Below, piece after piece: positions 1 to 64,000 of a stretch of DNA of 64,000 bases. This stretch comes from Amyelois transitella. Lineage: Eukaryota > Arthropoda > Insecta > Lepidoptera > Pyralidae. How positions within the stretch are numbered: the first letter of the stretch is position 1; each line of letters starts with the position of its first letter. A program made the translations under genes and the position numbers. Below the pieces are notes generated by a model. The model saw only the letters and a program-made list of their open reading frames with translations, did not search any database and had not been told where the DNA came from. Where the stretch lies: positions 7,457,501 to 7,521,500 of the forward strand of contig NC_083519.1 in the NCBI RefSeq assembly GCF_032362555.1. Direction: 5' to 3'.

Positions 1-718
1 TAAAATGGCTAAAATATTACTATTGAAAATATGAACATTAACTTGTATATTTGCTTAGTGCAGACTAGTTTCAGTACGGGGTCGATTCAATTAAAGCGCC
101 CCACTTAGTTGCCGAGTTATGTGCGAGTAGTACGTACACTAACGTATGTAACTGTCAACAAAACTTTGAAATGTATTTAACTGCATTAGTACACAACAAA
201 CCTTTGTGGTTTTAACCTAATGCATTATGTGTACCATTGTAATTGTTGTTTTTTTTTTGTAATGATAATAAATAAATAATAACTTGCAAACACGGATTTG
301 ATAAGATTATCAAAAGTCGGTGGCATTTAGATATGGGCCAATTCCATAGAGTTCAAAACTATATCTTTAGAAGTAATTAAGTATTCGTAAATCTGATGTT
401 GCAAGCGATGATGGTGACACAATATCTAGTTTTTATATTGCTTCTCAATTCCAATTCTACAACAGCACTAAAATTGCGATCGATGCAAACATGACGGCTC
501 GTAATTTTTATTGTTAAGCACATGTGGGATTCTATTGTTATATTGAAAGCAGTATTATGAATTCTATAACCAATACGGTGCGAGTAGCCAAAAAAGTCCA
601 TTTAGCAAACATGAAACAAAATGGGCTAAAATCGTGGCTGATGTTGATTAGGACACGTCCATAGCGGTAAGAATGACGAGGGCGAATTTATGACATGCAA
701 ATCTATTTTCGAGGTAAA
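1..718. other. AT-rich intergenic DNA, no gene seen
   Basis: No open frame with family resemblance or codon bias is visible. The stretch is AT-rich with short homopolymer runs. The only longer open frame (377-601, minus) has no recognisable motif. Confidence 0.6.
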
Positions 719-966
719 TTTTTTTTTTTTTTTTTTTTACGGGACAAATTACACAGATTGAGTTAGCCTCGAAGTAAGTTCGAAACTTGTGTTACGAGAT
801 ACTAACTCAACGATACTATATTTTATAACAAATACGTATATAGGTAAACATCCAAGACCCAGGCCAATCAGAAAAAGTTCTTTTCTCATCATGCCCTGGC
901 CGGGATTCGAACCCAGGACCTCTGGTGTCACAGACAAGCGTACTGCCGCTGCGCCACAGAGGCCGT
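719..966 (-). repeat. tRNA-derived SINE, full length
   Basis: On the minus strand the element begins near 966 with a tRNA-like head. It has an A-box-like TGGCGCAGCGG near 950 and a B-box-like GGTTCGAATCC near 905. A tRNA-unrelated body follows, and the 3' end is a poly-A tail (poly-T on the plus strand at about 719-738). This is the standard layout of a Pol III-transcribed SINE. It is not a tRNA gene, because the head runs straight into the body with no normal acceptor stem. Related, more degraded copies lie at 3433-3748, 7374-7689 and 48770-49036. Confidence 0.85.
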
Positions 967-1514
967 CGAAATAATTGAAGTGAAGGATAGCTTTATCAAG
1001 GTTCGTATATAAAAACTCTGAAAAAAAAACCTGACGCATCGACAATCTCTGAATTTGGAAATTTACTGTCGAGTTTACCTTATGGTAGGGCCGTGATATC
1101 TCTGCCCCCACTCTGGTTGGTTGGTTTTACGACAAACGTTATCTCGGCAACTGGTACAGAGCAATGCAAATATTTAAACCTTATTAAATTATAAATGAGG
1201 TCCCCAAGGATCTTCCACTCTTGCGAGATGCGTAGATTGCATGAATTAAGGACCCTTTTTCCTTTAGGCAGAGTATGAAGATATTTATTTATACGAGAAC
1301 AATTATGATTTAAGAAGTTGTTTAATATTACCAGCTTGGAAGAGATCAACCCTACGTTTGTTGGTAGATGAATATGTTTATGTTTTATGAAACATAGATG
1401 TTAGCCGATTCTCAGACCTACTGAATATGCATGCAAAATTTGGTTAAAATCGGTAAAGCCGTTTCGAAGGAGTACGGAGACAAACATTGTGACACGAGAA
1501 CTTTATATATAAGA
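967..1514. other. Non-coding repeat debris
   Basis: No gene seen. The segment 1370-1510 resembles retroelement 3' tails common in moths, with wording around gccgtttcgaaggagta followed by acaaacattgtgac. The minus-strand open frame at 1080-1349 matches no family I recognise. Confidence 0.4.
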
Positions 1515-2669
1515 TATACTAAAGCCAACATAATATGCAGATTAATAAAGTACAGAAATGTGATGTGTTCATATCAGTATCCATACAAATGAAATGGCTA
1601 GTTGCAATTCCGATGATAAATACCTGATCCGTGAAACGTGCGTTGTGGAATTAATTCGCTTGTTTTGATTCGGATTATGACTTCCGTACTTTGTAATGTG
1701 TAGAATTTCAGTTGTAAGCGGATAATCGCATTACTGGGACTTCCGCTTCCGTTTAAATTATAAAACATATTTTTGTTTTAATCCAGTAGGTATATCACTA
1801 GGCCGCTTGTTCACTAGTGTTCATAGCACATGCATATCGTGTAGTTTATAAACGGCGAAAGAATTTTCATTATCGGCTTAGTATTTCCAAAGATTTGTCC
1901 TTACAAACAAACTATTACAGTTATAATTTCTAGAATAGGTAAATTGACGTATAAATGTGTCAGCTACTTCTCTTACCGCATAGATTATGAAAGTGAATAA
2001 AAGGAAAGGTTTATTAATTAGGTATAGGTTCTTAGTAATTCTTCTTTTATGCATATTCATATTAATTTAGACCACTGACAATGTATGCTAAAAAGAAAAT
2101 AATATCTAGTTATAAAAACTAATAAACTTCCTCGAAAACGGATTACGATCCGAAAATAGTTGCTAGCTGCGATGAGGCGGTGACAGCACTAAATTCTCAT
2201 TATTAAGACACTTGACTCCACTCAACTAAGCCCATTTCGTCGCGAGCTAAGTGTTTCTTTTTGGGCTATTCATTATATATTTAATACAAAATGCATTTTA
2301 ACTAATGAATTCTTCTATCTATAAATATTTTACTTCTTATAATAAAAATCCTTTAAGGTTCCTCTTAATAAAGTTATATTTGATTGAATCTTACATACAT
2401 TGCTACTTCTCATTAAACTTTTTGTCAAATAATAATTAAATACATTACAAAATAATAAGGCTAATAAACTTGGGATGCTAGCAACTTGTCACTAATTGAA
2501 TCTCAATTCAATATGTTATTGTATAGCTGAACGTAGCCTTCATTCTTTTCAAGTATTGGCTCTGTCCACCACGTAAAGTATAGAGACGTGAATATAATAT
2601 ATTTGTACCGAAAAAAAAAAATTCACCAACGCTACAGAATAGCATAAATTATATATAATTCTAGGACTG
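1515..2669 (+). repeat. Older third copy of the 1.19-kb TIR element, left terminus missing
   Basis: This segment matches 4267-5420 almost base for base but starts inside the left terminal inverted repeat. It carries several differences from the palindrome copies, for example gtgacagcac against gtgaccgcac near 2183, tatataattct against tatagaattct near 2650, and one extra A in the poly-A run near 2610. It includes a nested copy of the retroposon-like family at about 2455-2605. The 60-residue open frame at 1878-2060 (minus) recurs in all copies and is not supported as a gene. Confidence 0.85.
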
Positions 2670-2892
<223 letters not shown>

Positions 2893-3137
2893 CAGTCCTA
2901 GAATTCTATATAATTTATGCTATTCTGTAGCGTTGGTGAATTTTTTTTTTCGGTACAAATATATTATATTCACGTCTCTATACTTTACGTGGTGGACAGA
3001 GCCAATACTTGAAAAGAATGAAGGCTACGTTCAGCTATACAATAACATATTGAATTGAGATTCAATTAGTGACAAGTTGCTAGCATCCCAAGTTTATTAG
3101 CCTTATTATTTTGTAATGTATTTAATTATTATTTGAC
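2893..3137 (-). repeat. 245-bp inverted fragment of the TIR element
   Basis: This piece matches 5702-5946 directly, including the terminal repeat that starts CAGTCCTAG. It stops abruptly at ttatttgac, where the palindrome arm begins. With the copy at 1515-2669 it forms a second, smaller inverted repeat around the AT tract. Confidence 0.88.
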
Positions 3138-3432
3138 GATACACAGAGCTTCAACATGTTAAACACAGAGTCAGTAAGCTCTGAAGGGAATCACGACGCG
3201 ATCCAACCCAATGCGACTATGTTATAAACAGTTATAGTTAGCTTTGGCTCGTGGCTTCGCACGCTTTAAATATTTTTTCCGTTTAATATTTCAATTTTTT
3301 CCGTTCCCATGGGATTTTCAGAATAAAAAGCACATGTTGTCCTTGGATAATGATTAACTATATTTATACAAAATTTCATTAAAATACATCCAGCCTTTAG
3401 CGAGGTATTGCCGTGAAAACAACTGAAGTGAC

Positions 3433-3748
3433 AAGTTGAGCCGAAAACGTAATAAACAGACTTTCGGATTTACAATTATTTTTATTGATATGAATGGATT
3501 ATGATGATGATGATGGAATTAAGATTTAAAGTTATAAAAGTGAGATTTAAAAATTGTAAAATATAGCAAGCCCTTTGCTTACAGATTGTACCAAAAAGGG
3601 TATATAAATAAATAAAAATAAATATACGGGACAAATAACACAGATTGAGTTAGCGTCGAAATAAGTTCGAGACTTGTGTTACGAGAATAATAAATAACAT
3701 GATCATATCGCAGACAAGCATATTATCGCTGCGCCACAGAGGCCGTCT
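3433..3748 (-). repeat. SINE copy in left palindrome arm (internally deleted)
   Basis: The tRNA-like A-box region (tgcgccacagaggccgtc on the plus strand, near 3730-3747) is kept, but the B-box region is deleted. The shared body and a longer 3' tail (down to about 3433) are present. It is the mirror image of 7374-7689. Confidence 0.75.
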
Positions 3749-4226
3749 GTAGATAAGTAGGTATATACAGAAGTGTACACAGCATTCCCCATGGGTCGAA
3801 TCGAAATGTCGAAAAGATAATTAAATTTCCATACAATTTGTATCGATCGTTTGTTTACAATGAAGACCATTATTTTAATGTCGATGTCGATTCATGGAAT
3901 CCTATTGGAAAAAATGACCGTGCCCAATAAAAATATAAATGCTTATACAGTACCCTCTGTAAGCATATATATATATATATATATCCTTTTTGTTATACAT
4001 TGTATAACGTGACAACATACTAAGCGATTCGGCATAACAGCTGCGACCCGACCCGGCATAATTTTCGACTTATGCTACCTTCTACCGCTACCCTACAAGC
4101 GTTTTTTTCCATTTTCACTTAACACAAGCAGTAAACGAGTGGAGTAACTACTTTTATTATTAAAATCAATTCGTCACGTTAAAAAACTTAAAGTCAAACA
4201 AAAATCACGTCACTCAATTTTTAATT

Positions 4227-5420
4227 CAGTCCTAGAATTCTATATAATTTATGCTATTCTGTAGCGTATACTAAAGCCAACATAATATGCAGATTAATAA
4301 GGTACAGAAATGTGATGTGTTCATATCAGTATCCATACAAATGAAATGGCTAGTTGCAATTCCGATGATAAATACCTGATCCGTGAAACGTGCGTTGTGG
4401 AATTAATTCGCTTGTTTTGATTCGGATTATGACTTCCGTACTTTGTAATGTGTAGAATTTCAGTTGTAAGCGGATAATCGCATTACTGGGACTTCCGCTT
4501 CCGTTTAAATTATAAAACATATTTTTGTTTTAATCCAGTAGGTATATCACTAGGCCGCTTGTTCACTAGTGTTCATAGCACATGCATATCGTGTAGTTTA
4601 TAAACGGCGAAAGAATTTTCATTATCGGCTTAGTATTTCCAAAGATTTGTCCTTACAAACAAACTATTACAGTTATAATTTCTAGAATAGGTAAATTGAC
4701 GTATAAATGTGTCAGCTACTTCTCTTACCGCATAGATTATGAAAGTGAATAAAAGGAAAGGTTTATTAATTAGGTATAGGTTCTTAGTAATTCTTCTTTT
4801 ATGCATATTCATATTAATTTAGACCACTGACAATGTATGCTAAAAAGAAAATAATATCTAGTTATAAAAACTAATAAACTTCCTCGAAAACGGATTACGA
4901 TCCGAAAATAGTTGCTAGCTGCGATGAGGCGGTGACCGCACTAAATTCTCATTATTAAGACACTTGACTCCACTCAACTAAGCCCATTTCGTCGCGAGCT
5001 AAGTGTTTCTTTTTGGGCTATTCATTATATATTTAATACAAAATGCATTTTAACTAATGAATTCTTCTATCTATAAATATTTTACTTCTTATAATAAAAA
5101 TCCTTTAAGGTTCCTCTTAATAAAGTTATATTTGATTGAATCTTACATACATTGCTACTTCTCATTAAACTTTTTGTCAAATAATAATTAAATACATTAC
5201 AAAATAATAAGGCTAATAAACTTGGGATGCTAGCAACTTGTCACTAATTGAATCTCAATTCAATATGTTATTGTATAGCTGAACGTAGCCTTCATTCTTT
5301 TCAAGTATTGGCTCTGTCCACCACGTAAAGTATAGAGACGTGAATATAATATATTTGTACCGAAAAAAAAAATTCACCAACGCTACAGAATAGCATAAAT
5401 TATATAGAATTCTAGGACTG
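4227..5420 (+). mobile_element. 1,194-bp non-autonomous DNA transposon candidate with 40-bp TIRs
   Basis: Both ends carry the same 40-bp inverted repeat, beginning CAGTCCTAGAATTCTATATA at 4227 and mirrored at 5381-5420. The interior has no transposase-like frame, only a 60-residue open frame at 4630-4812 (minus) and a nested retroposon-like copy. The flanks are AATT on both sides, which could be a 4-bp target duplication but is uninformative in such AT-rich DNA. The ends do not match a superfamily I can name; CAG...CTG termini would fit hAT, but no 8-bp duplication was seen. Confidence 0.7.
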
Positions 5421-5701
<281 letters not shown>

Positions 5702-6895
5702 CAGTCCTAGAATTCTATATAATTTATGCTATTCTGTAGCGTTGGTGAATTTTTTTTTTCGGTACAAATATATTATATTCACGTCTCTATACTTTACGTG
5801 GTGGACAGAGCCAATACTTGAAAAGAATGAAGGCTACGTTCAGCTATACAATAACATATTGAATTGAGATTCAATTAGTGACAAGTTGCTAGCATCCCAA
5901 GTTTATTAGCCTTATTATTTTGTAATGTATTTAATTATTATTTGACAAAAAGTTTAATGAGAAGTAGCAATGTATGTAAGATTCAATCAAATATAACTTT
6001 ATTAAGAGGAACCTTAAAGGATTTTTATTATAAGAAGTAAAATATTTATAGATAGAAGAATTCATTAGTTAAAATGCATTTTGTATTAAATATATAATGA
6101 ATAGCCCAAAAAGAAACACTTAGCTCGCGACGAAATGGGCTTAGTTGAGTGGAGTCAAGTGTCTTAATAATGAGAATTTAGTGCGGTCACCGCCTCATCG
6201 CAGCTAGCAACTATTTTCGGATCGTAATCCGTTTTCGAGGAAGTTTATTAGTTTTTATAACTAGATATTATTTTCTTTTTAGCATACATTGTCAGTGGTC
6301 TAAATTAATATGAATATGCATAAAAGAAGAATTACTAAGAACCTATACCTAATTAATAAACCTTTCCTTTTATTCACTTTCATAATCTATGCGGTAAGAG
6401 AAGTAGCTGACACATTTATACGTCAATTTACCTATTCTAGAAATTATAACTGTAATAGTTTGTTTGTAAGGACAAATCTTTGGAAATACTAAGCCGATAA
6501 TGAAAATTCTTTCGCCGTTTATAAACTACACGATATGCATGTGCTATGAACACTAGTGAACAAGCGGCCTAGTGATATACCTACTGGATTAAAACAAAAA
6601 TATGTTTTATAATTTAAACGGAAGCGGAAGTCCCAGTAATGCGATTATCCGCTTACAACTGAAATTCTACACATTACAAAGTACGGAAGTCATAATCCGA
6701 ATCAAAACAAGCGAATTAATTCCACAACGCACGTTTCACGGATCAGGTATTTATCATCGGAATTGCAACTAGCCATTTCATTTGTATGGATACTGATATG
6801 AACACATCACATTTCTGTACCTTATTAATCTGCATATTATGTTGGCTTTAGTATACGCTACAGAATAGCATAAATTATATAGAATTCTAGGACTG
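5702..6895 (-). mobile_element. Inverted second copy of the 1,194-bp TIR element
   Basis: Reverse complement of 4227-5420, with the same 40-bp terminal inverted repeats. The open frame at 6310-6492 (plus) is the same 60-residue frame seen in the other copies and has no family resemblance. Confidence 0.7.
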
Positions 6896-7373
6896 AATTA
6901 AAAATTGAGTGACGTGATTTTTGTTTGACTTTAAGTTTTTTAACGTGACGAATTGATTTTAATAATAAAAGTAGTTACTCCACTCGTTTACTGCTTGTGT
7001 TAAGTGAAAATGGAAAAAAACGCTTGTAGGGTAGCGGTAGAAGGTAGCATAAGTCGAAAATTATGCCGGGTCGGGTCGCAGCTGTTATGCCGAATCGCTT
7101 AGTATGTTGTCACGTTATACAATGTATAACAAAAAGGATATATATATATATATATATGCTTACAGAGGGTACTGTATAAGCATTTATATTTTTATTGGGC
7201 ACGGTCATTTTTTCCAATAGGATTCCATGAATCGACATCGACATTAAAATAATGGTCTTCATTGTAAACAAACGATCGATACAAATTGTATGGAAATTTA
7301 ATTATCTTTTCGACATTTCGATTCGACCCATGGGGAATGCTGTGTACACTTCTGTATATACCTACTTATCTAC

Positions 7374-7689
7374 AGACGGCCTCTGTGGCGCAGCGATAAT
7401 ATGCTTGTCTGCGATATGATCATGTTATTTATTATTCTCGTAACACAAGTCTCGAACTTATTTCGACGCTAACTCAATCTGTGTTATTTGTCCCGTATAT
7501 TTATTTTTATTTATTTATATACCCTTTTTGGTACAATCTGTAAGCAAAGGGCTTGCTATATTTTACAATTTTTAAATCTCACTTTTATAACTTTAAATCT
7601 TAATTCCATCATCATCATCATAATCCATTCATATCAATAAAAATAATTGTAAATCCGAAAGTCTGTTTATTACGTTTTCGGCTCAACTT
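7374..7689 (+). repeat. SINE copy in right palindrome arm (internally deleted)
   Basis: Mirror image of 3433-3748. It starts gacggcctctgtggcgcagc and lacks the B-box segment. The 3' body and tail are like those of the copy at 48770-49036. Confidence 0.75.
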
Positions 7690-8938
7690 GTCACTTCAGT
7701 TGTTTTCACGGCAATACCTCGCTAAAGGCTGGATGTATTTTAATGAAATTTTGTATAAATATAGTTAATCATTATCCAAGGACAACATGTGCTTTTTATT
7801 CTGAAAATCCCATGGGAACGGAAAAAATTGAAATATTAAACGGAAAAAATATTTAAAGCGTGCGAAGCCACGAGCCAAAGCTAACTATAACTGTTTATAA
7901 CATAGTCGCATTGGGTTGGATCGCGTCGTGATTCCCTTCAGAGCTTACTGACTCTGTGTTTAACATGTTGAAGCTCTGTGTATCGTTATATCAGGGATCA
8001 AGACGTGACAGGGTATATTTGGCTTCGGAGCTTTGATTCCGGATCCTGGAAATCCAGGGATAGCCCTCGGGTTAATATAATTATAGTGAGGTGATTAAAT
8101 TCATTTTTATGCGGTGTATTCGAATATCATCCTTAGTAGTTATCGGCTTAAGTTAACTTAAGTTTTTCTAATCATTGTATATTTTTTTTTCTCGTAAAGT
8201 ACTTAATTATATTTTTTATATAAATTTGTTTTTCAGTGATTTTTGTTTAGGTCATATTTAGCTTTACTTCTACATTATTTATTGAGACTCAAATTTTTTA
8301 TTTCGCAAAATTCCATCGAAATTTATTGTCTAACTTACCTACTTATATGTTAGACGGGTATTACGAAATAATTCACAAATATTTTTTTTTTCCCAAACAT
8401 ATTCATGAGCACTTAAATCCAAAATAACAAGGTAGAAGTTATCCAGATCCGACTTAAGGAATTTTAAACAGGCGCTGTCAAAGAAATAAATTCTTGTAGT
8501 CGTAATGCTAAAGTTTGAAGGATTCTGAAAGGATGCCAGAAATTCCTCTAACATTCAAAGAGCCGACGGCTCATTTTCTGGGACTAATTTGACCACGAAA
8601 ATTGTAGCTAGTGCTTTAGACCAAGAGTAAACCTAAAAGTAAAAGTAATTAGGTAAGTATAATGCTTTCTAAAAGAGCACATCACAAATATAAAACAATA
8701 GTACAGTACAAATTTTTATCACGACTTAAATATGATAATTTACAGTTTTTATGACTTCATTCTCTTAGGGATTTCAAAATAAATTATTCTTACAGGATAT
8801 ATCTCATCTCTCTAGAGTGTATTCACTTCTCTTTTCGCTTGGGTGCCCGCTGCATTTATCAATGTCCTGCTATGCCATATACGAGTAGTTAGGTACTTAT
8901 CAGCAAAGGTAACCTAGGCTTCACATACATTCATCATT

Positions 8939-9010
8939 AAGCCAAGAACGTGGTCTTCGAGACTATTAGCTCTGTCTTCTCCGTATGGTATAAAGACGTG
9001 ATTGCTGAAA
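8939..9010 (+). repeat. Retroposon-like family fragment
   Basis: Short degraded match to the family core (gaacgtgg, gactattagctctgtc, ataaagacgtgat), best seen complete at 49204-49468. Confidence 0.6.
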
Positions 9011-9744
9011 AATACAAGTTATCTTGTGTATTTCTAGTTGTGTGGCGAAAGGGGTTTGTCAGGCAAAAGGATAAAGGAAAATATAAAAGTTAACATCCGT
9101 ATAATCAAACTTTTATAATGGGATTTAAAGGAAGTTACATTAGTTAAGTTACTTATGTGTACAAGGTTTCATTCATTGAAATTTTTAGGAGGATGATGTT
9201 TCGAACACTGGGACATATTTTTTACGGGATTGACCGAGCAAATAGTCTCGAAAGACAGAAAGGCCACGTACAGCTTACGTGCCATTCGACTTGTTGATGA
9301 GATTGCGAGCCAGATAGTAACAAAGAACTTAGTCCATACAAAAGATTGGTGTGATTGTCTTTTGTTTGTAATTAATAAAAAGCACTCTACACATTTCGAT
9401 GACATTTTTCACAGAAATTCCTGAAAGTGTACTAACCCATAACAATATTGTGTCGAGTCAAAACTAATGGTAGCCTTACTAACAGAACATAAACTTATAT
9501 TAATTATTTTATCAGAAGTAAACTACAAACTTTACCTAATTCAATTTACCAACTTCCATCATTATCTTTGTGGTTATTAATTGTAATTATATGGAAAACT
9601 GACTGACTTCGTGGTTAGTATTTTGACGCGAGTTTCAATTTGATTAAACTTAATTTAATTTCACTACTTTGTTTATTTCCTGTAAATTTATTGCGAGTTT
9701 TTACTATCACTACATAGCATAAAGCAAAGTTGCTTCCCTTGGCA

Positions 9745-9868
9745 GTCCCATTGGGATTCCTCTTGAAGGTGATGCCAACCCATACAACTGAACGTGGACC
9801 TTTAGTCTTTTCGAGACTGTTGGCTCTGTCCGCAAGGAATACTTTATTCAGAGACGTGATAATATATT
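9745..9868 (+). repeat. Retroposon-like family, 3' half
   Basis: Contains the core ctgaacgtgg, gagactgttggctctgtcc and agagacgtgat in the order seen in full copies. Confidence 0.7.
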
Positions 9869-9882
9869 CATTATTATGAGAC

Positions 9883-10151
9883 ACTAGCTGTGCCCGCGAC
9901 TTTGTCCGCGTGGAATAGTTATTATGGGCATCATTGAAGACCTTAAGGATGAATAATTTGCCCCGTTTTTTTTTTCACATTTTCCTTACTTCCCACTTAT
10001 AGTTGCAGCGTGATGTTATATAGCCTTAAGCCTTCCTTGATATAAGGTCTATTCAACGTAAAAATATTTTTTCAAGTTGAACCAGTAGTTCCTGAGATTA
10101 GTGCGTTCAAACAAACAAACAAACTCTTCAGCCTTATAATATTAGTATAGA
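9883..10151 (-). mobile_element. Non-autonomous Helitron-like element
   Basis: On the minus strand it starts TCTATACTAATATTATAAGG and ends CGGGCACAGCTAGT, the TC...CTAGT termini typical of lepidopteran non-autonomous Helitrons. The body includes the widespread gttcctgagattag block (plus-strand reading ctactggtt...). It has no coding capacity. A sister copy on the plus strand is at 31492-31655. Confidence 0.72.
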
Positions 10152-10966
10152 TTACAAACATAAATTTCACAACGTTAGACGCCGAATAAATTACATAAAA
10201 CTAACTTTAGTGCCGCTTTCAAAGCGTCAGTGCTGAAGAAGCGGCGATACACTCAAATACTCATTTTCAACTCGGGACGTGTGTCATGGATCCAATTACC
10301 TAAGAGATTGGATTCTTATGACAAATGGAAACTATAGTAATACTTGTATCAGCACTAAGCAGAATAACGCAAAAGATCAAATAAATGTAAAGTAGGTATG
10401 TAAATTCAGAATGTGGGACCTATTATAAGGGTTCACTAATTGGCCAAAATCATCCGTTCCATTACGGTCGCTTCCCTTTCAAATTTGTTTGCCTGTTAAT
10501 AGTAAGGCTCATTTGTTAGGAGAGGACAAAAATTTCCTAATCTCTAGGCATTATACCTATGATGTCTTTGTTTGTTTAGCTATTCTGATGACGCTTTATG
10601 CAATAAAAAGAGGGGAAGTGTGAAATAACCTGCGTTGAACTTCTAGGCGAAGTTACTACTACTACTAACGAAGCTACTGTCTGAAAATGTTCATGTATTG
10701 GATGCCCAAAGACATAAGGTAGGGCGAAATAGGATCTTTTTATTTAATAAAAGTGGCATGGGAAATCAAGAGGAAAAAAAGGTTTACCATAATACAAGTC
10801 CCCCAACTTACCAGCTCAATCTGTGTTACTTGTCTCGTATTATTAAACTAATACAGAAATTAAGTATTTTTAAACTTTTCATTCAACAGTGGGCCTAATC
10901 TTAATTCATTCATTCCATCTTTTCCATGGATGTGCGACTTCAGGTCACATTTTACGACTACGCTAA

Positions 10967-11100
10967 ACCTGTCACTAATTGAATCTCAATTCCATAATTT
11001 AGCTATACAGCTGAACATGAACTTTTAGTCTTTTCAAGACTGTTGGCTCTGTATACCCTGCAAAGAATATAGACGTGACTGTATATATACGTATGTAATG
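10967..11100 (+). repeat. Retroposon-like family, 3' half
   Basis: Reads from cctgtcactaattgaatctc through gactgttggctctgtatacc to agacgtgactg, ending in a TATG-rich tail. Confidence 0.75.
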
Positions 11101-11162
11101 TATTCAATTGATTCTACAAAACTTCATAATAATTTATGAAGTATTGTAGAATCAATTGAATA
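11101..11162. repeat. 29-bp near-perfect hairpin
   Basis: Arms 11101-11129 and 11134-11162 are reverse complements with one mismatch, and the loop is 4 nt (taat). Flanked on the left by a retroposon-like tail. Confidence 0.9.
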
Positions 11163-11719
11163 AAATATAAATACCTACGACACGAGTTCAAATAATTTTG
11201 CTCTTCTTCTGAGTAGAACCTTAAGAAACTGCAATTACTAAGTTCTTCGTAATTATTTTAAGTACATTTATCGCGTCCCTAAGTTCTAAAAACTTCCTAC
11301 AGTAAGTATTTGAATAATTTAATTGTTTGAACGTCTAAAATACTTGTGCTTATCTGTTAGTCAAAAGATGTTCTTCACGCTCTTCTTCATTCAGAAAGAT
11401 GATTATGCTGAATGATGATGGTTCTCGTTTTGTACTTAAAACTATGTTACTTATATTAATGATAATAGTTATTTCAACACATATGACAACTAAATATGAT
11501 ACTGCGGAGACTAGTCCGCACTTTTTGTTGCTGTATGAGTAAACAGCACCAGTTGGATTCATAGTAAGCGACTCACGTCTGACCTCCGCAACGTTAGCAA
11601 AATCAAAAAGTGCCTTTACTCTTTAAATTATAAGAAATATTATTTTTTCGGTGGGAATCCACCTTGGCCATGCACCAATGATTATAGTCAAAGTTATTTA
11701 CATTAGTTTGAATAAAAAC

Positions 11720-11970
11720 CGATGCTCTGACGGTGAGGGAAAACATCGTAAAGAAACCTGCACATTCAGGCAACTGCATGTGTTACCACGATCGGTCCAA
11801 TGTGGGTCAAGTTTACCTGCAAATGTTGCGGAGTATAGATGCGAGCGCTTTGTGTAAAAACATGACTCACCCAATTCAGGATCCATGATCAAAGGCATAC
11901 CCCGGGCCTCTTTCCTCTCCAGAGTGATGAGTATGCAACCGGGAGTAGAGCCAGGAGGAAGAAGATTCCG
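11720..11970. repeat. Retroelement 3'-region-like segment
   Basis: Contains phrases shared with 29425-29500, 61738-61825 and 63298-63375 (for example the gggcctc...ctccagag...atgcaacc pattern) and a gagggaaaacatcgtaaaga block typical of moth retroelement tails. Inferred to be a dispersed retroelement fragment; no protein frame is supported. Confidence 0.45.
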
Positions 11971-13340
11971 TTTTCTTTGGTACAGATATAGTAAATTTAA
12001 AATAAGATAAGTATGTACGATAATGAGAAAACAAACATACCAACTTACGAACGGTCCCTGAATAAATTGGAATAAAGTCAACAGCCCCATACAAGATAAC
12101 AAATACTGATTCATATTGTTTATGTTATGGGCATTGTTATTAATACCTGCCCAAAATGAAGTATATAACGAGTAGGTACGTATATGTCATCGAGTATGTT
12201 TAAAATGGATCGTATAATTAAAGGGTTATTACATTTTTTTCAGCTTAATTTAGCCAGGCAGTTCTTAGTTTTAATATTGTGAAGTGAGAAACTAATGGAT
12301 TGTTAAACGTGCGCAATGCTTGAGAGATAAATCAAATTAATCCTACAAATAATAGTACATTTATTTAGTTCAAAATTAAATATTAAAAGTTATTGGGGGT
12401 GTTTATGCTTTAAAGTCGAGGATTTTCACAATCATCTGGCTTTGAAATGGTATTTTTAAAACTGAAACAATTATTTTATCAATATTTGGTTTATCTCTTG
12501 TGGAAAATACTTATTTTGCTCTTTGTTTAGGTAATACTTACGTAATACTTCAGAAAATAATAAAGACTCATCCATCTGTATTCCTAGAGGAGGATATCAT
12601 GGAAAGGAAACGTATTAAACAGTGGCGGAGCGAGACTACTTACTGTGCGCCCAGCCAGTGCAAACTTGCTAAATAGATTTTAGGCCTACTTTGAAAATGT
12701 TCTTTATTACACAGGAGAACTTCATTGATTAAGGTATTTGCAACATTTTTCTTTCCGCGTAGTCTTTCCTCGTATAAATATGACTGTTTCATGTTTTGGA
12801 AGGCACAATAATTATAAAATATTCAGGAAAATGCACAGTTTTTATTAAGAGATCACCAAGGGTCGAACTTGGATTGATTACATGTAACATTATCCGTACA
12901 AAAAAAATCTTAAAATAAATTTCTGCGCCCCTTAAAAATCTATGCCCTGTTTCTGAACACTGCTTACATTCCTAGTTACGTCTCTGATATTATTAATCGT
13001 CGACTACCAAATTACGAAACAAGGAAAATTGATCGCGTATCGTTCCACATAAATATCTTGGCTTGAGATAAGCAATGGATAATGGAGATTATCTTGTACT
13101 TCCCTATATTTATAAGGATAATGTATATTTATACATCCCGAAGCCACTAAAACGACTTATGGTAATTGAAATTTTGGTTTTTGTCTTATATCATTACAAA
13201 TACGCCTGCGGCTCCGCCCACGTTGAAAGGTTTTCTTTTTTCCAAAATTCCATTCACGCAATTTCGGAAAATGTTCTCATAATACACCTCCTAAAGAATC
13301 TTGAATGATGAATGACCAATTTAAAATCTCTGGAAATAGT

Positions 13341-13391
13341 AAACGCACTGACAGTACAAACCTAAGGGAGGTTTGTACTGTCTGTGCGTTT
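13341..13391. repeat. 23-bp near-perfect hairpin
   Basis: Arms 13341-13363 and 13369-13391 pair with one mismatch around a 5-nt loop (aaggg). It lies inside repeat-like DNA. Confidence 0.9.
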
Positions 13392-14351
13392 AAATGTCAG
13401 TCAGTTAATCACTCAATCAGAATTTCGATAAAACATGAAATGCGCACACCTTAAAGCAGCCATATGACACGACGCGACTGCGAGTACATCATTGAAAATA
13501 AAAAAGGTAAAATCAAAAAGTAATATGTATGATTTATATTATAAAAAAAAGATGAAGTCGTAAGCAGAGCTAGTATAAGCGAGAACACGTCTCCAAAACC
13601 TAATTACATTTAACTTTACGAGTTCCTCTCAAATTAGACGGCAACAAGTAACAAAGGAGACCTTTTGGGCCAAACGTGTTGGGTGCATGCAGAACATCCT
13701 ATATTGGACTTTTACGCCCCCGGTATTAAATGTGTCAAGGAGACGAAACCCTCATTTGTGATTAACTTTTCTTATCTACGGAACGTTTTTAAGTATGTTG
13801 GGTATAGCCCGCTGGGTCATTAATTTAACTAGTTATTGCCTACGACTTCGTTTGCCTTAAAAGTTTCGTTGTATTGACCCTTATTGGGGTAGGGAGAACA
13901 TTTTTCGTATACCAGTTTCTAAGTTGGACCAAGCGTAACACATCTGAAAAAAACCGCATCCAAATCGAAGCAATAGTTTACGCTTTTTGCGAGTATCAAC
14001 ATACAGACAGACATATAGACAGAAAGATAAACAGAAATTCTAAAAATCCCATTTTCGGCTTCTACTGGTCTTATATCGAGTTTTTGTCAATGTCTTTCAA
14101 GTACAGACGTCGGTCAGTTACTATTTTATTATATGTATGGATGAAATTATACACTCTAAACGCTGAGCAAATGATATTGTTTTTGCTTGACTGAAAGGAG
14201 ACTTTAGGGTTGTGGAAATAGGCGTAAATTAATGTTAGTTTACTTATAGTGGTTAGTTAATTAGCTCATATAATGATGATAATCATGAAAGCGAAAACTT
14301 GGCATGTAGGTATATTCCTTAATAAACAATAGGATAGCACTAAGAAAAAAT

Positions 14352-14430
14352 GACTCATTTCAGTGCTTTCAAAGTTTCTGTTGGCTCTGTCTACCCCATA
14401 AGGTATAAAGTCGTGACTTTGTGTATGTAA
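14352..14430 (+). repeat. Retroposon-like family fragment
   Basis: Contains tgttggctctgtctacccca and ataaagtcgtgac, then a TGTATGTA tail. Confidence 0.65.
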
Positions 14431-15290
14431 AGCTCAATTTAGTGCCTGTTATCACTCGTATAGTACACGTGCAATTTGAAGAGTTGTAATGAACCTCTTT
14501 ATACAAATTATACTTACAAAGATATCTTTGCTGAAGTACAAGCCAAGTTATCAAACTTCGTTGTTAAGTTAAAACGCTTAAAGGATGATAAATTATTTTA
14601 CAAAATTAAGTCTTTGATCCTGTACGATTCATACAAACCACGAGTAATTTTAGTTTAATGTAATGGATTTTACTGAAAGTTTTGTCGGTACGCGAATTTA
14701 GAAAATCCATTACATTTAAATGTAGGTATTTGTCTCTCGCGGATAAAATACATGCGTGCATTTAAAGTTTTAGTGGTGTAGTATTAGTTAATAGGTGAAT
14801 AAAATAGGTTTTCCTTTGCTATATTTATCTCTCTATCTCACCTTTGGGTATTCCCAGTTACACCAACCGCAATTATACTTCGGGGCTTGAGGTCCCCGGT
14901 TCAAAGCGGACTATAACTAAGTAGATAAGGCCTGTGTCGGCCAGGCTCACTTTGTCCACTATAACGTTTTTAAACTTTGGCTATATTTCTTTATAAAATC
15001 TCATGTCACGATGGAGGTATGTCATTGATAAACTCAGAAAGTACTGATTTTTTTTTTATTATGGATACTATGTGATGAATCTATTTCAAACAATGAACCT
15101 GTATTGCTGTAAATAGACTTTTTAAGCACTCAAAAGGCAGCCCAGTACTAAAATTTCAATTTTAACGACCATTACTTTGGTCATTTATTTTAATTAGTCT
15201 TAAGAAAAACAATCATAAATTTGACCCTAACGTCATTTGTTTATTTAGGCCTGTTTGAATTTTCTGGCTTTTTTGGTATGATTTATACAC

Positions 15291-15422
15291 CTACCAACCT
15301 GTCGCTATTTGAATCTAAATTCTATCATGAAGCCATACAGCTGAACGTGGCATTTCGTTCTATTCAAGACTATTAGCTCTGTCTACCCCGGAAGAAATAA
15401 AGACGTGATTATAATATGTATG
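15291..15422 (+). repeat. Retroposon-like family, 3' half
   Basis: Runs from caacctgtcgctatttgaat through cagctgaacgtgg and gctctgtctaccccgg to aaagacgtgatt, with a TATGTATG tail. Confidence 0.78.
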
Positions 15423-17113
15423 TTTGCTTATTTATTTACTACAATGCGCCCGTGAGTCCGTGGCTGTAAATTGAAAAATGACTTCCCGCGAGAATCACGG
15501 GTAATCCTCTATAAGTGCCCGTTTAGACCAAAACAATGCAATTAAATTTTATGTAATAATTTTATTACAACACAAAATATTACAATTAAAAAATACGCTT
15601 CATTAACAGGTTCCTGACCGATAAATCACATATGAACAAATCAATTGATATAACGTTACTATTGATATATTTTACGAACAGGGAAATGGTATTGTATTTG
15701 TAGATAGATGATGATACCCAAGATGCCATAACTATCAGGAAAAGATCATTTTTCATGCTGACCTGTTCCGAACCCTACCGTTTATTAAATAGTAGATATT
15801 ATGTTTCAATATGGTTCCAAATTGGTAACAGATGCCCGAAAAGTTCAAGTTTTAGAAACATGTCTTGCGTAATTTCGAAGTTGAGCTGTGTAATAGCTTT
15901 GAAAAGTTTTGGGACTATCGAAGTGGTGAAATATTACTTCATTATTGTTTTGATGTTCACAACATCAGAACTCTGGTGGTTATTGAGAGGATCCTCCCTC
16001 AAGAAGAGCCTAGAGATAGTCTATTATGACCCAAACCCATTACTCAATTATTCAGGTATATATATTTCCGTCTTATCTTAGTGATCCTTTTCCCTTACAC
16101 TCCTTAATCTAAGCTATGATGAAGTTGACCTATAAACGGAATTATTAACCATCTTCCGGTTAAACTATTAAAGTATTTTTACTTAGTACCTAAAACGAAT
16201 GCCAAGTGGTTTCCAGCACTTCAGTTTAAGACCACTCTTTCTCGTGAAACTTAAATGAAGGCAGTTAGTTTAAAATACTCATCTGTGATATCGTTAAAAG
16301 CTACCACAGAACTTCGAATATTATGCTCACTGGGAAGTTGAGTTCAGTGAATACGTGCTCTGTGATTTTCTCTCTCATGTTTGTGTCTTCCCAGTTGCAT
16401 CCTTGATCATTATGCTTTGAATACTAGGTCCGCTTTCATTGTTTCATCTTGAATGAGCGGAGTAGATATACTTTGTGATACATACTCGAAAAATAATACT
16501 ATAAACTCTGAAAAAATATTCGTATATTAACTTATCCTATTTATTACCATAAATATATTAAACGTACAAAATGCGTAACGGACCACGCGCAATATACGGC
16601 TTCCGGAGTGGCCCTTCACAATCAAACTTTATAATATGCGTGACAACTTCGCCTAATAGGTACCCTTTAAACGTACATTTTGACGATAAATAATTTGTTT
16701 TTATATATTTTACAAATGCATTTATTCATTTACCGAAACAACATTGATACGAAAGCGAACAATTTGATTCAGGACGGTATGACATTATGACGACGGTATG
16801 ACTATCGAATGTCGTGCTCACGAGATCATAGAATTAGCAGAAATATGATACACGTGGGGGATTAAAACGTAACGAAGCTCAGAGTCAACCGCCAGTAATC
16901 TTGTAATTATTCACGTCTCCTGTGACGGAACCAGTGTCAGAAGTCTCATAGATAAATCACTAATGGAATTAGAGTTGAAATAATAGAACAACGAAAAATT
17001 ATAGAAAAGAAAAAGAAATAAAGAAAGAATTAAATTTATATTAGCAAAAAATATAAATAAATATAACTTTAAAATCTTATTCTTACCTATATGCTACGAA
17101 AAAGCTTTCACTC

Positions 17114-17148
17114 AGCTTAATGTCATGACATGGTCATGATATTAAGCT
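17114..17148. repeat. 16-bp hairpin with 3-nt loop
   Basis: Arms 17114-17129 and 17133-17148 pair with one mismatch around loop atg. Confidence 0.85.
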
Positions 17149-20100
17149 GGTTATCATGACGGTTTTTTTAAAGGGAAACTTAAAATAATGCCATAACTTG
17201 CCTGTTGAATTAAAATATCAACCAAATAATACTTCATTTCAAAAATTAAATTAGTCAACGACAAGAAGCATATAGGCCATAAAACGTTTTGTTAAAATGT
17301 AGTATGATACATTTTTTTAAAAAATATTATAAAATCTTCATCGTATTAGTCCATAGTACTCAGTCCATTTTATCCATTTTTGTGCAGCCAGTCCCAGACA
17401 CAATTAACCATAATTCAGCCAGAAGTGTTTCTGATTCAAATAAGTACCATTCCAAAGAATAAGCACTCTTCATTGTTAGCAGTAATGGAATTCCAAAATA
17501 CGATTTTAATTTAAAAAGAAACGAACAGCTTTATTTATTAAAATAAAATCGTTCCAGATTTTTAATCACAGGACATAAATGACCTTAGGAAATCTTCGTT
17601 TTAATCAAGAAAATCTGACGAACTGCAATTTGATATCGTGGTGTACCTTTTCATTAACAGGTCTATTAATTAAATTAAAGTGATAACTACAGTTAGTAAT
17701 TTAACGTCATTTTGATTATCGTAATTTTGATGCCAATAACGATATAATAGGATTTATATCTAAAACTTATAAATATTATTTGACCGACTTTATTTTGGAA
17801 ATTCTCAGAAAGGAATTTTTATTACTTTGACTCAATAATCGAGTGGATAAATTGGTATTTTTATATTCAAATTCCTTGGAATTAAGGCAGAATTGGTTTA
17901 GTTTTAATCAAATATGCCAGTACCCATCTAGAAAGTTGGGTTCGTTGCTTTTATAACTACGGTCTCACAGACAGAAACACTAACAAACTAGAGTACGCCG
18001 GCGCCTCCACTCGCGCAAGAATCCAGTATTTCCCTTCCCGTGAGAATTTAGGAAGATTCTCTCACACTCAGTGCACCTATAAATCACATAAAATTAAAAT
18101 TTAAACCCAGCGGTACGGACTAGCTATATTCCTAAGGGTAGGCAGATTCTTCCTTACCACTTGCCATGATTCCTAAGAACTTAATTTTTCTTCACCCACA
18201 TCACACTCTCTCTTCATACAACCTCGTCGATTTTCGGTAATCTTGACCTGACCTTTCATTAGAAAATCGATTGCATTAATACTTTGACCAAAATTATATT
18301 GAGCCGAAAAAAAAGGTTTTGACAAACGCATTTCCTTAGAAATGAACAAATGTTCTTTCATTTCATTACTTTTGCCCGGATTACGCAAATTGCTACGGAT
18401 CGCAAGTGCTCACTCAGCATAATGGAGAAGACTTTTCGGGACCTTAAGTTAAAATACAAGACGTCAATAGAAACGATGACCAGTTATAGAAACATAGATT
18501 AAATCAAATTTAGATAGGGCGTAGCAATGGAATTTTATATAGACGCTTTCACAGGGCACGCTTGGAGTTCAATAATAGACATTGAGTGTTATTTAATTAC
18601 TCTATACTAGCTTCCTCCCGTCACTTTTTTGCATGTAAATTCTGTTAATAGACGTCTACATTTTATTGCAATGTTGTTTTACTGTAAAGTTTCAGCAACA
18701 TCTCTTCAGTAGTTTTTGCCAAACAAGATTGATAGATGGACAGGCGAGAATGTCGGAGAATAATATTGGAGATATTTTTTAATGTAATTAATCACCAATA
18801 GGGTCGAACATAGGTCAGTACCTATTAATCTTAAGGTTGGAACTTAGGACTGAGACAGAAGTTATCCTTAAGTCTTAAGTTACAGTCCTACTAGAACTGA
18901 TGAGCATAATAGAAATTAAAAGTTTATAATGAAGTTCGATTAAATACTTTAATATAATTATAACGTATTTTACAATAATTAAACGTATTTTACAATAAGT
19001 GATTGACTTTGCTAGGGATATTTTCAACTCAAGTTACTGATCACGTCAACATATTGAAAAAAAGAGGTTCTCAGTTTTGATAGCATTTTAAAGGTTTGTT
19101 TGCTATTGCGCATATAACTCGATTGCTCTGTGAATAAAAAAAAACTACTTATTTTAATCATTATTTGTGTTTGAAAAGATATACTGCCGAGCTGGTCTCA
19201 GATTCATAATGTCAAAATAAAGAGAGTAAGATAAAAGAAGAGACACTGGCCATAAAAAAGAGAAAATGAATTGATAGAAAATAAAAGAAAAAAAATCTTT
19301 ATCACGTAGTTATTTTAATCTTCTCTCGTCAAAAAAGACGTAATTGATCTAAAATTGATTTGTCGATATCGACGCGATAGAATTATAGTGGAATAGATTT
19401 TGATATAAATATTTCAATCACTACGGTACAGACTACCGATTTCATCCAAGTAAGTTATTGGAGTCGATAGACTTTATTAATAATTATGTAGTAAATGTTA
19501 ATTATTCCCAATATTATCTTGAATGTGCACCAATCTGATACGAAATTTCGAAGTAAGAGGCGCTTTGTTCAACTGATAAGAGAAAGTTTTACTACGTTAT
19601 AATCTTGGAATTGATTGTTCATTATTTACCTTTCCGGATTAACTTTCAAAGAATGAACGAGCAAGCAGCCGACAGCTCTTTTGTTTTCTAATTAAATTTG
19701 TAAGATGTGTAAATACCAATGTCTTTTTAACCCTTTCCAAATTAGGAGGTTCTTTATTATTCTAGATTTTGTCTTCTCATACAATTTTATAACGATATAA
19801 AATAAAAAAAAATCAAATCTTTTTTATAAGACCTTTTACAAAGGGAGTGTAGGCATTTATTTGGTAATTAGTTCAAGTTCTTGTTGAATTTTTTCTAGAT
19901 GTTGGTTATGTACCAACATCAAGAAAATATTCAATATATAAATCAATAATATTTTGAGAATTATATCTATCACAAATTTAATATGAAAACCCAAAAACTT
20001 GAAGGGGCTCTGAGCTTGCAAATGGGCATAGCAAAACTTTAAAATTAGACTACAGAAATCGAAAATACGGGAAAAAATACAGCAGATTTTCAAGGAATCT

Positions 20101-20549
20101 CGAAGCCGCTCCCGCTAATACAGTCATTAACTTTAATGATCATAATCCTCTTCCTGTTAAACGTATCCTTCTTGACTTACGCTAATGTAAATACAACATC
20201 CAAAACTGCGCCTACTAAATTGTCGGTAAGCCTCGGAATTAGTGATGTTTGCATTCAATCAACAGTTTGCGGGTATTGGTTAATTGGGTGCTTCCTGCCT
20301 CACGAAACGAGGCACAAGTTTAATAGTTTAATCTCGGAAAATCTAAGATCACAGACGCGGATACAGATAAACAATTGAAACAGATCCCGCATGTTATGTA
20401 CACATAACATCAATAAAAAACATGCATATCCCTTTTATCTTACCCCTTTGGGAGAGAGACGTGATTTTATGTACGTATGCTTAAAATTTACTAAGTATGC
20501 GAACAAAAAAATATAATTAATTTTGTCATTTGTATTGTAGGTGATTATT

Positions 20550-20673
20550 GCTCTTTGTCACTATTTAAATTTCAATTCCATCATAAAGCCATACAGTTGA
20601 ACGTGGCGTCTTTTCAAACCTGTTGACTCTGTCCACCCCGCAAGGGATAAAGACTATATGTGTATGTATGTAT
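20550..20673 (+). repeat. Retroposon-like family, 3' half
   Basis: Contains gtcactatttaaatttcaat, cagttgaacgtgg and ctctgtccaccccgcaaggg, ending in repeated TGTATGTATG. Confidence 0.78.
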
Positions 20674-21588
20674 CTTCTAAAACGTTGAACTTTATGTTCA
20701 AAATTTGAGATCTCCGAATTTGAGCCCTCTGTTGATTTCACAGCAAGTTGAATTCATTCATAATGTACTGGCAAGCATTCATAGATTAGCTTAAATCTCA
20801 TACCTAATTTCAGATGATATCTATTTTCATCTATATCGGTGACCATAAGTGATTGAGTGCTTGGAAGCACTCCGTTTATATTCATATCCACAGGGCATAG
20901 ATCGCGGCTTTCTCTCGCTTTGCTAGAATAGAAGCGTGATCCCAATTTCATTCCATTCTCAGCCAGCTCCATTTCAGCTAAGTACTCCAAGCTCCTCCCT
21001 CTAAAGGGACACTTCTAGTAGCCATACTACAAATTTTATATAAATATTATAAATTAGAAAGTGTGTTTGTGTATTTATTATCCGTCGTTCATGGCAAAGT
21101 CACTGAATCGATCTTCATAAAATTTTGCACACATATTTAGTGAGAAGAAGTAAAAAGGAGTTTCTTTCAACAAAAGCACATAATTTTTAATTATCTTTTT
21201 ATTGACATTCACAAATATGGTGTGGTTCCACTTTATCCTGTCTTAATCCACACGATTAAAAGATAGCAAATAAAGAACCAAACAGGTTAACATACAAACG
21301 TACATATATAAAATCATGCTCAAATCCCACAGGGATAAGCACACAGAGTGACCTCTAAAAAAACACGTCACCACAGGTCATATTCTGAAATAGTGACCAG
21401 CAGACCAAAAAATTACTTCCTGACATGAAATATCTGATTTTTACACGATATTCGAGCCATGTCCGTACGTCCTAGTCCTATTAATAATTCGTTTTAATTG
21501 ACACGCTAGGCGACGAAGCTTCATGATTTCGTACTATGAGTAAGGAAGATTTTATGACCCTAATAAAAAATAAATGCTTGTTATTTGC

Positions 21589-21639
21589 TAGACCCTTAAA
21601 TAAAACTTTATTCAAGCTAAAGTTTTATTTAAGGGTCTA
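21589..21639. repeat. 22-bp perfect hairpin
   Basis: Arms 21589-21610 and 21618-21639 are exact reverse complements separated by a 7-nt loop (ttcaagc). Confidence 0.93.
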
Positions 21640-22150
21640 AACAAATTACAGAGAAAAACTAGTAAATAAACCATTGAAGAACTAAAGTGAAAAAATTCGA
21701 TGAGTCCAATATAACAAAGGAAAATTAACATTAAATAAACATGAATTGGTTCTAAAAGAAACATAATCCTAGACGGTTCCTGAAATCGTTATTATAGGGA
21801 CCTATAAAAATAAGATTGATTTAGGTTCCTATTGAATTCGTGAAAATGGGTCTTCAATATTTATATGAATATTGTTATATGCCCACTAGCTATTTCACGT
21901 GGCTTAGTCAGTTCGCACTATGTACTTATAGTTATGTTAACCACATAAATTCTTTTAAATACAGATTTTCACCAAAGTCACACTAAAAATACCCAATTTT
22001 ACAGTCCTTATACTTATAAATTTTTTAGGAACAATAGTTTCAATAAGTATATTTTCGCGATGACTGATAATCATTTTGTGATATTTTATGACTCATTCGT
22101 GTTTATATATGAGAATAACGTATTTAGTTCCTGTGTTTGCTTCTAAAGAT

Positions 22151-22192
22151 TGTTTTTGCTATCGTAAATATGAATTTACGATAACAAAAACA
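22151..22192. repeat. 19-bp near-perfect hairpin
   Basis: Arms 22151-22169 and 22174-22192 pair with one mismatch around loop atga. Confidence 0.88.
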
Positions 22193-23703
22193 AACGTGGC
22201 AAAAGAAGGAACTTAGTGGCTTACTACATAAGTCTTTTCCGTACATATTTTTAGGTACTAGTACTAGGTACCTTAAAAATATGTTCGCTTGGAAAATATT
22301 AAGTATTTGAAATTGAAAACTAGGCAGCAGGTAATGGAGCGTAGCATTTGAGGCGTAGCTCTTACACAATTTTTGTTGTTGAAAGCTAAAATGTAGCTCA
22401 AAAATAAAGATTTTTCTAAATATTCGAGCAACTTAAATCTCTCTATATTTTAGTTTTACAGATGATAATTTAATTTGCGGAAAATTGAATTTCCATGTCA
22501 GAATTTCTAGTAAACTTCTATTACAGTAAAAGATAAGAGACTGTCACGGTAATGTAGCCAAAATAGCATGATTAGGGTTATTTGCCTAGGTAAAAGGTAA
22601 AAACTGTTATGACAGTTCCTGCCCTCTAGTCTGCCATATATAAATTAGAAGTCGTATGCGGTTCCGCCCACGTTAAGAAAACACCCGTTAATTTCCGTTA
22701 CCACGGTCAAATTGGGAAATTCTCTTTTAGTTCACACCCCTAGACCACATGAGGAACTACATACATGCCAAATTTCAGTTCTCTAGACCTAGGTTCTAGG
22801 TTTGACGTAGATAAGTCAGTCTATCAATCAGTTTCTTAATAGGTTGTGTTATAACATTAAATTAATGTGCTAATATTCAATGTGCTAATTTGCTAAAAAA
22901 TAATATTCACTTAACAAAGACTATCTTTAAAAGTGTGATAAAAGGGTAAGTACATTAATAACTGCTGGTATTTACAGCGTATTTTTATCTTTCATTTTAT
23001 CTATTACCTACAGAAGATCGATACCCCTATAAGAACAGTTTCCGTTTAATTACCCTTGTTCCCGAATGTTCCCAGAAGCTTATTATCTTTTATAATAACG
23101 CACAGTCTTTTGTTTTTCTATGAGATTGGCTGCGTTGTGTCGCAAAGGTTCGTGTGCTCAGAACCAAATTTAATTGATTCGATTTTCACATTTCTTAAAC
23201 GTTTCATTTTTTACACATGCCGCTTTTTGAGTAGGCAGAAAAAAATATATTGCACAATTTCGTTTTAGATTTATGTTTTTGTTAAAAACTTGAAACTAAA
23301 AGAACGCCCCTGTAAATAGTTTGGTAAAAAAAATTGCGACGAAGTTACACCTGTACCTATCATATAAATTATGTAAACTGAACCAATGTTTAATTTACAA
23401 TTTCTATATTAATTCACTGCGACTTTACTCAATGTGTAAGATGATAAGATCACATAAGATTTATGAGTAAGAGTCACTAGAAATTAAAGTCACCATCACC
23501 ATCGATATGGTGGGCTATCGGTTTGGCAGGCCAATTTGATGTAGCGTACCATCGATGTGGTACACCTTCGCGCTTAAAATCTTCCGATGGGACGTTTTCA
23601 ATATGATGACTACCAACTTCGTACGCCTCTTTATCATAAATTAGACGTTATGACTGTATACTGCATATCATTGTGGATTTGTATGCTCAATATTCAGACT
23701 TAC

Positions 23704-24018
23704 CTCTAAAGGAATGACGCCACAAGTAACGCACACATCAGCCAATGCCAAATGCGTCATCAATAAGTCAACTCTTGACTTTCTTCGCCTGGTCCTAGCC
23801 AAGGTCACCAGCACGGCTAGGTTCCCGAGACCACCGATAGCTAACAAAACCCCATATGTAGCCAACACCGGCCCCTGGTCACGAGGCAAAGTCTCACTCA
23901 AACCAACACTCAAATTGTTATACCCCTCAGTAGTCACGTCAAAATAATCCCAAAACAACTTGTCCACCTCCAGTGTACTCATCTCGCTCTCCTCATACTC
24001 GTAAGAATTTAAGATCAT
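23704..24018 (-). CDS. First coding exon of a GnRH-receptor-group GPCR (AKH/ACP receptor-like), partial
   Basis: The frame starts at an ATG (24018) and reaches a consensus donor (GTAAGT on the minus strand, 23703-23698) after exactly 105 codons, so the intron is phase 0. Residues 1-48 form an acidic, tyrosine-rich extracellular N-terminus with one N-glycosylation site (N35-L-S). TM1 spans about 50-73 and holds the GN pair (N66, N1.50). Next comes a basic loop TRRRKSRVD, then the start of TM2 with LALAD (D94, D2.50) and the exon end at IPLE. Arg/Lys-Ser-Arg-Val followed by HLAxAD and PLE is characteristic of insect AKH, ACP and corazonin receptors. I favour an ACP receptor, with AKH receptor as the alternative. 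These are plasma-membrane neuropeptide receptors. No further exon was found in the window, so the rest lies far downstream or in exons too short to recognise. Confidence 0.82.
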
Positions 24019-24293
24019 TTTCCCAAATAAGAAAAAAATTATTTATGTAAATTATGAAAGCATTTTGCGGATATAAAACCACTCAAAGTAATTTTCCTTT
24101 CGCAAACACAATAAAGAACTTTTTGGTCATTTTATTTCTACTTTTCACTCCCTTTACGAAAGTTTGTTTATTTCCGTTTGGACAAAATAAACATTTTTAT
24201 TATATGCAAATAACACAACTCACTTCTATTTAAGTTTTTAGGCTAAATTAGTATAATCAAGTTACAAAAGTTTTAATTCGCGTCGCGTAAATG

Positions 24294-24378
24294 TTTCGTA
24301 GCGCGTAGACGCGTCCTAGTTGCGTCGTCTCGTAGCAATGACTGGCTACGGCTACGAGACTGCTACGACGCTACGAAA
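24294..24378. repeat. GC-rich nested inverted repeat upstream of the GPCR exon
   Basis: About 85 bp of CG-rich sequence in AT-rich surroundings, 276 bp upstream of the GPCR start codon. Outer arms tttcgtagcg (24294-24303) and cgctacgaaa (24369-24378) enclose an inner pair containing gtctcgtagc and gctacgagac. It may be part of the promoter or 5' UTR, or simply a repeat. Confidence 0.7.
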
Positions 24379-25016
24379 CCGTAGACCCCAACTGAAAAAC
24401 AAGTTTTATCTTTTCTTTTATTTTCTATTCATCATATCAGAATACTCCTATTTTCATAAAAGTATAATTGGGATCGTCATTAATTTATAACATCTATAAA
24501 ACTTTTCTTTTGACTTTGAATAGAATACAGATTATTATAATTGGCCACTGTGAGCTTTGCACTTAATACTTCTTTGAAAGTGGATGAATTTTAATTAGCT
24601 TTCATATTAGAAAGAATACAATACTAAGAGACTACATACCGACATGTTAATTTAAATTTAAAAATGAGTAAGTGACGGTTAGCATACAGAAAATAATTGG
24701 GTAAAGCTTTCTTTAAAATTTGGTGCGTATTTTGTAAAAATGTATGAAAATGCAAAAGTATTTTCAAAACTCCCACCGAAATGCGAAAAATTGTTTGTGA
24801 AGTTGCGGGCTCATAATAATAATATTAGAGATAAATAATAACTAGGTATTATTGAATCAGTATTCTGTTTAAACTTTATCCTCAGTAGTTTATATAACTG
24901 TGTGTTTCAGAACTAAGTTTTTGTTTTCCTAACGCCTAAGCTGAGTGAAGAGCGTAAATGCCAACATTATGTACTTACTGACTTCGAATCACTTTTATTT
25001 ATATCACTCTTCCTTA

Positions 25017-25047
<31 letters not shown>

Positions 25048-27104
25048 CATAATATATCTCTTGTATTATAGTGATATATGAAACTATCTTTTTCACATAG
25101 CTTTGCTCTCATTCTGTAATATTCGACTTTCAGCCCCACATTGTGAGGAATGTTATGTTTATTATTATTATACATTATTTTTCCAGGATGAAACTATCCA
25201 GTATAGTACCTAAAATGTAAAGTTTTATTGACCTTGGCGCTTACTCACGAACATTAATATAAACAATTTTAACATACATACTTTATACTATAAAATAAAT
25301 ATTTTTATTTTTTAGAAAGGATTTCCTGGACAGCATACCGATCAAACTCCTGAACCCTTCTCATAGCCAGACCTATATCCGTGTAACTTATTTCAATTCC
25401 TTAAATAAAACTCTGCTCTGAGAAATACAATTTTAGTCACCGGAAGATGCGCTGTCGGCGTTAAGAGCAGGCTATTATGGAGGTGTCTGCGGCGGTCTAG
25501 AAAAAGTATTTTTAAAACTGGTTCAGACGTTAACTTTGTAAAGAGGCTAGTGATGAGTACTTTAAAAATAATCATAAAAAAATAGAACGCCTGCAGCTCC
25601 GTCCGCGTGAAACGGTAAATTTAACTTTTGCCGGAATTTCGGTAAAAATCCTCCCTTTGTGATCAATCTACAACATTGATGTACCTAAGGTACGTGCCAA
25701 ATTTTAAAATTTCTGGATTCACGGTTGTGTGTTGATATAATAAGTCGGTATCCTACCTAATTTAAAAAAAATCCCCAGATCTTTTCTTTATTAATTTTCG
25801 CAATACTATTAGTGACCCAGGTTTATGAAAATCACCGTCATACTCGTATAATACATCCGTTTAGGTAAATTGATCGATATTAAGCGTTATTCATACCTGC
25901 TCTTGCTATTGACTTTAGAACTAAAATTTGTATTTGAATGTTGTATGTTTACATACTATTGGTGTGCTTCTATAAATAAAATACTACGGGTTTGAGTACA
26001 AAATGTTTGCACGTAAACATAATACACCAGCCTGTGTTTATTTAACATAGTATTTGCTGTCTATTTGACCTGCATAGAGGATATTCGGCACATTGAATAT
26101 TATCAGATATGTCTTTTTTACATAACAGATATAGTGGTTCGAAGCCATGAGACTTGAATGTCACATTCAGCTGAAGGATTAAATGTATGTATGTACATAT
26201 ATCTATCGCAAACCCTTAAATTAACATTTACAACAGCGCAAGAAGAAAAGCAGGCACACGCTATGTTTTCGTTGCTATCAGACAGAACAAAAGAAGAATG
26301 AAATGTAAATATTACTTGACTTTATTTGACATCAATAGGAAGAGGTGAAATGGCCACCACTGTTAATCTGTGTTCATAAATTAGTGAGAAACTTGGAATG
26401 AAATAAGCTGAACTAACTTATTAATGCCATATAACTGAAAACTAGGTTTGTTAAAAAAATATATTGTTATGTGATCAATTTGGAAAAGTTCATTTTTATT
26501 TTTTCTGCTTGATAAACTAGTTAAGATTTCTTAAAATAACCATACAGACATGAGCCCAGCGAAGTATAGACTAGCCTAACTAAAGCAGGCACCATAATTG
26601 CCGAGAGAAACTAAATTAAGACTTACAACTGAAAGGTAAATTGATATTCTAAAGGAATACTGGCTTAACAAAAACATTTGTGGCTTAGAGGAAAAACTAA
26701 GCAATTGAGAGTTCAATAGTATCGTAAGTCAGAGTTAATTCAATCTTGAAAGGAAACTTTTAAGATCCGCGCTTACTTTGATACGGACAAAAGACACAAC
26801 TCTTTTTTATTTCTTTTTATTAATTAAATTAACAGTAAATTAAGACATTTGCAATTTCATTTTGCTTTTTCTTTGCATGGCTTCAAAAAACAATTTAGAA
26901 TGATTTTTAACAAAAAGAGGCATCAAAATTTTTTACCTTTATTTTCCGTACCCAAAGAAATGGACTGTAGATGTAAATATCATTTCTGTAATATCATTAG
27001 GGGTTTATTATATTATGAAGCTTCATTGCGGTTTATTGGTTTTGTTTTCTTGTTGCTGGTACACGTGGAACCCAATTAATATCTGTTGGAGTGAATTTAA
27101 TATT

Positions 27105-27193
27105 GTTTTTGGTTCGACTGGCAGAAAATGCCTTGTGGCATTAAGTCCACCTGTTGTGCATTTTACGTGCATGAAGTTTAAATAAATAAATAA
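27105..27193 (+). repeat. LINE-like 3' tail ending in (TAAA)n
   Basis: Contains aaaatgccttgtggcattaa then gtgcatgaagtttaaataaa repeats, a 3' UTR and tail form that I recall from many moth non-LTR retrotransposons. Truncated: no reverse transcriptase lies upstream. Confidence 0.65.
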
Positions 27194-29424
27194 ATTTGAT
27201 GCTATAGCATATTATTCCTTAATTTTGTCTGCATGACTTAGGGTCTGCCTTCAGAATCCAAGAATATAAAAAACTCCATAGCTCTGCTAAACTTAGTTTT
27301 TTTTAGTTTTTCTACACAGATGAGACATAGAATATTATTCAATTCGTCGTATGTAATTTATAAAAATATTTATTGGCAGACACAGGTAGGTTCGAACCAA
27401 GTTCCACTCTTACAAGTGGGATACCTAAGCAACTCTGTCATCGACGCCCTCACAGGTCGCTTAAGTCACAATACCTGTATGAGTATAGTTGCTTTTCAGG
27501 TCAACTTGATAAGATTTAATTCGAATTCCTGTATCACTCTGACGCTCTCACAGCTCACTTTGGTCACAGTTCGCCAGTATAATTCCTTTATAGTTATCAT
27601 ATTACGGTGCTGCTGGGCGCTACTCCATTACGTGTTATTGGTTTTATATGATCTCCGTGGGGTTTCTGCTGCACGTGCATTCAGCCAATTTAACGTCCGA
27701 TAGTTGCTAAGTCACAATATTGTGGTGTTTTAAAATTTACTTAAATAAACTTTGTAGGTTTAATTGGTATCTCTGAATGCTGATCTCTGAATAATAACGT
27801 CTCGGAATAAAAATGAACTGATTTTGATTGGCAGGTTTTAGATGTTCATATTGTTGAGTTATTTTTGCATAAAATAACTGTAGAACTACTTAAGGGTTGA
27901 CTCAGTTTAGCCTGCGGCTCCGCCCGCGTGAAAAATACCCTATTTCATTCTCCATTCTCCACACTGAGTACTTAAATGTAAGCAAAATTTCATATAGATC
28001 GGTTTAATGGTTTTCACTAGAAAGACGGACAATACTATAATTACCGATAATATATTTATATGACGAAGTCACTGACAGACAACAAACAGCCAATATACGG
28101 GGCGAAGGAAGCTGACATTTTGCTATATACAATAATATTATGTTCCTTTGGAAAGTATAGTCCCCTACACTCATAGGGAATATCTGCCGCTAAGGGGAAA
28201 TAAACGAAATAATTCAGTAAATAAAATTAAACAAACTAATATGCGAGTATATAAAACTCTTCCGTTACTAACTGACTGACTGACTCGTAGGCAAAGTACA
28301 GCCCAAATCGCTGGGTTTAGAGACTTGAAATTTGGTATGAAAGTTACCTACTTAGTACTAGGTGTGTATTTTCCAAAATTCACGTAGGCGGGAAATTACA
28401 AGTGTTTTTTGTACTTCGTAAAAACATATTTGTTTATTTTCTTTTTTATAATGGAACAAAATTAAAGTTCAGGCTGTTGAAGCGAATAATCACATTTTAA
28501 CTTGCCCGAACGTGATAAAACCCGACCACGCCAACCCTGTGGCAAATTGATAGGGTTACCACATAATACAGATACTAGATATGGCAACAATAAACTTTAA
28601 AATAATTTAATTTTAAGGCTTGGTTGAAGACTATTTGAATTGCTTGCCTTGAAAGCAATAAAATTCAAGCCGGCAATAGGCATAGGTGTTTAACTCTGTT
28701 CTTCGTAAAACAGTTTTTTGTTTTATTTTGATGTAAAAATAGTTGCGTGTATTTTTCAGCCCCTGTAGCATGGCTGCTGATATATAGGTAACTAGAGGAC
28801 GCCTACAGCACCAACCGCGTATTGCGCAAAATCCCTATTATTCTCATTCCCGTAGGAATATCGGGAAAAAGGGTGCACCCTTTACACCCTATACCAATAC
28901 ATAAGAAACCGACATCAAATTTAAAGTCTTTAGAGCCAGCAGTTAGTGCTATGCGTTTTCTGCCAGTCCGTCACACAGTAATGGAAGAGTTTTATATATA
29001 TAGACATCGCATCTTGTTTTCTTATAACGTTGGTATTGATTCAGAATTACCGAGCCCTACGGATCGAGTCGGCGATCTGAAACTTTGCTAACGAAATTGA
29101 TCAGACGTCATCTGTATGTAGTGTGCAGTGTTGAGTTGAATCTACACAACTTTTCTTATTAAGAATGTTGTTATTCTTATCAAGTTGTTAGGTATATCAA
29201 AACTTTGATTCCTTAACTTGTAAAGTAATGCCTGCATTTAGAGATTTTAAAAGTAATTAGGTATATTTTTGAATTTTTAGATTTGGTACTTCACTCTAAT
29301 ATAGGTACCAAAGAGTAGCATATAGGTATTGATAGCTGGTTCGATAATATTTGTGACTTTTAAGTGTGGTTTCATTATCTTGTCTTTCATAATTTAACTA
29401 GTCAATAGTGCTAATAATTATTCA

Positions 29425-29500
29425 AAAGGCGCACCTCGAGCCTCTCTAGAGAAGTGGGGATGTGATCGAGATTATCGCCAGGAGAAGTTTTAAAAATATA
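29425..29500. repeat. Retroelement-like dispersed segment
   Basis: Shares the cctctctagagaagtgggga...gccaggagaag pattern with 11880-11965 and 61760-61815. Confidence 0.45.
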
Positions 29501-30577
29501 ACCACTCTGTAGGTCACACTTATTATGATAGCTCATTGTTCCTGTGGGCCTTTTTAGTTCATTGTTTATTAGTGGATTTCTACGTCATTTTGTTTGGATT
29601 TCGTCATTTTTATTGTCCATTTTCAAAAAGCGAAATGTTCAATCTTTTCAATGGTTTCGGCTATTTTGAAAAACCTTATTCTTATTTTGCCCTACCTACA
29701 ATTAGCTACTTTAAATTAACTTTCGAATAAAGTTTGTAAGCGTTAATCAAGTACTGACAAGATGCTTTCTTGTATGTAATTCTTTAATTTTAAGAACTAT
29801 ACATAATATCAAAATCAGTAAAAAATAAAATAAAGAAATACAATTCCACTACTGCAAATATGCTTATTTTTATATAAAAGATATTTCATAGAAAATACAA
29901 TCTTTACTTATAACTTAGAATAATAGACAACGGCAGACTTATCCAAAAATTTGAAATTAATTGTAAAACTTACAGACTAGCTTCAAAATTCAATAACATA
30001 TTTGTCGGAATATCATTGTCAAAGAGTTTGTGATTTATACAGAAAAGTGGTTTGAAACTTTTTCGTAGTTTTGCTATAACAACTAGACTAGACACATTTT
30101 TTTCTATAGTCTAAAACAGCATCATACATTGAGGTATATTTCTACGCCAAATATTGCTTCTTTTGACATCGATTAAATTATGAAGAAAACCTTTTAAATT
30201 ATGAAGGCGATTTGAAAATAGCAACCGTATATGGAAAATATACCCGAATGTGTATAAATGCGAATTCGCACCGGCGAAAACTAATCAAAGAATGTTAATA
30301 ATTGTTTTATGATCTTATTTTAAGTAGTACCGACATCTTTGGTAGGTGTAGATTTTTGGATTTTGTAAAAATAAGTATTTTAATTTATAGTACACAATCT
30401 TATCTGTTATATTAAATGGTACTAATTGAATAGATATAACAATCAACTATGTTTGCGTCAAAGTAGGATATTATTGTACTAAAGTATGACCCATTGATGT
30501 AAAAGTCTTTTTTATGTTTACAGAACTACCAAAGTGTACCGGGAGATTCTTATAAAATAATAAAACAAACCAATCTA

Positions 30578-30583
30578 TTTATT
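30578..30583 (-). terminator. Poly(A) signal for the minus-strand fucosyltransferase
   Basis: TTTATT on the plus strand is AATAAA on the minus strand, 128 bp past the stop codon at 30711. Placement fits a 3' UTR end; no transcript evidence. Confidence 0.5.
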
Positions 30584-30710
30584 TTACTAATTTTTACAAG
30601 AATTCCGCGAAAAAATTTGAAACCACAAATTTGCATTAATTCTGTTCTATGAAAATGGTTTGAGTGTTACAGTAGTTTTTTTTATGCTCAGTTAATGAAA
30701 ACATAAATGC

Positions 30711-33107
30711 TCAATTTTTACATTTACTATTATAACCCTGATTCCACCACTGTCTAAAGTGATCATGGATATCGACATTCTGAGCTTTCTGTCGATCATT
30801 CAGTGCTGCGCAGATGTTACAAATTTCCCTCCCATTCTCCCCTTGTTCGTATCTGAAGTGGTTGCGCCATCGAAAGAAGTCATAATATCTGGTTTTGTTT
30901 TCCATTATCTCCTTCATAGTTATGGCTAGTTTCTCTGGACCAAGATCGCGAGCATTCAGGTAACTGCCTGGAGGTACAAACCTGAAAGTAAATAGGTATG
31001 ATTGATTGAAAAATCAGCATGATTTTGTTATCAGGAAAAGGTTTAAACCACCATGAGATAAATAATAAATATAATAATAAAGATTATAACACTAAGCCAA
31101 ACAGCTGAGCGTGGCCTATCAGTCTTTTCAAGACTGGTGGCTCTGTCTACCCCGCTAGGGATATAGACGTGATCATATGTATGTATGAGATAAATCATTG
31201 CTAATGCAGAACATCTATGAGTATTTATACTAATATTGTAAATATGCAGTGTTTATTTGTCTGGCTTTCAATCAAAATAGCTGAACCAATCTCCATAAAA
31301 TTGTATTGCGTACATTGGTGCAAGTCGTCTTAAACCTACCAGAAGCTAAAAGAGGACGAGGCCGCCCGCCATTGACCTTGTCAAGTGGTCAAGCACTAAC
31401 AAAGAACTCGACCAAGCCCAACTTCCCGGTGTGACAACCCAGAACAGATATACCGATACACCTGGCGCAAATTAGGAGACCCGACCCCAAATCTATACTA
31501 ATATTATAAAGCTGAAGAGTTTGTTTGTTTGAACGCGCTAATCTCAGGAACTACTGGTTCGAATTGAAAAATTCTTTTTGCGTTGAGTAGACCATTTACC
31601 GAGGAAGGCTTTAGGCTAACTATTTTACGCGAAAGAAGTCGCGGGCACAGCTAATAATACGATAAGAAGAAATTTAGTTAGGAGGTACTTTTTACGCGGG
31701 TGGAGAAACGGGCAAAAGCTAGTAGTACCTAAGGATATAAATTAAGTCGGTGTCAGGCTCACAAAAGATTCCTTTCTTACGGCAATATATAAACATATAG
31801 TGACATTGGTTTTTATTGAAGCACAGACATAAGACTTATATCTATATCTCAATAAACCCCATAGCCAATGGATCATTAATTTACAGAAAGGATCAAAGAA
31901 GAACACTCTCAATGAACACCGATAATAATAACATTTGGTACTGATTCATTCAGTTAGTAATTTTGTTTGATTATTTAATGTAAACGTGAAACGTGGTTCA
32001 TAAGGTTCTGTGATTAAGATTTTATTTTTCCCTTTCCCAAAATACATTCATACCATCACACCTGTCTCCCAAAGGGGTACGCAGAAACTATGGATTTACA
32101 CTTTCTACGATCCTTACAGACATCTCCCGTTTCCTCTTTTTTCAAAATTACAAATAAATCTTCAATAAAATTGGCACCTACCTAGAATAGTCTGCCCCGC
32201 CAAACACAACAGGAACAGCAAAGTTATTTAATGCGGTAAGTAGTTTCTCCGTGACGTAGTCTTCCGCGAAAGAATTCTCAAAAGAAAAGTAGAAATAATA
32301 GTCTTTCTTCAACATGTCGTAGCATTCATTGGCTTTACTTCTTGGACACTCTAAATCACCGCACTTGCCGTACACATCTAACGTTATATTTAACTTTGAT
32401 AGCTCTGGCTTTAGCTTTTTTACAAAATCTTCTCTGCCTCCTAAAGTGGTACAGTGAGTTACAAACCAGGCAGCAGTTTTAGACTTTCCGTCCAATACAG
32501 CTTTAGTTTCTTCATCATCTATTGGTTTCATTTCTTCAGGCCATTCCATCTTTGGTTTCGGGCCAACTTCAACACCATCCAAATTATAAATTAGTATATA
32601 TGACCATCGCACATCAGAGTCCAGTTTGTAAGTCCAAGTCCAGTTGAAAAACTTCTCCAGTACGGCTTTACAAGCCATTCTGTTTGGGGCAGACTCGGTG
32701 GCTCCAAATACAAACTTTTGTGTCAACGATCTCTCTTGAGGTAATTGATCTTGATTCATTCTAATTACGTCATTGCCATTAAAAACTATGGCATCAAAAT
32801 CTTTGATATGAGGTAAATACGTTCTGTTGTCAGTGACAAAACAGTTTTGGTAAGGACAATTGAGTTGTACGAACTTACTTGGCCCTTTGCCCATATGATA
32901 GAAAGGCGACACTTCTCCTGTAGTCCATTGCAATATGTAATAAATTTTTGGATCGCTTATGTTCGCCGCAGGTGTGCATGCATTGAAGTCAGTCGTTATA
33001 TAAACGTAATAAATAAAAATCACTATACACGTCAAGCATAAAAATAAAAATTTATACTTTTGAGGGTTATTTTGTGATGCAACGAGAGGCAGCCATTTTT
33101 GCGTCAT
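30711..33107 (-). CDS. Alpha-1,3-fucosyltransferase (GT10), paralogue 1
   Basis: Two exons, 33107-32182 and 30981-30711, joined in phase 2 (AG|G, Arg), give 398 residues ending in TGA. It is a type II Golgi protein: a short cytosolic tail, one membrane anchor at about 20-37, almost no stem, then the catalytic domain. The GT10 donor-site block runs from about 270, with SFENS (E277, N278) and DYVTEKL (K288), followed by AVPVVFGG and the PPGSYLN segment just after the splice. Family enzymes transfer fucose from GDP-fucose to GlcNAc in alpha-1,3 linkage; the acceptor here is unknown, and the overall look is of the insect FucTC-like group. The 1,200-bp intron is filled with repeats. The second intron of the neighbouring paralogue is absent here: sequence reads straight through EQGEN at that point. 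Divergently oriented to 38470-40383. Confidence 0.93.
31090..31188 (+). repeat. Retroposon-like family, 3' half (fucosyltransferase intron)
   Basis: Contains acagctgagcgtggcctatc, caagactggtggctctgtct and atagacgtgatc with a GTATGTATG tail. Lies in the intron of the minus-strand fucosyltransferase, antisense to it. Confidence 0.8.
31355..31490 (+). repeat. Non-LTR retrotransposon fragment (C-terminal RT tail)
   Basis: Conceptual reading gives RGRGRPPLT near the start and a LPGVTTQN motif about 20 codons later, resembling the C-terminal tail of moth RTE/CR1-type reverse transcriptases. Frames are broken. It lies between two Helitron-like pieces, so the insertions are nested. Confidence 0.6.
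31492..31655 (+). mobile_element. Non-autonomous Helitron-like element
   Basis: Starts TCTATACTAATATTATAAAG and ends CGCGGGCACAGCTAAT. The body matches the reverse complement of 9883-10151 (ctcaggaactactggttc; gaggaaggctttaggct). No coding capacity. Confidence 0.72.
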
Positions 33108-33595
33108 GGTTTTAAGATCTTTGAATTAATCAATATGAAACCAAACATATTTTTCCATTATACCTAAGTCACATTGGATACGGTCCGTAGGAAAATCATT
33201 TACTCAAATTATTAACAACATTTTTGTCATGATTACATGTTCTTTTTTTTGAAATCTATAGAATTGTAGTAATGGTCAGATTATAGCGAATACTGAAACG
33301 AGGCACTTTGATAATTCTAACAATCAAACTAAATATAACGTTTTTATATACAATTTAAAGTATAATGAATAAACTGTTCTTCTATTCAAATGTGTGGGCA
33401 GAGACTAACATTAGTAATATCCATTGATATGATAACATTGTCAGATATGATAAGAGTATACACATATATATACTTTATACACATGTATACTTTGTAATAT
33501 ACCTACACCATTGTATGAATCACCTTGAAAGAGTACCATGCTATGATTATGAAGTGTTTAAGCAAAAAATATACGTACATAGCATACCTTGTGTA

Positions 33596-33832
33596 ATAGG
33601 ACAACTCCATCTCTTTCCCATGGATGTTGTAAAAGGCGACTAAATAATAGGCTTATTAACTTGGGATTTTTCTTTTAGGCGACGGGCTAACAACCTGTCA
33701 CTATATGAATCTCAATTTTATCATTAAGCCAAACAGCTGAACGTGGCTTATCAGTCTTGCCAAGACTGTTGGCTGCTTCTACCCCGCAAGGTATATAGAC
33801 GTGATAACATGTATGTATATACATACATAGTT
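33596..33832 (+). repeat. Retroposon-like family, nearly full length
   Basis: Carries the head actccatctctttcccatgg with gttgtaaaaggcgac, the middle gcgacgggctaacaacctgt, and the end ctgaacgtggcttatcagtc with atagacgtgataac, followed by ATGTATGTATATACATAC. No TIRs; the ATGT tail fits a retroposed element. Confidence 0.85.
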
Positions 33833-35782
33833 CATAGAGTATCTACAAAGATTATCTTTTAGGCAAAACCCGTTGTAATAAAGGGTCGACTGACTTAGAA
33901 AACCCAAAGTATAGCGGACCTACGTTATCATACTGGCTGCTTAAGATTGCCTGGAGACTCTTAGTTCAACCACTGTGTAGCTAAAGAGATCAGTAAAATT
34001 AAATAAAATTTTAATATATTACTAAACAGTTAGTTCGGGATGTGAAATATATCATTCTGTCCCACTAATAAACTAAATTTCATCAAAATAGGGAACCCAT
34101 TTAGCAAAGCGATTAATTTTAACTTTCAAGGTTAACATATTTTCATTCCTGGGAATTCTCAAGGAAAAGGTCTCCAGGAAATTCTAAAATTTAATATCGA
34201 TCACTACTCATAACAACATATAATTAAGTCCTCCTATTTGCTCTATCTGTATGTATACGCTAATCTCGGAAAGTTGTAGTCGGATTTAGTTTTTCCTGTT
34301 TAAGATGTTTGAAAGAGTTTTCTGTGGCAGGTTTATATTTATAAATACTACGGATATGGCGGGCCTCTAGTCTATTACTAATATAATTTGACTTAGGTGT
34401 AATTCTTACTCCTAGATATATTTTAATGCCCTCATGATTTCAACATCTCCAAAGTAAGATAACGTAGCTAAACGCCTGAAATTAATGTCTAAAATGAAAT
34501 TAACCTAAATGGAAACTCAGTTATCAGCCGGCCTTATCTCGATAGTTATGATAAGTTAGCTAGACTGTTAATGAATACGACAGGTTGCAAAGTTTGTACA
34601 GTCGGGATTAGATAAGTCTGAGCACTGAGCAGGTAACTAGGTCTTCTGCCCCTGGCTGTAGGTACTCTGTTTTACAATCAATAGTATCTTTAATTCCGAT
34701 TTTCATAACCACAAGGCTTAATGACAAGGCGAAATATTACAACGAGAAATATAGAAAGTTAGAATACGAAACTAATTATATTTGTTTATTCACGTGTTAA
34801 CTACTAAACCGATCTTTATGAAATGTAGCTTACATTTAATGTAGACTACAGAAGACATAGGTTTCTTTTTACGCGGATGAAATCGCGGGCGAAAGAAAAC
34901 TTATGTGATATATTGTAGAAAGATATTTTTTCGTCTTTGGAACAATTACGGAAATCGGAACAAAATTGGACAATTGACTAGGTAAAGAAAGCTTTGACAA
35001 GAGTTAGCTCTTAAATTTAAAAAGAAGAACTATGTAAAGTACGGAAAAGCAATTTTCTTTAAAATCATTACAAATTTTATATTGACTACCATTGCAAAAG
35101 ATATCGTTTTTGTAACTAAATAAAAAAATATGTAATGAATAATTTCTGATCAAAACAGAGGCAGAGCAAAGGGTTCAAAAGAAAAATAATCGAGTGTATC
35201 AAAAACAACATTGCCAAAATAAATATTATAGAATTGTTTTGTATATATGATATGATACACACGGAAAAACGCCAATTTTTCACGGTTGATACCGACACAT
35301 TTTTTTACATATCTATACCTAATCGTTACGCGATGACTCGGCCAATTTTTGTTGATGTCGCGTTTGTTAGAAAGAGTTTACTTCAGTTAATCCATTCTAA
35401 ATAATAGAGGTACGAGGATATCTAATGTATTAACAAAACAACAGTCTTTATGTTTATTTCCTAATTTCAAACAAGCAGTCTCGGTATAAAATGGGTCACA
35501 TACAAAAGGACAATCGGATCATGAAACTATATCATTATGGTAAAAAAATATGGGATTAAAGTATGCTGTTAAATAACCCGGTCAGTTCAAGATTTTTTAT
35601 GTTGACTAGGTCAACTTAAATATCTTAGTCTTGGTAATTTATTAAACTGATCAGAGAGACGACTCAGAACCTCGTCAGTTAAAGGCAAGCACATTACCAC
35701 TTCACCACACCAGTGGCACAAACAAAATAATCTTCGAAGGCCCTTTCAAAATTCTCTAGGTATTTACTGCAAATGCAAATGC

Positions 35783-35858
35783 AGTGTGGTTTCCGGCACC
35801 AGTACAAAAAAGAATAGGAACACTCCATCTCTTTCCCATGGATGTCGTAAAAGGCTAG
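35783..35858 (+). repeat. Retroposon-like family, 5' fragment
   Basis: Only the head is present: gtgtggtttccggcaccagt, aaaaaagaataggaac and cccatggatgtcgtaaaagg. The match stops at 35858. Confidence 0.8.
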
Positions 35859-38469
35859 AGAAAATTTCATTTTGAGTCACGATCATAGATGAATTGAGCA
35901 CTTGAGCGCTAACGCGAGCAAAATATGCTAGTTTTGTATTGCTAATATCTTGGTTACATTGCGACACTTAGTAACTTTTTCGATTACCTGCAAAACTTGG
36001 AAAGCGGGCATCTAATCAAAAGTTAAGATCACAAATATATCTTTAGTTTCGCTCACTTTGATTCTAATCCATCTATAGGCCATTACTAAGATGAATGTTA
36101 GGAACGTAAGTACATATATATTTTTCTAGCTGTGGCTACGTGCATACGTCTCACATAAAAATTAGAAATATAGAAATTATAAACCAATTTAAAAAATATA
36201 TATGTTCCCAAGAGCTAATGAAATGTCGACATAAAAATATTATTTATTTATCTAACCTACAAATAAAATAGTATTCACAAAGAAAAAATATAAAATTAAG
36301 TATTTATTTAAGTATGTCTGTTATCTAAATCATCTACTTACATAAAACTTGAAAGGTAAAAAACTAATAATTTTGTAGTAATAAAACATATACGTTAATA
36401 TTGTAGGTAATTTCACGGTGTCAACCCTACCTTAATGCTACCTTCAACAAAATAAATCAAATTAATATTTATTCAAAATGTCAATTTATCAAAAAAGGTC
36501 CCAAAAATATTGAGGCTGCATGTTACAGTCATTTTATAATTAAGTGGATACTCTAAGGTTACAGTACATTTGCCTTGGTCCTTTGACTAAGTTATAACAA
36601 CAAAGACATTTTAATAATTCTTTGAAGATAAATAAAGGTTATACTATCTAACTTCAGAAATGAGGACACTGATTGACTAACATATCAACGTACCTACAGC
36701 CTAACTGCTGAGTATTGAAATTTTAGCACGTAGGTTTCTTATGAAGTCTAAGAGTAATTATAAGAAAGGATTCTCTGAAATTAGGGATTAAGTGGGTGTT
36801 TACGGTGGAAGAGTATTTTTTTTAGTGGGCGGAGAAGTCTAGTTCTTCATAAATGAAATAAAATATAATTTAAAATCGTATCACAACATACCAATACACA
36901 GAAAAAGTTAATATATATATAGGTATAACGCATAACTGGTACTGACACAAAAACCTAAACCAATTCATGAAACCCATATTAAGCCATATTTATAAGCTGA
37001 GATCAGGTCAGTGAAAATAAGCTTCTAATAATATTAAATAGCTAGATAGTTATTTTTTATTTGTGGCACACTAAACGTAGTAAGCCAAGTACCTAGCTAC
37101 CTTTAGAACTAATGTGCGCGACCTCCGAAATGTTGTTAGGAGTCGATACCCCATACAATAAAATTATCTTATAATGTTTTCTTTTCAAATTGTGCATAAT
37201 ATTCTCGCTCAAATGTTCGGCTTATACCTCTTTGATCTTACGTTTATTTACTTTAATTATAAAATTTAAAAGATAACTGAAGATAGTTTTTGTTTTAAGT
37301 TTAGCCATGCCCGCAATGGGCATCTTTTTAATAATATTTAAATAAAGTATGTAAATATTTAACAAAAAAAAAACTTTTAAGCAAAATGTACACTAAATTT
37401 AGAAAAAAATTACAATAATTAAACTCAGAATAACACGTGCTATGATTAAAACTCGAAAATGAGGCGAACGTTGCAAAAAAATTACAGTAGGTACCTACTT
37501 TATAAACTATGTATATAGATCATCAGAGCCTATTCAAATTTTACGATTTTAATGTCGAAGGCTGTATGCGCCCTGCTTAGAAATATTTAATTAATCTATT
37601 TACACGAGGAATAGATAATTACTTAGATCTATTGATAACAGTTTTCCTCAACGAGTTACTTATCTATGTGATAGTGTTATCGCCGCTCAATAATTGGACA
37701 CGCCAGGTGATAGCAAAATTCCTTTTTGGGGTTAGGGAATATCCATAAAATGGTTTATTTGTGGTGACAGTGTCAGTACTGTTGTGTCTTAAGTTACACG
37801 TAAAAATAGTCTTACACACCGTGATTGAAATTTGAACCGGCTATTCCTAGAGATAACGAAGAAGTGGACATTGAAAAAAAATATGAAGATACATTTTTGT
37901 TATTTTTAACAATAATTGTGTGCATATACATAGTAACAGCTACGTGCTAAATGAATATATAAAATTATGACCAGCTATAGAAAATTATAAGACACTTTGA
38001 GGATTCCCTTCAGCGAATAACGAGAAATGCACAATGCAAATGAGACTTCATTTCACACATCAGATGTATTGACGATATTGGCTGATATATTGATGAAGAA
38101 TAATTAAATACTCAGGTACCAATGTTAATCTGACCTGTTGAGACTTTGTAATAATGTATGCCACAGATTTGATGTTTTCGGACAATTACCTACACACGTG
38201 CTGTGTTCAAATTATATAGTATAGTTGATGACCCAATTAATTTTAGAAGTGAACATGACATGTGAAAAGGTGTGGTCCTTATTTAAAAGGAGGTTATAAT
38301 AAGTGTCTAATCTAAACTAGATACCTATTACCCTATTACCTTACAGTGACATTTTATCCTTATTTTAAAAAGCAGACATTTAATATGACGGCTAGAAAAT
38401 AAACATGTGTAAGTATTGAAATGTGCATCTAGTATGCGGATACCTTCATCATATCATATGTAATGTGTA

Positions 38470-40383
38470 ATGTTTAATAAAATGGAAAACATTAACATTA
38501 ATAGATCATCCTATTTGGGAAAGGGATTTATAATCATCTGTATATTAGCCTTTGTGGTTTATATGTATTATGCTAAATATCTTATTGAAGAGAATTACAA
38601 CTGGAAATGGAATTCTAATGATCTTACTGATTTGAAGACAAACTATGATATGGAATACCCAACTTCTGATGATGCTATCACAAGTACAATAGAAGGCCAA
38701 ACAAAAGACAGAGAATCAACAACTCTTGTAAGTATTTCACAAACTGTTACAGAAACGACAAATAAAACGACCACAGTCGATATCGAAAAATTAAGGAGAG
38801 TAACTATTCTGCAGTGGTCTTCAGGGAGAAACTCTCCGTTTTATCACATGGGAAGACAAAATATAAATTTCATCAAATTATCATGCCCTTTCAGCAACTG
38901 CTATGTGACTGATTACAAAAGATACTTTAAAAGCTTTAATCAATTTGATGCTATTCTTTTTAATGGTAATTTTGTTATTTATAAAGATAAAAATGAGTTA
39001 CCCCAAGATCGTTCACCTACGCAAATGTATGTATTTGGTGCAACAGAATCAGCTCATAACAATCCTGCTTGTAAGCCGGTTTTGGACAATTTCTTTAATT
39101 GGACTTATACTTATAGATTAGATTCAGACGTACGTTGGTCATACATTCTGATATATGACAAGAACGGCACTGAAGTTGGTCCTAAATCAAACATGTCATG
39201 GCCTAAAGAAATGGATCCTATTGATGAAAATACCAAATCAATTCTAGATGGTAAATCAAAGACTGCAGCTTGGTTTGTCTCACACTGTAATACCTTGAGT
39301 AAAAGAGAAAATTTTGCTAAAGAGGTGGAAAAGGAACTGCAAAAGATTGATGATAATATGTCAGTCGATGTATACGGATCATGTGGAAAATTTGATTGCC
39401 CGAGAAGCAGTGCAGATAGGTGCTACGGCTTAGTGAAAAAGGACTACTATTTCTACTTCTCATTCGAAAATTCGTTCGCTGTAGACTACGTCACGGAGAA
39501 GTTGCTGACGGCATTAAACAACTTTGCAGTCCCTGTGGTGTATGGTGGAGCTGATTACTCTAGGTATACATATAAAAGATCTTCCTTGTTTTTAAGTTCA
39601 AAAGTACAGGTGGTGGTAGTAAAAACCTTTGTCTGGGGACACTTCCTCAGTAGAGGCTGCGATTGTATATCTAAGTTTCTAAGTTAATTTAAGATGTCAC
39701 TTATAAAGTAAGACCTAGTCTGAAACTTTTTCAAAAGACAATGTTTCAAATGTATTCTTCCTTTTTACAGATATTTACCGCCTGGCAGTTACCTCAACGG
39801 TCTTGAACTCGGGCCAGAAAAGCTTGCGATCACCATGAAAGAGATCATTGACAACAAAACCCGGTACTACGACTTCTTCAGATGGAGGAACCATTTCACA
39901 TACAAACAGGTAAATAAGAAATAACTTTCAAAAGAATGTATTAAAAAGGTTTCATTTCATCGTCAGAAAGAAGCACTCGCATTATCATTTCTGTCGTTGT
40001 ATTTATCAGTAGCCTAGTTTTTTGAACCCGAGACTCACAGTCATAGTACCAGAAAGCCTACAATCTGCACATAAAGTTATGGGATATATGGAAAATCTAC
40101 AAAGATTTTCATACTCCACCCTGTAATGTAGGTATGTTCTTGTACAAAATTTCATGGAGATCAGATCAGTGACTGCGACGAAGTAACAAAAGCTATATTA
40201 ACTATTTGGGATTGAGATAATTACGATTTAATTTTTATATTACAGGGCGAGAATGATACCGAAATCTGTAACATCTGTACAGCATTGAACGATCCGGAGA
40301 AAGTAGCGGCGAATAGCGTGTATGAAGACTTCAGAGACTGGTGGTATCCAGAGTGGAGGGACCACCACAAATGTAAAAAATGA
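38470..40383 (+). CDS. Alpha-1,3-fucosyltransferase (GT10), paralogue 2
   Basis: Three exons: 38470-39563, 39771-39909 and 40246-40383, all with GT-AG borders, give 456 residues. The start could also be the in-frame ATG at 38482 (Met5). One membrane anchor (about 19-34) is followed by a long stem (about 36-105) rich in Thr/Ser, then a catalytic domain closely matching paralogue 1. It keeps SFENS, DYVTEKL, AVPVVYGG, RYLPPGSYLN and the C-terminal RWRNHF and CNIC motifs. It should use GDP-fucose in the Golgi lumen. The first intron sits at the same place and phase as in paralogue 1 (phase 2, in the Arg of DYSR). The second intron (39910-40245) is phase 0, between Gln and Gly, and is missing from paralogue 1. 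The order and orientation suggest an inverted tandem duplication. Confidence 0.94.
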
Positions 40384-40612
40384 TAAAATCAATTTGTTCA
40401 GAAATCAATTAAAATAATGACCAAGTGCCAAATTAGGGACTAACCAACTTAAGGAACATTTTCTCGTGTCTGTTTATTTATACTTTTGTACATTATTTTT
40501 AAGTTTTTTATTTTTTTTGCTGGCCCTTTTACAAATATATTTTATATGTTTTTTAAAACATTTTGTTACTTATTTCACAACACGTGTGATACAAAAATCA
40601 TACAAGTACCTA

Positions 40613-40618
40613 AATAAA
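40613..40618 (+). terminator. Poly(A) signal candidate for fucosyltransferase 2
   Basis: AATAAA about 230 bp past the stop. A second AATAAA is at 40678-40683; either could be used. Confidence 0.5.
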
Positions 40619-40991
40619 TTATTCGTCGCACGAGTAGGTACTAAGTAGATACAATGCAATTGAATTTTATTGCTTAGAATAAACTTAGCTGTCTAGGTCA
40701 ACTCCCCTATAAGATCTTAAGAATTATAAAGAAAACGAAAGAATCCTGATGTACAAATCTCATGTAATTAAGTAGGTAGGTACCTATCTATAACGGTTGA
40801 TAATAAAGGTTGATTGACGCTTCCACAAACCTTAACATGTACTTCTAACGTCAATGAAATATGATTCACTCCTCTCATGGTATATCAAAACGTTGACTGT
40901 TGTACCTACATAAATACAAACTTTCTTCTTTATCGGAACTCGAGCTATAAAGCTAAAGAGTGCGAATACATAGGAATCCTACATAAATTCA

Positions 40992-41150
40992 TCCTACTTA
41001 TATTATAAATGCGAAAGTTCTAAAGGATGTACGGATGTATGTTTGTAACTCTTTTACGCAAAATCTACTAGACTGATTTTGGTAAAATTAGGTATATCTA
41101 CGTTGTAACCTGGAATAATAAGCGAAACCCCGGGGTACAGGGTAGCTAGT
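40992..41150 (+). mobile_element. Non-autonomous Helitron-like element (Lep1 type)
   Basis: Begins TCCTACTTATATTATAAATG and ends GGTAGCTAGT. The interior has tttacgcaaaatctactaga and gattttggtaaaatt, the usual wording of these moth elements. Shares its plan with 47848-48053. Confidence 0.7.
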
Positions 41151-41501
41151 ACACTATACTGCAGAAAGAACTATGTAGATATGTTGTTAATGGATATAAG
41201 GGATTCTTATCTGGCGACGAATTTCTTATATCTCCAGTGCTTAGTTAAATTGGAAAATCGAATAAAAGATCGACGGTAGGCTTATGGTGTTGCCCACATA
41301 AACGCGCCGACATAAACAAGTGTTGCACATGTTTAAATCTTACCTTAAACGTTAGACTTACCTAATCCAAGATCGTGCGTGATCAATGCGTACCACTATG
41401 TGTACCTATGCGGTTATATTTATTCGCCAATCCGTGAAATCTTTGTAATCGCGATTTAGACTCTTCGCTGCTATTGGTTGAGCGCGTCATTTTCTTCGCT
41501 A

Positions 41502-43352
41502 TTAACCCTTAAATGGATGATTTTTTTTTCACGTTTTAAAAAAATATATTTGTGTAAAAGACGTGTATTACTGTCTAGGAAAAATTAGTAAAAAAATCTA
41601 GACATGAATTTACTATACTTTTTTTGCAATAATGTGAGTGTTGTTTATAAACAACATTGCGCATTCATTGATGTTTTGCAAGTATGGATAAAAATAAGAG
41701 TGGATATTGTTTTTGAAATGTATTTATTTATTCTTCATTATGATATTTATAAAAACAATTGCTTTTTTTTCGTATCACATAAAGATACACGACATTTTTG
41801 GCACATTTTAAATATAAAGCCTGAACATTTCGGGAATTTGCACCTCTGCTGCTTATCCAGCCAAACTGCCCAATGACATGTCTGATCTAATCTGACGTCT
41901 TTCAAAGGAATTGCTTGAGCTGGTCCACGGAACTTCTTCATTACAAGTTCTCTTTGTATTGTGCTCCGACTAGGTCGACCACGTTTAGCGCCATTTGCAG
42001 GTAGACCCAATTTGCAGAGGGTTTCAGCAAGTTCTAGCCTGAATGGACCCAAATTGAGAAGTTGATCATTTCCTTTCATATTATTTACCTTCTTGAACAT
42101 AACCCATGAATTTATAACTGCGAGGTCCAGGAAATGATAAAATAAGCGCATCGTCCACTTGCGGCTCTTGATTGTGATGTGATAACGACCTATAAATGAG
42201 TCTAATAAGTCCACGCCTCCCATGTGGGCATTGTACTCCTTGATTACTTTGGGGCATAGAATAGCAACTCTCTCTTTCTTCGATTTATCAAAGTGTGTGA
42301 CTGTGGTTGCTGGTTCTGCTCCTACGTAAGTGGAAAGAAGGTTAACGGGCTTGTTATCTTTCCACACAACAGCACTTACGTCAATATCATCCACAGTCGC
42401 CACGTTTTCCTCATAGAATCCTCTGGGTACGTTCTTTTTCATTATAGTGTTTTTTTCAGGCAATTTGCAGTTTCTCAATCGGTTAACTCTTACTGTTCCC
42501 AGTGAGAAAATTCCTTCTGTGAGAAAATGCTTCCGGTATCTGAGTTTCTCCCCTAAAAATAAGGCTGTCTTCAGCAGTAACAAGATTCCGTTTTCGCCAA
42601 ACCAGAGGTCGTTTAGAAATCCCTTGTGATCTACTCTGGGGTGCTGCTTCTTCGGCTTCCAAAATAGGAGGGTCTGGCATATTTTCATCGTTGTCGATGA
42701 CAAGAGGAGGATCAGCATCCACTTTATCAGACTGGGCATTCTCACCTTCATCACTATTTTCAAGGTCTCGAAGAACATCTCGAGCTGTTTGATAATAGTG
42801 ACCTTCAGCCTCTACTTCGGAGTCTGACCTGTCTAAGCCGTCTTCTGAATCTTCAAGAGTTTCTAAATACTTTGTAATTTCGCTTTCTAGTAATCGCGGC
42901 ATGCTGAAAAGCAAAATAAAAATCCTTCACCAAACATGCGTTTATTTAGCAGGCAATGCGCATTGTAGTTTTCCTACAACATTCCATATTTCGCCTTATT
43001 CAACAGTAGCATCAAGTTATTTTCAATGTTTTACTACATAAACATGCAATTGAAGATATAATCAAGCAAATAAAAATATGTTTTATACTTACAATATATT
43101 TTATCAAAGTCCGAACACAGCTACAAAATTTAGTTTCGCGCCACTAGAAAACTTTTCTTCAAAGTGACATTTGACATTACCTTTTTTTCAGATGCATAAA
43201 AATATTGGATAGTGTCAACATTAAAGAAAGTACAAAATTCGTTCAGAAATAAGAACTAGTTGTCAAAAATAACAAAACATAATTAGAAGGTCAATTTTAT
43301 CTGTGATGTTTAGTATGTTGTTTAAAAACAACATTATCCATTTAAGGGTTAA
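41502..43352 (-). mobile_element. piggyBac-family element, internally deleted
   Basis: TTAA is present at both ends (41502-41505 and 43349-43352), the signature target duplication. Just inside, the left end CCCTTAAATGGATGAT and the right end (read inward) CCCTTAAATGGATAAT are inverted repeats with one difference; piggyBac termini start with CCC. A subterminal palindrome of the form gttgtttataaacaac (left, near 41640) and gttgtttaaaaacaac (right, near 43318) occurs on both sides. The transposase inside is incomplete, so this copy cannot move by itself. It ends about 206 bp before the AP-3 beta start codon. Confidence 0.92.
41747..42902 (-). pseudogene. piggyBac transposase remnant, core deleted and frameshifted
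   Basis: The N-terminal part (from Met at 42902, MPRLLESEITKYLE, acidic) runs in one frame to about 42520, then stops at 42483. The C-terminal part continues in another frame from about 42510 (GTVRVNRLRN) through NLLSTYVGAEP and HMGGVDLLDS to the cysteine-rich end near 41780 (C..C.FPKC, MCQKC). The third catalytic Asp is kept in GGVDLLD. The segment that should hold the first two (about 250-300 residues) is missing. The join lies at a 10-bp direct repeat (gtgagaaaat at 42502-42511 and 42520-42529), suggesting deletion between short repeats. Described as broken; not a functional gene. Confidence 0.9.
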
Positions 43353-43558
43353 ACAGTTGTTGTGTGACATTAGTGATGTCGCCACAGAGACATCTATCAC
43401 TGTCAAAGTCAAAATACGTCGACAACTTTCTGCAAATTCAAGTCAAATCAACTTCAAAATTCAAGATTGAAATTAGATGTCGGTCTTGGTCGGATCTTGT
43501 TTTGAATAGCCTGAATCTATGTGTGTATTATTATTTTAAAGATACAAACAATATCAAA
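43353..43558 (+). promoter_or_regulatory. Presumed 5' UTR/proximal promoter of AP-3 beta
   Basis: Inferred only from position, between the piggyBac right end and the start codon. No clear TATA box is seen. Across the insertion, upstream flank at 41465-41500 holds ctattggttg, a possible inverted CCAAT box, which would have been about 240 bp from the ATG before insertion. Confidence 0.35.
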
Positions 43559-46500
43559 ATGGCCAATATTACATCTTACAATAACGATAAAGTGGTTACC
43601 GGTGAAGTAGAGTATCCGGCAAGCGACCCCGCATCGGGGGCTTTCTTCCAACCTGATTACAAAAAGTGAGTAAAAGCACTGATCTAATTTATGTTATACA
43701 TAGGCTACACAACTCTTATTCACAAAGGGACTATTTCAAATTTAGCTCTAGAGCTAGACTAATGTTTCTCTTACACGTATTCTACTAAATAATAAAACAT
43801 TTATATTGTTTGGACAAAAAATAACCACGAACACTTTCCTGCCCTGAATGTAAATGTTCACAGGCCTAGAAAAGCCAAGAGATGACGAAAAGTCATAAAA
43901 TTATATTCTATGCATAACTTACAGAAATGAAGACCTGAAACTGATGCTTGATGGTTCCAAAGACTCCTTGAAGTTAGAGGCAATGAAAAGGATCATTGGC
44001 ATGATAGCCAAAGGTCGTGATGCATCCGATTTGTGAGTACATATTATCAAAAACTACCCATACTTATAGTTACTTGCTAATAAACTTAGTAAACTTTGTT
44101 TATGGAAAAACCTTCATGTTATGCTTTTGTATGGATAAACTGCTAAATGGGTAATAACTGCGTAATGTTTAACATATCCTATAATTCACAGCTTGAAATA
44201 TTTAAATTAAAAAAAAAAACTAATTTAAACCTTTGTAAATATCCTATCAACTTTAATTCAGATTCCCAGCTGTTGTGAAGAATGTAGTATCAAAGAACAT
44301 AGAAGTGAAAAAGTTGGTGTATGTCTACCTGGTGAGGTATGCAGAGGAGCAGCAAGACCTTGCACTCTTGTCTATCAGCACATTCCAGCGAGCATTGAAG
44401 GTAAGTTCCATTTCAAATCATTTTGGTACTTTTCTGAATTTATACATTTTTTTATCCTCCTGGCGATTGTCTTGGTTGAGTCCTGCCTCAAAAAGTGCTA
44501 CTCATCACTTAATCATGGAGTAGATATGTAAGTTATGCATTTCCATTTTTTACTTATTTAAAGCTTTATTGAATAGTATACTAAGTGGACTTTCTAACAT
44601 TTTCTCTATGTGTAGATGCCTTGATTCTTGATAAATAAAACAGCAAAATATACCTGTCACATTATTTTTTGTAATAATTTTTTTATTCCATGACTGCCTT
44701 CAGGATCCAAATCAATTAATTCGAGCCAGTGCTCTACGGGTTCTGTCATCAATTCGAGTGCCAATGATTGTACCAATAGTGATGCTTGCAATCCGTGATT
44801 CGTCCAGCGACATGAGCCCTTATGTCAGGAAAACTGCAGCTCATGCTATACCCAAACTCTACAGGTTGGTAAACAAGTGTTGGTGAAGAAATAATCATGA
44901 CAGTCATTAAAATCACAGTGATTAAAATATGTTACATTTTTATTAATATGTATACATGCATAAAACACTTTATAATTTATGAGAAAGACAGACCCGATAG
45001 TTCCCAAAAGGCTCAAAGAACACATTAAACTAAATGCCTTAATGGGTGAATCAAAAAGTGACAGGTTGCTAGTCCATCACCTATAAAAAGAATCCCAAGT
45101 TTACAAGTCTTTCTTGGGCTTAAAGTGAAATGCGACTAGCTGAATAACCACAATCATGTGAACTTTTGGTGCTTTTTTCAAAACCTAGATGTACTATTTC
45201 ATTAAAAGGGATGCTAACCTCAAGGGGGTGAAGTTCCTTGTAGCTTGAAACTTTTGACAAATATTGATATAATAGATATAACTTTAATTTATTGAAACTT
45301 ATATTGATGTAAAAAAGTGCCTGTGAAGGCCTTTTTTTAATAATATATTAATATTTATTTTGTTATTTTCAGCTTAGACCCTGACCAGAAGGAAGAGTTG
45401 GTTTCTATAATAGACAAACTGTTGTCAGATAAAACACCACTTGTGGTAGGTTCAGCTGCTATGGCATTCTCAGAAGTCTGTCCGGATAGAATGAGCCTTA
45501 TTCATAGAAGCTACAGGTACTTAATTTTAAAATAACAAATATACACCTTTGTGAAAGACAAACTTTTATGTTTAATTCTATGTAGTTTGTGTTACTGCAA
45601 CACTAATAATTCCCAAGATAAATAAGTATACTTTGTTAACAGGAAATTATGTTCGCTGCTAGCCGACGTAGATGAATGGGGGCAACTGGCGCTATTGAAT
45701 GTTCTCACCGTTTATGCCAAGACCTGCTTTCCGGATCCCAATGTTGAAGTAAGTCATTCTCTTTGGCATGTTTATCTATGCTCCCCAGTCCTGGCCGAGC
45801 GGTTCTCGGTGAATAACAAAATGTAGTAAAGAATAAAATAAAAAAATCAGGAAATCTATAAAAAAAAAAAATAGTAAAAACAAAAACTGGTGAACTTCAT
45901 AAAAACTTTCAAAAATAGTGAAAACATCAAACACCACCTAACAATACTTTTTCGTGTAATGGCATACAGTGTGCCAACCTACTCACTAAAATCCCTCCGT
46001 GCGCAATTCTTGGAATTTTGAGGGCATTATGGGATCGCAAAGCTCTCTACCATATTGCCATCTGTTTGTGAATGAACCCTAAATGAAATGAATTAATTTC
46101 TAAACTTTCCTACAGTCATACTCCAGCGACAGCGATACAGACAAGCCCTTCTACTCCCTCTCCGACGATTCGACGAAATCCCGGTCTCGTCCGACCCCGT
46201 CTGTTGACCCCGACCTGCGACTGCTTCTGCGTGCCGCCAAACCCTTGCTACAGTCGCGAAATTCCGGTGTTGTCATGGCGACTGCTCAGCTTATAGTACA
46301 TACGGCTCCTGGTAACTAAATCTCTTATAAAGTCCAGTCTTATAAACCCATAAGCGACTAAGGGATATGGCATAAAATTGGTATTCCTTATTTTGGCGAT
46401 GGGCTAGCAACCTGCCAAACAGCTGAACGTGGCCTATCAGTTTTTCCAAGAGTGTTGGCTCTGTCTACCCCGCAAGGTATATATACTTGATTATATAATA

Positions 46501-49500
46501 TGTATGAATATATGTATCAACGCATACCATCAAACTGATATTTTGCTAATGCATACTATTGTTTCATTAGGAAACCAAATGTTTCATCCATCTATCTATC
46601 TAAAACTAAATATTTTTGTAAGTACTCAGTAAGTTAAAGTTATTCTTATGAGGATAAAATTTTATAAACCTGAATAAAATTTTGTCAAATTTCCACAGCT
46701 CAAGAATTACCGCCGGTCGCTAAAGCCATGGTGCGACTGTTACGAGCACCCATTGAAGTGCAGAGCGTCGTGTTGAACGCTATAGCGTCGCTTACTGTTA
46801 CTAAGAGGGTGAGTCAAAGTTCAAATCAATATTTTAGTGTAATACAGTCTTGAAAACAATTGTTTTCAAACTTTTATTTAATAGAATCTACTTTAGTTCT
46901 TCCTGTGTCCAAAGTCACAATTCTAAAATCAGTTTGTCTGTCACGTCATGGCCTAGAAAATTATAGCAGCGAAATTGATCACTTTTTCAGACCTCTTCAA
47001 AAATCATTAAATCTCCGTAAAATTGTGGAAAGAAAAGACTACTTATATTTTTTTTTAATAAGTATTTGTAAGAGCATAGCTTCTTTGGTTAGTTTATTTA
47101 TCAACTTTTTCACAATAAATTATAAGACCTTAATGTATGTTATTTTTCGTGCCTTCCAGTCTCTATTCGAGCCATTCCTCAAGAGTTTCTTCGTCCGCAA
47201 CTCCGACCCAACGCACATAAAACTTCTCAAACTGGAGATCCTCACGAACTTAGCCACAGAAGCGAGCGCGGCGGTCGTCTTGCGCGAATTTCAGACCTAT
47301 GTGACAGCCAATGACAAGGCGTTTGCCGGGGCCACTATTCAGGCTATTGGGCGGTTAGCAGTTAATATACAGGCTGAAACAGAGACTTGTTTGAATGGGT
47401 TGTTGCATCTTCTGTCTAGCAAAGATGGTAAGTTATAAAGTTAAGCTTTTAAAAAGTGAAACCTTTTTGCCAAATTAATATAGCTTAATATATTGAACAC
47501 GTTTTCTTCCAAATGCCTACGAAATTTTAACTATGAGAGAGATACGTTATGTTTCGGTTGTGGAATCAAGTGCGCAAATTTCAGGCTTATATGACAGCCA
47601 AAAATAAGGCCTGAGTAACTATTCAAGCTAGTAGGTAGATAAGCTGTCAATATACAGGACGTAACGGAGACTTGTTGAACGGGCTATGGCATCTCTTCTG
47701 TCAAAAAACGAGGTCAAAATCCAAACTTACATAGTCATACTGTATTACTCTTGCTGAGTTGCTCCTGGCTTGATCCTGATTACATTCTTACTACTGAGAT
47801 GAGCCTGGAGTGCACCTTTGTCCACGTTCCTGGATTAATATAGATTATCCTACTACTATTATAAAGGCGAAAGTTTGTATGGATGTATGGATGTTTGTTA
47901 CTCTTTCACGCAAAAACTACTGAACCGATTACCATGAAATTTGGTATGTAGGTAGCTGAAGACCCAGAATAACACATAGGCTACTTTTTATCCCAGAGTT
48001 CCCGCGGGATTGATAGGGTTTCCATGCGGACGAAGTCGCGGGCGGCCTCTAGTACATTATATTTTAGGCACAGACTGAGTTAACAGTCTGTGTAAATCTT
48101 TTCTATGCATTGTAAATATATTTGTCATTTCAATATCATTTCATATAGTCCACTGTACATTTTTAAGTGCAATAAATATATTTGTCTATTGTTTTTAGAA
48201 TGGGTGGTATGCGAAGCGGTGGTGGTTGTAAAGAGAGTGGTGTGTGGGGGAGCGGCTTCAGCGCGCGCCGCCGTCGCACGCGCCGCTAAGCTGCTGAGGC
48301 AGGATCGGTGAGACCTCGGATTATTTTATACACACGACATAATTACCAAGTCTGTAGCTACCTTTAACGGGAGATAGATTTGAACCGCTCACTTTTTCTT
48401 GGGGAACTGGGGATGTCTTGACGAAAGGTCCGTGTCCGCTATTAGAGCGAGATAGCAGATATTGATTTTGTATTTTAAGTGTAATGTACTTGTAATAAGG
48501 TCGTTATTTTATAAAATTCATTCGGTTCGATTCGTCGGTAGTTTGTCGAATATTGGCAAGGCAACTTATAAACCTGGAAGTAGTTTAAAATTACCACTAC
48601 ATCTCTTTCCTATGGATGTTGTAAAAAGCGACGAAGGAATAGGCTAATAAATTTTGGATTCTTCTGGATTTGATGGGCTAGTAACCTATCGTTATTTGAA
48701 TCTCAATTCTATTAGAAAACTAACACAGCGGAACCTGGCCTTTCGGTTTTTTTAGGACTAAGTACCTATTTATTATAAAATATAGTATCGTTGAGTTAGC
48801 ATTTTGTAACACAAGTCTCGAAGTTACTATTGTGTTATTTGTCTTGTCCCGTATATATTTATTTTTATTTTTTATATACCATTTTTGGTAGGTACACTCT
48901 GTAAGCAACAAGCTAGTTATATAGTTAGTTATATTATATAGTTTACAATTTTTAAATCTCACTTTTGTTACTTTAAATCTGAATTCCATCATCCATTCAT
49001 ATCAATAAAAATAATTTCTGTTTGTTACGTTTGTAACATAATATATATGAGATCGGTGGCCGCAGGCTGGCGGCGGCGGCGCGCGCGGCGGCCGTGTGGC
49101 TGGTGGCGGAGCAGGGCGCGGCGCACGCGCGCGCCGCCGCCGTGCTCGCGCACATGACGCAGCACTTCGCCGACCAGGTGACGCACACATACTGATCAAC
49201 TACATGTGCCGTGTGGTCCCCGGCACCAGTACAAAAAAGAATAGGACCACTCCCATCGCTTTCTTATGGATGTCGTAAAAGGCGACTAAGGGTTAGGCTT
49301 ACAAACTTGGGATTCTTTTTTTTTTTTAGGCGATGGGCTAGCAACCTGTCACTATTTGAATTCAATTCTATCATTAAAACAAATAGCTGAGCGTGGACTA
49401 TCAGTCTTTTCAAGACTGTCGGCTCTGTCTACCACATAAGGGATATAGACGTGACCATATGTATGTATTTTAATCATCTCTTTCAGTTTTAAAATTGTAA

Positions 49501-52500
49501 TTTGCTACTAAATACTGTGTTCTTTTTTTTTATATTGTACCAAGAACGATGGTTATGGGTCGATCGTCACGGAAGGGAAGATCTTCCGCAAAGATAAGTG
49601 TTATGCCTGGGGAACCGCGCGATAGACGATGTCGTGTCGGAGGTTGTAGATATACTCCAATCCGTGAAATCTTTGCGCGATTTAGATAACGCACGCATAA
49701 CGTACCTCACGCTATTTTTACTACGCTTTTATTAGCTTGGTTACAAAGTAACTGTAACTGTTTTCAGGAACGCATAATAAATATAATCACAGCTCCAGTT
49801 ACATCTGAAAATTATTATATTGACTTATATAATTCAGGAATATTTTTAGATTAAATCAGTCAGATTTTTACACGAAGAGAATCCTGCCTATCTAAAGTAT
49901 GTGACCTGCACAGAAACCTAATTTAGGTAATTGGATCATAGTTAAACATTCAGTTGCTTACTTGAATGTGTGTTTCTTCACAATTTTATCACTCATTGCA
50001 CCGTTAAAGCATCAGTTGCCATTCAAAATAATGTAACTCAAAAAGAGTAATTGATTCATTGATCGCCGATACTATTCGAAAGTGAATCACGCTTTTTTTT
50101 TCAGGACGAACTCGTGAAACTTCAACTTCTCTCCCTAGCTGTGAAGTTATCCATCACACAGCCATCAACTCTTCCCATTTGCCAATACATGCTATCTCTA
50201 GCACGGTATGACGCAAGCTATGACGTCAGAGACCGGGCCAGGCTGCTGAGGAGGTTCGTGGAGAACGGGGATAGACAGCTGCCGTCTAAAGCTAGCGAAA
50301 TATTCAGACCGGACAAACCTAAGCCGACCATTGAGAGTAGTTTTAAGGGTAAGTTCAATTAAGGACAGTACATACGTTATCATTCATATTGTGTGTTGTC
50401 TTCCCTCTGGGATTGAGCTCTGTGCTGGGTCTGGGTTGTCTATGGTTGCCAAATATACAAACGGGTTGAACACATAATCTTGAAGGCAATGTCTTCTCTC
50501 TGTTTCCGACACTCCAGTTAACCATAAAACTAGGAAGAGAGAGACGATTAAACATATTGCCTTATAACATTCGTTAATAACACTAACACCCATGTCGATT
50601 TTGTTCACTCGTAATACATGGTGAACATAAGCGATATGGATCTTATCGTCTCTCTCTTTCTACCTTTATGGTTAACTGGAGTGTCGGAAAGAGAGAGAAG
50701 ACATTGCCTTTCAAGGTTCATGGATAAGTAAGCATGGACAGGAGCTTACACGTGACATGAAGATGTGATATTTGTGTGTATGTTTGCCAGATCGCCAACA
50801 ATTCACACTGGGATCTCTGTCGGCGTATATGGGAGTGTCAGCGGCGGGGTACCGGCCTCTGCCCGCTGCGCCAGAGAGGACGCAGGGCGCCGCACTCAGG
50901 GACGCTGGCGATCAGGTATTTAAATTTATATTAATAGCAAATAAATTATATTAATAATAAATAATTAACGAAGAGTCTCAACCAACATGCAAGCGTAACT
51001 GTCGGTAGCTTGAGACCCACTCCGCTACTGGTAGGTAGATAAATTATTTTTAATTTAAAAATGTAGTTTCAATAAATAATTCATTGATTAAGAAAGATAT
51101 AGTCCCGGCGTTTCCATCCAGGGAAGACGCGTGATTATAGGTAAGTATGTCACATTAGAAATTCATAAAACAAATCAAATCAAAGTTATGAATCAAGTGG
51201 TCTCATTGGACTCCCAACGAGTGTAAACAAATATTTTAAAATTGTTCTCACTGTGTTAACTCTATCATATGACCTTACTTCATGTGTATGCGTTTGACTT
51301 TTACCTACTAAAAATAATCTGATTGTAGAACGTGCAGAAAGAAGTTGCATCCCCGCCCGTCCAAAAAGACAAGACTTTCTACTCCGAACCGGAGAGTTCT
51401 TCAGGTTCCTCATCTGGTGACTCCAGCAGTGATGAAGAATCTTCGTCTAATGAGTAAGTTGACAATTGGTTATTTGGTCAAAAGTACCCTAAAAACCGAT
51501 CCGTTTATAAAAAACAGCAAACATTTATTGTAACTAAGCTTCTAAGAATCATTCTTTATACATATGTGTTCTTAGTCCTTATGTTTTGAGGCTAAGATAC
51601 AAAATAATAATTACCAAACTTAAAAAAATTTAGTTCTGTTGATTTTTGTAAATAACTCAGTAAGTACCTTTGTCAACAGAGAAGAAGAAGAAAGCACCAA
51701 CGATAAGAAGAAAGAAAATACGAAGCAACCCAACAATTACAGCAGGTCATCGACCGGCACGTCGGATAGTGAATCGGATAGCGGTTCCGACGCGGATTCG
51801 GATAGCTCCGGCAGCGAATCGGATTCGAGCGACGAAGAGAGTTCCGACGACAAGAAAAGTTCGGAAGATAAGAAGAGTCCGGATTATAAAAATTCAAGCA
51901 AACATGACAAAAAGGTAACTAACTGTGTTTTGTCAACAAAGAACCGGTTTATATTGGAGACCCATATGTTCAACTTAACTAAACTAACTTTTACTTACCT
52001 TTTACGCTCCAATAGATTCGCAAACTTACACATGGAGAAGATTAAAATGTTTACTTACAGCCTACTGGACGTATTTCGCAAAAGTTTTGTTACGAGGAGA
52101 TGATTTTTGACAACTTCCTCAAGGAAACTAAACAAGTTAAATTTCAGATGACAAAACAAGAGCCAGAGCCAAAAGGACAGAAAACGGACAGTCAAAAGAA
52201 GAATGAGAAATCTAACCTGGAATTACTCCTAGAATTGGATGAGGTGGCCAGTTCTCTGCCCACCATGACGCCCACGTGTGGCGGCTTCCTGTCCCCCCAG
52301 AATGCGGCGGTGCCCAACATGGGAGATGGTAAGTTCTCTTCTATCTCAAATATATATGATTGACTGACATGATAACAATTAATGCATCAAAACATTATGT
52401 TTTATAGACGTTTCCAGAAAAACTATTACTATCCCGTTTTGCATCATAATAAAAAGCGAAGCAGCGATAGTTTTTTGAGCGATAAAAACGGCGCGCGCGT

Positions 52501-55500
52501 TCTTTGCTACGGGGGCAAGGACAAAGCAAACGGGACGATATTATAATTGTTAGAATCTTCAAATTATTTGAACAGACGCTATCATTCCCGTGGGGCCAGC
52601 ATTACCCAACCCTCGTCGCACAGAACTAATTTCAAATTATTTGAACAGACGCTATCATCCCCGTGGGGCCAGCATTACCCAACCCTCGTCGCACAGAACT
52701 AATTTCAAATTATTTGAACAGACGCTATCATCCCCGTGGGGCCAGCATTACCCAACCCTCGTCGCACAGAACTAATTTCCCGCGTGTGCAGCGGCGGACT
52801 CGCGGCCGAATATAGGTGGGCTCGAGCACCACATTTATACTCCCCCAAGATGTGCGCCATAGAGATCACATTCACCAATCATTGGCAGAAGGATGTTACT
52901 AACATACGAATAAATAAGAAGGTAAGCTTGTATAACTACACGAGGACTAACTAATTAAATTAAGTTTTAAACAGAGCTTATTTTCGTAACTAACATTTAT
53001 ACTCTTCTATGTGTGCCATAGAGATCGCTTTAACGAATTATTGGCGTGTGTTCTTATTATTTATTATTATATTGGTACATGTAAAATGTGCACGGGCCCA
53101 TAGGGACCCGGTCATTTGGGAGGCGTTCATGGGGCCGAAGCCAACATGAAGAGGCCCTTTGGTACCTTTTGTTCTAAAGTGAGATGGGCACAGCTATGGA
53201 GATCTGTCCCTTGATGAACCATTGGGATGCACCAACGGACAGCCCTCCATAGCTGCCAAACTATTGCCAGGAAGGGATTTACTTAATTTGGGTCATGCGG
53301 ATGGGATGCTAATGGATTGGATTTCTGGGCTATGGAGTGAGATACGGACATCTGCCTCGAAAATCTCTCACATAATTTTGATTAGGCAGATGGTGACTTG
53401 CTGCTCATTGGCTATACAGCAGCCTGTGGGCACCCTAAATAAGCCACCATGCGGCGGCCATGGCGCAACACGTTAAAAGCAGCTATAGGATGCCGAGAGG
53501 TGCGGCCCCGGTTTCACGAGCACGAGGCATGACCCCGTGCTGGTTTCCCCGCTATTACGCCATTACGTGCAATACACTTCCATCCTGGAGCATAGGATCT
53601 GCTCTTGCGACTCCACTCTGGCCGGCCGGCCAAGGCAAGCCAGAGGCGGGGAAAGTGTCACTGTGTGTATGTGTGTGTATGGCGCATGTCTGTGTGTTCC
53701 CCAGGAGGTAGGGTCCGTGGTGTCGCCACTCACCAACGGCTTCGCCACAAGCCGCCCCGCGGAGACTGACTGCACTGGGAAGGAAACCCTTCCACAGAGG
53801 GCGATGGGGTCGTCACGTCCCGACGCCTTCACGTCCCGACGCCTAGATTTACGTCCCGACGCTATTATTAATAATTATTGGCATGACGAAATATAACCAC
53901 GTTATATTTTTAGGAGATGGGCTAGCAACCTATTATTATTAAGCCAAATAGCTGAACGTGGCCATTCAGTTCTTTCAAGACTGTTGGCTCTGTCTACCCC
54001 GCAAGGGATATAGACGTGACCATATTTATGTATTTATGTAACCATGTCACAAGGTGGTAATGTTTCACTGTTACCATTGTTACAGATATTAGATGGCTTA
54101 GAAATTAACTTAAAAAACAATTAAGAAGCTCTGTTTCGAACTTGCTGGTCTTTCTAACTGCTTGGAGTGCACTCTTAAAGATTTGTGCAATCTGTGATTT
54201 AAGTACTCGTATATTTAAGTGGTCATATTTCTATGTATAACACTAAGACGCTGACGGGCGCCCGCGCGATGCACGACTTCGCGGCCGTGGGCGCGCTGGC
54301 GCCGGGCGGCGGCGCCAGCGCCACGCTCGGGGTGGACTTCGCGGACACCATACAGCCCATAGAGTTCACCATCGCTAGTTCTCTAGGTAAGCTTTGATTA
54401 GTAATTTAGAGAAAAATAACGTCAGGCAAACGGCGGATGCGACGACATCTTAACACAGCATAAGTTTCAATAAAAAATGTATGGAGTATTGCAGGTGACT
54501 GTAAAGGTTTCTCCTTATGTTTTGACGGGCACTTATCTTTGAAAAATAAAAGAATAGATAATGTACTTCATTGAAAGGGCGAATTTCTAACTTTGAACCG
54601 ATCAGTCGAAATGAAGGCGGGTAATCTAGATATAAGGAATGAATTTATCTCAATGGGATCCACCTGTGGCAAAATGGCCTGTAGTATTGAATTTAATATT
54701 TAATATAATATTTGAGAAAAAAGGTAGCATTCTTCTATCGCAAAATTTTATTAAAGCCTGACAAAAGTCGGTAAAAACTATAAATATGTTTTCGCAGGGG
54801 AAGTGCCAGTCAGCATCACCCCGCCCGTCGGGGAGCTGATGCGCGCCGTGTCCATGCCTGACACGAGATGGAACAATGAGCACAACAAACTGCGAGGAAT
54901 GACTGAGGTCAGGATTATTACATATTCAGTATTTACATCATGAATTTCGAAGAATTCGTAACTGGTCATCAAAGATCAGTAAAAGCTGAAACGAAAAAAA
55001 ATCTAAATAAAATCTACACGACCACGGCACAAGTTGGTTAAGTTCCCTCTTATCACTATCAGAGACCAGATGACCTGACTATCACTAGGGTCAACATGTA
55101 AAATTGTTTGGTTGTTTTCACTGTCGACATTTTATTGGCTTCAGTTTGGTACATTGATTTTTGAAACACATGAGGTTAGCCTAGGTAGATAGAAGAAATA
55201 GGCAGAACCACTTCTTCCCCGAGAATTCAACTAAGACGTTAGGCTGATGATGCATGCCAATGACATCAACTAAAATATGCCAGAGACAAAATCGTCTCAC
55301 TTGCCCCACGGTGGACCTCAAAGGGACTCGTGGGATGGACCGGATTTTTATATGCAAGTATTTTTATTTGTTCTAGTGTGACAAGAAAGCGATGAAATTA
55401 GAAGACGAGCAGGCGATTTGTAAGAGAGTATTTGAAACCGCTAATTTGGGTGCTGTCACAAGCAACGGCGATTTGCTAAGGTATGAAATCAAATAATATT

Positions 55501-56081
55501 TTAATAAATATATTTTATATAAAATCTTTAATTGAATTATTTTTGTTAGAGCAAGTTGTTATTTGAAATGGCTTCCAAAATTTTTCTATAAGAAAAGGCA
55601 GAGACTACATGTTTCCACCAGGATTCCTCCATATTTATTTCGCTTTATCCACATTCATAGTTCTTCATGCGTGCATTGTCGATTTAGGGTAATCTTCCCA
55701 GTAATATTGTTATAAATTTCAAATCATATTTTTTTTTACCGAAGACGACGAAGAGCCAATAATCTTACGATTCTTTTTGTAGGCGATGGGCTAGCAATCT
55801 GTCGCTATTTGAGTTTCAATTTCATTAAGCCATACAGCTGAACGTGGCCCTTCAGTCTTTTTAAGACTGTAGACTCTGTCCACTCCGCAAAAAATGTAGA
55901 CGTAATTATATCGATATATATTTTTATCAGATTCGCGGGCCGCATGATGTCATCCCAAGACCTTGTGCTATTGTCAGTGAAAACAGAAGAGGACTCCAGT
56001 AGAATCGTTGCAAACTGTCCGAACATGGCGATCGCGTCGCTACTCGTTAACGAAATCGCTAACGCTTTCTCAAGAACATGA
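43559..56081 (+). CDS. AP3B1: AP-3 adaptor complex subunit beta, 21 coding exons
   Basis: Exons: 43559-43665, 43925-44032, 44262-44400, 44704-44864, 45373-45516, 45643-45748, 46116-46311, 46699-46808, 47160-47427, 48199-48307, 49066-49177, 50105-50348, 50791-50915, 51329-51453, 51680-51914, 52148-52328, 52770-52921, 54248-54386, 54798-54907, 55377-55480, 55931-56081. The sum is 3,126 nt, giving 1,041 residues, with frame kept at every junction. Residues about 35-600 are the alpha-helical adaptin trunk ([48 protein letters not shown]). Residues about 644-765 are a Ser/Asp/Glu/Lys-rich acidic hinge, as in animal AP-3 beta. Residues about 824-1041 are the C-terminal beta-appendage (LAAEYRW...PHLYSPKM). 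AP-3 sorts cargo from endosomes to lysosomes and pigment granules; the fly orthologue is ruby. Length is close to the human protein. At least five introns carry mobile elements. Start chosen at the ATG that opens [10 protein letters not shown]. Confidence 0.95.
45049..45108 (-). repeat. Retroposon-like family fragment (AP-3 beta intron 4)
   Basis: Reverse complement of the family middle: aacttgggattctttttata with ggtgatggactagcaacctg. Confidence 0.7.
46345..46510 (+). repeat. Retroposon-like family, 3' two-thirds (AP-3 beta intron 7)
   Basis: Contains gcgatgggctagcaacctgc, agctgaacgtggcctatcag, gttggctctgtctaccccgc and a TATGAATATATG tail. Part of the middle is deleted. Confidence 0.8.
47848..48053 (+). 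mobile_element. Non-autonomous Helitron-like element (Lep1 type), AP-3 beta intron 9
   Basis: Starts TCCTACTACTATTATAAAGG and ends GTCGCGGGCGGCCTCTAGT, with the classic interior (cacgcaaaaactactgaacc; catgaaatttggtatgta). The flanks A|TC and CTAGT|A fit Helitron insertion between A and T, without target duplication. Confidence 0.8.
48590..48762 (+). repeat. Retroposon-like family, degraded (AP-3 beta intron 10)
   Basis: Head ctacatctctttcctatgga and gttgtaaaaagcgac, middle gatgggctagtaacctatcg, end acctggcctttcgg. Truncated where the next SINE fragment begins. Confidence 0.75.
48770..49036 (+). repeat. 5'-truncated SINE with long 3' tail (AP-3 beta intron 10)
   Basis: Shares the body (aacacaagtctcgaagtt; cttgtcccgtatatattt) and the extended tail (tacaatttttaaatctcact; attcatatcaataaaaataa) with the palindrome SINE copies. 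It ends about 30 bp before AP-3 beta exon 11. Confidence 0.8.
49204..49468 (+). repeat. Retroposon-like family, reference full-length copy (AP-3 beta intron 11)
   Basis: The most complete copy. Head tgccgtgtggtccccggcac and aaaaaagaataggaccactc; cttatggatgtcgtaaaagg; a T-run; gcgatgggctagcaacctgt; gtggactatcagtcttttca; tatagacgtgaccatatgta ending in TGTATG. No protein frame, no TIRs. Family name not asserted. Confidence 0.88.
50476..50717. mobile_element. MITE-like inverted repeat in AP-3 beta intron 12
   Basis: Left arm about 50476-50548 and right arm about 50645-50717 are imperfect reverse complements over roughly 70 bp. Shared text on the two arms: actccagttaaccataaa on the left and tttatggttaactggagt on the right, then agagagacgat against atcgtctctct. 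The spacer is about 95 bp. A related single arm lies at 56160-56245. Target duplication not defined. Confidence 0.75.
52561..52779 (+). repeat. 73-bp tandem triplication that copies a 3' splice site
   Basis: Three head-to-tail units, 52561-52633, 52634-52706 and 52707-52779, differ at one base (cattcccg in the first, catccccg in the others). Each unit ends gtcgcacag|aactaatttc, where the third copy is the acceptor I use for AP-3 beta exon 17. The first 10 nt of the exon are thus triplicated as well. Confidence 0.93.
53080..53880. repeat. GC-rich insertion in AP-3 beta intron 17
   Basis: About 800 bp of markedly GC-rich DNA, unlike neighbouring introns, with 83- and 119-codon open frames (53460-53711, 53537-53896) that show no family motif. 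Near the right end acgtcccgacgc is repeated three times (about 53815-53870). Probably a retroelement fragment, but no transposase or reverse transcriptase could be recognised. Confidence 0.5.
53908..54036 (+). repeat. Retroposon-like family, 3' half (AP-3 beta intron 17)
   Basis: agatgggctagcaacctatt, ctgaacgtggccattcagtt, gttggctctgtctaccccgc, tatagacgtgaccatattta, then TGTATTTATG. Confidence 0.82.
55755..55915 (+). repeat. Retroposon-like family, 3' two-thirds (AP-3 beta intron 20)
   Basis: gcgatgggctagcaatctgt, ctgaacgtggcccttcagtc and gactctgtccactccgc; ends about 15 bp before exon 21. Confidence 0.8.
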
Positions 56082-56159
56082 GAATTGAACGGGAACCGTT
56101 GAACTGTTTTAAAGGTTCTAACTGGAGGTCATTTAGGTGACTAATACACGAACGTTGAA

Positions 56160-56245
56160 ACACGATATGACTTATTGTCCCTCTCTTTCTAACTTTAAGG
56201 TTAACTGGGGTGGTGCGAAAAGAGTATATTTACCTTTAAATTTAC
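56160..56245. repeat. Single arm of the intron-12 MITE family, AP-3 beta 3' UTR
   Basis: ctctctttctaactttaagg followed by ttaactggggtg parallels the right arm at 50650-50690. The other arm is absent. Confidence 0.6.
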
Positions 56246-56477
56246 GTGAATAAAGGGGCTGCCATGTTAGTCATTCAACGACTTATGGAAATGGTGGTTA
56301 TTATGGAAGATATCTTTGATTAATTTTCCCTAAGCTCACTTCAAGTTAATTTCTTGTTGTTTTTCGTGTATAGTTTTAAACTGTTATGGCTGCATATGTC
56401 AGTAACAGACGGCAAATGTCATTGTAAATGTGATTTTGCAGGTATTATGTGCAGGTATAACATTGTAAATTATTTTG

Positions 56478-56483
56478 AATAAA
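56478..56483 (+). terminator. Poly(A) signal candidate for AP-3 beta
   Basis: AATAAA followed by a GT-rich stretch (cttgtacat, ccttgttcgg), about 400 bp past the stop. An earlier AATAAA is at 56249-56254. Confidence 0.5.
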
Positions 56484-56979
56484 ATAAAAACTTGTACATA
56501 TTTACCTTGTTCGGCTTAACAAAACCTTATTTATTAGTCTTATAAACAGATCGTTTAATACTTGTATCGCGTAATATACTAAGAAAATATATCAATATAC
56601 ACAACATTATTTTGTTTAATTTTTTATCCCCTCGCAATGATTGGCACTTGGCATCGTATTTTATGATTTCTTAGATATGTTCACAAATCTTTGTCATACT
56701 TACAAACAGTTAAATCAGTCCTCAAAATACACTTCAATCAATAAAACTTTTTTCACCAGCATAACATCCTTACCATACAGATTTTGAACTGTAATAAAGT
56801 GGACTTCAAAATTTCTTTCTTTGTTCATAGCACTTAATTTAGATCACAAATAACAATGTCAAAATAAATAAAAATTGTAATTTTGAAGTGTTTTTTGTTG
56901 TCTGATACATGTTGACATTGTGGTCGGAGCTGGCGCTGGCTGGTAAAGGTATTTTCCACATATCTCAAACCAAAATTTT

Positions 56980-59318
56980 TCACTGCTGAGGATAATGTCC
57001 CCAACCTGGAGCCATGCTCAAACTATAACCAGGATTACAATGCATGCTAAGGACCCTTGGCCTCTTACTGCCATCATCATGGTGCATCTGCGGAGGCAAT
57101 GGTTGCGGCGGCGCCAGCGCAGGGATATGTTGCTGTGCGCCCTGCATGTTCTGATGACTACTCTGATGGCTCTGTGCCTGCTGACTCTGATACCCTTCCA
57201 ATATTCTATCCTTTTTCGACATACGTTTCTTTGGAGCACTACTTTCAGGCATTACCCTCCTTTCGTTCCACAACCGCTCGACTAAAGCCGCCCTCGCTTG
57301 AATGCCATTCTGATCATCCACTTGCTTGCGTGGTATTGGACCGTTTGCTACCTTCTGCTTCATCGCTTCCAGCCTTTCTTCCGTTTGTGTCATCTGTGGA
57401 ACTATGAGGCTGTTTCTGTTACAAATATTATGAAGAATACAGCAAGCAACAACAATTTGTGCCACTGCTGAAGGGTCGAACTGCTTGTTGCATGTGGCTT
57501 GAAGACATTTCCATCTGCTTTTTAGCTGTTTTATCGTCTCTGTAACAGAGTTAAAAGCCTGGCTATGTATGTTTGAGTAATATTTCTCAGGTGAAACAGG
57601 GGATTTTTTAGTAATCTTCGGTATTGGCGTCATGATGTACAACTTTTGTGTGTAGTATGGACCACCTGAAATATAAAGTTCAAATGAATTAAATGTTAAT
57701 CTTGTAAACACACCTTACAGTGTAGTGGCGCTTCTGTCATTGTAATACTTTAGACTTGCCATGTGTACTCTTTGCTGGACTCATGGGTCAACTGATTACT
57801 GGTGTACTAGTGTTGTAGACAAAAGAAAAGTGGGAGACCTGACCGATCAAATACAAAAAACTAGTAGCTTTGAAACTGACCTATAAGAAAACATTGCTCT
57901 CCAGAATGGTTAAGGCTCTGTAAGTCATTTTTCACGGCATGTCTGTTGAGGATCGCATCGTATGATAACGAGCCACCCGCACTCGCGTCCACACTCATCA
58001 CGTTGCATTCACTGTCACATACCTGTAAACAATAATAACCCACCTATAAATTTTAAAAACACCCTAAGATTCTACAGGTCAGATCGGGTCCCTAAAAAGT
58101 CAATGAGGATCCCTGCCAATTCCCATTACTGCCAACTGTGCTTACGAAATATTAGATAAAGAAAGCTACTCTCTTACATGTTCATAGTTATGTAAAAGTA
58201 TTATGCTATAATCATATTTCCTTTTTGTGCTGTATCTTCATATTTCAAGCTCTGAATAATATAACACTTGTGGTTCAAAATGACTTACAATCTGCACTTT
58301 CTTGGAGTGAAATGATTTGTTGAAGTGTATCTTCTGGTCATCATCTGGCCGTGCTATTGGAACATGAGTGCAATCAATGCATCCCACTACATTAGGAATG
58401 CCATACTTCATATAAAATCTGTAATAGAAATGGACACTGTTATATTTAATTTTAAACTAGCATTCAACATGAAAAGATACCCTTTAGAAAGGATACCACA
58501 AGAATAGAATATTATTCTTTTAATTTCTTACATATATTTCCTTATAATAAACAAGCACAAGGTTTCGCTACAATGGAAAATTCCAAAAAAAGTCTTTGTT
58601 ACTATTGTGGATATAGGTAATTGATGGAATTTAAAGATAAATACCATTGGCAATTAAAATAAACATATTATAAAATATTTACCTAGATTTAATATGATCT
58701 CTTTCATTTCTAAGATGTGGAAAATGTATGTATTTTTTGACAATGGTAGGATGGTTCATAGCCTCTGTAACCTGCTGTATTGCTGTACCCACAAAGTACT
58801 GGGTAATAGCTGGATCAGATTTCCCACCCATAGTCTTCTGAAATTTGCCACTAGCGTAAAATGAAAGAGTTGCCATGACCTGAAAACACAATGAAATATA
58901 AAAGTAGTCATTCATAACCATAATGGTACAAAGAATTAATATTTATACATCACATATCATGTTTTACAAGGCACTTTGTTGTTGTAAACTGTTTCGCTAG
59001 TCTTACCTTACTTTCTACAGAGAACTCAATAGACTTAATTGAATCTGGCATCACTGGTTTTAGTTCTTCACACAGGGTCTGCACCAAGTCTTTCGTCAAT
59101 CTAAACATATCGACAAACGCTGTATCTGGCATATCGAACGGGTTACATTCTTCACGCACCTTTGGAAGCCTTTTTTCGGGGCTGTTTGCCTTTTCAACAG
59201 GCCTCGCTTCCTGCTGTTTCTGTGTGTGCGGATTGTCCCATTTTAACAGTTCAAAAATCTCCGGTTCTTCGTCTACTACAGATATGTAGCCTTCTTCTGG
59301 TGGCTTTTCGGCCATCAT
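56980..59318 (-). CDS. HARBI1-like protein, Harbinger transposase-derived, probably domesticated
   Basis: Five exons: 59318-59007, 58879-58683, 58418-58289, 58022-57881 and 57665-56980, giving 488 residues with all junctions in frame. Residues about 60-150 match the helical N-terminal part of the HARBI1 nuclease family (NPFDMPDTAFVDMFRLTKD; ATLSFYASGKFQ; SDPAITQYF). The DDE_4 nuclease follows: GCIDCTH keeps the first Asp (D185). Where the family has GDSGY this protein reads GGPYY (G262), and where it has the catalytic Glu before LKSRF it has Thr302 (E303 is off by one), so two of three metal ligands seem lost. After about 355 comes a C-terminal extension not typical of transposases, with a basic KKRMSKKDR nuclear-signal-like patch and a Gln/Pro/His-rich tail. 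No terminal repeats flank it. Convergent with AP-3 beta. A nuclear DNA-binding role is inference. Confidence 0.88.
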
Positions 59319-59888
59319 CGAATAAATTTAAGATTATTTGTTAAATTCAATTTAGCTTGGGAATCAAGTTTGGATGCTGAATCTTTGTTTGACAAATTTG
59401 ACAGGATGTTTTGACAATTTACTCCAGTAGAAGTTGACAGCTAAACAACAATGGCATTCCAAAATGACAACTTATATAATTTTTATTTATTTTTGAACCA
59501 AATGGTTTTGTTTTTCTTTATTTGTATTATAGATTTCCTTACGATATTAAAAAAGGTCTGAAAATCATCAATTAACAAAAAACACAACTAGAACTGCGAA
59601 GAAAACTACGTGCGTATAATGTGGCATGACGGGATGAAACGGTAACTCGAACCCACCAAAACCACACGATGCCAACGCTAGCCCCATTTGTATCGGGAGT
59701 GTGTAACGATCTCTATTACAAACAATAAAACAAATATGATATTACCTACATTTTGTTTTATCTAGAACACTAAGTCCCTTTTTTCCGTTCCCGTGATAAG
59801 AAAAAAAGTACATAGCTTCTGTTTGACCTCTGATTATTATTTAAGCTATCTCCCGTGACTCCGCCCTTGTGAAAATTATTTTAAATTT

Positions 59889-59935
59889 ATTTTTCCGTAC
59901 TCCACACTATAATATAGTGTGGAGTACGGAAAAAT
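59889..59935. repeat. 22-bp perfect hairpin (first of a twin pair)
   Basis: Arms 59889-59910 and 59914-59935 are exact reverse complements around a 3-nt loop (aat). Confidence 0.93.
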
Positions 59936-59969
59936 TTTACTTAAGTAGATATTATCTACTTAAGTAAAA
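59935..59969. repeat. 16-bp perfect hairpin (second of a twin pair)
   Basis: Arms 59935-59950 (ttttacttaagtagat) and 59954-59969 pair exactly around loop att, directly abutting the previous hairpin. Confidence 0.92.
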
Positions 59970-60784
59970 ATTTTATTTTCATAATTATGATACTTATTGA
60001 TTCAGTTGAAAATTTCATTGAAAAAGTATCTAACAGAAACCCTTACTTTCGCATTTATTAGTTGAGATGGAATTAGTATTCATCGAGACTTGATCCAGCT
60101 GCGTAAGCATGAAACCGTAACAGCTAGACAGACGCATTATATTATGGATGAATGCAGGTAAATTATTCAAAGAAGTTGCGAAGCTCTGCCCTGTCACGCG
60201 TCTAGGATTTTGCTCTGTGATATGATCTCACTTCGTTCACGGGCCGCCGCTGTCGCCTTCAAGACTAGACAAAAGATCGATTATTTTGTATTAGGAAGGT
60301 TTATTACATACCTATTATATTACAAGTACCTAGAAATCTGAATATTTTATTAAAGTAGTTAATCAGCTACTACTGACTCATAGAGGTCAAAGTTTTTACC
60401 TATCTACCTACTCATTGCACGTTGCATTAAAATCTATCAAATGTTGAAATTTGCTTTTTCATGAATGTAATAAACGACAAAGGGTTAAAGATCTATTTAA
60501 TAATGACCTTCTTTTCCTTAGGATACTTAGGTATTGATTATTATAGTTAATTTAAGTATAATCTGTGAAATTACTATCCTCCGCTGTCAAGGGCAGTCGC
60601 ATAAAACGTAAAATGTCCTTAATATCTATTCCTGCGGGGATTTCAGAAAATTCCTGCTTACTGCACACCTTGACCACGTGAGGAAACTATGTAGGTACGT
60701 AAATGCCAAATCTTCCAAACTTAGCGGCTAGCGTTGTGCGTCTGTGTGCGTTGATATGTCAGTCAATCAGATTAAGTATACAAA

Positions 60785-60925
60785 CATACATATTCGCGTC
60801 TATATCCCTAGGGGGTAGACAGAGCCAACAGTCTGGCAAAGACTGAAAGGCCTCGTTCAGCCGCCCGACTCGTAATAGAATTGAGATTCAAAGTGGCAGG
60901 TTGCTAGCCCATCGCCTAAAAAAGA
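60785..60925 (-). repeat. Retroposon-like family, 3' half, minus strand
   Basis: Plus strand shows catacatattcgcgtctatat, agggggtagacagagccaac and ggttgctagcccatcgccta, the reverse complement of the family 3' half. Confidence 0.82.
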
Positions 60926-61737
60926 CACAGATCAGACAGACAGAGAATCAAATTACCTATAATATGAATGTTTGTAGATAAAAGTAGTGGTAAATTAGTT
61001 TTTTATCTGAAAATGTAGCTGTTAAGTATAAATAGTTATCTCCGTTTATCATCTTACTCGTAATTACCTAATTAATATAACATCTTTGTTAGATTAATGC
61101 CAGTTGCGCACGAGTGCATCCATCCGGAGTTAATTAGCATAACAGCAACAGCGTGCTTATGGCTACATTTAAAACCGTTATGCCCAGGCGAGCGGTATTC
61201 CTAAATTTATTTCGGGAGTTTAAGGGCAGCACATACTGCGACAGTTCCTGTGTCGTGTGTTACCGGATCTATTGAATAGGATCAATCAATATTTTTCAAA
61301 AAAATTCCATTTGTAATAATCTTGTATCATCGGTCAGTTCTTAACATTTAGATTTCAGTTCATATTATTATTTGTATTGCACCGTGAATGGTAAAGAAAC
61401 AATTATCGCTTGCTTCGGAATCTCGCCATGTAGGTAGGTATGGGACATTTTTATACACCTCTACAGATACACATAATTCGTTACAATTTGTGATGCGATG
61501 CGTGACCATGACAAATAACTGTATTGTAAGTTATTTTTAAATCTTAAAATGTGATTGGAGTCTTTGAAGAAAAATCCAATTTGACAAACCTTAAAATGCG
61601 TGTTGCTTACGTTTTTTGGGAGAGCCGTTGTTAATATTTTTTCACATAGAAGAATTTCTCGTACTCAAATCTCAACTGAATTATATTAATATACCTAACT
61701 ACTTACATTTGTTATGAAACTTACCTACCTTAAGTAC

Positions 61738-61825
61738 CAAATCCAGGGTTGTGGGCACCGGCACACTCGGGATCCTCCCTAGAGAGGTGAGGATGCAACT
61801 GGAACTGTCTCCAGATCTGACTGAC
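61738..61825. repeat. Retroelement-like dispersed segment
   Basis: gggatcctccctagagaggt followed by gaggatgcaactgg parallels 11900-11950 and 29440-29490. Confidence 0.45.
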
Positions 61826-62204
61826 ATCCTATAATGTTATTGGAATTTCTTTGGGTTAAATTGCCTGTCTGACTTCGGCCTTCCTGGCATGGGATTCTCT
61901 TACTTCATAGTAGACCGTATGAATCACAGATTAATAATACCTTATTGTATGAATGATTATATCAACTACTTAGTGAGGTTAAAGGACCTATCGGTATAAA
62001 AGTAAACAACTCACCGAAGTTTATCAGAGAGGCAAAGATTATATATATTACTGCTCCACACACTGTATTATTTGGATAATCGAATTGATATTTTTAGAAA
62101 ACCCATCAGTCCCTGTGTGTAACCCTAAAATCACATGTGTTTTCAATCATCATTTCGGCGCCATCAGTATGCGTGCCCCCTTATCGTTCACTGCCCGTTG
62201 TATG

Positions 62205-62309
62205 GTACAGTCAACAGCATATTATCTTACCCAAATTTACTGTTAATTCGACTCTTTTACCGCGTTATTTAGCTCCATGCTTGGTTACTTGATATGCGGT
62301 TGACTGTAC
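62205..62309. repeat. Small MITE-like element, 18-bp inverted repeats
   Basis: Left end 62205-62222 (gtacagtcaacagcatat) and right end 62292-62309 (atatgcggttgactgtac) pair with one mismatch; the interior is 69 bp. Target duplication not seen. Confidence 0.65.
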
Positions 62310-63297
62310 GCGTATCGCCACGAAATTATCAGTGTATTGACGATGTTGGCGCTACCATGACGCCGGTTCGTGCTCGTGGTTTTATTTACATAGTTTAGTT
62401 AAACTTGTATGGGTCGCCAGAAGGTGCGTGATTGAGAATTGATAAAGTTTTGTTTGGTGAAGTTGTCGGTTAAGTTATTTATGGAATGTTCGTTTTACCC
62501 TCGTGTTTCTTTGGGCTAATGAACAATTAGATAGTCAAGCGTGATGTGTTAATTGATACGCAAAATTCAGGAAATTTGTTGCGTACAGTTATTCAATCGT
62601 TTGTATTTAATGTACTTTACTCTATTGGTAATAATTTACTAGTTAATAAAAATACCGAAACGTTAATAATTTATACCTATTTTGGTACTGATACTTTCTA
62701 TTATTTTCTACCAGGTAGTATGTAGGTACTGAGTCATTTTTCTTTTGTGGAACACTTAATTTCAATTTCTAATTAAAACCTCGTGTCTCTTACGATAGTA
62801 TTTAACAAAACATATTAACAATTTTCTTTGTTTTTCTTATCTTGTGCCTAGTTGTTACCTGCCCTATCACCCGCTAAAGCCTATGTTAAACAAATCGTGA
62901 ACAAAATTTTATCAAAATCGATACAGCGGTTTAGCCGTAAATACATAACAGACAGACTTTCTTATTTATAATTTACTTAACTCTAATAAGGAAATATACG
63001 AAAAACATTGTATTTCAATTCGTAAAATTTTACAAACATACAAATATCTCTTCCGAATGCGAAACCTAACAGCATACAATTATAACACGAAAAATTACGT
63101 CATCCCCGCAAATTCACACAAGTGTTACTACCTACTGAATGAATGTCAGCTTAGCTGGTCGTATTTGTCAAGGCCACACGGGTGATGAAGTAATCAATCA
63201 ACTACAATTATACCTACTTACTTTTTTAACAGTATCCGTATAATTCGCGGCATAATTTTTTTGACGGCATTGATAGTACGATCCAGAATTGAATCCA

Positions 63298-63375
63298 ACA
63301 GACTTACCCAATCCATGATTGTGGCCTAAAGGCGCGCGCCGGACTCCAAACGAGTGAAGAAGCTACCGGGAAGGA
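63298..63375. repeat. Retroelement-like dispersed segment
   Basis: acttacccaatccatgattg with a short GC-rich run gcgcgcgccggactcc, parallel to the acccaattcaggatccatga region near 11870. Weakly supported. Confidence 0.35.
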
Positions 63376-64000
63376 AGAAGAAGCTGTTGACGAATATCAC
63401 GCTTCATGTTGTCAAATACTACGCCACGAATTAGTGAAGTCTTCAATCATCAAAATCAGACGGGAGTCTTCGTGTAACACGAAGCGCAACCTCAACCTTC
63501 AATTTCAATAGTATTAATTTTATTCAAAGAATTCGCAGTATTACATTTTTATGCGTGAAATTCGTCAACAGCAATGGATGGATGATGAAAAAATTTTGGT
63601 TCTCTATTGGATTGCATATAAATATTTGTCCTAATATAGTTACGCATCGTAGTTTTACGCAGAAACATCAATACGCATTGTAATCATTAGGCATAATTTT
63701 TAAAGCATAAATACAAAAAGCACAAATACAAAAACCATATCCATTGAAACTTCTAATATCAAGTAACATAAATAGTTAAAAGCATAATAATAAATAAGCA
63801 TCATTCCAAAATCCATAAAAGTATTATCCTTGTTATAAATAATGCGCAATGCATAAAATGACACATTGAAAAGTTGCTATTAAACAGGAAATTAAATGTT
63901 TGTATGCTTTGGCATTTTTGGAAGAGTCAGATATACCAATATACTTTGACGAATGGAAAATAACAAAAACATCACCAACAGGTAAATGATTGTATGCCTA

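Follow-up and report, generated by a model that had tools for sequence, protein, structure and literature searches.

How does a genome come to contain a palindrome of 4.85 kb whose arms do not differ at a single base, and does such a structure belong to the animal or to its assembly? The locus that raises this question lies in the interior of a 10.9-Mb contig of Amyelois transitella (NC_083519.1). We analysed 64,000 nucleotides of it (positions 7,457,501-7,521,500), referred to below as the window, in which there is no N anywhere. Our genome searches cover the 327-Mb assembly of this same genome only. In DNA searches of it the best 40 candidates are scored, and the counts of short repeats given here are lower bounds.

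The left arm (3136-5486, forward) and the right arm (5636-7986, reverse) are perfect reverse complements of 2351 bp each. The essentially perfect palindrome with arms of about 2.4 kb described in the first-pass annotation is thus borne out to the base, and the coordinate sum of 11122 that it gave is valid along the entire arms. For one match of 2351 bp the log10 of the chance expectation is about -1316 at an assumed GC content of 0.34. Pairing is lost outward at 3135/7987 and inward at 5487/5635, and 149 nt of AT-rich DNA (5487-5635) lie between the perfect arms. The sequences outside 3136 and outside 7986 are unlike each other, distal flanks being retained on both sides. Inverted repeats of at least 500 bp at 99% identity or more were found in 0 of 20 sampled 10-kb stretches of the assembly; hence, such structures are not common in it. 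A rare assembly error would give the same rarity among the sampled stretches.

The palindrome is a single layer within a larger structure that spans 1515-7986. Its arms are composed of a 1089-bp segment (U), a 1114-bp segment (A) and t40, a 40-bp repeat situated where these segments join. From left to right, the left arm contains U (3138-4226, reverse strand, inverted with respect to the presumed native rcU), a reversed t40 (4227-4266, followed at the junction 4266|4267 by the start of A), the copy of A that we call A2 (4267-5380, forward, delimited by genome search with A), t40, a reversed 30-bp module m and part of an AT tract. The right arm contains the AT tract, m, reversed t40, reversed A2, t40 and rcU. 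Its terminal t40-rcU (6856-7986, forward, placed by arm and t40 comparison) meets the right flank at 7987, and we infer that this piece is probably the original one. To the left of the palindrome there is an older forward copy of A (A1, 1515-2629) and a first copy of t40 (2630-2669, forward, one mismatch to the other five copies). Sequence comparison then identifies an AT-rich stretch, C1 (2670-2892), as the centre of the older inverted duplication, with a 33-bp match to U at 2684-2716, and a module search places m at 2863-2892. An exact direct copy of 5636-5946 follows at 2827-3137 (forward), made of the end of the AT tract, m, reversed t40 and a truncated reversed A; 2 of its bases belong to the palindrome too. 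Contrary to the first-pass annotation, identity is therefore not confined to the palindrome but extends over these 311 bp as well.

Where else do these segments occur? All 6 matches to t40 in the assembly at up to 3 mismatches are at the locus. For A, 4 of the 42 matches listed are at the locus (three full length, one of 205 bp); 37 others cover only a dispersed repeat of about 130 bp within A, and one is 76 bp long at 78%. For U, 2 of the 62 matches listed are full length, both at the locus, while the others are short fragments, one of them the motif in C1. No full-length A or U was found on another contig among the matches listed. Viral contigs yielded 0 matches to a 27-base stretch of t40, and repeats spanning the junctions were sought elsewhere in the window and none were found.

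A hypothetical unduplicated sequence, built from window positions 1-2669 and 6896-9000, tiles the intervening 2670-6895 (4226 bases) at 97% or more with the exception of 444 bases. The untiled parts are 2673-2680, 2717-2885 and 5428-5694, and both long gaps are AT-rich centres. The copies tiled in this way differ in divergence. In the older inverted duplication, of A-t40, 1515-2669 departs from A2 by three substitutions and one homopolymer indel over 1155 columns, in agreement with the earlier remark that the neighbouring copy differs; it is the only copy that does. The younger one added 2809 bp with 0 differences, including 0 in 2351 arm sites. At equal rates the chance of such a split is 0.036 without the indel and 0.012 with it, a statistic based on 3-4 events, and the A1/A2 differences could be allelic rather than older. 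The 311-bp stretch exists in three copies, at 2827-3137 (forward), 5176-5486 (reverse) and 5636-5946 (forward). For this stretch alone, two direct copies enclose an inverted one; the remainder of the arm has two copies, its A part existing also as the diverged A1. The three copies reaching the AT centre at N2676 are exact copies of each other and do not count as independent support.

The AT-rich centres themselves may be where synthesis turned. As single-stranded DNA, 5381-5741 has a predicted folding energy of -139.9 kcal/mol, whereas 100 shuffled sequences average -51.15 (z -32.6). Module m is present three times in the younger centre, the extra one at 5545-5574. The turn-round point lies in low-complexity sequence of this centre, where an original short inverted repeat is not readable. 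A 27-base core of the motif common to C1 and U (3971-3997 in the left-arm U) has, with up to 1 mismatch allowed, 3 matches in 327 Mb, every one of them at the locus, and its reversed control pattern has 0. Because this core was found in the genome only here, the 33 bp of U-matching sequence in C1 suggests template switching.

Judging from the sequence, we consider stacked local inverted duplications, through fold-back or template switching at AT-rich hairpin-forming DNA, the somewhat probable origin of the locus. The starting locus would have been left flank-A-t40-rcU-right flank, each once. This order is the one we infer by parsimony, and the AT tract may natively have been between t40 and U. 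In an older step, synthesis would have reversed at AT-rich sequence just beyond t40 and run back over t40 and then A. The product would be A-t40-AT-(t40)rc-(A)rc-t40-rcU, its AT centre acquiring 33 bp of U in passing. In a younger step, synthesis would have left the reversed t40-A once 245 bp of it (2893-3137) had been made and switched to U at its outer end, where there is a 2-bp AC microhomology. From there it would have read along U, t40 and A in turn until it reached the AT centre, reversed a second time and resumed its original direction, which would add 2809 bp and form the perfect palindrome. A microhomology of 2 bp is weak evidence. We presume that the steps took place in this order, and in the animal rather than in the tube. 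If reads confirm the structure, it is a known kind of copying error and not a new kind of element.

The left edge of the structure has a peculiarity of its own. A1 starts where the 3' end of a dispersed, 5'-truncated repeat (1386-1514, forward, identified by genome search) stops. Among the best 40 of 742 candidates, 39 are at other places, at 97-98% identity. In five of five fetched copies the shared end is identical, ATATATAAGA; their mutual agreement extends over 230-260 nt, more than the length of the copy at 1386-1514, and three of the five are reversed in their loci. The repeat at 1386-1514 has no target-site duplication (the best shared stretch is 6 bp, off the ends), and calling it a retroposon is our interpretation. 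The start of A within the palindrome (4266|4267) coincides with this end (1514|1515), a coincidence that the stacked-duplication model leaves unexplained. Since the match is to a truncated copy lacking a target-site duplication, one may imagine that an abortive retroposon insertion came first and that a self-reinforcing AT hairpin hub then drove layered replication reversals through its own flanks, each adding a hairpin centre. We regard this elaboration as unlikely.

Other explanations have to be weighed against stacked duplication. One candidate is a transposon of the fold-back or MITE-like type, bearing long inverted repeats, as 4227-5420 is bounded by perfect 40-bp terminal inverted repeats and has an AT-rich centre. 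The genome searches led us to reject it: 327 Mb hold no further dispersed copies of full-length A or U among the matches listed, or of t40 at up to 3 mismatches. Moreover, junction bases at 3136/7986, the ends tested, show no target-site duplication, 1515-7986 contains no open frame of at least 110 aa, and scanning four short frames of A and U, out of 49 listed, gave no match to a Pfam family. Such an element is scarcely credible. The palindrome might also be old. On sex chromosomes, palindrome arms can be kept identical through arm-to-arm gene conversion, and perfect identity alone cannot separate recency from conversion. However, these frame scans detected no gene in the arms that conversion would preserve, and the neighbouring A1, equally able to pair, was not homogenised; we find conversion quite unlikely. 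A collapsed-repeat misassembly is unlikely too, because the junction 3137|3138 lies inside A.

A more serious competitor, though still the less probable reading, is that the most recent 2809 bp, around 3138-5946, represent a chimeric inverted molecule from amplification or library preparation, or a mis-resolved hairpin, incorporated into the assembly over a real older inverted duplication; the first-pass annotation had likewise allowed that the palindrome may be a fold-back artefact. Zero differences in 2351 bp is what an artefact would give, and the AT hairpin is a likely fold-back site. Chimeric inverted reads can be numerous in amplified long-read libraries: artificial palindromes account for 11.8% of reads in one amplified data set and 45.8% in another (PMC6218980), and two table rows give 38.46% and 34.1% of matched reads in a further report, where they are often complex, with multiple inversions (PMC13265396). 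Against this, a simple fold-back of one molecule would put the right flank on both sides, but the flanks are unlike; 3137|3138 joins the arm to the middle of a partial copy, off any repeat edge; and the centre is not a simple mirror, having m three times. The window is free of N, and the listed matches hold no full-length U or A on other contigs. The interpretation in the first-pass annotation is partly borne out: its "very recent inverted duplication" fits arms that are identical and whose full-length segments were found at this locus only, while a simple fold-back is too simple, all the more as a diverged inverted duplication lies underneath.

If reads confirm stacked duplication, the locus would be a clear natural record of a known type of copying error. 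It is compact and two-layered, includes a short insert that looks templated, and its junctions can be read base by base, so that it would allow a test of how AT-rich hairpins seed inverted duplications in the germ line. It also provides a concrete case for checking if the long perfect palindromes of reference assemblies exist in the animal.

What known systems does it resemble? In the palindrome literature for insects and Lepidoptera we found no comparable nuclear structure, without claiming that there is none; insect mitochondrial palindromes have been treated (PMC1762429), and the inverted copy-number changes in the work cited here come from yeast and human patients. The artificial palindromes of amplified libraries also consist of inverted local DNA, sometimes of several segments, but they are described as a read-level artefact, whereas this locus, as assembled, has unlike sequence on its two sides, a junction in its interior and a layer that has diverged (PMC6218980, PMC13265396). 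Fold-back inverted duplications after double-strand breaks would share the turn-round at inverted sequence and a loop spacer (PMC3907307, PMC10622511). The cases in PMC3907307 are associated with terminal deletions, translocations or rings and have spacers of 766-70,466 bp, while our locus is interstitial, retains both flanks and has 149 nt separating its perfect arms. In human 16p13.3 triplications a pre-existing palindrome is likewise linked to inverted duplication-triplication, but there it is a 144-kb palindrome-like repeat in disease alleles and far larger (PMC12824621). Inverted triplication (DUP-TRP-INV-DUP, ODIRA; PMC10766186, PMC10766183) likewise places an additional inverted copy among direct ones and leaves the flanks on both sides of an interstitial event. 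It turns round at an inverted repeat, for which the AT centre of our locus may be the counterpart, and ODIRA calls for a replication origin within the amplified segment. The copy numbers at our locus can be read as such a triplication in which one of the terminal copies is truncated (model in PMC10766186). Unlike it, the locus measures only a few kb, has two layers at one spot and would turn on a long AT-rich hub instead of inverted repeats of about 5 nt lying 40-80 nt apart (PMC10766186, PMC10766183).

The two arms of the palindrome, 3136-5486 and 5636-7986, are fully complementary over 2351 bp with 0 mismatches when position i is paired with 11122-i. Under the same pairing, complementarity breaks at 3135/7987 outward and at 5487/5635 inward; the inner limit of the arms lies within an AT tract, while the outer limit is a switch to unrelated sequence. 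By this test, the borders proposed in the first-pass annotation (3136..7986) are exact to the base, and its coordinate sum of 11122, without base differences, holds across both arms. The window (C15:7457501-7521500) has 0 N, and the palindrome lies well within a 10.9-Mb contig of an assembly of 327,366,114 bases in 33 contigs. Fucosyltransferase, adaptin and transposase frames, repeat sequences, and the size and contig number of the assembly suggest an insect host, probably a lepidopteran.

Judged by copy number, the palindrome material is local DNA, since full-length A (4267-5380) and U (3138-4226), the arm segments, and all matches of t40, a 40-bp repeat at the junctions, were found at the locus alone. 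On the same counts it is not a dispersed transposon in its own genome. In a genome search, the 62 matches of U included 2 of full length, one in each arm, and 60 short ones; short repeats are undercounted here because the best 40 of 1797 candidates were scored. Among the best 40 of 3205 candidates for the A core there were 3 full-length matches and one 205-bp partial match, all at the locus; the remaining 38 of 42 comprised 37 matches to a dispersed ~130-bp repeat within A and one of 76 bp at 78%. For t40 there were 6 matches at up to 3 mismatches, all at the locus, and 0 for the control.

Adjoining the palindrome is another copy, 1515-3137, which aligns collinearly with 4267-5946 and in reverse with 5176-6855. 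The first 2 bases of the left arm, AC, are also the last 2 of this copy. In its reversed part, 2827-3137 is identical to 5636-5946 over 311 bp, contrary to the first-pass view that identity was confined to the palindrome. A1, the older forward copy of A, and its t40 lie at 1515-2669; in 1155 columns they show 3 substitutions and one homopolymer A against the palindrome's A2, that is, 3 substitutions and 1 indel per ~1154 bp, compared with 0 per 2351 between the arms. At equal rates, all differences would fall in the A1/A2 comparison with a chance of 0.036 (substitutions) or 0.012 (indel included). This split is suggestive of two age layers, not strong. At a mutation rate of 2.9e-9 per site and generation, the arms would be less than ~220,000 generations old and A1 and A2 ~450,000 generations apart, figures that gene conversion or allelic origin would alter.

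The simplest order that we found for an unduplicated locus is L-A-t40-rcU-R (L and R, flanks; rcU, U reversed), that is, window 1-2669 joined to 6896 onward, with N-numbered positions; it is a plausible, unproven ancestor. Aligned against it, the real window 1-9000 runs forward over 1-2672, then forward over 2681-2716 from within rcU (N2896-2931), followed by an AT-rich stretch; backward over 2886-3137 (N2676 to N2424) and 3136-4267 (N3760 to N2629); forward over 4267-5427 (N1515 to N2676), with an AT-rich stretch next; backward over 5695-6855 (N2676 to N1515); and forward from N2629 at 6855 onward. The test was restricted to 2670-6895 because the outer parts agree by construction, and 444 of these 4226 bases were uncovered at 97% identity (2673-2680, 2717-2885, 5428-5694). 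AT-rich DNA could be native at N2676; the three copies meeting the AT centre there are exact copies of one another and are not independent support.

The AT-rich centre of the older inverted duplication, C1 (2670-2892), holds a 27-base sequence beginning TATAACAAAAAGG, whose 3 genome matches at up to 1 mismatch are C1 itself (2684-2710) and each U arm; its reversed control has 0 at that threshold. C1 and rcU have 33 bp in common, in part AT repeat. The older centre thus carries a short piece matching neighbouring U, which points to template switching; chance is the less likely source of the shared AT-flanked motif. As single-stranded DNA, 5381-5741 has a folding energy of -139.9 kcal/mol, where shuffled versions average -51.15 (z -32.6); for the older centre, 2630-2932, the figures are -95.3 and -46.7 (z -17.6). 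Such predictions show capacity, not use, as inverted repeats fold well by construction. A 30-bp module, m, has 4 copies in the window, one in the older centre (2863-2892) and three in the younger (5421-5450, reversed; 5545-5574 and 5672-5701, forward). Since a single fold-back would yield an even mirror, these three require at least one additional slippage or switching step, unless the AT tract was misassembled.

We consider it somewhat probable that the locus is a local layered inverted duplication. Its main rival, that the youngest layer is an artefact, is doubtful but deserves weight: artificial palindromes can be numerous in amplified libraries, as excerpts of PMC6218980 and PMC13265396 indicate, and a series of chimeric junctions could still yield the structure, although a single-molecule fold-back is less likely given differing flanks, a junction within A, an uneven centre and a diverged layer. 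Inverted repeats of at least 500 bp at 99% or more were absent from 20 stretches of 10 kb of the same assembly (0.2 of 327 Mb; 2 of the 20 adjoin the window); the nearest candidates measured 267 bp (99.3% identity) and 510 bp (72.5%).

A dispersed retroposon-like repeat has its 3' end at 1514/1515, and the base directly after it is the one with which the A copy at 4266/4267 starts. The copy ending at 1514 is 5'-truncated, and no clear target-site duplication was seen for it (best common stretch 6 bp, off the ends). The coincidence is possibly chance; an insertion event breaking DNA at 1514/1515 is the bolder reading.

Elsewhere in the window, the ~130-bp repeat, present in many copies here and on many contigs, has 11 aligned copies, A1's among them (2477-2607, 10966-11096, 15291-15434, 20556-20672, 31083-31187, 33686-33818, 46414-46505, 49338-49471, 53935-54035, 55791-55925, 60779-60908). 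A tRNA-like match with anticodon GTG (892-963, minus strand; Rfam 34.6 bits) may be part of a tRNA-derived SINE, and its 928-967 recurs in U at 87.5%. Two Glyco_transf_10 (fucosyltransferase-family) frames, 32178-33125 (minus) and 38464-39687 (plus), form an inverted gene pair (69.5% identity over 630 nt). Two minus-strand transposase fragments are presumably piggyBac-like (41747-42811, Pfam DDE_Tnp_1_7, overlapped by a second open frame at 42483-42926) and Harbinger-like (56980-57714, Pfam DDE_Tnp_4). At 23668-24042 (minus) lies the start of a receptor-like frame, its 7tm_1 match scoring 25.9 bits where the curated cut-off is 30.5. At 52558-52779 a 73-bp unit stands three times in a row, head to tail, at 99%, and there is an imperfect palindrome of 243 bp, 76% self-complementary and MITE-like by appearance alone (50476-50718). 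Among 14 contigs looked at, three (C3, C9 and C21) measure 13,252,500, 12,012,500 and 9,180,000, multiples of 2,500, from which we infer that scaffolds may have been cut at Hi-C bin edges.

The young layer has the order x / y' x' / x y, with x standing for the 311-bp stretch and y for what remains of the right arm, and amounts to a triplication of x whose first copy lacks y. For the older layer the topology would be the mirror image: t40 three times and A twice. The rearrangement is of a known kind, and its history is unusually readable. Human inverted duplication-triplications have been tied to a palindrome (PMC12824621, in part), and breaks close to palindromes can likewise initiate such events, according to portions of PMC10622511 and PMC3907307. 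Inverted triplications, as outlined in sections of PMC10766186 and PMC10766183, have an inverted copy amid direct copies, palindromic junctions and palindromes that are secondarily rearranged; in the young layer, likewise, an inverted x lies amid direct copies of x.
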